Source: Asterias amurensis (lineage: Eukaryota; Echinodermata; Asteroidea; Forcipulatida; Asteriidae). From it: 64,000 bases of DNA. Where the stretch lies: contig NC_092665.1 in NCBI RefSeq assembly GCF_032118995.1, positions 6,009,501 to 6,073,500 of the forward strand, given 5' to 3'. Shown one piece after another: positions 1 through 64,000 of the stretch. The notes beneath the pieces are model-generated. The model made no database searches and was not told the DNA's origin. It saw only the letters and a list, made by a program, of their open reading frames with translations. Position numbers and translations under genes: made by a program. Each line of letters begins with the position of its first letter. Positions within the stretch are counted from its first letter, which is position 1.

Positions 1-39
1 CATACCATTAAAGCGTGTACAAATTGATCTCCGTTGGTA

Positions 40-400
40 ACATACAGCCTCATCCAAACCAGTGATAGAGTAAGTCACTGCTTTCAATCAGTGACTTTAC
101 CACATACACAATGTAGTGTAGAGTTTTACACCATTGGTATCCATTCAACATACAGCCTCATCCAAACCAGTGATAGAGTAAGTCACTGCTTTCAATCAGT
201 GACTTTAAACACATACATGTAGTGTAGAGTTTTACACCATTGGTATCCATTCAACATACAGTATCATTCAAACCAATGGTAGAGTAAGTCACTGCCATAA
301 ATCAGTGACTTTAACACGGTATTGATCCACAATTGTAACATACAGCCTCGTCCAAACCAATGGTAGAGTTAGTCACTGCTTTCAGTCAGTGACTTTTACA
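40..400. promoter_or_regulatory. Upstream hairpin array of C1q gene copy 1
   Basis: Four perfect 8-bp inverted repeats (AGTCACTG, 8-base spacer, CAGTGACT) lie at 73-96, 181-204, 287-310 and 371-394. They are spaced about 85-110 bases apart inside a degenerate tandem repeat that also carries CCATTGGT and CCAAACCA motifs. The array ends about 90 bases before the TATA-like box, so a role as a transcription-factor binding array is plausible. That function is inferred only from position and symmetry. Confidence 0.6.
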
Positions 401-480
401 CGTATCTATGATTGGCTGCTCATCGATTGTCAATCAAATATCAAAGTAGACTGATGAGCTCTTCAATGAAAATACAGCAG

Positions 481-581
481 TATTTAAACGCGCTGCACCA
501 GCAGCAGTGCTCATAACAACTTTGCATCTTATCGGAAGAGAGAAACTGAGAAAGTTTGTACTACAATAACACAACATCAAG
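481..581 (+). promoter_or_regulatory. C1q copy 1 core promoter and non-coding exon 1
   Basis: A TATA-like box, TATTTAAA, lies at 481-488. It is followed by a purine-rich leader that ends in a strong splice donor, CAAG|GTAAGTG, at 581/582. Transcription probably starts near 510. The leader has no useful ATG and would splice to the acceptor TTACAG just before the C1q start codon at 3356, giving a first intron of about 2.8 kb. The same box, leader and donor recur in copies 2 and 3. The start site is inferred. Confidence 0.65.
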
Positions 582-713
582 GTAAGTGTTTCTCGTTATA
601 CTGTCGGACCCGGACTTTGGCTTCTAGATGCATGCGGTGTATTTTAGGGTAGCCTATTATTTCAAGAAGATTGCAGTTTTGGTCAAAGAAGGGGCACCAC
701 TCTACCCAATAAA

Positions 714-893
714 GCAGTAACATTTACGGTGCTTTACCTGGCAGCTGGTGCCAGGTAAAATGCAGTAAATTTCACAGTAGCATTTTTGTAAATTGTGCCT
801 TGAGGGGGTAGTTTGCTAAACTTCACTTTGAAATTTACTGCACTTTTAATACCTAGCACCCTGGCTGCCAGGTATACAAAGCACCGTAATTTT
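714..893. repeat. Foldback element in C1q intron 1, copy 1
   Basis: Imperfect inverted arms of about 60 bases (714-776 and 833-893) share TTACGGTGCTTT, ACCTGGCAGC and TGCAGTAAATTTC. This is the structure of a small foldback or miniature inverted-repeat transposon. It recurs in copies 2 and 3, so it predates the duplication. Confidence 0.6.
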
Positions 894-1539
894 GACGGAT
901 TATTTTTAACAGCGTATTCAGCTGAAGTTCTCATGTAGTGTTTGTGTCACTTGCTCTCTGCCAACATTAGTGTACTGTGGTACTGTTTGGTGGTACAGAC
1001 TGTAATGCCGTTGCATTTCCCGTTTTGGAGCAGCAAGTTCCGCTGGTATTCTGTACATTGTCTTGTTCAAATAGTGGGCAATAAAAGTTTACCTAGACAG
1101 TTTCAGTTGAATGTGCATGATATTCTGCTCGTTTTAATGTGTGTGTACTCTTCATTCAAAAGCTGTCAACAAAAAAAACAACAAGTACTGATGAAATGGC
1201 ATTGTGTGACATGAACACTTTGTTATTTTGTTTTACAAAAACAAAACAAGATTGAACATAATGCAACACTTTCACAATTATTATGGTGATCGGTGTTTTG
1301 TACAGCCGACGTGGGGAAGGGCAACCGAGGTGAAGCCGAGTTTGGCTGTTTTCCCCAAAAGTTTACCCAAAACCTGGACCCCGTCACGGCGGAGCATGCA
1401 ACATTAATTGTTTTATTTTACCATGATATCGATTCCTCTTGTTTGGGGACAAATTGTTACGATCCTCCATTATTGATACGACAATAGTGACACAGTTTAA
1501 AACTATGACAGCATATTTTGTAAGCCAAAACATGGTGGC

Positions 1540-2700
1540 ACACTGTTTAAGGTGTTGTCACTTGACGTTTTAGCCATCGTATGTCAACGTATGAAAATTT
1601 TAGCGAGTACGCTGGCGTACGTCGATTAATTATGGGTGAAGGCCCCGTCACACCTTGACGTTTAAGCCAGCGTATAGCGACGTATGACAATGTTGGCGAC
1701 TACCCTGGTGTACGTCAAATAAGTTATGGATAACTTTGTATAAGTTAAGAGCACGATGAAACACGCTGATATACACGTCGATGTAAGTCGTGTGGCTCAT
1801 GAAGGCCCTGTCACACCTTGACGTTTTAGTCAGCGTATGCCGACGTTTGCAAATTTCTCTAAAACGTTGGCATACGCTGAACTATCGATGGATTTTTCAA
1901 TTTTGAGTGTATACGAAGCGTATTCATAAGGAGGTGGACGGATGCATACCGTAGAAGTAACTTACACAGAGCGTTTTCATAACGAATGCTTAGCGTGTTG
2001 ACGGCGTTAACAACTTATGTTCTACGATGGTCCAACTATTGCATAGAGCGCGGGGGCAGCGTTTTGCCGACGATCACATACAGTAGCCTATAAAGAGGGT
2101 GCCTCTCAACGATTGAAATAATAACTGCACTTGACATCGTATTAATCCTCATGCGAATCCAAATTGTATATACCGATTCACATAACTCTGCCAATACACC
2201 ATTACATGGTAGCTGTAAGTTTAGAAACAAGTTTAGTAACTAGTTATGTGGTCATCCGGAACACGTCAAATACGTTCGACGTAAGTTACTAATACGGTCT
2301 GCATACGTCCAACTCGTTATCAATAGGCTTTGTATACGCTCAAACTTGAAAATTCCATCAAAAGTTCAGCGGATGCCAACGTTTAAGAGAAATTGTCATA
2401 CGTCGGCATACGCTGACTAAAACGTCAAGGTGTGAAAGGGCCGTAAGTTAAGATCACGCCTAAATACGCCGACAAACGTCTTTGTATTATGCTTTGGACC
2501 TATGTCGAAATTATTTGACGTGTTCCGCACTACCACTTTTGATGAAATTAAGTAATGGCAGCGTTTTTGGGAAATCGGTATACACAAATTGGGTTCAGAG
2601 GAGAATATAGTGATGCCAAGTGCAGTTATTATTTCAAACGTCGAGGTACCATGCAATACGCTGCCGCGCTATGCAGTAGTTAGACTATTCGTAGATATCG
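1540..2700. mobile_element. Collapsed long-palindrome DNA element in C1q intron 1, copy 1
   Basis: Ends of the form GGCCCTGTCACACCTTGACG occur at 1641 and 1804 pointing right, and in reverse complement ending at 2442. Inside, GCGTATGCCGACGTATG-type stretches are mirrored on both sides of a centre near 2240. A further partial unit follows at 2443-2700. No protein is encoded. This looks like a foldback or non-autonomous terminal-inverted-repeat transposon whose centre has been deleted compared with copy 2. Confidence 0.6.
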
Positions 2701-3355
2701 TATCTTTTTACACGAGGAGAAATCCTCACAATGTAGACAAGTTGAGGAATCATTCTTGGATTATAAAATGAGCGAAGTGATACGGACAGTAGCTCAATGT
2801 ATAGGGTGTTGGTCTTATCTCAAACAATCACTGTGTTGCACAATCTCTTGTTGATATAGAGGCATACGCGCCCCACCCTGTATCTTCCCTGTAATTTTGT
2901 AAAAACTGTCAAGTCGAATCCGAGATCCAAAGCCGTCTATATGGAGATCATTACTCTGGGTTGTATTGTCTAACAATGTCTCGGTGAAGGATACCAGAGT
3001 CTCTGTGTTTACGCATGTGATTAAACGAGCTCATCCATTTTGGGGCATAGGGAACGGCAATGGACAATACCATTGTTGGGAGAAAGTTTCTACCGGTCTG
3101 ATTAAACTTCTTTCTCCTCACCACCCATATTTCCCCTGTATCTACTTTTAAAGTTGTTTATAGTTGTCTGACAGTTGTTTGGGTGTCATTGGGGAGCATT
3201 TCAAAACGATATTCAGTACGTTGAAGCGATTATTTAGCTCAACACAACATAACACTTACGATCAATACGGCCAGGTACATAATTCAACACACACATGCTA
3301 GAGAAGCGCCTTCTATGTTTTTATCGTTTGTTTTATTTATTCTATTAAATTACAG

Positions 3356-4366
3356 ATGAAGATTACCATATCAACAGTGACCTTTCTTCTTTGTATTTTG
3401 CAAGTTCCGTTCATGGTGGCTAAAACAGCAGTTTCACCTGATCCGGAGATGACGTGTAACTCCTGCTGCCAGGGCCCAGCCGGTATACCGGGAATCCCTG
3501 GATCTAATGGGCACCATGGTCAAGGGCTTGTAGGCCCGAGAGGTGATGCAGGCTCTCCTGGTGAGGTAGGTCAACCCGGGGCTAAAGGAGACATGGGGTC
3601 AGATGGACTAGTTGGTGAGCCAGGCGCTAAAGGGGATATTGGACTTACGGGAGATCAAGGAGTCGGTCAACCAGGGAAACAAGGACCTCAAGGTCTGCCT
3701 GGGATGAATGGTTTGAATGGGGAGAGAGGTGAACCTGGACCAGCTGGACAGACTGGTGAAGCAGGTGAGCCCGGGGGAAAGGGAGACATCGGGTCAGATG
3801 GACTGGTTGGTGAGCCAGGCGCTAAAGGGGATCATGGACTGAAGGGAGAGCAAGGAGTCGGTCAACAGGGCAGAACAGGACCTCGAGGTCTGCCTGGGAT
3901 GAATGGTCTGAAGGGGGAGAGAGGTGAACTTGGACCAGCTGGACAGACTGGTGAAGCAGGTGAATGTAGTACGCGACGGTCCGCCTTCACTGCAGTGAGG
4001 ATTACCCCCTTCAGGCCTCGACCCGACTGGTATCCTCTGCCCTTTGAAGAGTTATTGTTTTCAGAGGAAGGGATTGATTTTAACTTGAATAACGGCACGT
4101 TTACGTGTAATGTGCCTGGGGTATACGTATTGATGTTCTCACTCTATAAACCATTAGGTGGGCCTTTCCTATATGTCCATCTGAGGAAGAACGGTAACAC
4201 CATTGTTGCAGGGGGTGTAAGCGATGAAGATTACCATCAAGTGAGCAGCAGTGCAGTGATTCCCCTGCACTATGGAGATCAAGTTCACTTAGCTGTACGC
4301 GGTCACGTACATAGTTACTCTAGCCATTACACGTCTTTCAATGGATTCCTGCTGTACGAAATCTAA
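3356..4366 (+). CDS. Secreted collagen-like C1q-domain protein, copy 1 (336 aa)
   Basis: Probable soluble pattern-recognition protein of the C1q family. Residues 1-22 are a signal peptide (MKITISTVTF start, hydrophobic core). A Cys cluster, CNSCC, at about 34-38 could link chains. A Gly-X-Y collagen region follows to about residue 203 with a few interruptions (GVGQ) and a nearly exact internal duplication of 65 residues (195 bp). The last 133 residues are a C1q globular domain with the expected FTAVR start, GVYVLMFS, LRKNG, GDQVHL and FLLYEI end. The start codon directly follows a splice acceptor (TTACAG), so collagen and C1q regions lie on one exon. Family members trimerise through the C1q domain and bind microbial or self ligands through apical loops; a role in humoral immunity is inferred. 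An AATAAA lies at 4417. Confidence 0.9.
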   Translation: MKITISTVTFLLCILQVPFMVAKTAVSPDPEMTCNSCCQGPAGIPGIPGSNGHHGQGLVGPRGDAGSPGEVGQPGAKGDMGSDGLVGEPGAKGDIGLTGDQGVGQPGKQGPQGLPGMNGLNGERGEPGPAGQTGEAGEPGGKGDIGSDGLVGEPGAKGDHGLKGEQGVGQQGRTGPRGLPGMNGLKGERGELGPAGQTGEAGECSTRRSAFTAVRITPFRPRPDWYPLPFEELLFSEEGIDFNLNNGTFTCNVPGVYVLMFSLYKPLGGPFLYVHLRKNGNTIVAGGVSDEDYHQVSSSAVIPLHYGDQVHLAVRGHVHSYSSHYTSFNGFLLYEI

Positions 4367-4383
4367 ATCAAACATAAAAACAC

Positions 4384-4975
4384 ACAGAAACGTTTTAATG
4401 TTTTAGACAACGATTTAAATAAACTAATATGCAACTATATAGTTTTTACAAATATAATAATAATGAGTTAATCGTGGAAAATCGAACGTGTGTTTAGATG
4501 AATCGAATAAAATTACTTTATTATTAATTGTTTTATTATTTGCAGGACAATAAGTATGGAAAAGACGTTTTATTTGAACACTTGATTTTGCAAACGTGTA
4601 TTGTGACAAAAACTTTCAACGTGTTTTTGTCACGTAAACAGTGCTATAAATATCAGTTCATCCCTTTTTTTGAGTTTATTACATTTACGTTTAAATGTTT
4701 TAGACAACGATTTAAATACACTAATATGCAACTATATAGTTTTTACAAATATAATAATAATGAGTTAATCGTGGAAAATCGAACGTGGATTTAGATGAAT
4801 CGAATAAAATTACTTTATTATTAATTGTTTTATTATTTGCAGGACAATAAGTATGGAAAAGACGTTTTATTGAACACTTGATTTTGCAAACGTGTATTGT
4901 GACAACAACTTTCAACGTGTTTTTGTGACGTAAACAGTGCTATAAATATCAGTTCATCCCTTTTTTGAGTTTATT
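4384..4975 (+). repeat. C1q 3' UTR and duplicated 0.29-kb downstream segment, copy 1
   Basis: A stretch starting ACGTTTTAATGTTTTAGACA and ending before the GAGTTTATTRCATTT motif is present twice in tandem (about 4384-4685 and 4686-4975). It carries AATAAA signals at 4417 and 4506, so the C1q messenger probably ends here. Several short frames in this segment are only by-products of the repeat. Confidence 0.65.
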
Positions 4976-6227
4976 GCATTTTCTGTAAAGTTTGAAATTT
5001 CTGCAGCCTGTAATTCCGTCCGAGGGTGCAATGATGAGTCCTTGAAACCATGATGAGTCCATAAAATGCAAAATGAAACTACGCAAGAAAAACTGACAGT
5101 TTATTAAACAGTACATACAAAACTTCAGATTCCTTGATACAGACTCAGACTTATAATTCATTGTGGCCTCCGATTGTGCCGGCAATTTTATTTCAAACAT
5201 TTTAAATTGGTTGAAAAAGCTGTACCCTGTTAAGGCAACAAAATACAAATAATTCACCTAACAACTGGTAACGGTTGTCTTCTGTTGATATATTCGTTAA
5301 TGTACAAGACTTATGATATTGAACTAACGACAACTTGTGATAAAAAACAAATTGCGTTGTAAAGTTACCAGAAAACATTTATTTTGTGTCGCTTTTTGAA
5401 CACGTTTCGATATGGAGAAATATTTAATTTTTCGTCGTAGTTTGAGCGTTTCTTTGTTTTCACATGAGAAAGCACTTTTGTTTAATGCAGATGGAACATT
5501 GGGTATTCGTTTTGAATCACTTTCGTATAAAACGTTTGATGATGTCACGACTAACATGTCAAAGAGGGGAAACTATATTACACTTACAGCGATTCATTAA
5601 ACCGTCACATCGGCATGAAACCAATACACCATCTTAGTGTGAATTTGGAAAATAAAAATGTCCTCACTTCGACCGTGACTTAATTATTCGGAATATTAGC
5701 TGATTACACAATGTCGCATTTTACCTTACACAGAAAGGTTTCGTTGACAGTAATATTGTGACCCACTCTGTGATTTTTGTTAGAACTATATTTGCATGGT
5801 ATAGCCTGTTGGGGGTAAAAAATATTCTTATAAAATAGCACTATATGTAAGCTTTAATATGATGCATAATGTTAACATTTTTCCAAGAAGTAAACCAGAC
5901 ATTTTAATAAATAACCTGAGCACATGCAAATTTATTAAAAATGGGGTCGAGTTTAAAGGGTTAAAGTCATCTGGAAATATAATTTATTTTTCTTCAAACA
6001 TTAGAGTATATGTTAATGAACAATAACATAATTTGTTGAGTTATTGTTTGTAACGATTTACATGTTTAAAAAATAGATAAAGTTGTTTGGGGTGACTCCG
6101 CCTACTCCTTTTGTGACGTCAATCGAGGCAGACTTTGCCTCGATCGTACATTGAACACACGTACGTGCAATTACATGCAAGTTCTAGTTTTTACGTTTCG
6201 AAAAAAAGTTTATTTCTTGCATTTTGT
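4976..6227. other. Gene-free AT-rich stretch, copy 1
   Basis: No conserved reading frame, RNA gene or clear repeat was recognised. A small perfect hairpin, CGAGGCA-GACT-TTGCCTCG, lies near 6126-6144. The stretch is collinear with 30841-32083 in copy 2. Confidence 0.5.
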
Positions 6228-6383
6228 CGGCAAAATAACTAAAAATGGGGTCAGTTTGCAAAGTGGTTCGGTCCGACGTCTTTTCCAGCGCTGTGCAGCA
6301 AACACTTTGAGCCGTCCTGCTTCAAACATCGCGCCTCGATTGACGTCACGAACAGCGCCCTCTCGGGTCGGGCCTACTTTTAA
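6228..6383 (+). pseudogene. THAP zinc-finger domain remnant, copy 1
   Basis: One frame encodes TKNGVSLQ, the typical middle of a THAP domain. A second frame, ending with TAA at 6381-6383, encodes ALCSKHFEPSCF, the typical second zinc-binding half (C-x2-H). The two halves are joined by an internal deletion that removes the Trp-containing centre and changes the frame. The first 34 bases of the domain seen in copy 2 are also missing here. It may come from a host THAP gene or a P-element-like transposon; it is not functional. Confidence 0.65.
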
Positions 6384-8156
6384 ATTTGTTAATTATGGAA
6401 ACTAAATTTGTAGAACCTTAGTTAAATGTTTATTCGTATTCTACTCATCAAACACACATATTTTAGTGAGTGACAAAAGCTTTATTTTGACAAAATACCA
6501 CTTCCAGGTGACTTTAAACACACTGGTATTTTAGCAATAACGCTCTGAAAACAACAGTTTTGTGATCAAATTTTAGTCTTATTTGTATCCTTTTGCGCGA
6601 AAACATCACTTTACTTGTAATTCGTTTTTAACAAAAATGTATACACTGACTTATTTCAAACGGGAGTAACTTAGCAACGCGATACACCCAAAGCTTGGAC
6701 ATTAAACCAAATAACTGCTGCTGGTGTGTTCTTTCTAGCCCCTGCATTTGAATCAAATCTTCAAATTGTCAACATCTGATTCATTTCACAATTAAACAAT
6801 TATTACGTTAAAGGTCGTCAAAAACACAGTGTTAATGTTTGCATTAACGCTAGAATACAAAGCATTAGTATATAACTAGATACTTGTATTTCTACAAAGC
6901 ATGTTTTTGTTAAATTTAACTATAATCCAATTAGTGTACTAGACGTTAAGATATATTGCATAGTTTTAGAAATAGTCAGGTGTCACTTGAATGTTTTAAA
7001 TACATTGAAAGAATGAACATTAACGCCGTATCAATTGATTGTTTTGGTTTTTGTGTTTTGCGTATTTAGTTAATATTGAACTAAAATGATTGGTAAATAC
7101 AATTTGCAAGATGAACTAAATTTCCTCACACTGTTTTACTCATTTTTGCCAAAACCTACAACACCTCAGCAAATAAAATTTAAGGGAAACTTTTTACCGT
7201 TTTACCTTCAAACAGTGCAAGTTTACCGTAAATCAGTGAACATTGATTTTGCGTCCTTCTACAAAAAGTACACAAACCCTAAAACTTGTCAGTGGGAAGG
7301 ATGAACAGGGAATGGGTTTAAATAACGTAGGAATGGGTGGCCCAAGCATTTTGGCCGGGATTGTAGCCCCCGTTGTCGGAGGAACAAAACTCGGCTTATT
7401 TGACTGGCGACAGAACATGTTGTTTTCTGTTTGCTTCCGAAAAACTGCAAACAAACGAAGTGACCTGGCCCCTCCTGTCTTCCCCAGACTGGTATGGGCC
7501 GCGGTTAACGAATAGCCGGAGTGCTATGAATTTTTCCTCGGAGTATCTGATATCAATACGGTCTAACGCAGAAGGAATCAAAAGAGGGTGCTTTCAGAAT
7601 TAAGAAACGACCATGGTCACCGCTCACTGTAAAAGGATGAAACTATCTCCAAGGGACAGAAATCTCATGCCACTACAAGGGCCACGCGCAATTCTCCAGG
7701 ACTAGGCGCCCGGATTGGTTGCCGGTGTCTCAGTGAAATCAGTGCTGCCGGAGATTCTTTCCCCTGTTTGAGACACAAACATGGGCTGAGTGAGGGTGAT
7801 TTAACAGAGGGCGCTACCACAAGTAGTTTGTAACAAGTTTGCCGTATAAGGGGGAGGGAATTTTGGGAGAACATAATCTCCTGACACACCTGCCTATAAT
7901 GGGGAAAGAATCTCCGGGGACAGATTTCCATTAAAAACACGGGCCCAAGGCGGAATCCTGCCTTACGTGTTAAACAATCAAAATGACTCCAATCTCATCC
8001 AAAAGTTGTAAATAGTAAATACATTTTGTTCGCAATGTGTTCATTTAATTTGTTTTGCTCCATTGAATATTCTTGTTTCCCAAAAGCATTTGTGCGGAAG
8101 TAGACTCTGAGAAAACAAAAAATACAATTGAAAATCAGTTTAAAACTACCCTTTAA
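6384..8156. other. Gene-free stretch, copy 1
   Basis: No gene recognised. The part at 7290-7970 is less AT-rich and contains overlapping short frames on both strands that are preserved in copy 2 only because the copies are young; none shows a domain or start-and-splice signals. Confidence 0.45.
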
Positions 8157-8496
8157 GGGCAAAGGCAGGACACATTAGGAAACTTTCAAGCGCTAGTCAC
8201 GTCTTTCCACTTGGTGTATCTCAACATAATCTTAAATTAACAAACCCGTGAACATTAATTTGAGCTCAATTGTCCGTCGAAGTTGCGAGAGAATAATGGG
8301 AAGACACCCCTTGTCGCACAAGTTGTGTGCTTTCAGATGCCTTGAATTTGAGACCTCAACAATTCCAGAAAGTACTTCTTCTCAAAAACTAGTTTTCTTC
8401 AGAGAGAGCCGTTACTCACAATGTTTTATACTATTAACATCTCTCCATTGCTCATTACCAAGTAAGATGTTTATGCTTACAATTATTTGTTGAATT
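8157..8496. mobile_element. TTAA miniature element, divergent subfamily, copy 1
   Basis: Flanked on the left by TTAA (8153-8156) and containing the family core (CACTTGGTGTATCTCAAC, GAGCTCAATTG, GTTGCGAGA, GTTGTGTGCTTTCAGATGC, CTCATTACCAAGTAAG). The right terminal repeat is worn away. Non-autonomous, no protein. Confidence 0.65.
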
Positions 8497-8499
8497 TTA

Positions 8500-10589
8500 A
8501 AAGGTATTAGAAAATGCTTCAAAACAACAGAATTTAGCCATTAACTTAAGGTTTGGTGTAACGTACCCCAGAAAAGGTGTCTTCAAATTAAAATCATCAG
8601 TTTGTTGAAAAAAAATTGTTAAAGCTTGACTTGAGTAGTATAGTAAAACGTTCGTGTTAAAAGCAATACACAACTGGCCTTATGTTGCTTTATGTGCTTG
8701 CAAATTAGTCTGTTCTGACAAAATACATTAAAATTGACAATGTATTATTTTTTTCTGACCTTGTTTGAGGTAACAATTTAATTTAAAATTTAATAAATGT
8801 ATGTTCAATGATAAAAAGCGAAACTGCCGTTGGAGTTTTGAGCCAAGGGGGCAATGATGTGTCATAGAAACAATTAGGTGAATATTTTTGCTCGAATAAG
8901 ATGAAAATGTTATGTTTATTTAAACAAAACTAAACTTCGGTGTGCTAGTGTAGTCAACACATTCACTTTGCTTACCAATCGGGCACTTCGAGCCGGATGG
9001 TGGCGCATTACTTCTTCCTTTTAATTTGTTTAAGTTTACAGATTTTAGTGATTGGTAACTGTAAATGTAATCATTCGATAAATATGTTATGGGGATTGAT
9101 AAAAAGTGATCAGACAGAAACAAAATCACACTACAATTGCACGCACGTTAATCTTTGGCAGCGTCTAGCGGCCGTGGCATGACGCGGCCAACAAAAACAT
9201 TCGGACGCGGCTGTGACTTCGTGTGCGCGCCCTCAAGCGGTGAAATGAGTGTTTGCATACGTCGTACATGTGTTGTTTCGTCTGCTAATGCAAACAAACA
9301 ACATGCACGATTGGACTGAGTGATGTGAACGGCGTGAATTTTGAAGTTGGGGGGGGGAGGGGCTCAATATTTCTCTATTTCTACCTCTCAAGTAGAATTT
9401 TAGTTTAAATCTATTTGTTGAAGTATAGTGTCATGTTTTATTTAGGGATTTCAACATTAAAAAGTGAACAATTAACACATTTCTTTTATAAACACCAAAA
9501 TAAAACAACCTTTTTAAAATAAAATTATTTTGGTTGAACCAACCATGCCCAACTGGTGTGTAATGATAATCAAGCACTGTTATACTAGATGCTTTCTGAG
9601 TCCTGCAGGAAAGAATTCACAGGCTTACTACTCGGGTGAGTTTAACCCAAGACCTCCCGCATAATTATTAAAGCAGATCTACACCAGATGTCAAGAGACC
9701 AGTTCGATAATAATGTTTATTGACAATGGGTACAGCAAACAATTTAAAATAAATGTAATCCTACCTCAGTAATTACTTAGCCTGTGGATTTCCCCCCCCC
9801 CTGCAGAAATAAGAAACCCCTGACAGTGCTTTCATCAGTGTTCTAATATTCTTGCAAAACCTAGTATTACATCTATTTTAATTAAACAATATTGTAGGTC
9901 CAATGGGTGGGTGGGGCGATTGGGTGGGAATTGATGTGGATTACTGTGGAGCACACCCCTGTCCCAGACTACCAATAATCACACAATCAACAATTAATTA
10001 AGACACAGGAGATAAGTTTAACTTTTGAGACGTGAGGTATATTTTCACCAGCTCTGCCTTTTATAGACCAACATAATACAAGTTTATAGAGCATTGCCCA
10101 TAGTTTAACCAATTAGGAGATAACAGTGCGATGACACGCTCTTCACTGCGCATAATGACCGGGTTGGTGGCTGGTGCTGTTAACGGTCTTCGCACTGTTA
10201 TTTCCATTAGTAAATACCTTTTTAACGAAATAAACAGCTTAAGTGTCAATACGTCACGCTATGCATACGATCAGTCAGTTCAAAAATTACATTGAAAACT
10301 TCGCGTGTGCAAAACCAAAAACAAAAACATTTCACCTAACCTTATTGACTTAAATTCGTTATCACAATCGCGAGAGTGCAATACAGAAAAATATAGTGCA
10401 TCTGCGTCCCATCAGCCTGGTTGGATATGGAACGCATATAAGGAAGTGCTATATTTATCTGTATTCTACTCACGCTTTTTTGATAACTTGAAACTATCAT
10501 CCGTTAATACATCCCCTTGTGATCAGATTTTGACCAATCAGTACCTGGAAACTGTCCCAGGTATTTATTAATCAAACTAAAAGGCCAAC
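8500..10589. other. Gene-free stretch with half of a GC-rich foldback, copy 1
   Basis: No gene recognised. At 9153-9212 lies the right half of the GC-rich CATTCGGACGCGGC foldback that is complete in copy 2 at 35101-35207. G-rich (9350-9360) and C-rich (9791-9800) runs are present. Confidence 0.45.
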
Positions 10590-10593
10590 TTAA

Positions 10594-11058
10594 AGACACT
10601 GGACACCATTGGTAATTGGTGTATTTCAACATTTGATAAAATAACAAATCTGTGAAAATTTGAGCTTAATTGGTCTTCGAAGTTGCGAGATAACTATGAA
10701 AGAAAAAACACCCTTGTCACACAAAATTGTGTGCTTTCAGACGCTTGATTTTGAGACCTCAAAATCTAGTTCTAAGGTCTCGAAATCACATTCGTGAAAA
10801 AGTTACATCTTTCTCAAAAACTGAGAGAGCTGTTTTTCACAATGTTTTATACTATCACTAGCCTTGCTCAAGGCAGTCGCATCATTCACTCCGAAAAAGA
10901 CGCCGTTGTAAACCCACCCGTATACACTGTGCGTGGTGCGTTTAATCACACCACACGACCCACCCGTATACAGTATCACCCTCTCCTCATTACTCGTTAC
11001 CAAGTAAGGTTTTATGCTAATAATTATTTTGAGCAATAACCAATAGTGTCCACTGCCT
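10594..11058. mobile_element. TTAA miniature element with internal insert, copy 1
   Basis: Exact TTAA on both sides (10590-10593, 11059-11062). The terminal repeats are AAGACACTGGACACCATTGG and, inverted, CCAATAGTGTCCACTGCCTT. About 115 extra bases at 10858-10975 interrupt the core and contain CACCCGTATACA twice. TTAA targets are typical of piggyBac and Kolobok transposons; which one drives this family is not resolved here. Confidence 0.75.
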
Positions 11059-11104
11059 TTAAAGCCGGTTTATAGTCGTTGGAAATGTTGACATCGGAAA
11101 TGTT

Positions 11105-11182
11105 GACGCATGATTCTAAAAAACACGGTTTATAGACATCATCACTATGGCATATAAACTGTGTTTTTACAATCGCTGCGTC
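11105..11182. repeat. Short hairpin, copy 1
   Basis: Arms of about 30 bases (GACGCATGATT...GGTTTATA and its imperfect inverse ending GCTGCGTC) around an 18-base loop. The size resembles a small-RNA precursor, but a miniature element origin is equally likely. Confidence 0.45.
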
Positions 11183-13441
11183 AAGATATTCATTGGGCGA
11201 CCATCGCAAAACCGACTTCAAGGCCCTCATAACAATTCCTTTGCATCATTTTAGAGAGATTAGTAAAACAATGTCACAAAATTTATTAGCATGTACAACT
11301 AGTTTGTTACTCTGTGTGAAACTGTGCCCTAGTCATAGCTGGTTTCTGAGTAGTCGAAAACCTGACTTACAGTAGAACTTAAGAATGAACTTTCCAAATT
11401 CTGTATCTGAAGACGTAAGGACGCATCTAACCCATCCTAGGACGAGTAAGAGATAGCATAATCGTACTGCTTTGTGAAATCGGCTACTGGAGTTGTTCTG
11501 CTCCATCCATCATCATGTCATATAATACAGATGCTTATTTTTTTTTTTGGGTGGCTGTTCCTCCTGGTCTTACCATAAAGATCTTACCGGTCATCCTCGT
11601 ACTCCTCCAAACACCAAAGATGACAGTACACCGGGCATGGAGAGGTCATGTCTTCATAAAAGGGCCATGATATAGGCCTACGGCTGCACGTTTCATCTTC
11701 CATCCTTCCCTAGTTGAGGGGTGTTTTAATTCCTGAAGTTAAAGTATGAAAGTAATTTTCAGTTACCACCATGACAATTGTGTTTTATTTTTACCATAGC
11801 AAATATTACCAGTGAAACTGGAAAGCCCAACCTGCCCTTCAATCTCAGCTCACCCATGGGAGGTAAAAATAGACCTACATAGCTCACCCATCATGACCCA
11901 GTCCCATGGTCCTACAGTTAACTAAAATATTCCAAGAGTAAGACCACTAACCACAAGCCTCCCCCACCAAAAAATAAAAATAAAATCGTTATGTCACGAC
12001 TGTCTGTTCGTGATTCCAATAAACAGATGACAGGAATCCCAGGATGATGATAATTTCGTACAAAACGAAACGAGCAACGCTAGGGTAGGTTTGGGTTGTG
12101 AGTTATTGTCAAATACAAAAAAAAACATAAACAAAAACATTAAATTAAATGCAGGATAAAAACACACCCGAAATAGCAATACAACACAAAAAGTGTGACA
12201 TAATTATCACAGGTCGTCTTTTTCTTTATCTAAACATCACTTACACTTGAAGGTTTCACCTGTAGCAGCTTTAGCAGAAGTATGTAGTCACAGTTTCTAG
12301 TCCCATCGTAAATAATGTAGCACTAGCACGTAGCAGCAGACGACACACCGTCCCGGCCACAAGCAAGTCACCTCCGCTTGTGGCTTGAAATCTGTGACGT
12401 CGCGGCCGCAGCCACGGCCGCAGCCAAAAGAAAAAAACATTCGGACACGACTTCAAAATGGCGCGCACTGCCAGCGGCCGCAGCCGCAGCCGAAGTCGAA
12501 ACATTCGGACACGGCCTTACACGGTCTATTGGAGGGAAATGGTTGATCAGCCTGGGGAGCCCCATGTGACCTTGACGTCATATTTGAAATAATATTTACA
12601 AACTGGGGGGGGGGGGGGTCGAACACACACACTAAGCCCACAATAACATCCGAGTATTATACAAAACGCCCTCTGTTGGTCTAACAATTTTGCAGTCTTA
12701 GTTTTAACCATGGCTTTTATCTCCTCTAATATTCGGAAAGGCGAGTGTCAAAGGTTTCCGATGATACTATAATGTGCGTAGGGGGTACCGAACGACAAAA
12801 CTGCGAGGAATACAAATCAGCGATACTTCGCGCTATGTAGAAATAAAAGGGGCACAAATGAAACAAAAGTACGTTTACTTAACAAAATCATGTTTTTTTT
12901 TATAGCTTCATGACTAAAATTAAGTTATCTGAATATTGACAATGAAAATATAGATCCTAAAGAAGTAGAACAAAAAACATTGTTACAAAATTAAAACCTC
13001 TCCACAACGACCCCTTCCACATAATGTAACCGTCCATTGCACGCTAATGCATTGCGCGAAATTTTACTCATTTTCACAGAGCGGGTCACTGGTCTCTGGC
13101 TACTACGGCGAACAAGTATATGGACCAGGCAAGGAAACACCAGGGCTACGTTAATATAAAGATCACAGGTTCAAATGTCAAAGTAATTTGTTTTTGTGAT
13201 TTGTTTTCATCAAACACTAAACTAAAATGTATCCAGTCAGTTTCTCATTTAGGCCTGGCGTTTTTTTTTTTTTGGTTTTTTTTAACTGTATGATTCAAAA
13301 GTCGGTCTGATTTTTAAAAGCGGTTGTAAAAAAAAGTTAAAAGATGTTATGTTTTGGGTTGTTTGTTTTACTGTTTGCAAACACTATAATCTTGGCTGTC
13401 TTTGCTACAAGTGGACAAAACACATTCATTGAATTTCTTTT
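11183..13441. other. Gene-free stretch, copy 1
   Basis: No gene recognised between the hairpin and the last phosphatase exon. A GC-rich repeat at 12400-12516 yields Ala-rich short frames on both strands that are artefacts of GGCCGC repeats. A G-run lies at 12606-12618 and a T-run at 13260. Confidence 0.45.
12400..12516. repeat. GC-rich GGCCGCAGCC repeat, copy 1
   Basis: Two blocks of GGCCGCAGCC each followed by AACATTCGGACACG; the right end is the same terminus as in the 35101-35207 foldback. Probably a degenerate member of that element family. Confidence 0.5.
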
Positions 13442-13689
13442 TCAATATATAAACTTCCGTACGAAAGAAAACAACAGTAAAGCCAAAATGGAATTTGGTC
13501 CAGTAGAGGGCGCCCCATTGTGGCAGTTTAACCCGGAAGCATATCTGACAACGTGGGCAATGTAGTGCTGTTCATGTACCCCGTGAGAAAGATGCGACAT
13601 TGGTCCATTGGCGTAAATAGTGACGTCTTCTCCACTATGAGTCTCTGCATTAATTGGGACAAGCGCTGGATGGTGAAAATCGGCAGCCT
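13442..13689 (-). CDS. Alkaline phosphatase copy 1, exon 10 (GPI-signal C-terminus)
   Basis: Encodes EAADFHHPALVPINAETHSG, where THSGEDV carries the last zinc-ligand His, then GVHEQHYIAHVVRYASG and a hydrophobic tail SILALLLFSF that looks like a GPI-attachment signal, then stop. Acceptor TTTGTGCAG. Copies of the family usually have THGGEDV; copy 2 keeps that form. Confidence 0.85.
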
Positions 13690-13955
13690 CTGCACAAACA
13701 AATAATAAAACAATGTTTATCACAATACAAGTAAAATAATTGTTTACACAAGTTAATGATTAACTCTATGAATGGCAAAGGGGCACTTTCCCTTGGTAAA
13801 ATCGTGTTTGCAAAAACTTCCCTGTAACTTTGCCAAGTTATATGTTTAAGATTAAATATATTTCAAAAAGTTTGCATATACTCGGATTTAATTTTACTGA
13901 GTGGTGTACCTGAGTGGTATAAACCAATACTCAAAGTAATCAATTGAAGCTTTAT

Positions 13956-14078
13956 CTGTGTTGGTATCCGTCAGATTCCGTCTCGAACCAGTACTTTTGA
14001 AGCTGTTTAACTCCTCAATTCCTCCAGGGCCGTTTGCATATGAGAGTGTTGTAAATGGCAAACCGTCATTCATCAGAC
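13956..14078 (-). CDS. Alkaline phosphatase copy 1, exon 9 (donor lost)
   Basis: Encodes GLMNDGLPFTTLSYANGPGG then SRRNLTDTNT. The phase-1 donor is CACAG|GTAAAG in copy 2 but CACAG|ATAAAG here, so normal splicing to exon 10 is not expected. The frame runs on through the intron to a stop at 13894. Confidence 0.8.
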
Positions 14079-14425
14079 CTTGACATTTATGCAAAACCAT
14101 TTTGTTGTAATTAGAATTTAAATATGAATGGTTTGACGATGAATCACCATTCACTTATAGAAAACTGAGAAGCTTGCACAACTTGTTAACATTACTTACT
14201 GGTCAGAATTCAGTCTGCATTCGGGTAACTTAACGGAGGTTACTTTTTGTTTCCAAACATAATCAAGCTGCTGTCTACAAACAATTGGATTTTTTTGAGA
14301 GATATCTCCCTTTGAAAAAGGGGAAGTAAATAAATAATAATAGTTAGAAACAGTCTCTCTTTAAATTCATCGTATACTATTTTGCATACAAATGATATTT
14401 GGAAAGATATAGCTTTTAATTGTTC

Positions 14426-15551
14426 AAAGACACTAGCACTATTGGTAATTGTCACAGACAATAAAATATCAAACGTCGAAGTTGCGAGATAATAATGAAA
14501 GAAAAAACGCCTTTGTCACACGAAGTTGTGTGCTTTTAGATGCTTGATTTCGATACATCAAACTCTAAGTCTCAGGTCTCGAAATCAAATTCGTGAAAAA
14601 TTACTTCTCGAAAACTACGTTACTTCAGAGGGAGCCGTTTCTCACAATGTTTTACACTATCAACAGCTCTCCATTACTCGTTAGCAAGTAAGGTTTTATG
14701 CTAATAATTATTTTGAGTAATTACCAATAACAATAACATAACATAACAATTAATATTTTTAAGGCTCTATTCCATCAAGATCATAGCGCACTAGAAAGAA
14801 ATTAACTTGGAAAAAGGTGAGTCTTCAGGACTTTACGAAAAGCAGACAGAGTATTAGATTCCCTAATGGCAGTTGGGAGATTGTTCCAAATCATGGGCCC
14901 AGCCACACTGAAAGCCTTCTGACCTAAAACTTTGTTTGCTCGGGGAACATTCAAGCGAGTGATGTCAAGTGTGGACCGAAGAAATCGTGGAGGAGTGTAA
15001 TGTGACAGTTAAGTGGTGATAATGAGGTGTAGTTTTGTTAAAGCATAAAAACGAGAAGAGCAATCTTAAAATGGATTCGTTCTCTAATTGGTAGCCAATG
15101 AAGTTCCCTAAGTGATGAGGTAATAATATGTTCTCTCAAGGGTGTGGAACTTATTAAACGACCTGCACTATTTTGTAGTCTTTGAACTCTGTCCAATTCA
15201 TATGACGTTGCACCAAATAAAAGGAGATTGCCATAGTCAATACGAGAGAGGACTAAAGCTCTGACAACATGATTGAGAGTATCCTTATCCAGGTAGCGTT
15301 TGATTCTCCTTAAGTTACGTAATTGAAAATGTATTGATTGGCAGAGGCTAGAAACTTGCTTGCTCATTGTCATATGCGAATCAAATTTTATTCCTAAGTT
15401 GCTGACAGAATCAGTAGGGTCAATCGATGTATCACCCATATGCAAAGATATATTCGGCAGTTTCTTAAGGTTTTGGGGAGTACCAAGCACAATGAACTCA
15501 GTTTTATTTTCATTGAGCTTAAGCTTGTTAGAAGTCATAGTGTCCACTGCC
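14426..15551. mobile_element. TTAA miniature element interrupted by a LINE fragment, copy 1
   Basis: The family core runs from about 14426 to 14729, is split at AATTACCAATA, and its last bases (ATAGTGTCCACTGCCTT) resume at 15537, before TTAA at 15552. The inserted piece is the LINE fragment listed separately. It sits in a phosphatase intron. Confidence 0.75.
14730..15536 (-). mobile_element. 5'-truncated CR1/L2-type LINE fragment, copy 1
   Basis: The - strand encodes the end of a reverse transcriptase: NKLKLNENKTEFIVLGTP, SNLGIKFDSHMTM, VLSRIDYGNLLLFG and LRELHWLPIRERI. Past the frame at 15038, traces of the typical AFSVAGPMIWNNLP tail are visible in another frame. The 3' end is an ACATAAC-type simple repeat. 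The catalytic half is missing, so this is a dead insertion made before the duplication. Confidence 0.8.
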
Positions 15552-15581
15552 TTTAAAGTTATATTTGTGGATGAAACTTAC

Positions 15582-15782
15582 CTCCTCTGCCGAGTATTGG
15601 ACTACCACGAACAGCTGCTCCTCCTATAGAGAGTACATTGCTATGGTCGGCAGTTACAATAAATAAAGTCTCCATTTCATTGGTCAGTGACATCGCCTTG
15701 GCTACAGCCTTATCCAGTGCAATGGTATCATGCAGGGCGTGGTAGGCTAACCCGTCATGATGCGCATGGTCAATTCGGCCAC
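15582..15782 (-). CDS. Alkaline phosphatase copy 1, exon 8 (RIDHAHH, ADH)
   Basis: Encodes GGRIDHAHHDGLAYHALHD then MSLTNEMETLFIVTADHS and GSPILGRG; the Asp and His residues of RIDHAHH and TADH are zinc ligands. Acceptor ACGAAG and donor GGAG|GTAAGT are intact here, unlike in copy 2. Confidence 0.9.
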
Positions 15783-15859
15783 CTTCGTGTTTCAAATCAA
15801 GATAGTATGATATAAATTATTTGTATTTGAATTATTGAAATTTGATGAAAAATCTGGTA

Positions 15860-15948
15860 ATAATAATAATAATAATACAGAACATTTATAGGGCGCTATA
15901 CAAAGAACAGAGCGCCTAACATTAACAAAGGGAGGGCAACATAAGGTA
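15860..15948 (-). mobile_element. Copy 1-specific TTA-tailed retro-insertion
   Basis: Present in copy 1 only. Flanking GGTA (15856-15859 and 15945-15948) is single in copy 2 (at about 41835), giving a 4-base target duplication. The insert has an (ATA)n run followed by TACAGAACATTTATAGGGCG, that is, a TTA-repeat 3' tail on the - strand, like the LINE at 49777-53033. Probably a heavily truncated LINE end or SINE. Confidence 0.65.
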
Positions 15949-15977
15949 GTGTGTCTTGTTCGTGAAGAATGTTAACG

Positions 15978-16418
15978 CTTTCACCATCTTGGTCATGTTC
16001 CCTATTTCCATAAAGTAATGAATGCTAACATTCATTGTGCAAACATGGCACCAGCCTCAGTTTGGTTACAATGGAGTATAAAGTCAAGATGGCCACACCG
16101 TGATGAAGGGCTATAATCACGATGTCACCATCTCGGTCATGTTCCCTGTTTCTATAACAGTAATGAATGCTAACATTCAATGCGCAAACATGGCACCAGC
16201 CTCAGTTTGGTTACAATGGGGTATAAAGTCAAGATGGCCACACCGTGATAAAGGGCTAAATCACGCTATCACCATCTTTGTCATGTTCCCTGTTTCTATA
16301 AAAGTAATGAAAGCTAACATTCATTGCGCAAACATGGCACCAGACTGATATTTCGTCCAGCCTCAGTTTTGTTACAATGAGTTTGAATGAAAACCAAGAT
16401 GGCCACACCGTGATAAAG
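15978..16418. repeat. About 117-bp minisatellite in phosphatase intron, copy 1
   Basis: Three to four tandem units, each with GTCATGTTCCCTGTTTC, AATGAATGCTAACATTCATT (itself a palindrome), CAAACATGGCACCAG and AAGATGGCCACACCGTGA. Confidence 0.8.
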
Positions 16419-16832
16419 CAACATCATAGACGGAGTTTTTGTCAACCACGATTTTAAAACTAGGAAAATACATGAATACAAAGATAACAAACGTTGGCCC
16501 TAGTTTTTAAGAATGTTCGTTTGCAACCAATTGGGATGTATTCTTTTTAATTACAAGTTTGCAGCAATGTCTACTTTGGTGAAAAAATCTAGTAGGTCGG
16601 TTGATGTTTTGCTATTATTCGGTCGTCCATGCCAACCATGCGTGGTTTACTTTTCAACAATGAAAATACATACAATCTGTGACTGAACAATGGCATCAAA
16701 GAGACAATGCAAATACTCCATATAACGAGGTTTCAGATTGTCAATGATTTTCTAAGCCTCAAAAGTAAGAGGTAGGGCCAATAACGATAACCTCTTGTGA
16801 AACAGCAGCAATGACACAATAGGCTCATGTAG

Positions 16833-17010
16833 TCTTGTCCAAGGTCTTTTACGCAAGCACCGGCTCGCTACCATGAATTCAAGAACTGCATAGTTACTAT
16901 ACTGCACGGTATATAACAGTACTTAATACCGTGGGGTCGAAGCATGGTTTTTCGAGGTTGTCGTACCTCATACAACGAGGCTGCAACTAGACTCGATATC
17001 AAGTACTTGG
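16833..17010. repeat. Remnant of a long palindrome, copy 1
   Basis: Holds the left arm (CTTGTCCAAGGTCTTTTACG to AGTACTTAATACCG) and loop of the palindrome complete in copy 2 at 42724-42978; nearly all of the right arm has been lost. Confidence 0.6.
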
Positions 17011-17087
17011 ACATTGCTAGGGCTCATGAAACCAATTAACCAACACTCTACAAAAACCAGAAACCTGTATGTTGCAAAATAGCTTAC

Positions 17088-17228
17088 CCTCAACCATAAG
17101 GAAGAACCCTTCTTTGTCCTTCTGAAGTATCTCAATGGTCTTTTCTACCATCTCAGACAATGAGGGCTCACCCCCTACGTCATTCATTCGGTTACCTTCA
17201 AATTGCATATGACTGGGCTCAAACAAAC
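17088..17228 (-). CDS. Alkaline phosphatase copy 1, exon 7
   Basis: Encodes [14 protein letters not shown] then [19 protein letters not shown] and [10 protein letters not shown]; the Glu of MVEG is the Mg ligand. Acceptor CTTTCAG and donor GAGG|GTAAGC. Confidence 0.9.
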
Positions 17229-17515
17229 CTGAAAGGTAAGCAAACTTATTATAACTGTCAAACAAAAGTTTCAATATTAAATCGTCCTGGCTATAGTTAT
17301 AAAGAATTACAAAGAATAAGTTCCATTCCTCGATAATAAAATGACGGCAATATATTTTGAGGACATAAATTTTCAAGAGATGTACCTACGTCATGAACTG
17401 TTTCTGGTTACCGACCCGTTTTCGCGTAGCTCTCTGAAATTTTTTCGGTCAGTGAATTTGACGTCAGCAATTTGTTTCTGGTCATGGTCGCTAAAACACG
17501 CTCCTGTTACAATTT

Positions 17516-17607
17516 TAGCTCACTTGGTCGTCGAACTTGCGAGATAATAATGAAAGAAAAAACACCCTTGTCACACGAAGTTGTGTGCTTTCAGATGCTT
17601 GAATTCT
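17516..17607. mobile_element. Fragment of TTAA miniature element, copy 1 intron
   Basis: Contains only the family middle (TTAGCTCACTTGGTCGTCG, CTTGTCACACGAAGTTGTG). Copy 2 has different sequence at this place. Confidence 0.6.
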
Positions 17608-17823
17608 GGATCAACGGCACCTAGCCTAAAGCCCAAGCCAAATAAGTGACACAACCTTCGATACCAAAATGAAACTCTCTTCTAAGCCAACATCCTAGAC
17701 CTATTTACATGAGCATTTAGCCCAAGATTTATGCGGCGCATAAAGGTTGTAGGCACAATCATGTTCCGAACGACAGACGATTGTTCGTACTTGTTCAAAT
17801 TGGTACATAAAACAACAACTCAC

Positions 17824-17922
17824 CTAAAAGGTTGTCAGTTTCAAGTGGATTGACGTCTTTAAATTGTTCCAAATTCCACACGTACTTGCTGTTTGTCTTG
17901 TCTTTACTTGCTTGCCATTCGT
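17824..17922 (-). CDS. Alkaline phosphatase copy 1, exon 6
   Basis: Encodes DEWQASKDKTNSKYVWN then LEQFKDVNPLETDNLLG, matching the family W-x(n)-YVWN and LLGLF region. Acceptor TTTAAG and donor TTAG|GTGAGT. Confidence 0.8.
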   Translation of the reverse strand, partial: TNGKQVKTRQTASTCGIWNNLKTSIHLKLTTF

Positions 17923-18180
17923 CTTAAACAAAACATAATATTGTAAAACAACTAGTGAAACAAATCCTTGCTTGATTGTTTCAATTCGTAGTATATAGCA
18001 AGAGCTTCATGTGACCGAAAGAAAATTAAATGCTGTGGAACTATAACAAACATCTATAAAGTCAAGGTTTGATCAAGTAAAACTATTTTGATGAGAGATA
18101 CTTCTACAAGAACACAACATTTTAAAAGAACATAAACAGACAAGAATAATTATAAGATGAATAGATTCATTACCATTAAA

Positions 18181-18556
18181 GACACTGGACTATATTGGTA
18201 ATTGTCAAAGACCAGTCTTCTCACTTGGTGTATATCAACATTATGCATAAAATAACAAACCTATGAAAATTTGAGCTCATTTGGTCGGCGAAGTTGCGAG
18301 ATAATAATGACAGGAAAAAACTCCCTTGTCACACGAAATTGTGCGATTTCAGATGCTTAATTTGGGGCCTTCAAAATCTAAATATGAGGTCTCGAAATCA
18401 AATTCGTGGAAAACTACTTCTTTCTAGAAAACTACGTAACTTCAGAGGGAGCCGTTTCTCACAATGTTGTATACTATCAACCTCTCCCCATTACTCGTTA
18501 CCAAGTAAGGTATGCTAATAATTAATTTGAGTAATAACCAATAGTGTCCACTGCAT
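18181..18556. mobile_element. TTAA miniature element present only in copy 1
   Basis: Left flank TTAA at 18177-18180; right flank ATAA, one base off. Terminal repeats AGACACTGGACTATATTGG and inverted CCAATAGTGTCCACTGC. Copy 2 has the uninterrupted site CCATTAAATAAGTTC at about 44471, so the element either jumped into copy 1 or left copy 2 precisely. Confidence 0.8.
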
Positions 18557-18592
18557 ATAAATAAGTTCGTCTGGATTGTTGATGATCATGAA

Positions 18593-18753
18593 AAAAAAGA
18601 TTCGTTTTTACAAATCCAAAAATATGTACGATGTTACTAAACATATAATTGACAAAGCTCCTAGCTTAGGATTAAAACGTAACTACTCGTACTAAATGAT
18701 ATGTAAAGTATACATCATACTTAATTTTGGATTTGTAAAAACGAATCTTTTAT
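18593..18753. repeat. Foldback repeat in phosphatase intron, copy 1
   Basis: Arms of about 40 bases: AAGATTCGTTTTTACAAATC and its inverse GATTTGTAAAAACGAATCTT. No coding capacity. Confidence 0.65.
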
Positions 18754-18857
18754 TTCAGATTCATTACCACTTTATATTCAAGTACATTCCTCCTATCTTC
18801 TATGACTACGCACCATGCTGTCTCTATGGTAATGTCAGCGTCTTGCGGCTCATGGAC

Positions 18858-19140
18858 AGTTATCGATTCACCATTATCGACTTACCAATATTGATTTACC
18901 ATTGTCGTTTCAATATTATCTTTTCCCATTATCGATTCTCCATTACTGATTCACAGTTATCTTTTTACGACTATCGGTTCACCATTATTGATCCACAAAT
19001 ATTATCGAATCACCATTATCGATTCACCAACATCGAATAGTGGTTATTGATTTACAAATATCGACTCACCAATATCGACTAATAATTATCGATCAACCAA
19101 TTTTGATTCACCATTATCAATTCAGCATTATTGATTTCAG
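18858..19140. repeat. TTATCGATTCACCA minisatellite, copy 1
   Basis: About twenty degenerate units of roughly 14 bases based on TTATCGATTCACCA. The frame through it (18696-19222) encodes a meaningless Ile/Tyr/Phe-rich string produced by the repeat. Confidence 0.8.
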
Positions 19141-19242
19141 TAGCTCGGTTTCTATGGAATCTGGATGGGATCAGAAGCTGTTAAAGCAAAATGGTGCAAT
19201 AGTCATCAATAATTGGGTTTAAGTTTGGTCAGGTTTACATAC

Positions 19243-19354
19243 CGATGAGATTTCGTCCATCATTTCTAGATCCAGCTTTAGAAGAGTCTTCAGGATACTC
19301 TGGGTCGGCAGCTTCTCTCGGTAACATTTTCATCCTTCCCCCACCCATTATAAC
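19243..19354 (-). CDS. Alkaline phosphatase copy 1, exon 5
   Basis: Encodes VIMGGGRMKMLPREAADPEY then PEDSSKAGSRNDGRNLIG; VIMGGGR is a family signature. Acceptor ATGCCAG and donor ATCG|GTATGT. Confidence 0.85.
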
Positions 19355-19749
19355 CTGGCATAGATTAATGAAGAATTAGTATAAAAATTACCGTACCATG
19401 AAGTTGGTGGTCGGCATGCAGCAATGACTAGCAGGTAGGGTATTCTAGGAAGCTGCTTCGGAAGTGCTGCTAGTAAGTTTGAAATAATGACATTTGCCAG
19501 CCTTTCATTATGCGAGCACGCTTTAAAAAAAATGCTAAAAAATGATTAACTGTTTAAATTGATTAACTGTTTAAATTGATTAACTATCGAATGCTTCCAG
19601 CTACCTGTTTCATTGCCGGTCAGTTTGTGAGATACTCTGATTCAAAAACCAAAATAACCCATGATATTGGTAAAGGTATCGAATAATCAAAAGGTACATT
19701 CAGAATAGTGAACGCAAACACTGGTTTGTGTCAATGTTGCAGATTGTAC

Positions 19750-19925
19750 CTGTGTATCCTGTCCGAGTGTTATGAGTTGCTGAGCGATGTCAATGCAACC
19801 AATGTCAGTTTCCTTCTGCGGTATATCAGAGTCACACTCCCAGTCTCGATGGGGCGAATGTGCGTAAAGTGCGGCAGGGGTAGCGTGTGTCACACGGGCA
19901 GTGCTGACGAATCCCGTTGCCTTGC
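19750..19925 (-). CDS. Alkaline phosphatase copy 1, exon 4 (THATP segment)
   Basis: Encodes GKATGFVSTARVTHATPAAL and on through AHSPHRDWECDSD to TLGQDTQ, covering the metal-site Thr/His and substrate-binding Arg region. Acceptor CTAAAG and donor ACACAG|GTACAA. The TAG at 19881-19883 is the empty target site for the transposon in copy 2. Confidence 0.85.
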
Positions 19926-20115
19926 CTTTAGAAAGCACACAAAGCAACGAAAACCTAATTTATTAGCTATTATATTCGATCGATACAATTTCAAGAACAC
20001 AAGATTAAAATTAATACAAAACACTTGACAACAAATCAATGAAAGTAAATCATACTTATTATACACACATTGACTGGCAATGAGGTAATTGTACGTCTAC
20101 CCCCGAGGGACTTTG

Positions 20116-20184
20116 AGTGACCAGAAGAGGGACCTATTTCCCGAGGCTGAAGGCCAAGGGAAATAGGTCCCTCTTCTGGTCACT
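20116..20184. repeat. Perfect 27-bp-arm hairpin, copy 1
   Basis: AGTGACCAGAAGAGGGACCT through TTTCCC (20116-20142) is exactly mirrored at 20158-20184, with a loop GAGGCTGAAGGCCAA. Copy 2 has the same flanks but only the outer arm bases (56141-56175). Confidence 0.85.
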
Positions 20185-20488
20185 AACAGGCCCGAGGGGG
20201 GAATTGACGTACACTAGTTACCGAATTGTGTCGGTCTTAAAATGTGAAATAAGAACAACACGTGGAAAAGAAAGGAAGTTTTGTAGTTGCTGTTCACGGT
20301 TCAAGTCAAGAGAGGGCGCTGTAACAGGGCACTATTTTCAAAGAGCTAGTTCCCGCAAAACACATGCGCCCGATCACTAGACTAAGCTTATCCCACGAGA
20401 CCGTGTTTCAGCCAACCAGAATACAGAAAAAGGCAAGAGGTGTGTTATAAAACATTATATGAATATGTTGACGTTCTTTTAAACTTAC

Positions 20489-20663
20489 CAGACTTTTGAG
20501 CAGATATCATAACAGACTCCACATTAGCATTGAGACTAGATTTACAATCTCCTTTAATAGCAGAATCGTCTAGCCCTATCACTGCTGTCTTGGTTTTAAC
20601 ACCACTTAAATAAGCAGTAGCCGTACCAGCCGAGTCCGGTACTTGCCTATCGGTATTGTAGGT
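20489..20663 (-). CDS. Alkaline phosphatase copy 1, exon 3 (catalytic serine)
   Basis: Encodes TYNTDRQVPDSAGTATAYLS and on to SAQKSG; the Ser in PDSAGTATAY is the family nucleophile. Acceptor CCTCTAG and donor CTG|GTAAGT are canonical. Too broken by phase to appear as a long open frame. Confidence 0.85.
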
Positions 20664-20739
20664 CTAGAGGATGAAAGAGTGCAGGAAATATTCTCAGACT
20701 AAATGCTCCGTATGTTTGACCACGTGGGGCGCACTCAAT

Positions 20740-20997
20740 ATAGTGGGTGCGTTCGTTTAGCTTCCCTGGGTCGACCCCGATCTGCCCCGGTACTTTAGAA
20801 TAGCTTTGACGGGGCTCACCCGTGTCAGCGCCCCCCCCCCCCCCCCCTGCTTGTGGAGTGGGTCACTTGGGGTGACCTGAGGTGCATGCCATCACCACGA
20901 GAGGGCGAGTGCTTCGTTCGATTAGCTCTTGTCAGGGGTTCACCCGAGTGAGCACCACGGGGTCGACCCAGGGAAGCTTATCGGGCACACCCACTAT
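20740..20997. mobile_element. GC-rich terminal-inverted-repeat element, copy 1
   Basis: Inverted ends ATAGTGGGTGCG and CTTCCCTGGGTCGACCCC, mirrored at the right, around a C-run (20830-20847). Small non-autonomous element in the phosphatase intron between exons 2 and 3. Confidence 0.65.
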
Positions 20998-21178
20998 TTG
21001 TATCATATTTGGACACTGATTTCATTGGATAAACGTGCAGTGACGTAAGCATTCTGTTTCCGTGTTTTGATTGGTCCGAGGTGATTTTTGGCATTTGTAC
21101 TAGTGGTCATCTGCATATGAATCTAGGTGAAAGGTGAAGATGGACAAGGATTGACCTACGCTAGAGGCCACTCTCTAG

Positions 21179-21280
21179 CGTTATCATTCACGAGCCTCGA
21201 AGTGTGACGTCATATGTTCAGGCTATAGGGATATACTAGCCTGAACATCTGACGTCACACTTCGAGGCTCGTGAATAACG
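21179..21280. repeat. Long near-perfect hairpin, copy 1
   Basis: Arms of about 43 bases (CGTTATCATTCACGAGCCTC through GTTCAGGCT) mirrored after a 13-base loop. Contains TGACGTCA, a perfect CRE-like palindrome, in both arms. Confidence 0.8.
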
Positions 21281-21307
21281 CGAAAGAGTAACCTCTCGCC
21301 TCTAAGG

Positions 21308-21366
21308 TCAATCCCCGTCACCAATCCCCGTCTATCCCCGTCTCCAATCCCCGTCAATCCCGTCCC
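21308..21366. repeat. CAATCCCCGTCAC minisatellite, copy 1
   Basis: About five short units of AATCCCCGTC with CACC or TAT spacers, directly after the hairpin. Confidence 0.8.
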
Positions 21367-22050
21367 ACGATTCGTCCTGTACAGTTTTGATCAATGTTCT
21401 GCCACTTGTTGCGCCGTTAATGTTGCTTGAGAGACGGGTTGTAATGGCTCCTTTATTGTCCTTGGTTCATATGAATGTAATGTGGTGGCTATGTTTTCCA
21501 GTCTTTAATAACTGTTTGGGGATGAATTAATAAACCCCGTGATACAAATATGTTTGATAGCGCCCTCATTCGGTCAAAAGTACGGCGCATTTCTGTTTGA
21601 ATGTCCAAATCAAAGTACAGGGCTGCGTATTGGCGGTCGTACCAATAGATGTTTCAGTCATTGTCCAGTGATTATCCAATGTCCAATTCAACCGCCAAAA
21701 ACTCACCCATGGCTGGCTTAAAGTCAGCGCAAACATAATCTGCAGTACTTATGCAAAATGACACTCCCACAATATACCGGCATTGGTGCAAAATAATTCT
21801 CTTAAAAACGCCACAACCGGCAACTTTCCGCACAATAGTTAAACAATATTATTGTAATCATAAATAACATTTGTTATTACTTTACCGTGACATAACTTGG
21901 CTTGTTTCGATGCGGCACCATTATGAGAGTGTGGGCTTCGACGAGTGCAATTTGTTTGCAAGAACATTGCACGATTACTAGTGAGTTACTCCTGCATTGC
22001 AGTTTAAAAAGTAGTAGTAAGGGCGTGTCATGTATATAAACCAGTGGGTG

Positions 22051-22170
22051 GATTAGTCTAGGACTAGTCTTATCTCGACTTAGGACGAGTTACTCGTCCT
22101 AAGTTTGGACTACCCATACGTTTTTAATATCTCCTAGGACTAGTCCTAATTCTTTGTGAAATCGACCCCA
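22051..22170. mobile_element. TTTCACAAAGAG miniature element, copy 1
   Basis: The right end reads AATTCTTTGTGAAATCGACC; the inverted left end (GGATTTCACAAGAGCTAGG) is complete only in copy 2. Inside are CTAGGACTAGTC repeats and a hairpin GGACGAGTTACTCGTCC. Confidence 0.6.
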
Positions 22171-22264
22171 GGCCTGCTTTAAGTGGGGAGGTTTTTTAAA
22201 CGGTGAAGATCTCCTGCAGTAGTTGTTTCAGTGTGTATGTTCGAGACGTAATAATTATTGTTAC

Positions 22265-22491
22265 CTTTGACAAAGCTACACTAGGGAACTTATCCCATTC
22301 GAGGTCTATTCCTTCCGCGTGATCTCCCTCCAGCTGCCCCTTGAGAATCCTCGCAGCCGTCACGGTTGTTATACCCATCCCATCTCCGACGAAAAACACT
22401 ACGTTCTTAGCTTTCTTCGTATTGAGTGTTTGCTCTCTGGTAATAGCTTTCTGCAAAATGTCACTAGCCAGGTCATTCCAGTACTTCGCAC
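22265..22491 (-). CDS. Alkaline phosphatase copy 1, exon 2 (GDGMG metal site)
   Basis: Encodes AKYWNDLASD through FFVGDGMG (Asp metal ligand), TVTAARILKGQ and the end VALSK. The donor AAAG|GTAACA is good. The acceptor reads GTTGTATG|GTGCG where copy 2 has GTTGTAG|GTGCG; the extra T removes the AG. Confidence 0.85.
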
Positions 22492-22499
22492 CATACAAC

Positions 22500-23164
22500 G
22501 ATTAATTTATACAAACACTACAAACACTACTCGAAGACAATCAGATAGTGTCGTCTGCTCAGAACTGAAAGATCATTGGTGGAATTTTATGGGTTTCGTG
22601 ATTGAGCTTTTGCAGATGTTGAAGCTCCTTGTAAATAGGATAAATTGATCAGGAGTGCACTTAAAAAATAATTATTGACATAAAACAACTTTAATTTACT
22701 AAATAAAATATAATTTTTTTGATTATGGGGGGTATTCATTTTCATTTAATTAATCACTATACAGATATCTAGTTGGCATATAGTTCTAAACAGTATTGTT
22801 ATATTAATTGCAACACCGAAATACATATACCGGGTATTTTGTTTTATGAGATTAAGGTGTGTTCTTTCTCGACCCTCATCTTCTGTGTTTTTCGATAAAA
22901 AATAATCGGCTGTAATATTTGTTGTGTTCCTACGTCGTTAAACTATCAATAAAAGACAATGGAACAGGGCACATTGCGTCAAAAACTCGGGTTCTATTCA
23001 CGTGATAACAACACGCAAAACAACAGAGCTCTCGTACAACCAGATCTCGCGTGAAACAATGTGATCACTTAGTCTGCTTACATTATCATATTCAACTTTG
23101 ATCCAAAGAAAAGTCAAATGGAGCTCTACTCTATTCAAGCGAGAACCACTATATGCCTACTTAC
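22500..23164. other. First phosphatase intron, copy 1
   Basis: AT-rich intron between exons 1 and 2. No repeat or RNA gene recognised. Confidence 0.5.
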
Positions 23165-23224
23165 TTTGTGGTAGCACAATGCCTCCTGCAGTCAGCATAT
23201 AGATCCAAATTAACCATATTAATG
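23165..23224 (-). CDS. Alkaline phosphatase copy 1, exon 1 (signal peptide, start lost)
   Basis: Encodes the hydrophobic WLIWIYMLTAGGIVLPQ signal segment and ends at donor CACAAA|GTAAGT in phase 1. Relative to copy 2, eight bases including the in-frame ATG are missing; the only nearby ATG is out of frame, while the frame stays open upstream to a distant ATG that would add about 30 residues. Confidence 0.55.
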
Positions 23225-23714
23225 TTGAAATCAAGGTAACAAAATCAGAGGTAATGAAACAGTGTATACCGATCGTCACTGTTTGTATCCGACTGAGGTC
23301 ATAGTCAGTTTGAATTACAGACTTCATAACTATAAAACAGCAATAACTTATCATTTCATTCATTCTTTGGCTTTTGAACCTTGGAAATAAATGATCGGTT
23401 CTTGAACTTTAATTTCATATTTCAAATGGCCATTATCTATATCGGTACTTGTACTATATCATCAACTTCACATCTGTATTTTTTAATACCAATTAATCTA
23501 CTGTGAAGTTTTACAAAAAATGGGACTCCTTCAAAGAATTGTGCCGAGGTTAACTCTGCATTTTACTAAAGTGGTAAACTATTTCAGTCAATTTTTTACT
23601 TTGTGTTGCTGTAACGGTTTTTCAGCATAATTGTATGAGGTGTTGTAATAAGATTTGTTTAAAAAAAAATCACCTCGAAAAACTAATAGTTACGAAAGCC
23701 CTCCAGAAAAAAAA

Positions 23715-23877
23715 ACGATGTTTAAATTCGTGGAAAATTACTTCTTTCTCGAAAACTACGTCTCTTCAGAGGGAGTCGTTTCTCACAGTCTTTCATACTG
23801 CCAACAGCTCCCCATTACTCGTTACCAAGTAAGGTTTTATGCCAATTTGAGTAATTAACCAATAGTGTACACTGCCT
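23715..23877. mobile_element. Truncated TTAA miniature element, copy 1
   Basis: Right half of the family (TTCGTGGAAAATTACTTC through CCAATAGTGTACACTGCC) before TTAA at 23878. A deletion of about 1 kb, relative to 60277-61265 of copy 2, joins it to upstream sequence at AAAT. Confidence 0.7.
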
Positions 23878-24213
23878 TTAAGCACATTTTGACGATTTTG
23901 AGATTTTCAATATATGAACGAGTCCTTTATGTCAAAGAAGTTGCCCAAGATGGGGACAGAATCTCCGGGGACAGATTTCCATGAAACACCGGCCCAAGGC
24001 GGAATCCTGCCTTACGTGTTTTTTAAAACAATCAAAATGACTTCAATCTCATCCAAAAGTTCATTTGATTGTTTTTGATTTTTGTGGTTTGTATTGATTG
24101 TTTTTGCTCCATTGAATATTCTTGTTTCCAGAAAGCATTTGTGCGTTTCGGTGGTAGTAGACTCTGAGAAAACAAAGAATACAATTGAAAATCAGTTTAA
24201 AAATACCCTTTAA

Positions 24214-24577
24214 GGGCAAAGGCAGGACACATTAATAGGTAACTTTCAACCACTAGTGAGTCTTTTCACTTGGTGTATCTCAACGTATTCTTAAATTAAC
24301 AAACCCGTGAACATTAATTTGAGCTCAATTGGTCGTCAAAATTGCGAGAGAATAATGGGAAAATCACCCCCGTCGCACAAGTTGTGTGCTTTCAGATGCC
24401 TTCAGTTTGAGACCTTTAACAACTCGAGAAAATACTTCTTTCTCAAAAACTAGGTTTCTTCAGAGAGAGCCGTTTCTCACAATGTTTTATACTATTAACC
24501 TCTTTCCATTGCTCATTACCAAGTAAGTCTTTATGCTAGCAATTCTGTTGAGTAACTACCTGTGGTGTCCAGTGCAT
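24214..24577. mobile_element. TTAA miniature element, divergent subfamily, copy 1 distal
   Basis: TTAA at 24210-24213 and 24578-24581. Left end GGGCAAAGGCAGGACAC, right end inverted GTGGTGTCCAGTGCA. Same subfamily as 8157-8496. Confidence 0.7.
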
Positions 24578-24581
24578 TTAA

Positions 24582-24882
24582 TGTTGCTCTGTTGGTGGCG
24601 CACTCTACTATAAATACATTGTTATTGCATTTCGATTTCGGAAAAAAACTCACTGAGTTAGTGTTAGTAAACATATACTTCAAAAGAGTGGAAGCACGAA
24701 AGAGATCCATCTGAACATATATATTGCGTTCACAGTTCTTTCTTTGATAATAAACTTGCACTTTAACTCACAATCATCAGGGAAATACATCAATTGAGCG
24801 GAAATAGAAGGAAAACGGCCAGGAACTTCAGGAAGCAATCACACAGTGCAACCCAGTAGGGCGGATATACATGTAAAAACAC
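24582..24882. other. End of unit copy 1, nothing recognised
   Basis: No gene or repeat seen; likely upstream intergenic DNA between the phosphatase 5' end and the next C1q hairpin array. Collinear with 62115-62418. Confidence 0.4.
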
Positions 24883-24889
24883 CATACCA

Positions 24890-25370
24890 TTAAAGCATGT
24901 ACAAATTGAGCTCCATTGGTAACACAGTCTCATTCGAACCAGTGATAGAGTAAGTCACTGCTTTCAATCAGTGACTATACCACATACACAGTGTAGTGTA
25001 GAGTCTACACCATTGGTATACATTCAACATACAGTATCATTCAAACCAATGATAGAGTAAGTCACTGCGTAAGCCATAAATCAGTGACTTTAACATGGTA
25101 TTGATCCACAATTGTAACATACAGCCTCGTCCAAACCAATGATAGAGTAAGTCACTGCTTTCAATCAGTGACTTTAACACATACACAATGTAGTGTAGAG
25201 TTTTACACCATTGGCATCCATTCAACATACAGTATCATTCAAACCAATGGTAGAGTAAGTCACTGTCATAAATCAGTGACTTTAACACGGTATTGATCCA
25301 CAATTGCAACATACAGCCTCGTCCAAACCAATGGTAGAGTAAGTCACTGCTTTCAATCAGTGACTTTAAC
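24890..25370. promoter_or_regulatory. Upstream hairpin array of C1q gene copy 2
   Basis: Five AGTCACTG/CAGTGACT inverted repeats lie at 24953-24976, 25060-25089 (longer spacer), 25150-25173, 25258-25281 and 25342-25365. The arms are kept even where the spacer changes (CTTTCAAT, TCATAAAT and a 14-base version), which suggests the palindrome itself is conserved. Confidence 0.6.
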
Positions 25371-25450
25371 ACGTATCTATGATTGGCTGCTCATCTATTG
25401 TCAATCAAACCCGAAGTAGACTGATGGCCACTTCAATGGAAATACAGCAG

Positions 25451-25551
25451 TATTTAAACGCGCTGCACCAGCAGCAGTGCTCATAACAACTTTGCATCTT
25501 ATCGGAAGAGAGAAACTGAGAAAGCTTGCACTACAAGAACACAACATCAAG
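25451..25551 (+). promoter_or_regulatory. C1q copy 2 core promoter and non-coding exon 1
   Basis: TATTTAAA lies at 25451-25458 and the leader ends at donor CAAG|GTAAGTG (25551/25552). It is nearly identical to copy 1. The paired acceptor is at 29238, so the first intron is about 3.7 kb, longer than in copy 1 because the palindromic element inside it is longer. Confidence 0.65.
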
Positions 25552-25683
25552 GTAAGTGTTTCTCGTTATACTGTCGGACCCGGACTTTGGCTTCTAGATG
25601 CATGCCGTGTATTTTAGAGTAGCCAATTATTTCAAGAAGGTTGCAGTTTTGGCCCAAGAAGGGGCACCACTCTACCCAATAAA

Positions 25684-25855
25684 GCAGTAAAATTTAGGGT
25701 GCTTTACCTGGCAGCTAGGGTGCAAGGTTTAGTGCAGTAAATTGCACAATGGAATTTTGGTAAATTGTGCCTTGAAGGGGTAGTTTGTAAATTTTCCACT
25801 TTGCAATTTATTGCACTTTACCTGGCACAGGTAATAAAGCACATTCATTTTTACG
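25684..25855. repeat. Foldback element in C1q intron 1, copy 2
   Basis: This is the copy 2 version of the 714-893 foldback. The arms are more diverged here, with several changes in the left arm. Confidence 0.5.
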
Positions 25856-26559
25856 GATTTGTTTTACAGTGTTTTCAGCTGAAGTTCTTATGCAGTGTTT
25901 GGGTCTTTTTTCTCTCTGCCAACATTAGTGTACTGTGGTACTGTTTGGTGGTACAGACTGTAATGCCGTTGCATTTCCCTTTGAAACCACGATACATAGC
26001 GTTGTGTCGTTGGGGCTTTTATCACCATACTTGCAAGTGGTTTCCGTTTTGGAGCAGCAAGTTCCGCTGGTATTTTGTACTTTGTCTTGTTCAAATAGTG
26101 GGGAATAAAAGTTTACCTAGACAGTTTCAGTTGAATGTGCTTGATATTCTGCTCGTTTTAATGTGTGTGTACTATTCATCCAAAAGCTGTCAACAAAATT
26201 AACAACAAGTACTGATGAAATGGCATTGTGTGACATGACCACTTTGTTATTTTCTTTTATGTTGTGGGTAAAACAAAACAAGATTGAACATTATGCAACA
26301 CTTTCACAATTATTATGGTGATTTTGTGGGGAGGGGCAACCGAGGTGAAGCCGAGTTTGCCTGTTTGCCCCAAAAGTTTACACAAAACCTGGACCCCGTC
26401 ACGGAGCATGCAACATTAATTGTTTTATTTTACCATGATAATCGATTCCTCTTGTTTGGGGACAAATTGTTACCAATAATTCGTAACAATAATTTGTTAC
26501 GACAATAATGACACAGTTTAAAACTATGGCAGCATATTTTGTAAGCCAAAACATGGTGG

Positions 26560-28385
26560 CACACTGTCTTAAGGTGCTGTCACTTGACGTTTTAGCCACG
26601 CTGGCGTACGTCGAATAGTTATGGGTAAAGGCCCCGTCACACCTTGACGTTTAAGCCAGCGTATGCCGACGTATGACAATTTTGGCGACTACGCTGGTGT
26701 ACGTCAAATAAGTTATGGATAACTTTGTATAAGTTAGAGCTCGATGAAACACGCTGATATACACGTCGATGTAAGGCGTGTGGCTAATGAAGGCCCTGTC
26801 ACACCTTCCGTTTTAGTCAGCGTATGCCGACGTATGCAAATTTCTCTAAAACGTTGGCATACGCTGAACTTTCGATGGATTTTTCAATTTTGAGCGTATA
26901 CGAAGCGTAATCATAACGAGGTGGACGGATGCATACCGTAGAAGTAACTTACACAGAGCGTTTCCTACGAATGCTTAGCATGTTGACGGCGTTCACAACT
27001 TATGTTCTACGATGGTCCAACTACTGCATAGAGCGCGGGGGCAGCGTATTGCCGACGATCACATATAGTAGCCTATAAAGAGGGTGCCTCTCGACGATTG
27101 AAATAATAACTGCACTTGACATCGTATTAATCCTCATGCGAACCCAAATTTTATGTACCTATTGACATTGCTCTGTCAATGGTAGCTGTAAGTTTAGAAA
27201 CAAGTTTAGTAAGTTCTGTGGTCATCCGGAACACGTCAAATACGTTCGACGTAAGTTCAAAGCACATTACTCATATAGGTTATTTGAAATACGTTTTTGG
27301 TACGCAAGACATTATATCGACGTATGTCGACTTCTGATAACCTCACAAGTAACGTGTGTGAACGTGCGTCATCGATTGTATAACGCACCTACAACTTATG
27401 CGGAACTTATGAACCACACGCTGGCACACTTAGATTTTGTTGTGCATGCACACAATTTCTCGACGACCTCGCCTTACTACGACGTACACGGCGTGTTTCA
27501 GCGTGCTCATAACTTATACAAAACTTACCCATAACTTATTCGACGTACGCCAGCGTATTCGCCACAATTTTGTATTCGTCGGCATACGCTTGCTAAAACG
27601 TCTAGGTGTGACAGGGCCTTAACAGGTAATAGTAGTAACGTGCTTTGAACCTACCTCGAACGTATTTGACGTGCTCCGGACGACCACATAACTTAATGAA
27701 CGTGATTCTAACTTACAGCTACCGTATAATGGCGTATTGACAGCGTTTATGTGAATCGGATACAAATTGGGTTCGCGGGAGGATACTACATTGTCAAGTG
27801 CAGTTATTATTTCAATCGCCGAGAGACACCCTCTTTGTAGGCAACTGGATGTGGTCGCCGGGAATACGCTGCCGCGCGTTATGCAGTAGTTAGATTACCG
27901 TAGGACATAAGTTGTGAACGCTGGCAACACGCTAAGCATTCGCTATGGAAACGTCCTATGTAAGTTACTACTACGGTCTGCATACGTCCAACTCGTTATG
28001 AATAGGCTTTGTATACGCTCAAAATTGAAAAGTCCATCGAAAGTTCAGCGGATGCCAACGTTTAAGAGAAATTGTCATACGTCGGCATACGCTGACTAAA
28101 ACGTCAAGGTGTGACAGTGCCGTAAGTTAAGATCACGGCTAAATACGCCGATATACGTCTTTGTATTATGCTTTGAACCTATGTCGAAATTATTTGACGT
28201 GTTCCGGACGACCACTTTTGATGAAATTAAGTAGTGGCAGCGTATTGGGAAATCGGTATACACTAATTGGGTTCGAAGGAGAATACTGTGATGCCAAGTG
28301 CAGTTATTATTTCAAACGTCGAGGTACCATGCAATACGCTGCTGCGCGCTATGCAGTAGTTAGACTATCGTAGATATCGTATCTT
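26560..28385. mobile_element. Long-palindrome DNA element in C1q intron 1, copy 2
   Basis: This is the fuller version of the 1540-2700 element. Left ends (GGCCCYGTCACACC) are at 26630 and about 26790, and matching right ends finish at about 27617 and 28121. Arms of roughly 400 bases (26790-27200 against 27720-28121) mirror each other imperfectly. The interleaved ends suggest two related elements inserted into one another. No open frame of note is present. Confidence 0.6.
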
Positions 28386-29238
28386 TTTACACGAGGAGAA
28401 ATCCTCACAATGTAGACAAGTTGAGGAATCTTTCTTGGATTATAAAATGAGCGAAGTGATACGGACAGGAGCTCAATGTATAGGGTGTTGGTTTTATCTC
28501 AAACGATCACTATGTTGCACCATCTCTTGTTAATATAGAGGCATACGCGCCCCACCCTGTATCTTCCATGTAATTTTGTAATCTCTGTCAAGTCGAATCC
28601 GAGATCCAAAGCCGTCTATATGGAAATCATTACTCTGGGTTGTATTGTCTAACCATGTCTCAGTGAAGGATACCAGAGTCTCTGTGTTTACGCATGTGAT
28701 TAATCGAGCTCATCCATTTGGGGCATAGGGAACGGCAATGGACGATACCATTAATGGGAGAAAGATTCTATCGGTCTGATTAAATTTATTTCTCCTCACC
28801 ACCCATATTTCCTCTTGTTCTTCTTTTAAAGTTGTTTACTGTTGTCTGACAGTTGTTTGGGTGTCATTGGGGAGCATTTCAACACGATGTTCAGTATGTT
28901 AAAGATCAAACGAGCCAACGGCACCCTGCCGTAAGCTAGGTACTCAAGTGTGTAGCGGTAGCCACTTTGTTGTGTGGAGCGATTATTTAGCTCAACACAA
29001 GAGAACAATTACGATCAATACGGCCAGGTACATAATTTAACACACACATGCTCAGCCCAGCGAAACACAAATTGACTAAAACGTGGTTAATGTAGAAAGT
29101 GGTGATAAAGAACTTCCACAAACACATGGAAAATGTGAATAAATTGGAGCTGACCCAAAACTTGTGGTCACCGCTAGAGCAGCGCTACTATGTCTGCATG
29201 TTTTCATCGTTTGTTTTATTTATTCTATTAAATTACAG

Positions 29239-30231
29239 ATGAAGATTACCATACCAACAGTGCCCCTTCTTCTTTGTATTTTGCAAGTTCCGTTCATGGT
29301 GGCTAAAACAGCAGTTTCACCTGATCCGGAGATGACGTGTAACTCCTGCTGCCAGGGCCCAGCCGGTATACCGGGAATTCCCGGGTCAAATGGGAACCAT
29401 GGACAAGGGCTTGTAGGGTCCCCTGGTGAGGTAGGTCAACCTGGGGCTAAAGGAGACAAGGGGTCAGATGGACTAGTTGGTGAGCCAGGCGCTAAAGGGG
29501 ATACTGGACTTAAGGGAGAGCAAGGAGTCGGTCAACCAGGGAAACAAGGACCTCTAGGTCTGCCTGGGATGAATGGTCTGAATGGGGAGAGAGGTGAACC
29601 TGGACCAGCTGGACAGACCGGCGAAGCAGGTGAGCCCGGGGGAAATGGAGACATCGGGTCAGATGGACTGGTTGGTGCGCCAGGCGCTAAAGGGGATCAT
29701 GGTATGAAGGGAGAGCAAGGAGTCGGTCAACAGGGCAGAAAGGGACTTCGAGGTCTGTCTGGGATGAATGGTCTGAAGGGAGAGAGAGGTGAACCTGGAC
29801 CAGCTGGACAGACTGGTGAAGCAGGTGAATGTAGTACGCGACAGTCCGCCTTCACTGCAGTGAGGAATACCGCCTTCAACCCTCCATTCTCCTATGATCC
29901 TCTGCCCTTTGAAGAGTTATTGTTTTCAGAGGAAGGGACTGATTTCAACTTGAATAACGGCACGTTTACGTGTAATGTGCCTGGGGTATACGTATTGATG
30001 TTCTCAGTCCATAAATCATCAAGTGGGTCTTACCTATTTGTCAAGCTGAGGAAGAACGGTAACACCATTGTAACAGGGGGTGTAAACGATGCAGGTTCTC
30101 ATCATGTGAGCAACAGTGCATTGATTCCCCTGCACTACGGAGATCAAGTTCACTTAGCTGTATACGGTCAAGTATTATGTGACTCTAACCATTGCACGTC
30201 TTTCACTGGATTCCTGCTGTACGAAATCTAA
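29239..30231 (+). CDS. Secreted collagen-like C1q-domain protein, copy 2 (330 aa)
   Basis: Paralogue of the 3356-4366 gene with the same layout: signal peptide, CNSCC cluster, Gly-X-Y region and C1q domain ending FLLYEI. The frame is open for 25 codons upstream (from 29164), but those codons lie in the intron polypyrimidine tract and the acceptor TTACAG precedes the ATG at 29239, so I start there. It lacks two Gly-X-Y triplets (PRGDAG) found in copy 1. The C1q domain differs at 35 of 133 codons by replacement and at only 3 synonymously. The changes cluster at 29866-29898, 30007-30045, 30073-30123 and 30163-30207, with identical stretches between. It gains two Cys residues in the last cluster. 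No lesion is visible. Confidence 0.9.
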   Translation: MKITIPTVPLLLCILQVPFMVAKTAVSPDPEMTCNSCCQGPAGIPGIPGSNGNHGQGLVGSPGEVGQPGAKGDKGSDGLVGEPGAKGDTGLKGEQGVGQPGKQGPLGLPGMNGLNGERGEPGPAGQTGEAGEPGGNGDIGSDGLVGAPGAKGDHGMKGEQGVGQQGRKGLRGLSGMNGLKGERGEPGPAGQTGEAGECSTRQSAFTAVRNTAFNPPFSYDPLPFEELLFSEEGTDFNLNNGTFTCNVPGVYVLMFSVHKSSSGSYLFVKLRKNGNTIVTGGVNDAGSHHVSNSALIPLHYGDQVHLAVYGQVLCDSNHCTSFTGFLLYEI

Positions 30232-30249
30232 ATCACACATACAAACACA

Positions 30250-30840
30250 CGGAAACGTTTAAATGTTTTAGACAACGATTTAAATAAACTGATATGCAAC
30301 TATATAGTTTTTACAAATAGAATAATAATGAGTTAATCGTGGAAAATCGAACGTGTGTTTAGATGAATCGAATAAAATTACTTTATTATTAATTGTGTTA
30401 TTATTTGCAGGACAATAAGTATGGAAAAGACGTTTTATTTGAACACTTGATTTTGCAAACGTGTATTGTGACAAAAACTTTCAACGTGTTTTTGTCACGT
30501 AAACAGTGCTATAAATATCAGTTCATCCCTTTTTTGAGTTTATTACATTTACGTTTAAATGTTTTAGACAACGATTTAAATACACTAATATGCAACTATA
30601 TAGTTTTTACAAATATAATAATAATGAGTTAATCGTGGAAAATCGAACGTGGATTTAGATGAATCGAATAAAATAACTTTATTATTAATTGTTTTATTAT
30701 TTGCAGGACAATAAGTATGGAAAAGACGTTTTATTTGAACACTTGATTTTGCAAACGTGTATTGTGACAACAACTTTCAACGTGTTTTTGTCACGTAAAC
30801 AGTGCTATAAATATCAGTTCATCCCCTTTTTGAGTTTATT
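30250..30840 (+). repeat. C1q 3' UTR and duplicated 0.29-kb downstream segment, copy 2
   Basis: This is the copy 2 counterpart of 4384-4975, with the same tandem pair and AATAAA signals. The pair therefore predates the large duplication. Confidence 0.65.
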
Positions 30841-32083
30841 ACATGTTCGGTAAAGTTTGAAATTTCTGCAGCCTGTAATTCCGTCCGAGGGTGCAATGAT
30901 GAGTCCTTGAAACCATGATGAGTCCATAAAATGCAAAATGAAACTACGCAAGAAAAACTGACAGTTTATTAAACAGTACATACAAAACTTCAGATTTCTT
31001 GATACAGACTCAGACTTATAATTCATTGTGGCCTCCGATTGTGCCGGCAATTTTATTTCAAACATTTTAAATTGGTTGAAAAAGCTGTACCCTGTTAAGG
31101 CAACAAAATACAAATAATTCACCTAACAACTGGTAACAGTTGTCTTCGGTTGATATGTTCGTTAATGTACAATACTTCTGATATTAAACTAACGACAACT
31201 TGTGATCAAAAAGAACTTGCGTTGTAAAGTAACAGAAAACATTTATTTTGTGTCGCTTTTTGAACACGTTTCGATATGGAGAAATATTTAAATTTTCGTC
31301 GTGGTTTGAGCGTTTCTTTGTTTTCACATGAGAAAGCACTTTTGTTTAATGCAGATGAAACATTGGGTATTCGTTTTGAATTACTTTCGTATAAAACGTT
31401 TGATAACATGTCAAAGAGGGGAAAATATATTACACTTACAGCGATTCGTTAAACCGTCACATCGGCATGAAACCAATACACCATCTTAGTGTGAATTTGG
31501 AAAATAACAATTTCCTCACTTCGACCGTGACTTAATTATTCGGAATATTAGCTGATTACACAATGTCGTATTTTACCTTACACAGAAAGGTTTCGTTGAC
31601 AGTAATATTGTGACCCACTCTGTGATTTTTGTTAGAACTATATTTGCATGGTATAGCCTGTTGGGGGTAAAAAATATTCTTATAAAATAGCACTATATGT
31701 AAGCTTTAATATGATGCATAATGCTAACATGTTTCCAAGAAGTAAACCAGACATTTTAATAAATAACCTGAGCACATGCAAATTTATTAAAAATGGGGTC
31801 GAGTTTAAAGGGTTAAAGTCACCTGGAAATATAATTTATTTTTCTTCAAACATTAGAGTATATGTTAATGAACAATAACATAATTTGTTGAGTTATTGTT
31901 TGTAACGATTTACATGTTTAAAAATAGATAAAGTTGTTTGGGGTGACTCCGCCTACCCCTTTTGTGACGTCAATCGAGGCAGACTTTGCCTCGATCGTAC
32001 ATTGAACACACGTACGTGCAATTACATGCAAGTTCTAGTTTTTACGTTTCGAAAAAAAGTTTATTTCTTGCATTTTGTCGGCA
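30841..32083. other. Gene-free AT-rich stretch, copy 2
   Basis: Collinear with 4976-6227. Short frames shared by both copies (for example 30814-31122 on the - strand) have no recognisable domain and sit in AT-rich DNA. Confidence 0.5.
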
Positions 32084-32268
32084 ATGTCGACCACGTGTAT
32101 TGCTGCTGGAGGCAGCAAAATAACTAAAAATGGGGTCAGTTTGCAAAGTGGTTCGGTCCGACGTCTTTTCCAGCGCTGTGCAGCAAACACTTTGAGCCGT
32201 CCTGCTTCAAATATCGCGCCTCGATTGACGTCACGAACAGCGCCCTCTCGGGTCGGGCCTACTTTTAA
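32084..32268 (+). pseudogene. THAP zinc-finger domain remnant, copy 2
   Basis: This starts with ATG and reads MSTTCIAAGGSK then TKNGVSLQ, matching the THAP N-terminus (C-x-x-x-x-C with the second Cys replaced by Gly). In another frame it reads ALCSKHFEPSCF before TAA at 32266. It keeps the N-terminal 34 bases lost in copy 1 but has the same internal deletion, so the domain was already broken before the duplication. Confidence 0.7.
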
Positions 32269-34039
32269 ATTTGTTAATTATGGAAACTAAATTTGTAGAA
32301 CCTTAGTTAAATGTTCATTCGTATTCTACTCATCAAACACACATATTTTAGTGAGTGACAAAAGCTTTATTTTGACAAAATACCACTTCCAGGTGACTTT
32401 AAACACACTGGTATTTTAGCAATAACGCTCTGAAAACAACAGTTTTGTGATCAAATTTTAGTCTTATTTGTATCCTTTTTGCGCGAAAACATCACTTTAC
32501 TTGTAATTCGTTTTTAACAAAAATGTATACACTGACTTATTTCAAACGGGAGTAACTTAGCAACGCGATACACCCAAAGCTTGGACATTAAACCAAATAA
32601 CTGCTGCTGGTGTGTTCTTTCTAGCCCCTGCATTTGAATCAAATCTTCAAATTGTCAACATCTGATTCATTTCACAATTAAACAATTATTACGTTAAAGG
32701 TCGTCAAAAACACAGTGTTAATGTTTGCATTAACGCTAGAATACAAAGCATTAGTATATTACTAGATACTTGTATTTCTACAAAGCATGTTTTTTTAAAT
32801 TTAACTATAATCCATTTAGTGTACTAGACGTTAAGATATATTGCATAGTTTTAGAAATAGTCAGGTGTCACTTGAATGTTTTAAATACATTGAAAGAATG
32901 AACATTAACGCCGTATCAATTGATTGTTTTGGTTTTTGTGTTTTGCGTATTTAGTTGATATTGAACTAAAATGATTGGTAAATACAATTTGCAAGCTGAA
33001 CTAATTTTCCTCACACTGTTTTACTCATTTTTGCCAAAACCTACAACACCTCAGCAAATAAAATTTAAGGGAAACTTTTTACCGTTTTACCTTCAAACAG
33101 TGCAAGTTTACCGTAAATCAGTCAACATTGATTTTGCGTCCTTCTACAAAAAGTACACGAACCCTAAAAACTTGTCAGTGGGAAGGATGAACAGGGAATG
33201 GGTTTAAATAACGTAGGAATGGGTGGCCCAAGCATTTTGGCCGGGATTGTAGCCCCCGTTGTCGGGGGAACAAAACTCGGCTTATTTGACTGGCGACAGA
33301 ACATGTTGTTTTCTGTTTGCTTCCGAAAAACTGCAAACAAACGAAGTGACCTGGCCCCTCCTGTCTTCCCCAGACTGGTATGGGCCGCGGTTAACGAATA
33401 GCCGGAGTGCTATGGATTTTTCCTCGGAGTATCTGATATCAATACGGTCTAAAGCAGATGGAATCAAAAGAGGGTGCTTTCAGAATTAAGAAACGACCAT
33501 GGTCACCGCTCACTGTAAAAGGATGAAACTATCTCCAAGGGACAGAAATCTCATGCCACTACAAGGGTCACGCGCAATTCTCCAGGACTAGGCGCCCGGA
33601 TGGGTTGCCGGTGTCTCAGTGAAATCAGTGCTGCCGGAGATTCTTTCCCCTGTTTGAGACACAAACATGGGCTGAGTGAGGGTGATTTAACAGAGGGCGC
33701 TACCACAAGTAGTTTGTAACAAGTTTGCCGTATAAGGGGGAGGGAATTTTGGGAGAACATAATCTCCTGACACACCTGCCTATAATGGGGAAAGAATCTC
33801 CGGGGACAGATTTCCATTAAAAACACGGGCCCAAGGCGGAATCCTGCCTTAGTTAAACAATCAAAATGACTCCAATCTCATCCAAAAGTTGTAAATAGTA
33901 AATACATTTTGTTCGCAATGTGTTCATTTAATTTGTTTTGCTCCATTGAATATTCTTGTTTCCCAAAAGCATTTGTGCGGAAGTAGACTCTGAGAAAACA
34001 AAAAATACAATTGAAAATCAGTTTAAAATTACCCTTTAA
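32269..34039. other. Gene-free stretch, copy 2
   Basis: Collinear with 6384-8156, with the same lack of recognisable genes. Confidence 0.45.
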
Positions 34040-34379
34040 GGGCAAAGGCAGGACACATTAGGAAACTTTCAAGCACTAGTCACGTCTTTCCACTTGGTGT
34101 ATCTCAACATAATCTTAAATTAACAAACCCGTGAACATTAATTTGAGCTCAATTGTCCGTCGAAGTTGCGAGAGAATAATGGGAAGACACCCCTTGTCGC
34201 ACAAGTTGTGTGCTTTCAGATGCCTTGAATTTGAGACCTCAACAATTCCAGAAAGTACTTCTTCTCAAAAACTAGTTTTCTTCAGAGAGAGCCGTTACTC
34301 ACAATGTTTTATACTATTAACATCTCTCCATTGCTCATTACCAAGTAAGGTGTTTATGCTTACAATTATTTGTTGAATT
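34040..34379. mobile_element. TTAA miniature element, divergent subfamily, copy 2
   Basis: Copy 2 counterpart of 8157-8496, nearly identical, so inserted before the duplication. Confidence 0.65.
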
Positions 34380-36587
34380 TTAAAAGGTATTAGAAAATGC
34401 TTCAAAACAACAGAATTTAGCCATTAACTTAAGGTTTGGTGTAACGTACCACAGAAAAGGTGTCTTTAAATTAAAATCCTCAGTTTGTTGAAAAAAAAAA
34501 TTGTTAAAGCTTGACTTGAGTGGTATAGTAAAACGTTCGTGTTAAAAGCAATACACAACTGGCCTTATGTTGCTTGATGTGCTTGCAAATTAGTCTGTTC
34601 TGACAAAATACATTAAAATTGACAATGTATTATTTTTTTCTGACCTTGTTTGAGGTAACAATTTAATTTAAAATTTAATAAATGTATGTTCAATGATAAC
34701 AAGCGAAACTCCCATTGGAGTTTCGAGCCAAGGGGGCAATGATGTGTGTTAGAAACAATTAGGTGACTTTTTTTGCTCGAATAAGATGAAAATGTTATGT
34801 TTATTTAAACAAAACTAACTTCGGTGTGCTAGTGTAGTCAACACATTCACTTTGCTTACCATTCGGGCACTTCAAGTCGGATGGTGGCGCATTACTTCTT
34901 CCTTTTAGTTTCTTTAAGTTTACAGATTTTAGTGATTGGTAACTGTAAATGTAATCATTCGATAAATATGTTATGGGGATTGATAAAAAGTGATCAGACA
35001 GAAACAAAATCACACTACAATTGCACGCACGTTAATCTCCCCCAGCTGATGGCTCTGTGGTGCCCGGAAGCTCAGTGGTGACCTTATCATCGTGAGACTT
35101 AGGCCGTGTCCGAATGTTTCGGCTGTGGCCGCTGGCTGCGATCGCGGCTTTGGCAGCGTCTAGCGGCCGTGGCATGACGCGGCCAACAAAAACATTCGGA
35201 CGCGGCTGTGACTTCGTGTGCGCGCCCTCAAGCGGTGAAATGAGTGTTTGCATACGTCGTACATGTGTTGTTTCGTCTGCTAATGCAAACAAACAACATG
35301 CACGATTGGACTGAGTGATGTGAACGGCGTGAATTTTAAAGTTGGGGGGGGGGCTCAATATTTCTCTATTTCTACCTCTCAAGTAGAATTTTAGTTTAAA
35401 TCTATTTGTTGAAGTATAGTGTCATGTTTTATTTAGGGATTTCAACATTGAAAAGTGAACAATTAACCCATTTCTTTTATAAACACCAAAATAAAACAAC
35501 CTTTTTAAAATAAAATTATTTTGGTTGACCCAACCATGCCCAACTGGTGTGTAATGATAATCAAGCACTGTTATACTAGATGCTTTCTGAGTCCTGCAGG
35601 AAAGAATTCACAGGCTTACTACTCGGGTGAGTTTAACCCAAGACCTCCCGCATAATTATTAGAGCAGATCTACACCAGATGTCAAGAGACCAGTTCGATA
35701 ATAATGTTTATTGACAATGGGTACAGCAAACAATTTAAAATAAATGTAATCCTACCTCAGTAATTACTTAGCCTGTGGATTTCTCCCCCCCCCCCCCCTG
35801 CAGAAATAAGAAACCCCTGACAGTGCTTTCATCAGTGTTCTAATATTCTTGCAAAACCTAGTATTACATCTATTTTAATTAAACAATATTGTAGGTCCAA
35901 TGGGTGGGTGGGGCGATTGGGTGGGAATTGATGTGGATTACTGTGGAGCACACCCCTGTCCCAGACTACCAATAATCACACAATCAACAATTAATTAAGA
36001 CACAGGAGATAAGTTTAACTTTTGAGACGTGAGGTATATTTTCACCAGCTCTGCCTTTTATAGGCCAACATAATACAAGTTTATAGAGCATTGCCCATAG
36101 TTTAACCAATTAGGAGATAACAGTGCGAGGACACGCTCTTCACTGCGCATAATGACCGGGTTGGTGGCTGGTGCTGTTAACGGTCTTCGCACTGTTATTT
36201 CCATTAGTAAATATCTTTTTAACGAAATAAACAGCTTAAGTGTCAATACGTCACGCTATGCATACGATCAGTCAGTTCAAAAATTACATTGAAAACGCGT
36301 GTGCAAAACCAAAAACAAAAACATTTCACCTAACCTTATTGACTTAAATTCGTTATCACAATCGCGAGAGTGCAATACAGAAAAATATAGTGCATCTGCG
36401 TCCCATCAGCCTGGTTGGATATGGAACGCATATAAGGAAGTGGTATATTTATCTGTATTCTACTCACGCTTTTTTGATAACTTGAAACTATCATCCGTTA
36501 ATACATCCCCTTGTGATCAGATTTTGACCAATCAGTACCTGGAAACTGTCCAAGGTATTTATTAATCAAACTAAAAGGCCAACTTAA
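34380..36587. other. Gene-free stretch, copy 2
   Basis: Collinear with 8500-10589; holds the GC-rich foldback listed separately and a C-run at 35784-35797 that is longer than in copy 1. Confidence 0.45.
35101..35207. mobile_element. GC-rich foldback miniature element
   Basis: Ends GGCCGTGTCCGAATGTTT and, in inverse, AACATTCGGACGCGGC, with arms rich in GGCCGC. Copy 1 keeps only the right arm (9153-9212). Related ends occur at 12400-12516 and 38390-38505, so this is a small dispersed family. Confidence 0.55.
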
Positions 36588-37052
36588 AGACACTGGACAC
36601 CATTGGTAATTGGTGTATTTCAACATTTGATAAAATAACAAATCTGTGAAAATTTGAGCTTAATTGGTCTTCGAAGTTGCGAGATAACTATGAAAGAAAA
36701 AACACCCTTGTCACACAAAATTGTGTGCTTTCAGATGCTTGTTTTTGAGACCTCAAAATCTAGTTCTAAGGTCTCGAAATCACATTCGTGAAAAAGTTAC
36801 ATCTTTCTCAAAAACTGAGAGAGCTGTTTCTCACAATGTTTTATACTATCACTAGCCTTGCTCAAGGCAGTCGCATCATTCACTCCGAAAAAGACGCCGT
36901 TGTAAACCCACCCGTATACACTGTGCGTGGTGCGTTTAATCACACCACACGACCCACCCGTATACAGTATCACCCTCTCCTCATTACTCGTTACCAAGTA
37001 AGGTTTTATGCTAATAATTATTTTGAGCAATAACCAATAGTGTCCACTGCCT
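36588..37052. mobile_element. TTAA miniature element with internal insert, copy 2
   Basis: Copy 2 counterpart of 10594-11058, with TTAA on both sides and the same 115-base internal insert. Confidence 0.75.
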
Positions 37053-37098
37053 TTAAAGCCGGTTTATAGTCGTTGGAAATGTTGACATCGGAAATGTT

Positions 37099-37176
37099 GA
37101 CGCATGATTCTAAAAAACACGGTTTATAGACATCATCACTATGGCATATAAACTGTGTTTTTACAATCGCTGCGTC
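37099..37176. repeat. Short hairpin, copy 2
   Basis: Same hairpin as 11105-11182, unchanged. Confidence 0.45.
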
Positions 37177-39441
37177 AAGATATTCATTGGGCGACCATCG
37201 CAAAACCGACTTCAAGGCCCTCATAACAATTCCTTTGCATCATTATAGAGAGATTAGTAAAACAATGTCACAAAATTTATTAGCATGTACAACTAGTTTG
37301 TTACTCTGTGTGAAACTGTGCCCTAGTCATAGCTGGTTTCTGAGTAGTCGAAAAACTGACTTACAGTAGAACTTAAGAATGAACTTTCCAAATTCTGTAT
37401 CTGAAGACGTAAGGACGCATCTAACCCATCCTAGGACGAGTAAGAGATAGCATAATCGTACTGCTTTGTGAAATCGGCTACTGGAGTTGTTCTGCTCCAT
37501 CCATCATCATGTCATATAATACAGATGCTTATTTTTTTTTTGGGTGGCTGTTCCTCCTGGTCTTACCATAAAGATCTTACCGGTCATCCTCGTACTCCTC
37601 CAAACACCAAAGATGACAGTACACCGGGCATGGAGAGGTCATGTCTTCATAAAAGGGCCATGATATAGGCCTACGGCTGCACGTTTCATCTTCCATCCTT
37701 CCCTAGTTGAGGGGTGTTTTAATTCCTGAAGTTAAAGTATGAAAGTAATTTTCAGTTACCACCATGACAATTGTGTTTTATTTTTACCATAGCAAATATT
37801 ACCAGTGAAACTGGAAAGCCCAACCTGCCCTTCAATCTCAGCTCACCCATGGGAGGTAAAAATAGACCTACATAGCTCACCCATCATGACCCAGTCCCAT
37901 GGTCCTACAGTTAACTAAAATATTCTAAGAGTAAGACCACTAACCACAAGCCTCCCCCACCAAAAATAAAAAATAAAATCGTTTGTCACGACTGTCTGTT
38001 CGTGATTGCAATAAACAGATGACAGGAATCCCAGGAAGATGATAATTTCGTACAAAACGAAACGAGCAACGCTAGGGTAGGTTTGGGTTGTGAGTTATTG
38101 TCAAAAACAAAAAACATAAACAAAAACATTAAATTAAATGCAGGATAAAAACACACCCGAAATAGCAATACAACACAAAAAGTGTGACATAATTATCACA
38201 GGTCGTCTTTTTCTTTATCTAAACATCACTTACACTTGAAGGTTTCACCTGTAGCAGCTTTAGCAGAAGTATGTAGTCACAGTTTCTAGTCCCATCGTAA
38301 ATAATGTAGCACTAGCACGTAGCAGCAGACGACACACCGTCCCGGCCACAAGCAAGTCACCTCCGCTTGTGGCTTGAAATCTGTGACGTCGCGGCCGCAG
38401 CCACGGCCGCAGCCAAAAGAAAAAAACATTCGGACACGGCTTCAAAATGGCGCGCACTGCCAGCGGCCGCAGCCGCAGCCGAAGTCGAAACATTCGGACA
38501 CGGCCTTACACGGTCTATTGGAGGGAAATGGTTGATCAGCCTGGGGAGCCCCATGTGACCTTGACGTCATATTTGAAATAATATTTACAAACTGGGGGGG
38601 GGGGGGGGGTCGAACACACACACTAAGCCCACAATAACATCCGAGTATTATAAATAACGCCCTCTGTTGGTCTAACAATTGTGCAGCCTTAGTTTTAACC
38701 ATGGCTTTAATCTCCTCTAATATTCGGAAAGGCGAGTGTCAAAGGTTTCCGATGATACCATGATGTACGTAGGGGGTACCGAACGACAGAACTGCGAGGA
38801 ATACAAATCAGCGATACTTCGCGCTATGCAGAAATAAAAGGGACACAAATGACGTTTAAAAGTACGTTTACTTAACAAAATCATGTTTTTTGTATAGCTT
38901 CATGACTAAAATTAAGTTATCTGAATATCGACCATGAAAATATAGGTCCTAAAGAAGTAGAACAAAAAACATTGTTACAAAACAAAAACCTCTCCACAAC
39001 GACCCCTTCCACATGTAACCGTCCATTGCACGCTAAAGCATTGCGCGAAATTTTACTCATTTTCACAGAGCGGGTCACTGGTCTCTGGCTACCACGGCGA
39101 ACAAGTATATGGACAAGGCAAGAAAACACCAGGGCTACGTTAATATAAAGATCGCAGGTTCATAAATGTCCAAGTAATTTGTTTTTGTGATTTGTTTTCA
39201 TCAAACATTAAACTAAAATGTATCCAGTCAGTTTTCATTTAGCCCTGGCGGTTTTTTTTTTTTTTTTTTAACTGTATGATTCAAAAGTGATATTACTGAA
39301 AAAAAGTCGGTCTGATTTAAGCGGTTGTAAAAAAAGTTAACAGATGTCATGTTTGGGATGTTTGTTTTACTGTTTGCAAACACTATAATCTTGGCTGTCT
39401 TTGCTACAAACTGGACAAAATACATTCATTGAATTTCTTTT
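37177..39441. other. Gene-free stretch, copy 2
   Basis: Collinear with 11183-13441. It contains G-run and T-run length differences but no recognisable gene. Confidence 0.45.
38390..38505. repeat. GC-rich GGCCGCAGCC repeat, copy 2
   Basis: Copy 2 counterpart of 12400-12516. Confidence 0.5.
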
Positions 39442-39689
39442 TCAATCTATAAACTTCCGTACGAAAGAAAATAACAGTAAAGCCAAAATGGAATTTGGTC
39501 CAGTAGAGGGCGCCCCATTGTGGCAGTTTAACCCGGAAGCATATCTGACCACGTGGGCAATGTAGCGCTGTTCATGTACCCCGTGAAAAAGATGCGATAT
39601 TGGTCCATTGGCGTAAATAGTGACGTCCTCTCCACCATGAGTCTCTGAATCAATTGGGACAAGCGCTGGATGGTGAAAATCGGCAGCCT
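39442..39689 (-). CDS. Alkaline phosphatase copy 2, exon 10 (GPI-signal C-terminus)
   Basis: Open from acceptor TTTGTGCAG to the stop, with THGGEDV and the hydrophobic SILALLLFSF tail. Confidence 0.85.
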
Positions 39690-39956
39690 CTGCACAAACA
39701 AATAATAAAACAATGTTTATCACAATACAAGTAAAATATTTGTTTACACAAGTTAATGATTAACTCTATGAAACGGCAAAGGGGCACTTTCCCTTGGCAA
39801 AATCGTGGTTGCAAAAACTTCCATGTAACTTTGCCAAGTGATATGTTTAAGATTTAAAATATTTCAAAAAGTCTGCATATACTCGGATTTAATTTTACTG
39901 AGTGGTGTACCTGAGGGGTACAAACCAATACTCAAAGTAATCAATTGGAGCTTTAC

Positions 39957-40079
39957 CTGTGTTGGTATCCGTCAGATTCCGTCTCGAACAAGTACTTTTG
40001 AAGCTGTTTAACTCCTCAATTCCTCCAGGGCCGTTTGCATATGAGAGTGTTGTAAATGGCAAACCGTCATTCATCAGAC
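39957..40079 (-). CDS. Alkaline phosphatase copy 2, exon 9
   Basis: Intact, including donor CACAG|GTAAAG, which sets the phase for exon 10. Confidence 0.8.
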
Positions 40080-40429
40080 CTTGACGTTTATGCAAAATCA
40101 TTTTGTTGTAATTAGAATTTAAATATGAATGGTTTGACAATGAATCACCATTCACTTATAGAAAACTGAGAAGCTTGCACAACTTGTTAACATTACCTAC
40201 TGGTCAGAATTCAGTCTGCATTCGGGTAACTTAACGGAGTTTACTTTTTGTTTCAAAACATAATTAAGCTGCAGTCTACAAACAATTGGATTTATCGAGA
40301 GATATCTCCCTTTGTAAAAAGGGGAAGTAAATAAATAATAATAGTTAGAAACAGTCTCTCTTTAAATTCATTGTATACTATTTTGCATAAAATTGATATT
40401 TTGAAAGATAAAGCTTTTAATTGTTCAAA

Positions 40430-41536
40430 GACACTGGCACTATTGGTAATTCTCAAAGACAAAAAAATATCAAACGTCGAAGTTGTGAGATAATAATGAG
40501 AGAAAAACACCATTGTCACACGAAGTTGTGTGCTTTTAGATGCTTGATTTCGATACATCAAACTCTAAGTCTGAGGTCTAGAAATCAAATTCGTAAAAAA
40601 ATTACTTCCTTCTCGAAAACTACGTTACAATGTTTTACACTATTAACAGCTCTCCATTACTCGTTACCAAGTAAGGTTTTATGCTAATAATTATTTTGAG
40701 TAATTACCAATAACAATAACATAACATAACAATTAATATTTATAAGGCGCTATTCCATCAAGATCATAGCGCACTAGAAAGAAATTAACTTGGAAAAAAG
40801 TTGAGTCTTAAGGACTTTACGAAAAGCAGACAGAGTATTAGATTCCCTAATGGCAGTTGGGAGATTGTTCCAAATCATGGGCCCAGCCACACTGAAAGCC
40901 TTCTGACCTAAAACTTTGTTTGCTCGGGGAACATTCAAGCGAGTGATGTCAAGTGTGGACCGGAGAAATCGTGGAGGAGTGTAATGTGGCAGTTAAATGG
41001 TAATAATGAGGTGTAGTTTTATTAAAGCATAAGAACGAGAAGAGCAATCTTAAAATGGATTCGTTCTCTAATTGGTAGCCAATGAAGTTCCCTAAGTGAT
41101 GGGGTAATAATATGTTCTCTCAAGGGTGTGGAACATATTAAACGACCTGCACTATTTTGTAGTCTTTGAACTCTGTCCAATTCATATGACGTTGCACCAA
41201 ATAAAAGGAGATTGCCATAGTCAATACGAGAGAGGACTAAAGCTCTGACAACATGATGGAGAGTATCCTTATCCAGGTACCGTTTGATTCTCATTAAGTT
41301 ACGTTTTTGAAAATTTATTCATTGGCAGAGGCTAGAAACTTGCTTGCTCATTGTCATATGCGAATCAAATTTTATTCCTAAGTTGCTGACAGAATCAGTA
41401 GGGTCAATCGATGTATCACCCATATGCAAAGATATCTTCGGCAGTTTCTTAAGGTTATGGGGAGTACCAAGCACAATGAACTCAGTTTTATTTTCATTGA
41501 GCTTAAGCTTGTTAGAAGTCATAGTGTCCACTGCCT
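40430..41536. mobile_element. TTAA miniature element interrupted by a LINE fragment, copy 2
   Basis: Counterpart of 14426-15551, with TTAA at 41537-41540 and the same split point. It has an extra internal deletion near 40625. Confidence 0.75.
40714..41520 (-). mobile_element. 5'-truncated CR1/L2-type LINE fragment, copy 2
   Basis: Counterpart of 14730-15536; the reverse transcriptase C-terminal frame is now split by small changes near 41300. Confidence 0.8.
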
Positions 41537-41565
41537 TTAAAGTTATAATTGTGGATGAAACTTAA

Positions 41566-41764
41566 CTCCTCTGCCGAGTAGGACTACCACAATCAGCTGC
41601 TCCTCCTATAGATAGTACATGGCTATGGTCGGCAGTTACAATAAATAAAGTCTCCATTTCATTGGTCATTAACATCGCCTTGGCTACAGCCTTATCCATT
41701 GCAATGGTATCATGCAGGGCGTGGTAGGCTAACCCGTCATGATGCGCATGGTCAATTCGGCCAC
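41566..41764 (-). CDS. Alkaline phosphatase copy 2, exon 8 (frameshift, donor lost)
   Basis: Encodes GGRIDHAHHDGLAYHALHD and TADHSHVLSIGG, then loses two bases (199 against 201) and the donor (GGAG|TTAAGT). Confidence 0.85.
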
Positions 41765-41867
41765 CTTGGTGTATCAATTCAAGATAGTATGATCTATTTG
41801 TGTTTGAAATATTGAAATTTGATGAAAAATCTGGTAGTGTGCCTTGTTCGTGAAGAATGTTCACGCT

Positions 41868-42309
41868 GTCACCATCTTGGTCATGTTCCCTGTTTCCATA
41901 ACAGTAATGAATTATAATATTCATTGCGCAAACATGGCACCAGCCTCAGTTTGGTTACAATGAGGTATAAAGTCAAGATGGCCACACCGTGATCAAGGTC
42001 TAAATCATGCTGTCACCATCTTGGTCATGTTCCCTGTTTCTATAACAGTAATGAATGCTAACATTCATTGAGCAAACATGGCACCAGCCTCAGTTTGGTT
42101 ACAATGGAGTGTAAAGTCAAGATGGCCACACCGTGATAAAGGTTTATAACCACGCTGTCACCATATCGGTCATGTTCCCTGTTTCCATAACAGTAATGAA
42201 TGCTAACATTCATTGCGCAAACATGGCACCACACTATTATTTCGTCCAGCCTCAGTTTTGTTACAATGAGTTTGAATGGAGTAAAATCAAGATGGCCACA
42301 CCGTGATAA
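41868..42309. repeat. About 117-bp minisatellite in phosphatase intron, copy 2
   Basis: Counterpart of 15978-16418 with a similar number of units. Confidence 0.8.
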
Positions 42310-42723
42310 AGCAACATCAAAGACGGAGTTTTTGTCAACCAAGATTTTAAAACTAGGAAAAGACATGAATACAAAGATAACAAACGTTGGCCCTAGTTTT
42401 TAAGAATTGTCGATTGCAACCAATTGGGATGTATTTTTTTTAATTACAAGTTTGCAGCATTGTCTACTTTGGTGAAAAAATCTAGTAGGTCGGTTGATGT
42501 TTTGCTATTATTCGGTCGTCCATGCCAACCTGCGTGGTTTAGTTATCAACAATGAAAATACATACAACCTGTGACTGAACAATGGCATCAAAGAGACAAT
42601 GCAAATTACTCCATAAAACGAGGTTTCAGATTGTCAATGATTTTCTTAGCCACATAAGTAAGAGGTAGGGCCTAACGACAAGCTCTTGCGAAACAGCAGC
42701 AATGACACAAAGGGCTCATGTAA

Positions 42724-42978
42724 CCTTGTCCAAGGCTCTTTACGCAAGCACCGGCCCGCTCTGAATTCACGAACTGCATAGATGCTAAACTGCACGGTAT
42801 ATAACAGTACTTAATAACGAGGCTGCAACTGGACTCGTTGTAACCTCGTTGATACATCGAAAAGCCATGCTTCGACCCCACGGTATCAAGTACTGTTATG
42901 TGTACCGTGCGGTATAGTATCTATGCAGTTCGTGAATTCAGAGCGGGTCGGTGCTAACGTGTAGAGCCTTGGACAAGG
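42724..42978. repeat. Long palindrome with about 95-bp arms, copy 2
   Basis: The left arm CCTTGTCCAAGGCTCT...CTGAATTCACGAACTGCATAG is mirrored, with scattered differences, by the right arm ending at 42978. Spacer about 60 bases. It looks like a foldback element in the phosphatase intron. Confidence 0.75.
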
Positions 42979-43050
42979 CTAGGGCTCATGAAACCAATTA
43001 ACCAACACTCTACAAAAACCAGAAACCTGTATGTTGTAATAATAACTTAC

Positions 43051-43205
43051 CCTCAACCATAAGGAAGAACCCGTCTTTTTCCTTCTGAAGTATCTCAATG
43101 GCCTTTTCTACCATCTCAGACAATGAGGGCTCACCCCCTACGTCATTCATTCGGTTACCTTCAAATTGCATGTGACTGGGCTCAAATAATTATTTAATGA
43201 CAAAC
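43051..43205 (-). CDS. Alkaline phosphatase copy 2, exon 7 (14-base insertion)
   Basis: 155 bases against 141 in copy 1; fourteen AT-rich bases lie just inside the acceptor and shift the frame. The remainder still encodes the [20 protein letters not shown] region and LMVEG. Confidence 0.8.
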
Positions 43206-43356
43206 CTGAAAGGTAAGTTAATACAACTGTCAAATAAAAGTTTCTATATTAAATCGTCCTGGTTAGTCATAAAGTTCAAACTGACGCCTTTTCACTTGTT
43301 CCGTGTATATAAATAAATTAGATAGTCAAAGGTTTCTTCCGTGGTTGACAGCTCCC

Positions 43357-43864
43357 TATTAGAGAGGTTCCGCAGAGTCACACATACTCTTACGTGAACG
43401 GATACGTCATAATACGTCATCACTTTTTGAGGTCCATGGGGATGTGACGTATAACCGTTGTACACAAGTTAGAATAGTCGCTCAAAACGGGAATCTGTCG
43501 CCGTACACTTAAGTAAGAACGATTATATTTTGTTCATGTTTTTGGAGCGGATTGTTATCTTTTAATGCACCAGGTTTTCACCATGTCTTTTAGAGGTATC
43601 ATACATGAATGTAGTTGGACATTGTTCCACCATGCTTCAAAAAAAGAGAAATGGACTAAAAAGTTAGGCGACTGATGTCAGTTTAGCCTGTGGAGTTTTT
43701 ATGTACTGTACATTTGGTTAATAGCGCCCTCTTGAGCCTCAAGTTGAGGGTATTCGTTAGAATTTTGCGAAACAAAACTACACAGCTCACTTGACGCGAA
43801 CGCGTACGGTTCGATATCTGTATGCGTATTCGTATCCGCGACTCTGCGAAACCTCTCTAATAAG
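43357..43864. mobile_element. TATTAGAGAGGTT miniature element, copy 2 only
   Basis: Inverted ends TATTAGAGAGGTTCCGCAGAG and, mirrored, CTCTGCGAAACCTCTCTAATA, about 0.5 kb apart, with ACG-rich subterminal repeats. The corresponding part of copy 1 (17290-17610) is unrelated. Confidence 0.65.
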
Positions 43865-44247
43865 ACGGACACAGATTGTACGTAATATTGTGATATAAAA
43901 AAAAAAAAATAAAAAAAAATGTATACAAAAAAGTAATGTAATGGGGTAAAACCAAATTAGGTTTGCTGGAATATAAAACTTAACTCTCATTATACGGCAA
44001 TTATGGTAACCTACGTCTATGTCAGCGCAGTTTGTAATGACGACGTGCGGCATCTAGCCTAAAGCCCGTGCCAATAAGTGACACAACCCCACATCATGTA
44101 CGTACATGTACAATTAGCTCAGTATAGATGCGGCGCAAGGGTTGTATGCAAAATCATGTTCCAAACGACATATCTTGGTCACATTGGCTGTGCCATACAG
44201 ACGATAGATTGTACTTTTTCAAATTGGCACATGAAGCAACAACTCAC

Positions 44248-44346
44248 CTAAAAGATTGTCAGTTTCAAGTGGATTGACGTCTTTAAATTGTTTCAAATTC
44301 CACACGTACTTGCTGTTTGTCTTGTCTTTACCCGCTTGCCATTCGT
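44248..44346 (-). CDS. Alkaline phosphatase copy 2, exon 6
   Basis: Open and canonical at both splice sites; differs from copy 1 by a few replacements. Confidence 0.8.
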
Positions 44347-44512
44347 CTTAAACAAAACATAATATTGTAAAACATTTAGTGAAATAAATCCTTTACTTGA
44401 TTGTTAAGAGCTTCATGTGACCGAAAGAACAGAAAAAAAGAAATGAAAATAAGACGTATAGATTCATTACCATTAAATAAGTTCATCTGGATCGCGGAAG
44501 AATATTAAATTA

Positions 44513-44664
44513 AAAATTCGTTTTTACAAATCCAAAATTATGTATGATATACTTACATATAATTTACAAAGCTCCTAGCTTAGGAGTGAAACGTAACTAA
44601 TAGTACTAAATTATATGTAAAGTATACAACATACATAATTTTGGATTTGTAAAAACGAATCTTT
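44513..44664. repeat. Foldback repeat in phosphatase intron, copy 2
   Basis: Counterpart of 18593-18753 with the same arms. Confidence 0.65.
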
Positions 44665-44772
44665 TATTTCAGATTCATTACCACTTTATATTCAAGTACA
44701 TTCCTCCTATCTTCTATAACTACGCACCATGCTGTCTCTATGGTAATGTCAGCGCCTTGCGGCTCATGGACA

Positions 44773-45040
44773 GTTATCGATTCACCATTATCGACTTACC
44801 AATATTGATTTACCATTGTCGTTTCAAGATTTTTTTTTCCCATTATCGATTCTCCATTTTTGATTCACAGTTATCTTTTTACGACTATCGGTTCACCATT
44901 ATTGATTCACAAATATTATCGATTCACCAACATCGAATAGTCGTTATTGATTTACAAATATCGATTCACCAATATCGACTAATAATTATCGACCAACCAT
45001 TTTTGATTCACCATTATCAATTCAGCATTATTGATTTCAG
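44773..45040. repeat. TTATCGATTCACCA minisatellite, copy 2
   Basis: Counterpart of 18858-19140, a unit shorter. Confidence 0.8.
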
Positions 45041-45142
45041 TAGCTCGGTTTCTATGGAATCTGGATGGGATCAGAAGATGTTAAAGCAAAATGGTGCAAT
45101 AGTCATTAATAATTGGGTTTAAGTTTTATCAGGTTTACATAC

Positions 45143-45254
45143 CGATGAGATTTCGTCAATCATTACTAGATCCAGCTTTAGAAGAGTCTTTAGGATACTC
45201 TGGGTCGGCAGCTTCTCTCGGTAACATTTTCATCCTTCCCCCACCCATTATAAT
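45143..45254 (-). CDS. Alkaline phosphatase copy 2, exon 5 (stop codon)
   Basis: Encodes IIMGGGRMKMLPREAADPEY then a TGA at 45156-45158 where copy 1 has GGA. Confidence 0.8.
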
Positions 45255-45380
45255 CTGGCATAGATTAATGAAGAAGTATAGTATAAAAATGACCGCACCA
45301 AAAGTTGGTGGTACATTCGAGTTCATTTTTTTGGTCGGCATACAGCAATGAATAGCAGGAAGGGTATTCTAGGAAGCTGC

Positions 45381-47008
45381 AGGGGCCTTATTCATGAAGC
45401 CCTCGTAAATCGGTCACTTACATGGCTCTAAGTAAGACTTTAGTAAGACTTTAGTAAAGTTATTCACGAAGCCATCTTACCGCTTTACTACCGCGTTTCT
45501 TACTAAACCTCTCGTAACGCCTTCTTAAGCGGGAACGCGCTTGAGCTGAACAGTCATGGATTTGTTATGTAATTCACTGGAGCGTGATCTCATTGTCCGA
45601 AACGAGTATTTATACAGTGACTGGACTGGCTACAGTCATTTAAAAGATATTTGTTACCCTGCAAACATGGAGAGCCAGACTAAAGAAAGGAGGAAGACCG
45701 TTCAACGCGAGGAGGAGGCAAAGGGGTATTGGAAGGCGAAGTTTCTCGCCTGCTGAGATAGTGAAGTTAGATGACCTTGTTGCATTGAATTGGTAGGTGC
45801 TTAACAACAAATTTTCAGATGTTGTAACGCTGAAGAGAAAGACCGACACCTGGGCAAATCGTGGAGAATCAACTGTGTTGGAAAAGTCCTCAGACCTACC
45901 AAAGTGGTTCATCACAAATGGGATGACATTCAGAGATTTCGCAAGCTTTCACACGACGCAAACATGCAATGAGAGTACAATATGTAGTTGGTTACCCCTA
46001 AACTAAAAATATAAAATAAACAAATAAACGAAGTAAATAAAGTAAATGAAGCAAATACTACAAAGCAACTCGTTCGCACCTTTGTAACCTCCCGACTTGA
46101 CATGGGAAACTATCTCCTCTATGGACTGCATAATAATCAGTTTACCGCTTGTCTCGCCTTCAAAATATTGCCCTCAGAATTGTAACCCGGTCCAACACTA
46201 GAGTCACATCACACCTATCCTACAAGATCTACATTGGCTACCCATTAAGGATATAATCATCTTCAAAATCCTTGTGTATGTCTATCGCTCATATCAAAAG
46301 GCACTTTATCACCATATCTCTCAGAAGGACTCCAACCTCATATATACTTCCATCCGCCAGTCTATACGCGATCTAATAACAAACATCTTTAAGGAAACCC
46401 CTGGCCATAACATCATGGGGTGAAAGATCAATTACTTCTGCTGCTCCTTCATTATGGAACGACTTGCCGGATCATGTTAAACTTTCTCCTAGCTTTGTTC
46501 ACAACTTCTCTCAAGCCTCATCTAAGGAGGACTTCATAACTTTTTCCCGTTCATTGTGTCACTGCGCCATGAGCATATTTAGATGGAAACCCGCGCATTA
46601 TAAATGTCCACTATTATTATTTCTATTAACTAAATAACAAACATAAATAATTATTTAATGATACAATAAAATAACAAAATCACGAAAAATTTACTAAAAA
46701 GTGGGAAAAAATAGGTCAGTAAATTCTCAAATTTTTTTGGAAAGTTTGAGAATATGTCGCAAGGATTGTAGAACATATTTAAAGTTGTTGTAATTGACAT
46801 AAAGCTCAATTCGCCCGAAAATGTTGGCCAGGAATGTTGAAAAAGGGCTTAAGAAAACGCTTCGAAGGCGAAAACACCCCACGTAGCACTAGTAAGGACT
46901 TACGCACTCGATTGAAGTTACGAGTGCTTCGTGAATATGACGCAACTCGCTAAGAACGAACTAGTAACACGTAAGTGCTTACTAATTTAACATCTATTAT
47001 GTTCTGTA
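45381..47008. mobile_element. 1.6-kb copy 2 block with TATTCATGAAGC ends
   Basis: The left end holds TTATTCATGAAGCCCTCGTAA and the inverse of TATTCACGAAGCACTCGTAA lies at about 46905-46930, like the ends of a DNA transposon. Inside are a decayed LINE fragment (46055-46560) and a short frame at 45556-45756 with no recognised domain. Copy 1 has 0.13 kb of other AT-rich DNA here (19460-19586), so no clean empty site is available. Confidence 0.5.
46055..46560 (+). mobile_element. Decayed CR1/L2-type LINE fragment
   Basis: In shifting + strand frames it encodes FVTSRLDMGNYLLYGL, LHWLPIKD-like, FKILVYVYRS and LWNDLPDHVK, the order of a CR1/L2 reverse transcriptase C-terminus. Many frame changes, so much older than the LINE at 49777. 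Confidence 0.7.
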
Positions 47009-47171
47009 TCGAATGCTTCCAGCTACCTGTTTCATTGCCGGTCAGTTTGTGAGATATTTTGATTCAAAAACCAAAATAACCCATGACATTGATGAGGGTG
47101 GCGACTAATTAAACGGTACATTCAGAATAGTGAACGCAAACACTGGTTTGTGTCAATGTTGCAGATTGTAC

Positions 47172-47305
47172 CTGTGTATCCTGTCCGAGTGTTATGAGTT
47201 GCTGAGCGATGTCAATGCAACCGATGTCAGTTTCCTTCTGCGGTATATCAGAGTCACACTCCCAGTCTCGATGGGGCGAATGTGCGTAAAGTGCGGCAGG
47301 GGTAG
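47172..47305 (-). CDS. Alkaline phosphatase copy 2, exon 4, second part
   Basis: Encodes TPAALYAHSPHRDWECDSD and on to TLGQDTQ, with donor CAG|GTACAA, directly after the transposon. Bases 47303-47305 are one copy of the TAG target duplication. Confidence 0.8.
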
Positions 47306-47475
47306 TAGTCCAGGAAAAATACCGTTTGACCTCAAACAAATTGCAACAGTTTTTTTTTTACCACAGTGCATTTTATTGAGGTCTGTTTAATGACATACTA
47401 AAAATTCGCAAAAATCCAATTAGTGGAAATATGCTTAATTTGCATATTTCAAAATGGCCGCCATTTCAACAAGTT
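47306..47475 (+). repeat. Left terminal inverted repeat of the Academ-like element
   Basis: Matches the inverse of 55735-55906 along most of its length, including CCTCAAACAAATTGCAA, TTTTACCACAGTGCATTTT and GCAAAAATCCAA blocks, with a small length difference near base 18. Confidence 0.85.
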
Positions 47476-47779
47476 TTTCATTGATTTGAATGTAACTCTT
47501 GTTTAAGGTAACATATTTCCAAACTAAAATAACTAAAATGCATATTTCAGGATAGATAATAAATCCGTGGTTCACAAGATGCCGAAACTGATTGAAAATT
47601 TGTCATAATTTGCATAATTAAAATGGCTGCCGTTTTATTTTTTTGAACTTTCTGAATATTATCGGTTTGAGGTTTTTTTCTAGATGGACAACCTTCTTGA
47701 AATTTCACATTTCTGTATATAAACATTGTCAATCTCTGTAAATTATCAAATTATTTCCTTACATTATTTAAATGTTGAC

Positions 47780-48349
47780 TTATGAGTCACCCTCATCTTC
47801 AGAACCATCTAAATCTAGGTCTGGTGGCGGTGAGTTGGCACAACTAGAACCACGGCATTCAGTGCAGGCAATTGAACAAGGCAGGCCGTACTTTCGGCAT
47901 GTGCATTTTCTGTTGATACATTCTTTTGTACACCTACACCTAATGACCTCAAGTAGTGTTGTTGGCGCCGGTGGTTGGTCTGTCTGTTTAGGTAGATACT
48001 TGCCATCTACGATCTGCCAACCCCAATCTTCTGGAGATATAGTTGTATCATCTGTCAACCCCTTCCACTCTAATATTTGATAATAGACACGGAGACTATG
48101 ATACTTTGCTGCTGCTGAGGTTGGTGGCAAAGTAGATGCTTCGACATGTGAAGTGCTTGTTGACACCTTCACACAAAACTTGTTGTACCTCAAAAGATCT
48201 AGACCATCTGTTGAATTACCATTGTAAAGCCAAACCAGAGCCATCTCCCCAGCTTTGATAATGTCCTCTTTCAAAATTGATCCTGTTTGATTGAATACCT
48301 TTGCGTGCTCGCAGAAGTCTGCATTCTCCATAAATTTCTTTAAGGCCAA
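47780..48349 (-). CDS. Transposase C-terminus with CXC Cys-rich motif (189 aa)
   Basis: Reads MALKKFMENADFCEHAKVFN after the frameshift, then a region rich in Trp and Tyr (YYQILEWKGL, EDWGWQ), then CRCTKECINRKCTCRKYG and SIACTECRGSSC, nine Cys in a tesmin/TSO1-like CXC spacing, and an acidic tail ending EDEGDS. This Cys-rich end is probably DNA-binding. It is the last part of the same ancestral protein, not a separate gene. Confidence 0.75.
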   Translation of the reverse strand: MALKKFMENADFCEHAKVFNQTGSILKEDIIKAGEMALVWLYNGNSTDGLDLLRYNKFCVKVSTSTSHVEASTLPPTSAAAKYHSLRVYYQILEWKGLTDDTTISPEDWGWQIVDGKYLPKQTDQPPAPTTLLEVIRCRCTKECINRKCTCRKYGLPCSIACTECRGSSCANSPPPDLDLDGSEDEGDS

Positions 48350-49776
48350 ACCCTTCCAAGTCCAAACATACGTGATGTAGTGTCACAACCAAGGATAGCA
48401 TGTATGAAGAGAATGTTGTCACACACGGTGCTTCCCAAAGTTACCTTCAACAGCTTGATGTTCCAAATTCTACTCTTCTTTGAGTTTGTCTTTGGCTCAG
48501 GTGCAAAGTAAATGTTGTTTGCATTTAGTTCAACATGGAAGATAAGGAGGACAAGAAGGTCGGTGTCATCTCCAACTAGAATGGTACTGATTGATCTCGC
48601 AGACTCTACTGCTTTTCTGACAATCAGGACATCTGCATCACGCCTTGCATGAACTGTGACACATCCAGCCATTTGCAGTCTGTCGCTGAGGAGATGGATA
48701 AAACGTTGTTTGTTGACGTTGTTCGCAAGGAATTCCTGTTTCCTTGATTTAATAACCATGTCACCAGCAAAGTTTACCGTCAGGCCTGAGCAAGCTCCTG
48801 TTCTTCTAAACTGAGTAGAGTCCTTCGTAGTAGGACCGTCATGGTATCCATCAAAAACTATGGTTGGTCTTCCATATCGTTGAGTAACATAATCAGTATA
48901 CAGCTTGCATATGTTGTTGTAAGTAGTTGCCCGAGGCCATGGAAGACGATGCAGAAGTGCCCCACCGTCCAAAACATAGTGCACTTGGCCAATGGGCTGT
49001 GACTCTTCGTGCTTAAACACCTTCCATATGGCATCTGCAAGGGCTGGTTTGTTGGCTTGGAGGGGAAGGCAAGACGACTCGAACATTGCAGATGGATAAC
49101 TACACAACTCATAACTGAAGAGAGACGGAAGATCATCCGTGCGTTCCTTGCCTACAGCCACTAGTCTCTGAAAAAGTAGTTGTGGGTCCACCTGTACAGA
49201 CTCATTTTTAATTTTTATGGAGGATCTTGAGCCGAGTGTCACAGCTTGGTCTGCTTTTTTAAATGTGTATTCCTCCACATTCTTTCCAGCCATGGAGTCC
49301 TGAATCTTTTGTCCTATGTCTTTGGATTGGTCTACATTTACTTTGCTCTCTGCAGTCATTCCATTTGCAATACTATGCAGATCTGATTCTGAGTTGAATG
49401 GGCTTCGTTCTCTGATGTAGTGTAGCAACTGTATTGTGTCTCTCACATCCCTAATCTGTCTTGCATATGATATATCTTTGTGTTGATCACTACTCTCATA
49501 CTTAACACCTGTGAGATCTTGCATTGCATCATTTACCAGTGCCCTTGATGGCAGTGACAGGAGCCACACATTCCGCTGAGTTTCAGACATTCCAGTTCCT
49601 CTTGTTAGCCCTCCACTTGTCTTGATATTCCTCATTAGGACCTGCTCAATAATGAGATCTGTGGACAAACCTGCCCAGTAACGATCACTTCTCCTCACTA
49701 CATGGTACCCTTCTTGGAACCTTCCGTGAACATCTGGGTGTGAATTTGGTAAATCATGCATCAATTGCAAGGATAG
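48340..49776 (-). CDS. Transposase C-terminal half: XPG/FEN-like nuclease
   Basis: Continues the transposase frame after the LINE (LSLQLMHDLP follows AKSAY). VRRSDRYWAGLSTDLIIEQV near its start is strongly family-like and contains another candidate catalytic Glu. Downstream, acidic motifs VLDGGALLHRL (Asp 268 of the 476-codon frame), IVFDGYHDGP (Asp 307), ARRDADVLI, LVGDDTDLL and AILGCDTT follow the order of XPG/FEN1-type flap nucleases. A single-base deletion near 48345-48350 ends this frame at GLGRVWP; the sequence continues in the next frame. Confidence 0.75.
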   Translation of the reverse strand, partial: LSLQLMHDLPNSHPDVHGRFQEGYHVVRRSDRYWAGLSTDLIIEQVLMRNIKTSGGLTRGTGMSETQRNVWLLSLPSRALVNDAMQDLTGVKYESSDQHKDISYARQIRDVRDTIQLLHYIRERSPFNSESDLHSIANGMTAESKVNVDQSKDIGQKIQDSMAGKNVEEYTFKKADQAVTLGSRSSIKIKNESVQVDPQLLFQRLVAVGKERTDDLPSLFSYELCSYPSAMFESSCLPLQANKPALADAIWKVFKHEESQPIGQVHYVLDGGALLHRLPWPRATTYNNICKLYTDYVTQRYGRPTIVFDGYHDGPTTKDSTQFRRTGACSGLTVNFAGDMVIKSRKQEFLANNVNKQRFIHLLSDRLQMAGCVTVHARRDADVLIVRKAVESARSISTILVGDDTDLLVLLIFHVELNANNIYFAPEPKTNSKKSRIWNIKLLKVTLGSTVCDNILFIHAILGCDTTSRMFGLGRVWP

Positions 49777-50011
49777 TCCAAACTCTGCAAATTCCTACTC
49801 ACGGAACAAGCTTCTCAGTCTCCGCTATGCCCCATCCACACGTGCTACAACTCTGCTGCCTTCCTGTATATTATCATTACAGAACCTTGGCCTTTTTGTA
49901 AATCCCAGCACTGTTTACCGACCTACACATCGTGGTAAAAAAGCTGGTCGCCGTAGAACTGTTCATAAACCCCCTGTACCCGAAGTTACACTCCCTTCTG
50001 TTCCAGTACCA

Positions 50012-50272
50012 GTGACTACAGCCAAATCTCAACTCAGCCTTTGTGTTCTAAACACACAGTCCATCTGTAACAAGTATGACGATTTTGCTGATTTTGTTCT
50101 GCAAAAAGATCTGGACCTTGTTGCCGTTTCAGAAACATGGCTGAGACCAGACGACAACTTAACATGTCGTCAGTGTACCCCTGCAGGCTACTACTTTCAT
50201 CACATCCCACAAGACTGGTGGAGGAGTTGCAATACTGTACAGATCTACTTTATCTGTCTCTGTGAAAAGTAA
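50012..50272 (+). CDS. LINE endonuclease, N-terminal part
   Basis: Encodes LSLCVLNTQSICNKYDD (the Asn of the apurinic endonuclease fold) and LVAVSETWLRPDD (the catalytic Glu). The frame then shifts: TGGGVAILYRST, expected next, is found one frame over from about 50213. Confidence 0.85.
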   Translation: MTTAKSQLSLCVLNTQSICNKYDDFADFVLQKDLDLVAVSETWLRPDDNLTCRQCTPAGYYFHHIPQDWWRSCNTVQIYFICLCEK

Positions 50273-52886
50273 TGACGTCCAGTACACAACTTTTGAATCT
50301 CTTCATGCTGAAGTTTCCGGAAACTCTAAATCTGTTCGAATTGTCATTGTATACAGACCTGAAAGGGATTCAAACGGCCAACATGTGACTTTCTCAAGTT
50401 TTCTAAGGGAGTTTGAGAATTTGATTTTGGAATATCTGCTTCATCCATCGGAAATCATCATCACCGGCGACTTTAACATTCATGTTGATGACGTCCACAA
50501 CACCAATGCAAACCAGTTTAAGCATCTACTTCAAGCTTTTGGTCTTACCCAGCATATCAAGGAGCCGACTCATCGTCTCGGTCATTGCCTGGACCTTGTC
50601 ATAACTCGTGAAATCTCCCCACCAATTGTCTCAAACTTTGTTATTCTACCTGGATTATCTGACCATTACGCAGTCATGTGTAACTTGAGTCTGTGCAAGC
50701 CCAAAATCCCAACCGTCACTATAAAGAGCCGACAATGGAAACATGTGAATTCTCCCGAAGTGTTCCACGACATAGGCACTCATTTAGCAAATCTAGAAGT
50801 TGATCATGACTGCTTGGATTCCTATGTCAGCCAATATGAGAGTACAGTCAGTGACATCTTGGATAAATACGCACCTTGGAAAACGAGATCAGTCAAGGTC
50901 CGAACTGAAGTCTCCTGGTTCAATGATGATATTCGTACAGCGAGAAAGATCTGTCGTCAACTGGAGCGGAAGTGGCGGAAAAATGGCAAATTGGCAATAC
51001 AACGACAAGAATATCGCAACCAATGTAAAGTAGTTAGGAATTTGATCAACCAGGCAAAGATCATCCATTATTCATCTCAAGTACAAGAATCCTCAGGAGA
51101 TCAAAAGAAGCTTTTCAAGATAATTGGTAAGTTGTTGCTCAAACCCAAAACCCCTGTCCTTCCATCCACCTACAATAACCAGGACTTAGCAAATGAGTTC
51201 CAGAAATTTGTTGTCACCAAGATTTCAGACATCCGCTCATCATTTTCATCAGTCCCTTACAACGTGCCGCAGACATTGCCACATCTTCAACCAGAGTGTA
51301 GACTATCTGTGTTTGAGCCTGCCACTGTTGCTGAAATTCAAAGGGTTATTATGAAATCTCCTTCAAAATCCTGTGAGCTGGATCCAGTATCAACATCCAT
51401 GATAAAGCAAAACATTGATATATTTGTACCCTACATCACTAAGCTTGTAAACGAATCTCTCAGTTCCGGTTGTTTCCCCGATAGCCTCAAAGTTTCCTAC
51501 ATCAGGCCGCTCATCAAGAAACCAAACCTGGACAAGGAGATATTCAAAAACTACAGACCGGTTGCAAACTTAAAATATCTTGGAAAAGTCATCGAACGAG
51601 TAGTGTCATCACGTATTTCTGATCACATTCATACTTTCAACCTGTCCGACGTGTTTCAGTCAGCATACAAGCCTTTCCATGGGACCGAGGCTGCACTAGT
51701 CCGTGTGAGCAACGATATTATCTCTTCTATGGACAATGGTAACCTTACAGCACTAGTCCTGCTAGACTTGAGTGCTGCTTTTGACACTGTTGATCATAAC
51801 ATCCTTCTCTCTCGGCTCCAGAATCACCTTGGCATAGAGGACACAGCCCTAGCATGGTGCAAATCGTATCTCCACAATAGAACTCAGCATGTATGTATTG
51901 GCACTGCGATATCAGACCCTGTTGTTTTGAACTACTCTGTGCCACAGGGTTCGGTACTCGGCCCGCAGTGGTTTACGCTGTACACTTTACCGATTCGTGA
52001 CATCATCCTCAAATTTAATCTGAATTACCATGTGTACGCAGACGACACTCAGCTATACATCACGTTTAAATCTTCTCAAGAAAATGCCAATGCATCTATT
52101 GCAAGACTTGAGAAATGCATCCAAGAGATTCGACGTTGGACACAACAAAACTTCCTGAAGTTAAATGATGATAAGACAGAGTTCCTTTTATTTGGCTCAC
52201 GTCAACAGTTAACTAAGGTTTCAGTGCCATACATCTCCATCGGTGATGCTCGGAAAGCTCCCTCGTTGAAAGCTCGGAACTTGGGGGTTATTTTTGATTC
52301 ATCGATGACACTTCAGCCACACATCAACAATATTGTTCGTTTATCATCATATCACATCAGGAATATAGGTAAGATTCGCAAGTACTTGGACAAAAGTGCC
52401 ACTGAAAAGGTCATTCACGCATTTGTCACTTCTCGTCTTGACAACGGCAATGCTCTTCTCTACAGTCTTCCTAACAACCAGATTTCCCGACTTCAACGGC
52501 TCCAAAATACTGCTGCCCGCATTGTGACACTGTCTAGAAAATCCTGTTCTATCACCCCCATTCTGAAACAACTACACTGGCTCCCTATCTCTCAACGAAT
52601 CATCTTCAAGCTGATGCTCATTGTCCACAAAGCTCTAAATGGCAAGGCTCCCCACTATATTTCTGAACTGCTTCAAGTTTACACTCCATCAAGGAATCTT
52701 CGATCAAGTTCCATGCTTCTCCTCATTGAACCCAAGTCTCGACACTCATGGGGTGACAGGTCTTTTTCTTCAGCCGCGCCACGCATCTGGAACTCTCTAC
52801 CACTTAATCTTCGATCTTGTGTTTGTACCGCAAAATTCAAGTCTCTTCTCAAAACTTATCTTATGTCACAGGTTTTCAATGACTAA
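50262..52886 (+). CDS. LINE endonuclease-reverse transcriptase (874 aa frame)
   Basis: Endonuclease motifs ITGDFNIH (residues 67-74) and LSDHYAV (132-138), then a linker and a reverse transcriptase with KNYRPVANL (429-437), LDLSAAFDTVDH (501-512, first catalytic Asp), SVPQGSVLGPQWFTLY (559-574) and YADD (592-595). The C-terminal region has NLGVIFDSS, LHWLPISQR and SSAAPRIWNSLPLNLRS, typical of CR1/L2 and Jockey relatives. The catalytic residues are all present. LGPQWF replaces the usual LGPLLF. The frame is intact apart from the upstream split. Confidence 0.92.
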   Translation: MKSNDVQYTTFESLHAEVSGNSKSVRIVIVYRPERDSNGQHVTFSSFLREFENLILEYLLHPSEIIITGDFNIHVDDVHNTNANQFKHLLQAFGLTQHIKEPTHRLGHCLDLVITREISPPIVSNFVILPGLSDHYAVMCNLSLCKPKIPTVTIKSRQWKHVNSPEVFHDIGTHLANLEVDHDCLDSYVSQYESTVSDILDKYAPWKTRSVKVRTEVSWFNDDIRTARKICRQLERKWRKNGKLAIQRQEYRNQCKVVRNLINQAKIIHYSSQVQESSGDQKKLFKIIGKLLLKPKTPVLPSTYNNQDLANEFQKFVVTKISDIRSSFSSVPYNVPQTLPHLQPECRLSVFEPATVAEIQRVIMKSPSKSCELDPVSTSMIKQNIDIFVPYITKLVNESLSSGCFPDSLKVSYIRPLIKKPNLDKEIFKNYRPVANLKYLGKVIERVVSSRISDHIHTFNLSDVFQSAYKPFHGTEAALVRVSNDIISSMDNGNLTALVLLDLSAAFDTVDHNILLSRLQNHLGIEDTALAWCKSYLHNRTQHVCIGTAISDPVVLNYSVPQGSVLGPQWFTLYTLPIRDIILKFNLNYHVYADDTQLYITFKSSQENANASIARLEKCIQEIRRWTQQNFLKLNDDKTEFLLFGSRQQLTKVSVPYISIGDARKAPSLKARNLGVIFDSSMTLQPHINNIVRLSSYHIRNIGKIRKYLDKSATEKVIHAFVTSRLDNGNALLYSLPNNQISRLQRLQNTAARIVTLSRKSCSITPILKQLHWLPISQRIIFKLMLIVHKALNGKAPHYISELLQVYTPSRNLRSSSMLLLIEPKSRHSWGDRSFSSAAPRIWNSLPLNLRSCVCTAKFKSLLKTYLMSQVFND

Positions 52887-52992
52887 TTTTGTTGTGTCTA
52901 TTTTTCTTTGTGTTGTGTTTTGTTTTTGTTTTGTATTTGGTTTTACTGCGCCTTGAACACCCAGCAGGGTGGATATGTGCGCATTACAAGTC

Positions 52993-53033
<41 letters not shown>

Positions 53034-53034
<1 letters not shown>

Positions 53035-55449
53035 GGCAGACTTGGCATAAAGCGAGTGTCCAGAAGCAGCAAAGTATGGTAGCATATCATGGACAGCCTG
53101 CAGATGCAGTTCCCAGTTTCCTGTTCTCTCAGCTTTCAGAAACATGCGCAGAATATCTATCATGTCCATGTACTGTAGCCAGAGACGTGATGTACGTGTT
53201 GTCATGGCCTCCTTTGCTTCCTTCATCAGACTAAGAATCTTGTTAATTACATTTGATGAGCATACTTCATCTACTGATACAGTGTCAGACATCAAACTTT
53301 CATAAATGTCTTGAGCTTCTGCCAAATCTGTTGCTCGTACATCTGCTTCGCCACAGGTTACATCAACTTCAAGAGACTGTTCCTCATCATTACTTGGCAG
53401 AGGCGCATTGTACAATTCTGCAACCAGCATGGTATTGAGGGCAGCATCAACAAGGAGATGGCCACGCACAGCTCTCGATATTGCCTTGCCACTAAGCATG
53501 TGTCCAACCGAGTTGCTTGCATAAATCACTTCAAGAAGTTCCTGGAGTCCTGAGCCTCTCATCAAATGCCCAATACTTCCAAGGAAGCTCATTTCAGTGT
53601 GTAGTCCTCCAAGTCTCAAGACAATTTGCTTCATGTCACTGCCATTAGGCTGGTTTCGAATGATTGTAAGTGCCTTCCACCATAGTGGCTGGTCAAAAGT
53701 AAAAACAGGAGTAACACTGTACTGTGCAGCATGGTCACAAACAAATCGCAGTGTTGAGTACACACAAGATGGGTCACTTGGATTCATGTCAATCATAGAA
53801 AGAAAAGATACTGATGACTGTCCTGGGTATTCGCCCTTATTGACCATCTGCATCATGCCAGACCATGAAGGCCTTGGGGATTGAAGTAGTAATGATGTCT
53901 TCCAAAGCACATCAATGTTAATTGTTGGGTCTCTTGTTCTCAAATTCACCATGGGTTGGTACATCAGCTGTTGTACTGTATGAGAGGCCTTAAAGTATTC
54001 TATGTTGATACGCCCAACAGCAGCAATATCTGCGGCAGTTACATTAACTTTTGGTATAGGCTTACAGGTCATTGTACCTGGTGTCTTTGTAGCTACTATA
54101 CCCATTCCATGGAAGGTACCAAATCCATCAATTGTACAAATGTTACGGTCGACATTGTCGGCAACATACTGAATGTACTGGTCCTGAATATAACCAGGAA
54201 TTTCTGTTCCTTGTGACACTGCTGCACTTTTTTCATACTTTTTCACTTCAGAATAGGAACAGGCGAAACCAAGAGAGCGCACTGTGTCGATTAGGAACCG
54301 AGATGAAAAATGATGATGCATCAGTATTCCAAGACCAAATTGGAGGGGAGCAATGAGGACCCTTGGCCTTATTGCTTGCATGATGGCCTGCCCAATGGAT
54401 GCCAGCTTGATGTCTACATTTTTGCCAGCAAACATAGTCCTTAACAGCCTCTGAAGTGAATCTGGGATAAAATCAAGTGATGCAAGGGTAGAGGACATTT
54501 CTGCCGGACTTGGGTATGCATCAGCGGTGATATCCCGAAACTTGACATCACTCTGAATAAGTTTGGCAGCAGTCTCTATTATTCTCATTTTCTCCTTTTC
54601 CGGTATCTCATTCTTTGGTTGCTTGTGAAATTCATACAGAATAGAATTTGCTGTGTTGCGAAATGTCACAACACCATGTTTTCCATTAATTTCGGTTACA
54701 ATGATTCTGTCTCCGAAGTGTTCTAGTAGTTTCTTTTTCATGTACACCGCACTATAGGCCTCATGCCCTGTATCTTTTAGATAGTCGGTCATTTTTGCTA
54801 CTAGTTCACCTACTGTGGTTTGTTCATCATCATTTTCCTCCAGAAATTCTGCAACCTGTAAGAATGCTGTCATTCTCACCTCTTCTTTTGGTCTGCCTAT
54901 TTTTATCTTTTTAGCGGTGCTTGGGCCATCTTCAGAATAAGCCTGGGGTATCTGTCTTTCTGTTCTGAAATTCACACTACACTGTTGATGATAAACAGCA
55001 TCAGCTGCATGAAGATCATTAACAATTGCAAGTCTACCAAAAACAATCTGAGACTATGGATCATTACGAGATTTGCAAATCTGTGCAATTGAGTCCTGAA
55101 AGTCCTTTGATCTGACAGGGATAACTTCAAACCCTTTGCGTTTGCCATCATACTTGGCAGGATTACCACAGAACATGCAGTGTTTACTGAAGTCAAAAAG
55201 TTCTTTATGAGAACGAAGACTTGAGCACTACTCAACCTTATTACTCTGTGCAGCTGTCTCATTTGCAATTCGTTTAGGGTCACAGAAATCCCGACGACAA
55301 TGCTGATGAACACGTTGTCCAGGATTTGTGGTTATATTGCTACCCCGTTTTTCACTTGCACGATTAACTCCATCACTACCCTTAGCACGCAGCTCAACAG
55401 ATGGCTTGCCATCATCAAACAAATCATTGCAGATACAGCAGCTCTCCAT
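53034..55449 (-). CDS. Transposase N-terminal half: zinc fingers and DDE core
   Basis: One frame from ATG at 55447-55449. It opens with CCICNDLF and VHQHCRRDF, a C2-HC type finger, then HCMFCG, a second Cys motif. Two in-frame TAG codons (55228-55230 and 55054-55056, the latter in NDP*SQ where Trp is likely) interrupt it; from 54975 it is open for 649 codons. Counting from there, CTIDGFGTFHG holds Asp 283, FTFDQPLWW Asp 428, and LGGLHTEMSF Glu 461. These resemble the first Asp, second Asp and one candidate Glu of an RNase-H-fold transposase. The frame ends at AYI* only because the LINE starts there; the frame resumes at 49776. Confidence 0.75.
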
Positions 55450-55734
55450 GACTCAATATTGTATTGCTAACAGTATTTGTAATCAAAACCCTTTGCGTAT
55501 GATCACAAACTTCATTGGGAACTGCATGTCACTATAAAAGTGCAGATGCTTGTATTAACAATGTATTACATTATTGTATTACATTTGTGTATTACATGTT
55601 GTATTACTTTTTTGTATTACATTGTGGTTAAACCACTGTGCATGTGCTCTATTCCTTAAATTTTCAGCCATTTAATGCACCAAAAATGTCGCCTAGTATG
55701 AGATTTAGGACGGAATTAATTAACAAAACCTTTA

Positions 55735-55906
55735 AAATGGCAGCCATTTTGGATTTATGCAAATTAGTCAGATTTCCACTACTTGGATTTTTGCGGATTT
55801 TTAGTATTTCATTCTGAGGACCTTAACAAAATGCACTGTGGTAAAATAAAAACTATTGCAATTTGTTTGAGGTTTTCCCCCAAAAAACTGTATTTTTCCT
55901 GGACTA
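55735..55906 (-). repeat. Right terminal inverted repeat of the Academ-like element
   Basis: Mirror of 47306-47475, ending TTTTTCCTGGACTA. The transposase frame starts about 290 bases inside this end. Confidence 0.85.
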
Positions 55907-55909
55907 TAG

Positions 55910-55950
55910 CGTGTGTCACACGGGCAGTGCTGACGAATCCCGTTGCCTGC
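55910..55950 (-). CDS. Alkaline phosphatase copy 2, exon 4, first part
   Basis: Encodes TGFVSTARVTHA in the expected frame, up to the transposon. One base is missing near the acceptor (GGCAGGCAACG against GGCAAGGCAACG in copy 1), which shifts the frame. Confidence 0.75.
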
Positions 55951-56115
55951 CTTTAGAAAGCACACAAAGCAACGAAAACCTTATTTATTAGCTATATTAT
56001 ATTCGATCGATACAATTTCAAGAACACAAGAATAAAATTATTACAAAACACTTGACAACAAATCAATGAAATTAAATCATATTTATTATACACACATTGA
56101 CTGGCAATGAGGTAA

Positions 56116-56180
56116 TTGTACGTCTACCCCCGAGGGACTTTGAGTGACCAGAAGAGGCCCCTCTTCTGATCACTAACAGG
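56116..56180. repeat. Collapsed hairpin, copy 2
   Basis: GAGTGACCAGAAGAGG runs straight into CCCCTCTTCTGATCACT; the 34-base core of the copy 1 hairpin (20116-20184) is missing. Confidence 0.8.
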
Positions 56181-56436
56181 CCCGAGGGGGGAATAGACGT
56201 ACACTAGTTACCGAATTTTGTCGGTCTTAAAATGTGAAATAAGAACAACACGTGGAAAAGAAAGGAAGTTTTGTAGTTGCTGTTCACGGTTCAAGTCAAG
56301 AGAGGGCGCTGTAACCGGACACTATTTTCAAAGAGCTAGTTCCCGCAAAACACATGCGCCCGATCACTAGACTAAGCTTATCCCACGAGACCGTGTTTCA
56401 GCCAACCAGAATACAGAAAAGGCAAGAGGTGTGTTA

Positions 56437-56974
56437 TTATACAAATATTGACTGCTTCGAGTGCTATGGTTAAAACTATGACTCCCGAGGTAATCCCCGG
56501 AGCGTTCTATTTTCCCGAGGCGAAGCCGAGGGAAAATAGAACGCTCCGGGGATCACCGAGGGAGTCATAGTTTTTAACCATTGCACGAGTAAAAGCAGTC
56601 AATATTTGTTTTATAACACCCCAAACATTTCTAAATACTGTACTATTATTATTAAGTTACAGACCTGAATGCTACAATCCACGGACGACGCGAATACAGA
56701 TTGCAAACACTTTTACTTACTGTGTTGCATGTAGTGTCGTGCAATCCGAAAAGGTTACAGACTATTAATTTATCATCCTCGTACACGCAACGGACGTCTG
56801 GGTACTGCACGCCGTGTGCTAGTCTGTCGGACTAGCGCACGGCGCCGTGTGCTAGTCTTCGGACTAGCGCATGGCAAACCGACGCACTATCACACGGCCG
56901 TCGTCTAGCAAAACTAAGACATGTCATGTGACGAGCTCTAAACCAATGAGCAGGCAGAATACTTGCAAGGGGTG
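56437..56974. mobile_element. Copy 2-specific hairpin block in phosphatase intron
   Basis: Flanked by GCAAGAGGTGTGTTAT and GCAAGGGGTGTTAT, while copy 1 has one such site at 20442. Inside is a 50-base-arm hairpin at 56465-56581 (ATGGTTAAAACTATGACTCC mirrored, loop GAGGCGAAGCCGAG) and two smaller ones at about 56814-56878 (GTGCTAGTCTGTCGGACTAGC and relatives). The loop is the same GAGGCxGAAGGCC-like string as in the 20116-20184 hairpin. Confidence 0.7.
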
Positions 56975-57020
56975 TTATAAAAAACATTATATGAATATGT
57001 TGACGTTCTTTTAAACTTAC

Positions 57021-57195
57021 CAGACTTTTTAGCAGATATCATAACAGACTCCACATTAGCATTGAGACTAGATTTACAATCTCCTTTAATAGCAGAATCG
57101 TCTAGCCCTATCATTGCTGTCTTGGTTTTAACACCACAAAAATAAGCAGTAGCCGTACCAGCCGAGTCCGGTACTTGCCTGTCGGTATTGTAGGT
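57021..57195 (-). CDS. Alkaline phosphatase copy 2, exon 3 (catalytic serine)
   Basis: Encodes PDSAGTATAYFCGVK, closer to the usual family wording than the copy 1 YLSGVK. Both splice sites are canonical. Confidence 0.85.
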
Positions 57196-57271
57196 CTAGA
57201 GGATAAAAGAGTGCAGGAAATATTCTCAGACTAAATGCTCCGTATGTTTGACCACGTGGGGCGCACTCAAT

Positions 57272-57550
57272 ATAGTGGGTGCGTTCGTTTAGCTTCCCTG
57301 GGTCGACCCCGATCTGCCCCGGTACGTTCGAATAGCTTTGACGGGGCTCACCCGGGTCAGCCCCCCCCCCCCCTCCCCCCCCCCCCCCAGTGCCCTGCTT
57401 GTGGAGTGGGTCACTTGGGGTGATCTGTGGTGGGTGCATGCCATCACCACGAGGGGGCGAGTGTGTTCGTTCGATTAGCTCTTGTCAGGGGTTCACCCGA
57501 GTGAGCACCACGGAGTCTACCCAGGGAAGCTTATCGGGCACACCCACTAT
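57272..57550. mobile_element. GC-rich terminal-inverted-repeat element, copy 2
   Basis: Counterpart of 20740-20997; the C-run (57361-57389) is longer and interrupted by T. Confidence 0.65.
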
Positions 57551-57767
57551 TGGTATCACTTCTGGGCACTATTTCCCCGGTCAGGTTCTTGCTTTTCAGA
57601 ACCAGTGATTTCATTGGATAAACATGCAGTGAGTTAAGCATTCTGTTTCCGTGTTTTGATTGGTCCGAGGTGATTTTTGGCATTTGTACTAGCGGTCATC
57701 TGCATATGAATCTAGGTGAAAGGTGAAGATGGACAAGGACTGACCTACGCTAGAGGCCACTCTCTGG

Positions 57768-57869
57768 CGTTATCATTCACGAGCCTCGAAGTGTGACGTC
57801 AGATGTTCAGGCTATAGGGATACACTAGCCTGAACATCTGACGTCACACTTCGAGGCTCGTGAATAACG
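57768..57869. repeat. Long near-perfect hairpin, copy 2
   Basis: Counterpart of 21179-21280 with arms still matching almost completely. Confidence 0.8.
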
Positions 57870-57895
57870 CCAAAGAGTAACCTCTCGCCTCTAGG

Positions 57896-58034
57896 TCAAT
57901 CCCCGTCACCAATCCCCGTCTATCCCCGTCACCAATCCTTGTCTATCCCCGTAACCAGTCCCCGTCAATCACCGTCACCAATCCCCGTCAATCTCCGTCA
58001 CCAATCCCCGTCAATCCCCGTCACCAAGCCCCGT
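57896..58034. repeat. CAATCCCCGTCAC minisatellite, copy 2 (expanded)
   Basis: About a dozen units of the same motif, more than twice the length in copy 1. Confidence 0.85.
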
Positions 58035-58608
58035 CCATCCCGTCCCACGATTCGTCCTGTACAGTTTTGATCAACGTTCTGCCACTTGTGGCGCCGTTAA
58101 TGTTGCTTTAGAGACGGGTTGTAATGGCCGCTTTAAGGGTTTTATTGTCCGTGGTTTGTTTGATTGTAATGTGGTGGTTATGTGTTCCAGTCTTTAATCA
58201 CTTTTTGGGGATGAATGAATAAACCCCGTGATACAAATATGTTTGATAGCGCCCTCATTCGGTCAAAAGTACGGCGCATTTCTGTTTGAATGTCCAAATC
58301 AAAGTAATTATGCAAAATGACACTCCCACAATATACCTGCATTGGTGCAAAATAATTCTCTTAAAAACGCCACAACCGGCAACTTTCCGCACAATAGTTA
58401 AACAATATTATTGTAATCATAAATAACATTTGTTATTACTTTACCGTGACATGACTTGGCTTGTTTCGATGAGGCACCATTATGAGAGTGTGGGCTTCGA
58501 CGAGTGCAATTTGTTTGCAAGAACATTGCACGATTACTAGTGAGTTACTCCTGCATTGCAGTTTAAAAAGAAGTAGTAAGGGCGTTTCATGTATTTAAAC
58601 CAGTGGGT

Positions 58609-58733
58609 GGATTTCACAAGAGCTAGGACTAGTCTTATCTCGACTTAGGACGAGTGACTCGTCCTAACTTTGGACTACCCATACGTTTTTAATATCTCCT
58701 AGGACTAGTCCTTACTCTTTGTGAAATCGACCC
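58609..58733. mobile_element. TTTCACAAAGAG miniature element, copy 2
   Basis: Full version with inverted ends GGATTTCACAAGAG and CTCTTTGTGAAATCGACC; copy 1 has lost part of the left end. Confidence 0.65.
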
Positions 58734-58829
58734 CAGACCTGCTTTAAGTGGGGAGGTTTTTTAAACGGTGAAGATCTCCTGCAGTAGTTGTTTCAGTGTG
58801 TAGGTTCGAGACGTAATAATTATTGTTAA

Positions 58830-59056
58830 CTTTGACAAAGCTACATTAGGGAACTTATCCCATTCGAGGTCTATTTCTTCCCCGTGATCTCCTTCCAGTT
58901 GCCCCTTGAGAATCCTCGCAGCCGTCACGGTTGTTATACCCATCCCATCTCCGACGAAAAACACCACGTTCGTAGCTTTATTCGTGTTGAGTGTTTGCTC
59001 TCTGGTAATAGCTTTCTGCAAACTGTCACTAGCCAGGTCATTCCAGTACTTCGCAC
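58830..59056 (-). CDS. Alkaline phosphatase copy 2, exon 2 (donor lost)
   Basis: Encodes AKYWNDLASDSLQKAITREQ through FFVGDGMG and VALSK. Acceptor GTTGTAG is intact. The donor reads AAAG|TTAACA instead of AAAG|GTAACA; a shifted GT one base earlier would change the frame. Confidence 0.85.
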
Positions 59057-59699
59057 CTACAACGATTTTATACAAACACTTTAAACACTACTCGAAGACA
59101 ATCAGAATAGTTTCGTCTTCTTAGAACTCGAAGATCATTAGTGCAATTTGTTTGGGTTTCGTGATTTAGCTTTTGCATATTTTGAAACTCCTTGTAAATA
59201 GGATAAATTGGTCAAGAGTACTCTTAAAAAATAATGATTGGCAAATAAAAACTTTCATTTATTAAATAAAATATCCATTTATTAATTATGGGGGTATTCA
59301 TTTTCATTAATGACCTTTTGATCACTATACGGATATCTATATAGCGATACATGCATAGACATATACCGGGTATTTTGTTATGAGATTAAGGTGTGTTCTT
59401 CCTCGACCCTCATCTTCTGTGTTTTTCGATAAAAAAATAATCGGTTGTAATATTTGTTGTGTTCGTACGTAGTTAAACTATCAGTAAAAAACAATGGAAC
59501 AGGGCACATTGCGTCAAAAACTCGGGTTCTATTCACGTGATAACAACACGCAAAACAACAGAGCTCTCGTACAACCAGATCTCGCGTGAAAAAATGTGAT
59601 CACTAAGTCTGCATACATTATCATATTCAACTTTGATCCGTTGAAAAGTCAAATGGAGCTCTACTCTATTCAAGCGAGAACCACTATATGCCTACTTAC

Positions 59700-59766
59700 T
59701 TTGTGGTAGCACATTGCCTCCTGCAGTCAGCATATAGATCCAAATTAACCATCTTAAATCCAACAT
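59700..59766 (-). CDS. Alkaline phosphatase copy 2, exon 1 (signal peptide)
   Basis: ATG at 59764-59766, then a hydrophobic signal peptide of 22 residues beginning MLDLRWLIWIYMLTAGG, donor CAAA|GTAAGT in phase 1. This exon defines the start that copy 1 has lost. Confidence 0.7.
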
Positions 59767-61049
59767 GTTGAAATCAAAGTAAAAAAATCAGAGTTAATGA
59801 AACAGTGTATACCGATCGTCACTGTTTGTATCCGACTGAGGTCATAGTCAGTTTGAATTACAGACTTCATAACTATAGAACAGCAATAACTTATCATTTC
59901 ATTCATTCTTTGGCTTTTGAACCTTGGAAATAAATTATCGGTTCTTGAACTTTAATTTCATACTTCAAATGGCCATTATCTATATCGGTACTTGTACTAT
60001 ATCATCAACTTCACATCTGTATTTTTTAATACCAATTAATCTACTGTGAAGTTTTACAAAAAATGGGACTCCTTCAAAGTATTGTGCCGAGGTTAACTCT
60101 GCATTTTACTAAAGTGGTAAACTATGTCGGTCAATTTTATACTTTGTTTTGCTGTAACGGTTTTTCAGCATAATTGTATGAGGAGTTGTAATAAGATCTG
60201 TTTAAACAAAAATCACCTCGAAAAACTAATAGTTACGAAAGCCCTCCACAAAAAAAAACGATGTTTAAATCTGTGATAACGGCTTGATTCGTCATAATGG
60301 GTTCACCAACGCCTCCCCTCCCATCCCTACCCCACCCCTCCCCGCGTAAATAGCGGATGGCGTATCAGCGTTACAAATCCTTAACGATTGAATGTGCATA
60401 TAATCTAATTACATACACGTTTTGATGATTCCGTAATGATGGACTGTAAATTGTGATAACCGAATCAAAATATCTTGGCGTTTTTTTTTAGCACTATTCG
60501 AAATAGTTGATCCTCAATGATACACGTTCTTAATAAATTGTAGGCCTCTCATTGACATGCATGGAGTATTTATTAAATTACTGGGCCCTCGACTTCTTCA
60601 ATGCTATTTATTTATTCAACAATCTTCTCCTGCATTTACAGATATTTGTTTGTTCATAGCAATAAGTAAAACAATGGAACAAGGGAGTGGTACGATGTAT
60701 TAAGCGTCTGTCTAAAATCAACAGTATCTTAGGCCCCGTTCCCACTGGACCCCGCGTTAATTTGGCCGTAAACAAAAGACTAAGCCGAAGGCAGGCCGGG
60801 TCCTTCATCTACGACCACGACCCCGCCAGTTTGAAACGAATGTTCAAGACTATGACTTAGCACAGTTTATTCTTACTAATATAGCAAAGCCAATTTCGGT
60901 TTACATGAATAGGCCCAAAACAATTGGAATGGACTTGTAAGTTCAAACTTGTGTTAAATAAATCCTGATCAAAATTTGTATAAATCTCTCATAATATGCA
61001 TTTGCAACTTGTCTGTACTCTGAATGTAGCTGGGGGCATATGTGTGTAA
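59767..61049. other. Sequence upstream of phosphatase copy 2
   Basis: No gene recognised. About 60280-61040 is absent from copy 1 through deletion. GGCCCCGTTCCCACTGGACC at 60732 resembles the end of an unnamed miniature element. Confidence 0.45.
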
Positions 61050-61412
61050 ACACCTTTTGTAATATTGTCAAAGACCAGTGTTCACTCTTGCCGTATCTCA
61101 ACTATGCATAAAATAACAAACCTGTGAAAATTAGAGCTCAATTGGTCGTCGAAGTTGCGAGATAATAATGAAAGAAAAAACACCCTTGTCACACGAAGTT
61201 GTGTGCTTTCAGATGCTTGATTTCGAGACCCTCAAAATCTAATTCTGAGGTCTCGAAACCAAATTCGTGGAAAGATACTTTTCTCGAAAACTACGTTTCT
61301 TCAGAGGGAGTCGTTTCTCACAGTCTTTCATACTGCCAACAGCTCCCCATTACTCGTTATCAAGTAAGGTTTTATGCTAATTTGAGTAGTTAACCAATAG
61401 TGTACACTGCCT
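61050..61412. mobile_element. TTAA miniature element, copy 2
   Basis: Nearly complete family member ending CCAATAGTGTACACTGCC before TTAA at 61413; the left terminal repeat is worn. Copy 1 keeps only its right half. Confidence 0.7.
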
Positions 61413-61748
61413 TTAAGCACATTTTGACGATTTTGAGATTTTCAATATATGAACGAGTCCTTTATGTCAAAGAAGTTGCCAAAAATGGGGACAGAATCTC
61501 CGGGGACAGATTTCCATGAGACACCGGCCCAAGGCGGAATCCTGCCATACGTGTTTTTTAAAACAATCAAAATTACTTCAATCTCATCCAAAAGTTAATT
61601 TGATTGTTTTTGATTTTTGTGGTTTATATTGATTGTTTCTGCTCCATTGAATATTCTTGTTTCCCAAAAGCATTTGTGCGTTTCGGTGGTAGTAGACTCT
61701 GAGAAAACAAAGAATACAATTGAAACTCAGTTTAAAAATACCCTTTAA

Positions 61749-62110
61749 GGGCAAAGGCAGGACACATTAATAGGTAACTTTCAACCACTAGGGAGTCTTT
61801 TCACTTGGTGTATCTCAACATATTCTTAAATTAACAAACCCGTGAACAATAATTTGAGCTCAATTGGTCGTCGAAATTGCGAGAGAATAATGGGAAAATC
61901 ACCCCCGTCGCACAAGTTGTGTGCTTTCAGATGCCTTCAGTTTGAGACCTTTAACAACTCGAAAATACTTCTTTCTCAAAAACTAGGTTTCTTCAGAGAG
62001 AGCCGTTTCTCACAATGTTTTGTACTATTAACATCTCTCCATTGCTCATTACCAAGTAAGTCTTTATGCTAGCAATTCTGTTGAGTATTTACCTATGGTG
62101 TCCAGTGCCT
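61749..62110. mobile_element. TTAA miniature element, divergent subfamily, copy 2 distal
   Basis: Counterpart of 24214-24577, with TTAA on both sides. Confidence 0.7.
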
Positions 62111-62114
62111 TTAA

Positions 62115-62418
62115 TGTTGCTCTGTTGGTGGCGCACTCTACTATAAATACATTGTCATTGCATTTCGATTTCGGAAAAAAACACACTGAGTTAGTGTTAG
62201 TAAACATATACTTCAAAAGAGTGGAAGCACGAAAGAGATCCATCTGAACAGTATATATATTGCGTACGCAGTTCTTTCTTTGATAATAAACTTGCACTTT
62301 AACTCACAATCATCAGGGAAATACATCAATTGAGCGGAAATAGAAGGAAAACGGCCAGGAACTTCAGGAAGCAATCACACAGTGCAACCCAGTAGGGCGG
62401 ATATACATGTAAAAACAC
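62115..62418. other. End of unit copy 2, nothing recognised
   Basis: Collinear with 24582-24882. No gene or repeat recognised before the hairpin array of copy 3. Confidence 0.4.
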
Positions 62419-62424
62419 CATACC

Positions 62425-62900
62425 ATTAAAGCGTGTACAAATTGATCTCCATTGGTAACATACAGCCTCATCCAAACCAGTGATAGAGTAAGTCACTGCT
62501 TTCAATCAGTGACTTTACCACATACACAATGTAGTGTAGAGTTTTACACCATTGGTATCCATTCAACATACAGTATCATTCAAACCAATGATAGAGTAAG
62601 TCACTGTCATAAATCAGTGACTTTTACACGGTATTGACGCACAATTGTAACATACAGCCTCATCCAAACCAATGATAGAGTAAGTCACTGCTTTCAATCA
62701 GTGACTTTACCACATACACAATGTAGTGTAGAGTTTTACACCATTGGTATCCATTCAACATACAGTATCATTCAAACCAATGGTAGAGTAAGTCACTGTC
62801 ATAAATCAGTGACTTTAACACGGTATTGATCCACAATTGTAACATACAGCCTCGTCCAAACCAATGGTAGAGTAAGTCACTGCATTCAATCAGTGACTTT
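62425..62900. promoter_or_regulatory. Upstream hairpin array of C1q gene copy 3
   Basis: Five AGTCACTG/CAGTGACT inverted repeats lie at 62491-62514, 62599-62622, 62693-62716, 62791-62814 and 62875-62898. All arms are perfect and the order of spacers alternates between CTTTCAAT-like and TCATAAAT-like forms. Confidence 0.6.
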
Positions 62901-62984
62901 AACACGTATCTATGATTGGCTGCTTATCGAATGTCAATCAAACATCAAAGTAGACTGATGAGCACTTCAATGAAAATACAGCAG

Positions 62985-63085
62985 TATTTAAACGCGCTGC
63001 ACCAGCAACAGTGCTCATAACAACTTTGCATCTTATCGGAAGAGAGAAACTGAGAAAGCTTGCACTACAATAACACAACATCAAG
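62985..63085 (+). promoter_or_regulatory. C1q copy 3 core promoter and non-coding exon 1
   Basis: TATTTAAA lies at 62985-62992 and the leader ends at donor CAAG|GTAAGTG (63085/63086). The coding exon is outside the window, so whether this third gene is intact cannot be judged here. Confidence 0.6.
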
Positions 63086-63221
63086 GTAAGTGTTTCTCGT
63101 TATACTGTCGGACCCGGACTTTGGCTTCTAGATGCATGCAGTGTATTTTAGGGTAGCCTATTATTTCAAGAAGATTGCAGTTTTGGTCCAAGAAGGGGCA
63201 CCACTCTACCCAATAAAGCAG

Positions 63222-63393
63222 TAACATTTACGTTGCTTTACCTGGCAGCTGGTGCCAGGTAAAATGCAGTAAATTTCACAGTAGCAGTTTTGTAAATTGT
63301 GCCTTGAGTTTGCTAAACTCCACTTTGAAATTTACTGCACTTTTAATACCTAGCACCCTGGCTGCCAGGTATACAAAGCACCGTAATTTTGAC
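63222..63393. repeat. Foldback element in C1q intron 1, copy 3
   Basis: This is the copy 3 version of the 714-893 foldback. Its arms match copy 1 better than copy 2, and the loop is a few bases shorter. Confidence 0.55.
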
Positions 63394-63399
63394 GGATTA

Positions 63400-64000
63400 T
63401 TTTAACAGCGTATTCAGCTGAAGTTCTCATGTGGTGTTTGGGTCACTTGCTCTCTGCCAATATTAGTGTAGTGTGGTACTGTTTGGTGGTACAGACTGTA
63501 ATGCCGTTGCATTTCCCTTTGAAACCACGATATATTGCGTTGTGTCGTTGGGGCTTTTATCACAATACTTGCAAGTGGTTTCCGTTTTGGAGCAGCAAGT
63601 TCCGCTGGTATTCTGTACATTGTCTTGTTCAAATAGTGGGCAATAAAAGTTTACCTAGACAGTTTCAGTTTAATGTGCTTGATATTCTGCTCGTTTTAAT
63701 GTGTGTGTACTATTCATCCAAAAGCTGTCAACAAAATTAACAACAAGTACTGATGAAATGGCATTGTGTGACATGACCACTTTGTTATTTTCTTGTGGGT
63801 AAAACAAAACAAGATTGAACATAATGCAACACTTTCATAATTATTATGGTGATCGGTGTTTTGTACAGCCGACGTGGGGAGGGGCAACCGAGGTGAAGCC
63901 GAGTTTGCCTGTTTGCCCCAAAAGTTTACACAAAACCTGGACCCCGTCACGGCGGAGCATGCAACATTAATTGTTTTATTTTACCATGATAAACGATTCC
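63400..64000. other. C1q intron 1, copy 3, to window end
   Basis: Collinear with 900-1450 and 25860-26470. The conserved short frame here has no domain, no conserved start and sits in an intron, so it is not called as a gene. Confidence 0.5.

Follow-up and report, generated by a model that had tools for sequence, protein, structure and literature searches.

Why should the globular heads of two neighbouring genes differ at many codons that change the residue and at very few that do not? The question is raised by a stretch of 64,000 nucleotides of contig C18 of the sea star Asterias amurensis (C18:6009501-6073500; "the window" below). It contains gene A (copy 1; 3356..4366, plus strand), which encodes a collagen-C1q protein of 336 aa in a single open frame, and its paralogue gene B (copy 2; 29239..30231, plus strand; 330 aa). 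The initial annotation of this DNA reported 35 replacement and 3 synonymous codons between the last 133 codons of the two genes; our recount from the translation and alignment is identical. The compared segment is the globular C1q head, located at 3965..4363 (plus strand, 133 codons) in gene A and at 29830..30228 (plus strand) in gene B.

The heads differ at 47 nucleotides, and the NG86 estimates over 133 codons (which ignore transition bias) are 0.152 for dN and 0.054 for dS; silent divergence in these segments is below replacement divergence, and equal values would have spoken against the original reading. In the remainder of both genes, comprising signal peptide and collagen (197 aligned codons), there are 16 replacement and 13 synonymous codons, and dN/dS is 0.38. 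Per site, the heads have diverged by 5.2% at silent and by 13.7% at replacement sites. The neighbouring noncoding DNA does differ by a few percent, as was noted before: 1.6% in the 3' flank (2464 aligned bp) and 5.9% in the 5' flank (952 bp). At replacement sites divergence is higher than in either flank (Fisher 2e-20 and 4e-5); at silent sites it does not differ from that of the 5' flank (Fisher p 1.0). Against strict neutrality the pair alone gives P(S<=4 of 47)=0.009 and P(S<=5)=0.027, i.e., a moderate departure; the family-wide data given below make the case much stronger.

The tandem array and its genes

A Pfam C1q (PF00386) profile search of the genome (assembly of 491,506,623 bases in 23 contigs) yields 116 matches, and 80 of them are found in one 2.6-Mb array at C18:4.69-7.30 Mb (76 lie on the plus strand, the other 4 on the minus strand; two of the 80 have an internal stop). 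Genes A and B are two members of this tandem array of about 80 genes. Further tandem C1q clusters are present at C9:22466257-22522904 (12 matches, plus strand) and C18:10702806-10755604 (5 matches, minus strand); the loci of these two clusters covered by the analysis are L004-L007. A gene from the latter cluster, L004, has the best score against the gene A head among L001-L008; it served as the outgroup and was also excluded from the counts.

The window includes a part of the tandem unit with gene A (1..24882; positions 1-206 match 62419-62624, and 1-189 match 24883-25068), the boundaries of which are fixed by the window start. It is followed by the next unit, delimited by self-match (24883..62418), which holds gene B as well as about 8.6 kb of inserted DNA, and by the start only of a third unit (62419..64000), whose C1q gene lies beyond the window; the next match is at C18:6102307. 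The unit period at the genes is about 26 kb, and the first two unit copies share blocks of about 89-98% identity. The stretch of about 8.6 kb (47306-55906), present in unit 2 and missing from unit 1, carries a LINE-type endonuclease/reverse-transcriptase frame (50262-52886, plus strand) and the minus-strand frames 47780-48349, 48340-49770 and 53026-54975, which have no Pfam match (the shortest has a Cys-rich C-terminus); its content is probably mobile elements. An alkaline-phosphatase fragment inside the unit (41562-41924, minus strand; profile positions 260-322 of 423) could be a pseudogene piece or an exon carried with the duplication.

In gene A, an acceptor-like TTACAG stands directly 5' of the ATG. 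The N-terminus is hydrophobic, and inspection of the translation by eye points to a probable signal peptide of about 22 residues (3356..3421, plus strand). The collagen Gly-X-Y stalk (3473..3964, plus strand; recognized in the translation, by Pfam and by self-match) contains a module of about 195 bp in two copies (3558-3768 vs 3753-3963, 89.7%). For gene B, the listed ORF 29164-30231 begins at a GTG upstream of 29239. The Pfam scores of gene A are 80.8 bits for Collagen and 62 bits for C1q, both above the cut-off; those of gene B are 78.7 and 71.9 bits, and the C1q cut-off of 23.7 bits is passed by both genes. The Pfam Collagen match places a Gly-X-Y segment N-terminal to the C1q head in each of them, and the only other family found in the two genes is a weak BclA_C match. 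A repeat of about 300 bp occurs as a tandem pair directly 3' of both genes (4390-4993 for A, 30255-30844 for B).

The genes obtained cover 78 of the 80 array matches. Forty were retrieved with their flanks and 37 more as heads alone, and gene B was taken from the window; the two matches left out are those with internal stops. Excluding L024 (a truncated head) leaves 77 open heads with 69 distinct protein sequences, and 63 heads are distinct at >3 nt. In the first half, 8 of 40 genes were dropped as being <=3 nt from an earlier gene, which leaves a distinct set of 32. Full-length genes make up 37 of the 41 in the first half including B (L021, L030 and L041 are without a recognizable in-frame start, and L024 is truncated); a Gly-X-Y stalk is visible by eye in those 37, the second-half genes having been fetched without stalks. 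The 32 distinct first-half genes fall into a short collagen class (19 genes, 137 codons before the head), another class of 10 genes with a different signal peptide and a stalk whose length changes mostly by multiples of about 65 codons, and 3 unplaced genes; the class comparisons below exclude L021, L030 and L041. Stalk length differs between paralogues, growing by the module of about 195 bp: L019, L011, L025 and L044 have 351, 416, 481 and 611 codons from stop to stop.

One may ask whether A and B are tandem paralogues at all, and not alleles that an assembly artefact or uncollapsed haplotypes have set side by side. Heterozygosity in marine invertebrates is comparable in size to the A/B divergence, and near-identical heads are indeed found hundreds of kb apart (L022/L034; L012/L042/L077; L026/L040/L043/L062); L022 and L034 are separated by 444 kb, and their flanks differ by 0-0.1%. 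Such distant copies suggest either that blocks of several genes were duplicated recently or that the assembly has duplicated them. As an account of A and B, we find an artefact highly improbable: a single window shows two units, with a third beginning, in register and with differing insertions, and even if every locus were counted twice, the 63 distinct heads would still require at least 32 loci. The assembly was built with HiFi, Hi-C and purge_dups (PMC10625585).

Selection and the variable face of the head

Testing the 35 A/B-different codons on A and B themselves would be circular; they were therefore measured in the 30 other distinct first-half genes, by pairwise counts over array paralogues. 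At these codons piN is 0.280 and piS is 0.133, with a ratio of 2.10 (bootstrap 1.42-3.37); in the same genes, piN/piS is 0.58 (0.35-0.98) at the remaining 98 codons and 1.15 (0.83-1.60) over the whole head. The ratio of replacement to silent alleles is 141:21 at the A/B-different codons vs 88:43 at the others (Fisher 6e-5), and 141:21 is above the neutral site ratio (P 0.005). The signal peptide and collagen part of the short-class genes has piN/piS of 0.50. The tandem paralogues of this array thus combine an excess of replacement changes at some sites of the head with purifying selection at the rest.

Hypervariable codons, defined by amino-acid entropy >=1 bit among the 32 distinct first-half heads, number 30 of 133; all 63 heads give 29 of 133, and 27 are common to both sets (in the full set codons 64 and 103 join, while 3, 95 and 117 are at or just below the 1-bit cut). 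When the first-half hypervariable codons are taken to 28 distinct second-half heads, piN/piS is 2.19 (1.51-3.53), vs 0.47 (0.32-0.70) at other codons. Three of the 31 distinct second-half heads lie within 12 nt of a first-half head and were excluded from this hold-out; the replicate is not fully independent, as training and held-out genes have a common history.

The four blocks proposed at the outset (4001-4033, 4142-4180, 4208-4258 and 4298-4342) hold most of the A/B replacement codons, with outliers at 3977 and 4073. The family-wide pattern, given here in gene A coordinates on the plus strand, is as follows. Codons 15, 17, 21 and 22 (4007..4030) are hypervariable in the AA' loop region; codon 3 (3971-3973) is barely over the cut, in the first half only. 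Head codons 26-59 (4040..4141) form a framework with an entropy of at most 0.65 bits per codon in the 63 distinct heads. Then come codons 61, 63, 66-68, 70, 72 and 74 (4145..4186), which include the strand C end, the CD loop and alternate residues of strand D; codons 79, 82, 84, 86, 87, 89, 90, 92 and 95 (4199..4249) in strand E, the EF loop and the strand F start; and codons 112, 114, 116-120 and 122 (4298..4330) at the strand G end and in the GH loop. Strand and loop letters are assigned by analogy with known C1q heads. An AlphaFold2 monomer model, with the two window heads as input, has a mean pLDDT of 55.7 (below 50 for residues 1-43) and places strands C, D, E, F, G and H at 52-62, 68-75, 78-85, 91-101, 106-114 and 124-132. 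Despite this modest confidence, Foldseek with the model recovers gC1q-type structures in the best 50 of 163 matches at E<=0.001; the strand positions C to H are used on this ground.

In strands D and E the entropy alternates, with means over 63 heads of 1.98 bits for even vs 0.17 for odd residues in D and 1.80 vs 0.52 in E; for strand G extended to residue 118 the values are 1.42 vs 0.25 bits. At the conserved positions in between, hydrophobic residues prevail (L69, V71, L73, V107, L109, V111, V115), and variable sites cluster at lag 2 over lag 1 (p 0.011). Considering this alternation with hydrophobic conserved residues, the variable residues most likely face away from the core. The variable positions continue into the AA', CD, EF and GH loops, and loop length differs in a few heads. 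Hence the expectation that the variable blocks correspond to exposed loops holds for the loops and is too narrow in confining variation to them, as strands D, E and G also vary in alternation with conserved residues. The opposite expectation, variable blocks in the buried core, does not agree with the strand alternation, from which burial was judged. Tyr and Trp account for 15.4% and 2.0% of residues at variable sites vs 2.9% and 0.0% elsewhere (32 heads); such a make-up is typical of binding sites. A pair of cysteines in the GH loop, at residues 117 and 122, is found in the gene B head and in no other of the 77; the two, five residues apart, might be joined by a disulphide.

The concentration of change in chosen codons also brings to mind a targeted mutator, driven by a deaminase or a reverse transcriptase and acting on certain head codons. 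It would fit the observation that positions 1 and 2 of the variable codons change most (0.39 each) vs position 3 (0.17), the third base being nearly constant in several columns. This is expected anyway with silent divergence below 10% and selection on positions 1 and 2, and no special mutator is needed to explain it. All four bases are found at positions 1 and 2, and AGC/AGT codons make up 64 of 145 serine codons at variable sites and 122 of 304 elsewhere, so that no clear deaminase-hotspot bias is apparent. Recent changes were collected from close pairs of heads: of 14 such pairs, 5 were removed so that no gene is counted twice, which left nine independent ones differing by 1-8 nt. In this small sample of 30 changes, 10 fall in variable codons; the neutral expectation is 22.6% (P 0.12), and the share is below the 64% of distant second-half pairs (P 0.0007). 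The N:S ratio of these changes, 22.5:7.5, is near the neutral expectation (7.0 silent of 30). Recent changes thus look neutral and are spread over the domain, which makes a targeted mutator unlikely; together with the four-base use and the serine codons, we regard it as extremely improbable. An adenine-directed diversity-generating retroelement was considered separately, and the same base use and the occurrence of recent changes outside the variable codons disagree with it. Selection is seen only over longer times, as very recent pairs show neutral N:S; new changes seem to arise anywhere in the domain, with selection sorting them later.

Linkage within the heads and probable exchange between paralogues

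Does selection suffice, or do the paralogues also exchange pieces of their heads? Beyond 80 bp, r2 in the 32 heads is 0.033 vs a null of 0.032, i.e., at the level of independence, with 0.034-0.036 for variable and 0.030-0.033 for framework codons; in 63 heads it is 0.018-0.019 vs 0.016. In the first 400 bp 3' of the stop codon (32 genes), r2 is 0.17-0.30 vs a null of 0.034. The contrast between head and flank persists when sites are matched for minor count (2 to 5); framework sites with commoner variants number only 7, too few to judge their linkage. In the 19 short-class genes, the region from the signal peptide through the collagen stalk has intermediate linkage (0.08-0.21 vs a null of 0.056).

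The backbones tell the same story. For clusters defined on the 3' flank, Fst is 0.78 in the flank and 0.016 (framework) and -0.027 (variable) in the heads; for the collagen classes it is 0.635 in the collagen part and weak in the heads, 0.071 (p 0.054) and 0.086 (p 0.006). The Spearman correlation of head distance is 0.10 with the 3' flank and 0.23 with the 5' flank, vs 0.35 between the two flanks. Local flank alignments were used, since aligning the 19 short-class genes over their whole flanks put unlike backbones together (mean p 0.17-0.25). Pairs with 3' flanks only 0.9% apart, such as L039/L045 and L047/L048, can have heads that are as unlike as those of other pairs.

It could be proposed that diversifying selection alone produces this pattern: point mutation diversifies the heads, and recurrent changes erase linkage with no gene exchange. 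Several observations agree with it. Replacement differences at variable codons average 17-20 per pair however far the 3' flanks have diverged, including flank divergences below 1.5% (5 pairs). In some close pairs silent changes are near the flank level, L039/L045 and L047/L048 having 26:1 and 29:1 replacement to silent codons. The silent count in the heads correlates with 3' flank divergence (0.46), which also argues against complete unlinking of head and flank. The PHI recombination test, with 0.757 against a mean of 0.767 under permutation, is not significant, since 349 of 1000 permutations reach a value at least as small; this is a result against recombination, although the test has little power when sites are already near equilibrium. 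Nevertheless, we consider selection alone unlikely. Framework sites, even rare count-matched ones, are nearly unlinked beyond 80 bp; framework distance is only slightly smaller between genes with similar flanks (10.7-12.6 nt below 2% flank distance vs 13.6-15.1 above); the 3' backbone does not sort heads; and L023 and L035 are identical until mid-head and different after it.

The converse proposal, that the A/B blocks came by exchange from diverged C1q paralogues and that selection is unnecessary, is very unlikely in our opinion. The A/B differences are indeed block-wise, and stretches are common to otherwise unlike genes (e.g., L028/L047, L038/B). Exchange carries silent and replacement differences alike, though, and cannot itself raise piN over piS at the variable codons (2.1-2.3); moreover, the sharing partners are array members with the same signature in their own variation. 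The initial annotation offered diversifying selection or block exchange as alternatives; each part is supported, the first by piN/piS of 2.1 and the second by heads close to linkage equilibrium, and it is the "or" that would have to be abandoned, as the evidence indicates that both act together.

Nor do the A/B blocks represent clean single donated tracts: silent divergence within the blocks is at the background level, and the PHI test is not significant. Tract detection, recommended earlier as a test for gene conversion, finds a few pairs beyond chance (8 of 496 at p<=0.001, with 0.5 expected; one pair over the global 95% score) and an overall weak signal; its null ignores rate variation along the domain, and the signal is dominated by the conserved middle stretch. 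The case for reassortment is carried by the linkage decay and the backbone test, and any particular tracts and donors are to be treated as candidates.

Proposed explanation and comparison with known systems

We believe that the array is probably a tandem collagen-C1q recognition repertoire shaped by diversifying selection on a patch of the head and by reassortment of heads between paralogues, with ordinary untargeted mutation. Judging by the family, the proteins would be secreted and would form trimers held together by their collagen stalks and by the conserved portion of the head. The patch seen in the sequence would be built from residues of strands D, E and G that face outward, together with the loops around them, and may bind diverse and changing ligands, most likely microbial surfaces. 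Copies would be supplied by duplication and changes by ordinary untargeted mutation; selection would keep amino-acid changes on the patch and remove them in the framework, while ectopic recombination or gene conversion between paralogues would move head pieces among different backbones. The array proteins presumably have an immune role.

It is tempting to go further and to propose an inherited antibody-like repertoire, with one scaffold, about 30 freely combining surface residues, individuals with different sets of recombined heads, and heterotrimers multiplying the specificities. We put this forward tentatively, as a possibility that is rather doubtful at present; if true, it would place such a repertoire in an animal without lymphocyte-type adaptive immunity. 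Independently of this extension, the array shows how an invertebrate may hold a large and fast-changing germline set of specificities through a fixed scaffold, a variable face and reassortment. The separate comparison of unit flanks vs heads lets selection, mutation targeting and recombination be distinguished; the variable codons predict ligand-binding residues; and differences in this array from one individual to another would be an obvious place to look for causes of unequal susceptibility to disease.

The sea urchin SpTransformer (185/333) proteins are unrelated, having no C1q or collagen domains. The variable lymphocyte receptors of lampreys have an LRR fold and somatic assembly, with variable residues on a beta-sheet face. 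SpTransformer is a large and highly variable immune gene family of an echinoderm (PMC11089230), and the Asterias array resembles it in these respects, its own immune role being presumed. With the lamprey receptors (PMC3900441) there is an analogy only: the Asterias proteins have the C1q fold, and the genes are intact in the assembly. Pfam finds no LRR in A or B, and membership among such receptors was rejected on these two points. Nor do we propose that the array encodes classical complement C1q, in which three dedicated chains (A, B and C) with C1r/C1s-binding collagen stalks start the C1r/C1s pathway; the array has 80 matches and at least two classes of collagen length.

In the literature searched, which covers few subscription papers, we found neither this array nor head reassortment in a family of this kind described; the term "C1q" is absent from the main text of both A. 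amurensis genome papers. The nearest precedent is the C1qDC clusters of bivalves, together with echinoderm C1q lectins such as OXYL. OXYL is a LacNAc-specific crinoid C1qDC lectin, a secreted head-only protein of 158 aa; the accessible part of the same source counts 59 C1qDC genes in the sea star Acanthaster planci and 6 in Apostichopus (PMC6409975). The domain and the phylum are the same, and the larger number in a sea star was thus noted earlier; OXYL differs from the stalked Asterias proteins in having the head only, and that part gives counts without an analysis of an array, selection or shuffling (PMC6409975).

For Crassostrea virginica, six tested clusters of 15-26 genes, analysed with BUSTED, FUBAR, SLAC, FEL and MEME, are reported to have 4-11 positively selected sites per cluster in a C1q domain otherwise under purifying selection (PMC6835236). 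The likeness includes tandem duplication, near-identical recent copies, selected sites and a proposed recognition role (PMC6835236). The term "gene conversion" is absent from the main text of that paper (PMC6835236). By comparison, Asterias has 80 matches in one interval and about 30 hypervariable codons, numbers of sites that are not strictly comparable between codon-model methods and our pairwise counts; the full-length Asterias genes read carry a collagen stalk, and their heads are near linkage equilibrium. A tandem C1qDC family under diversifying selection is already known; what is notable as new is the size of the array, the variable sheet face beside the variable loops, and heads near linkage equilibrium.
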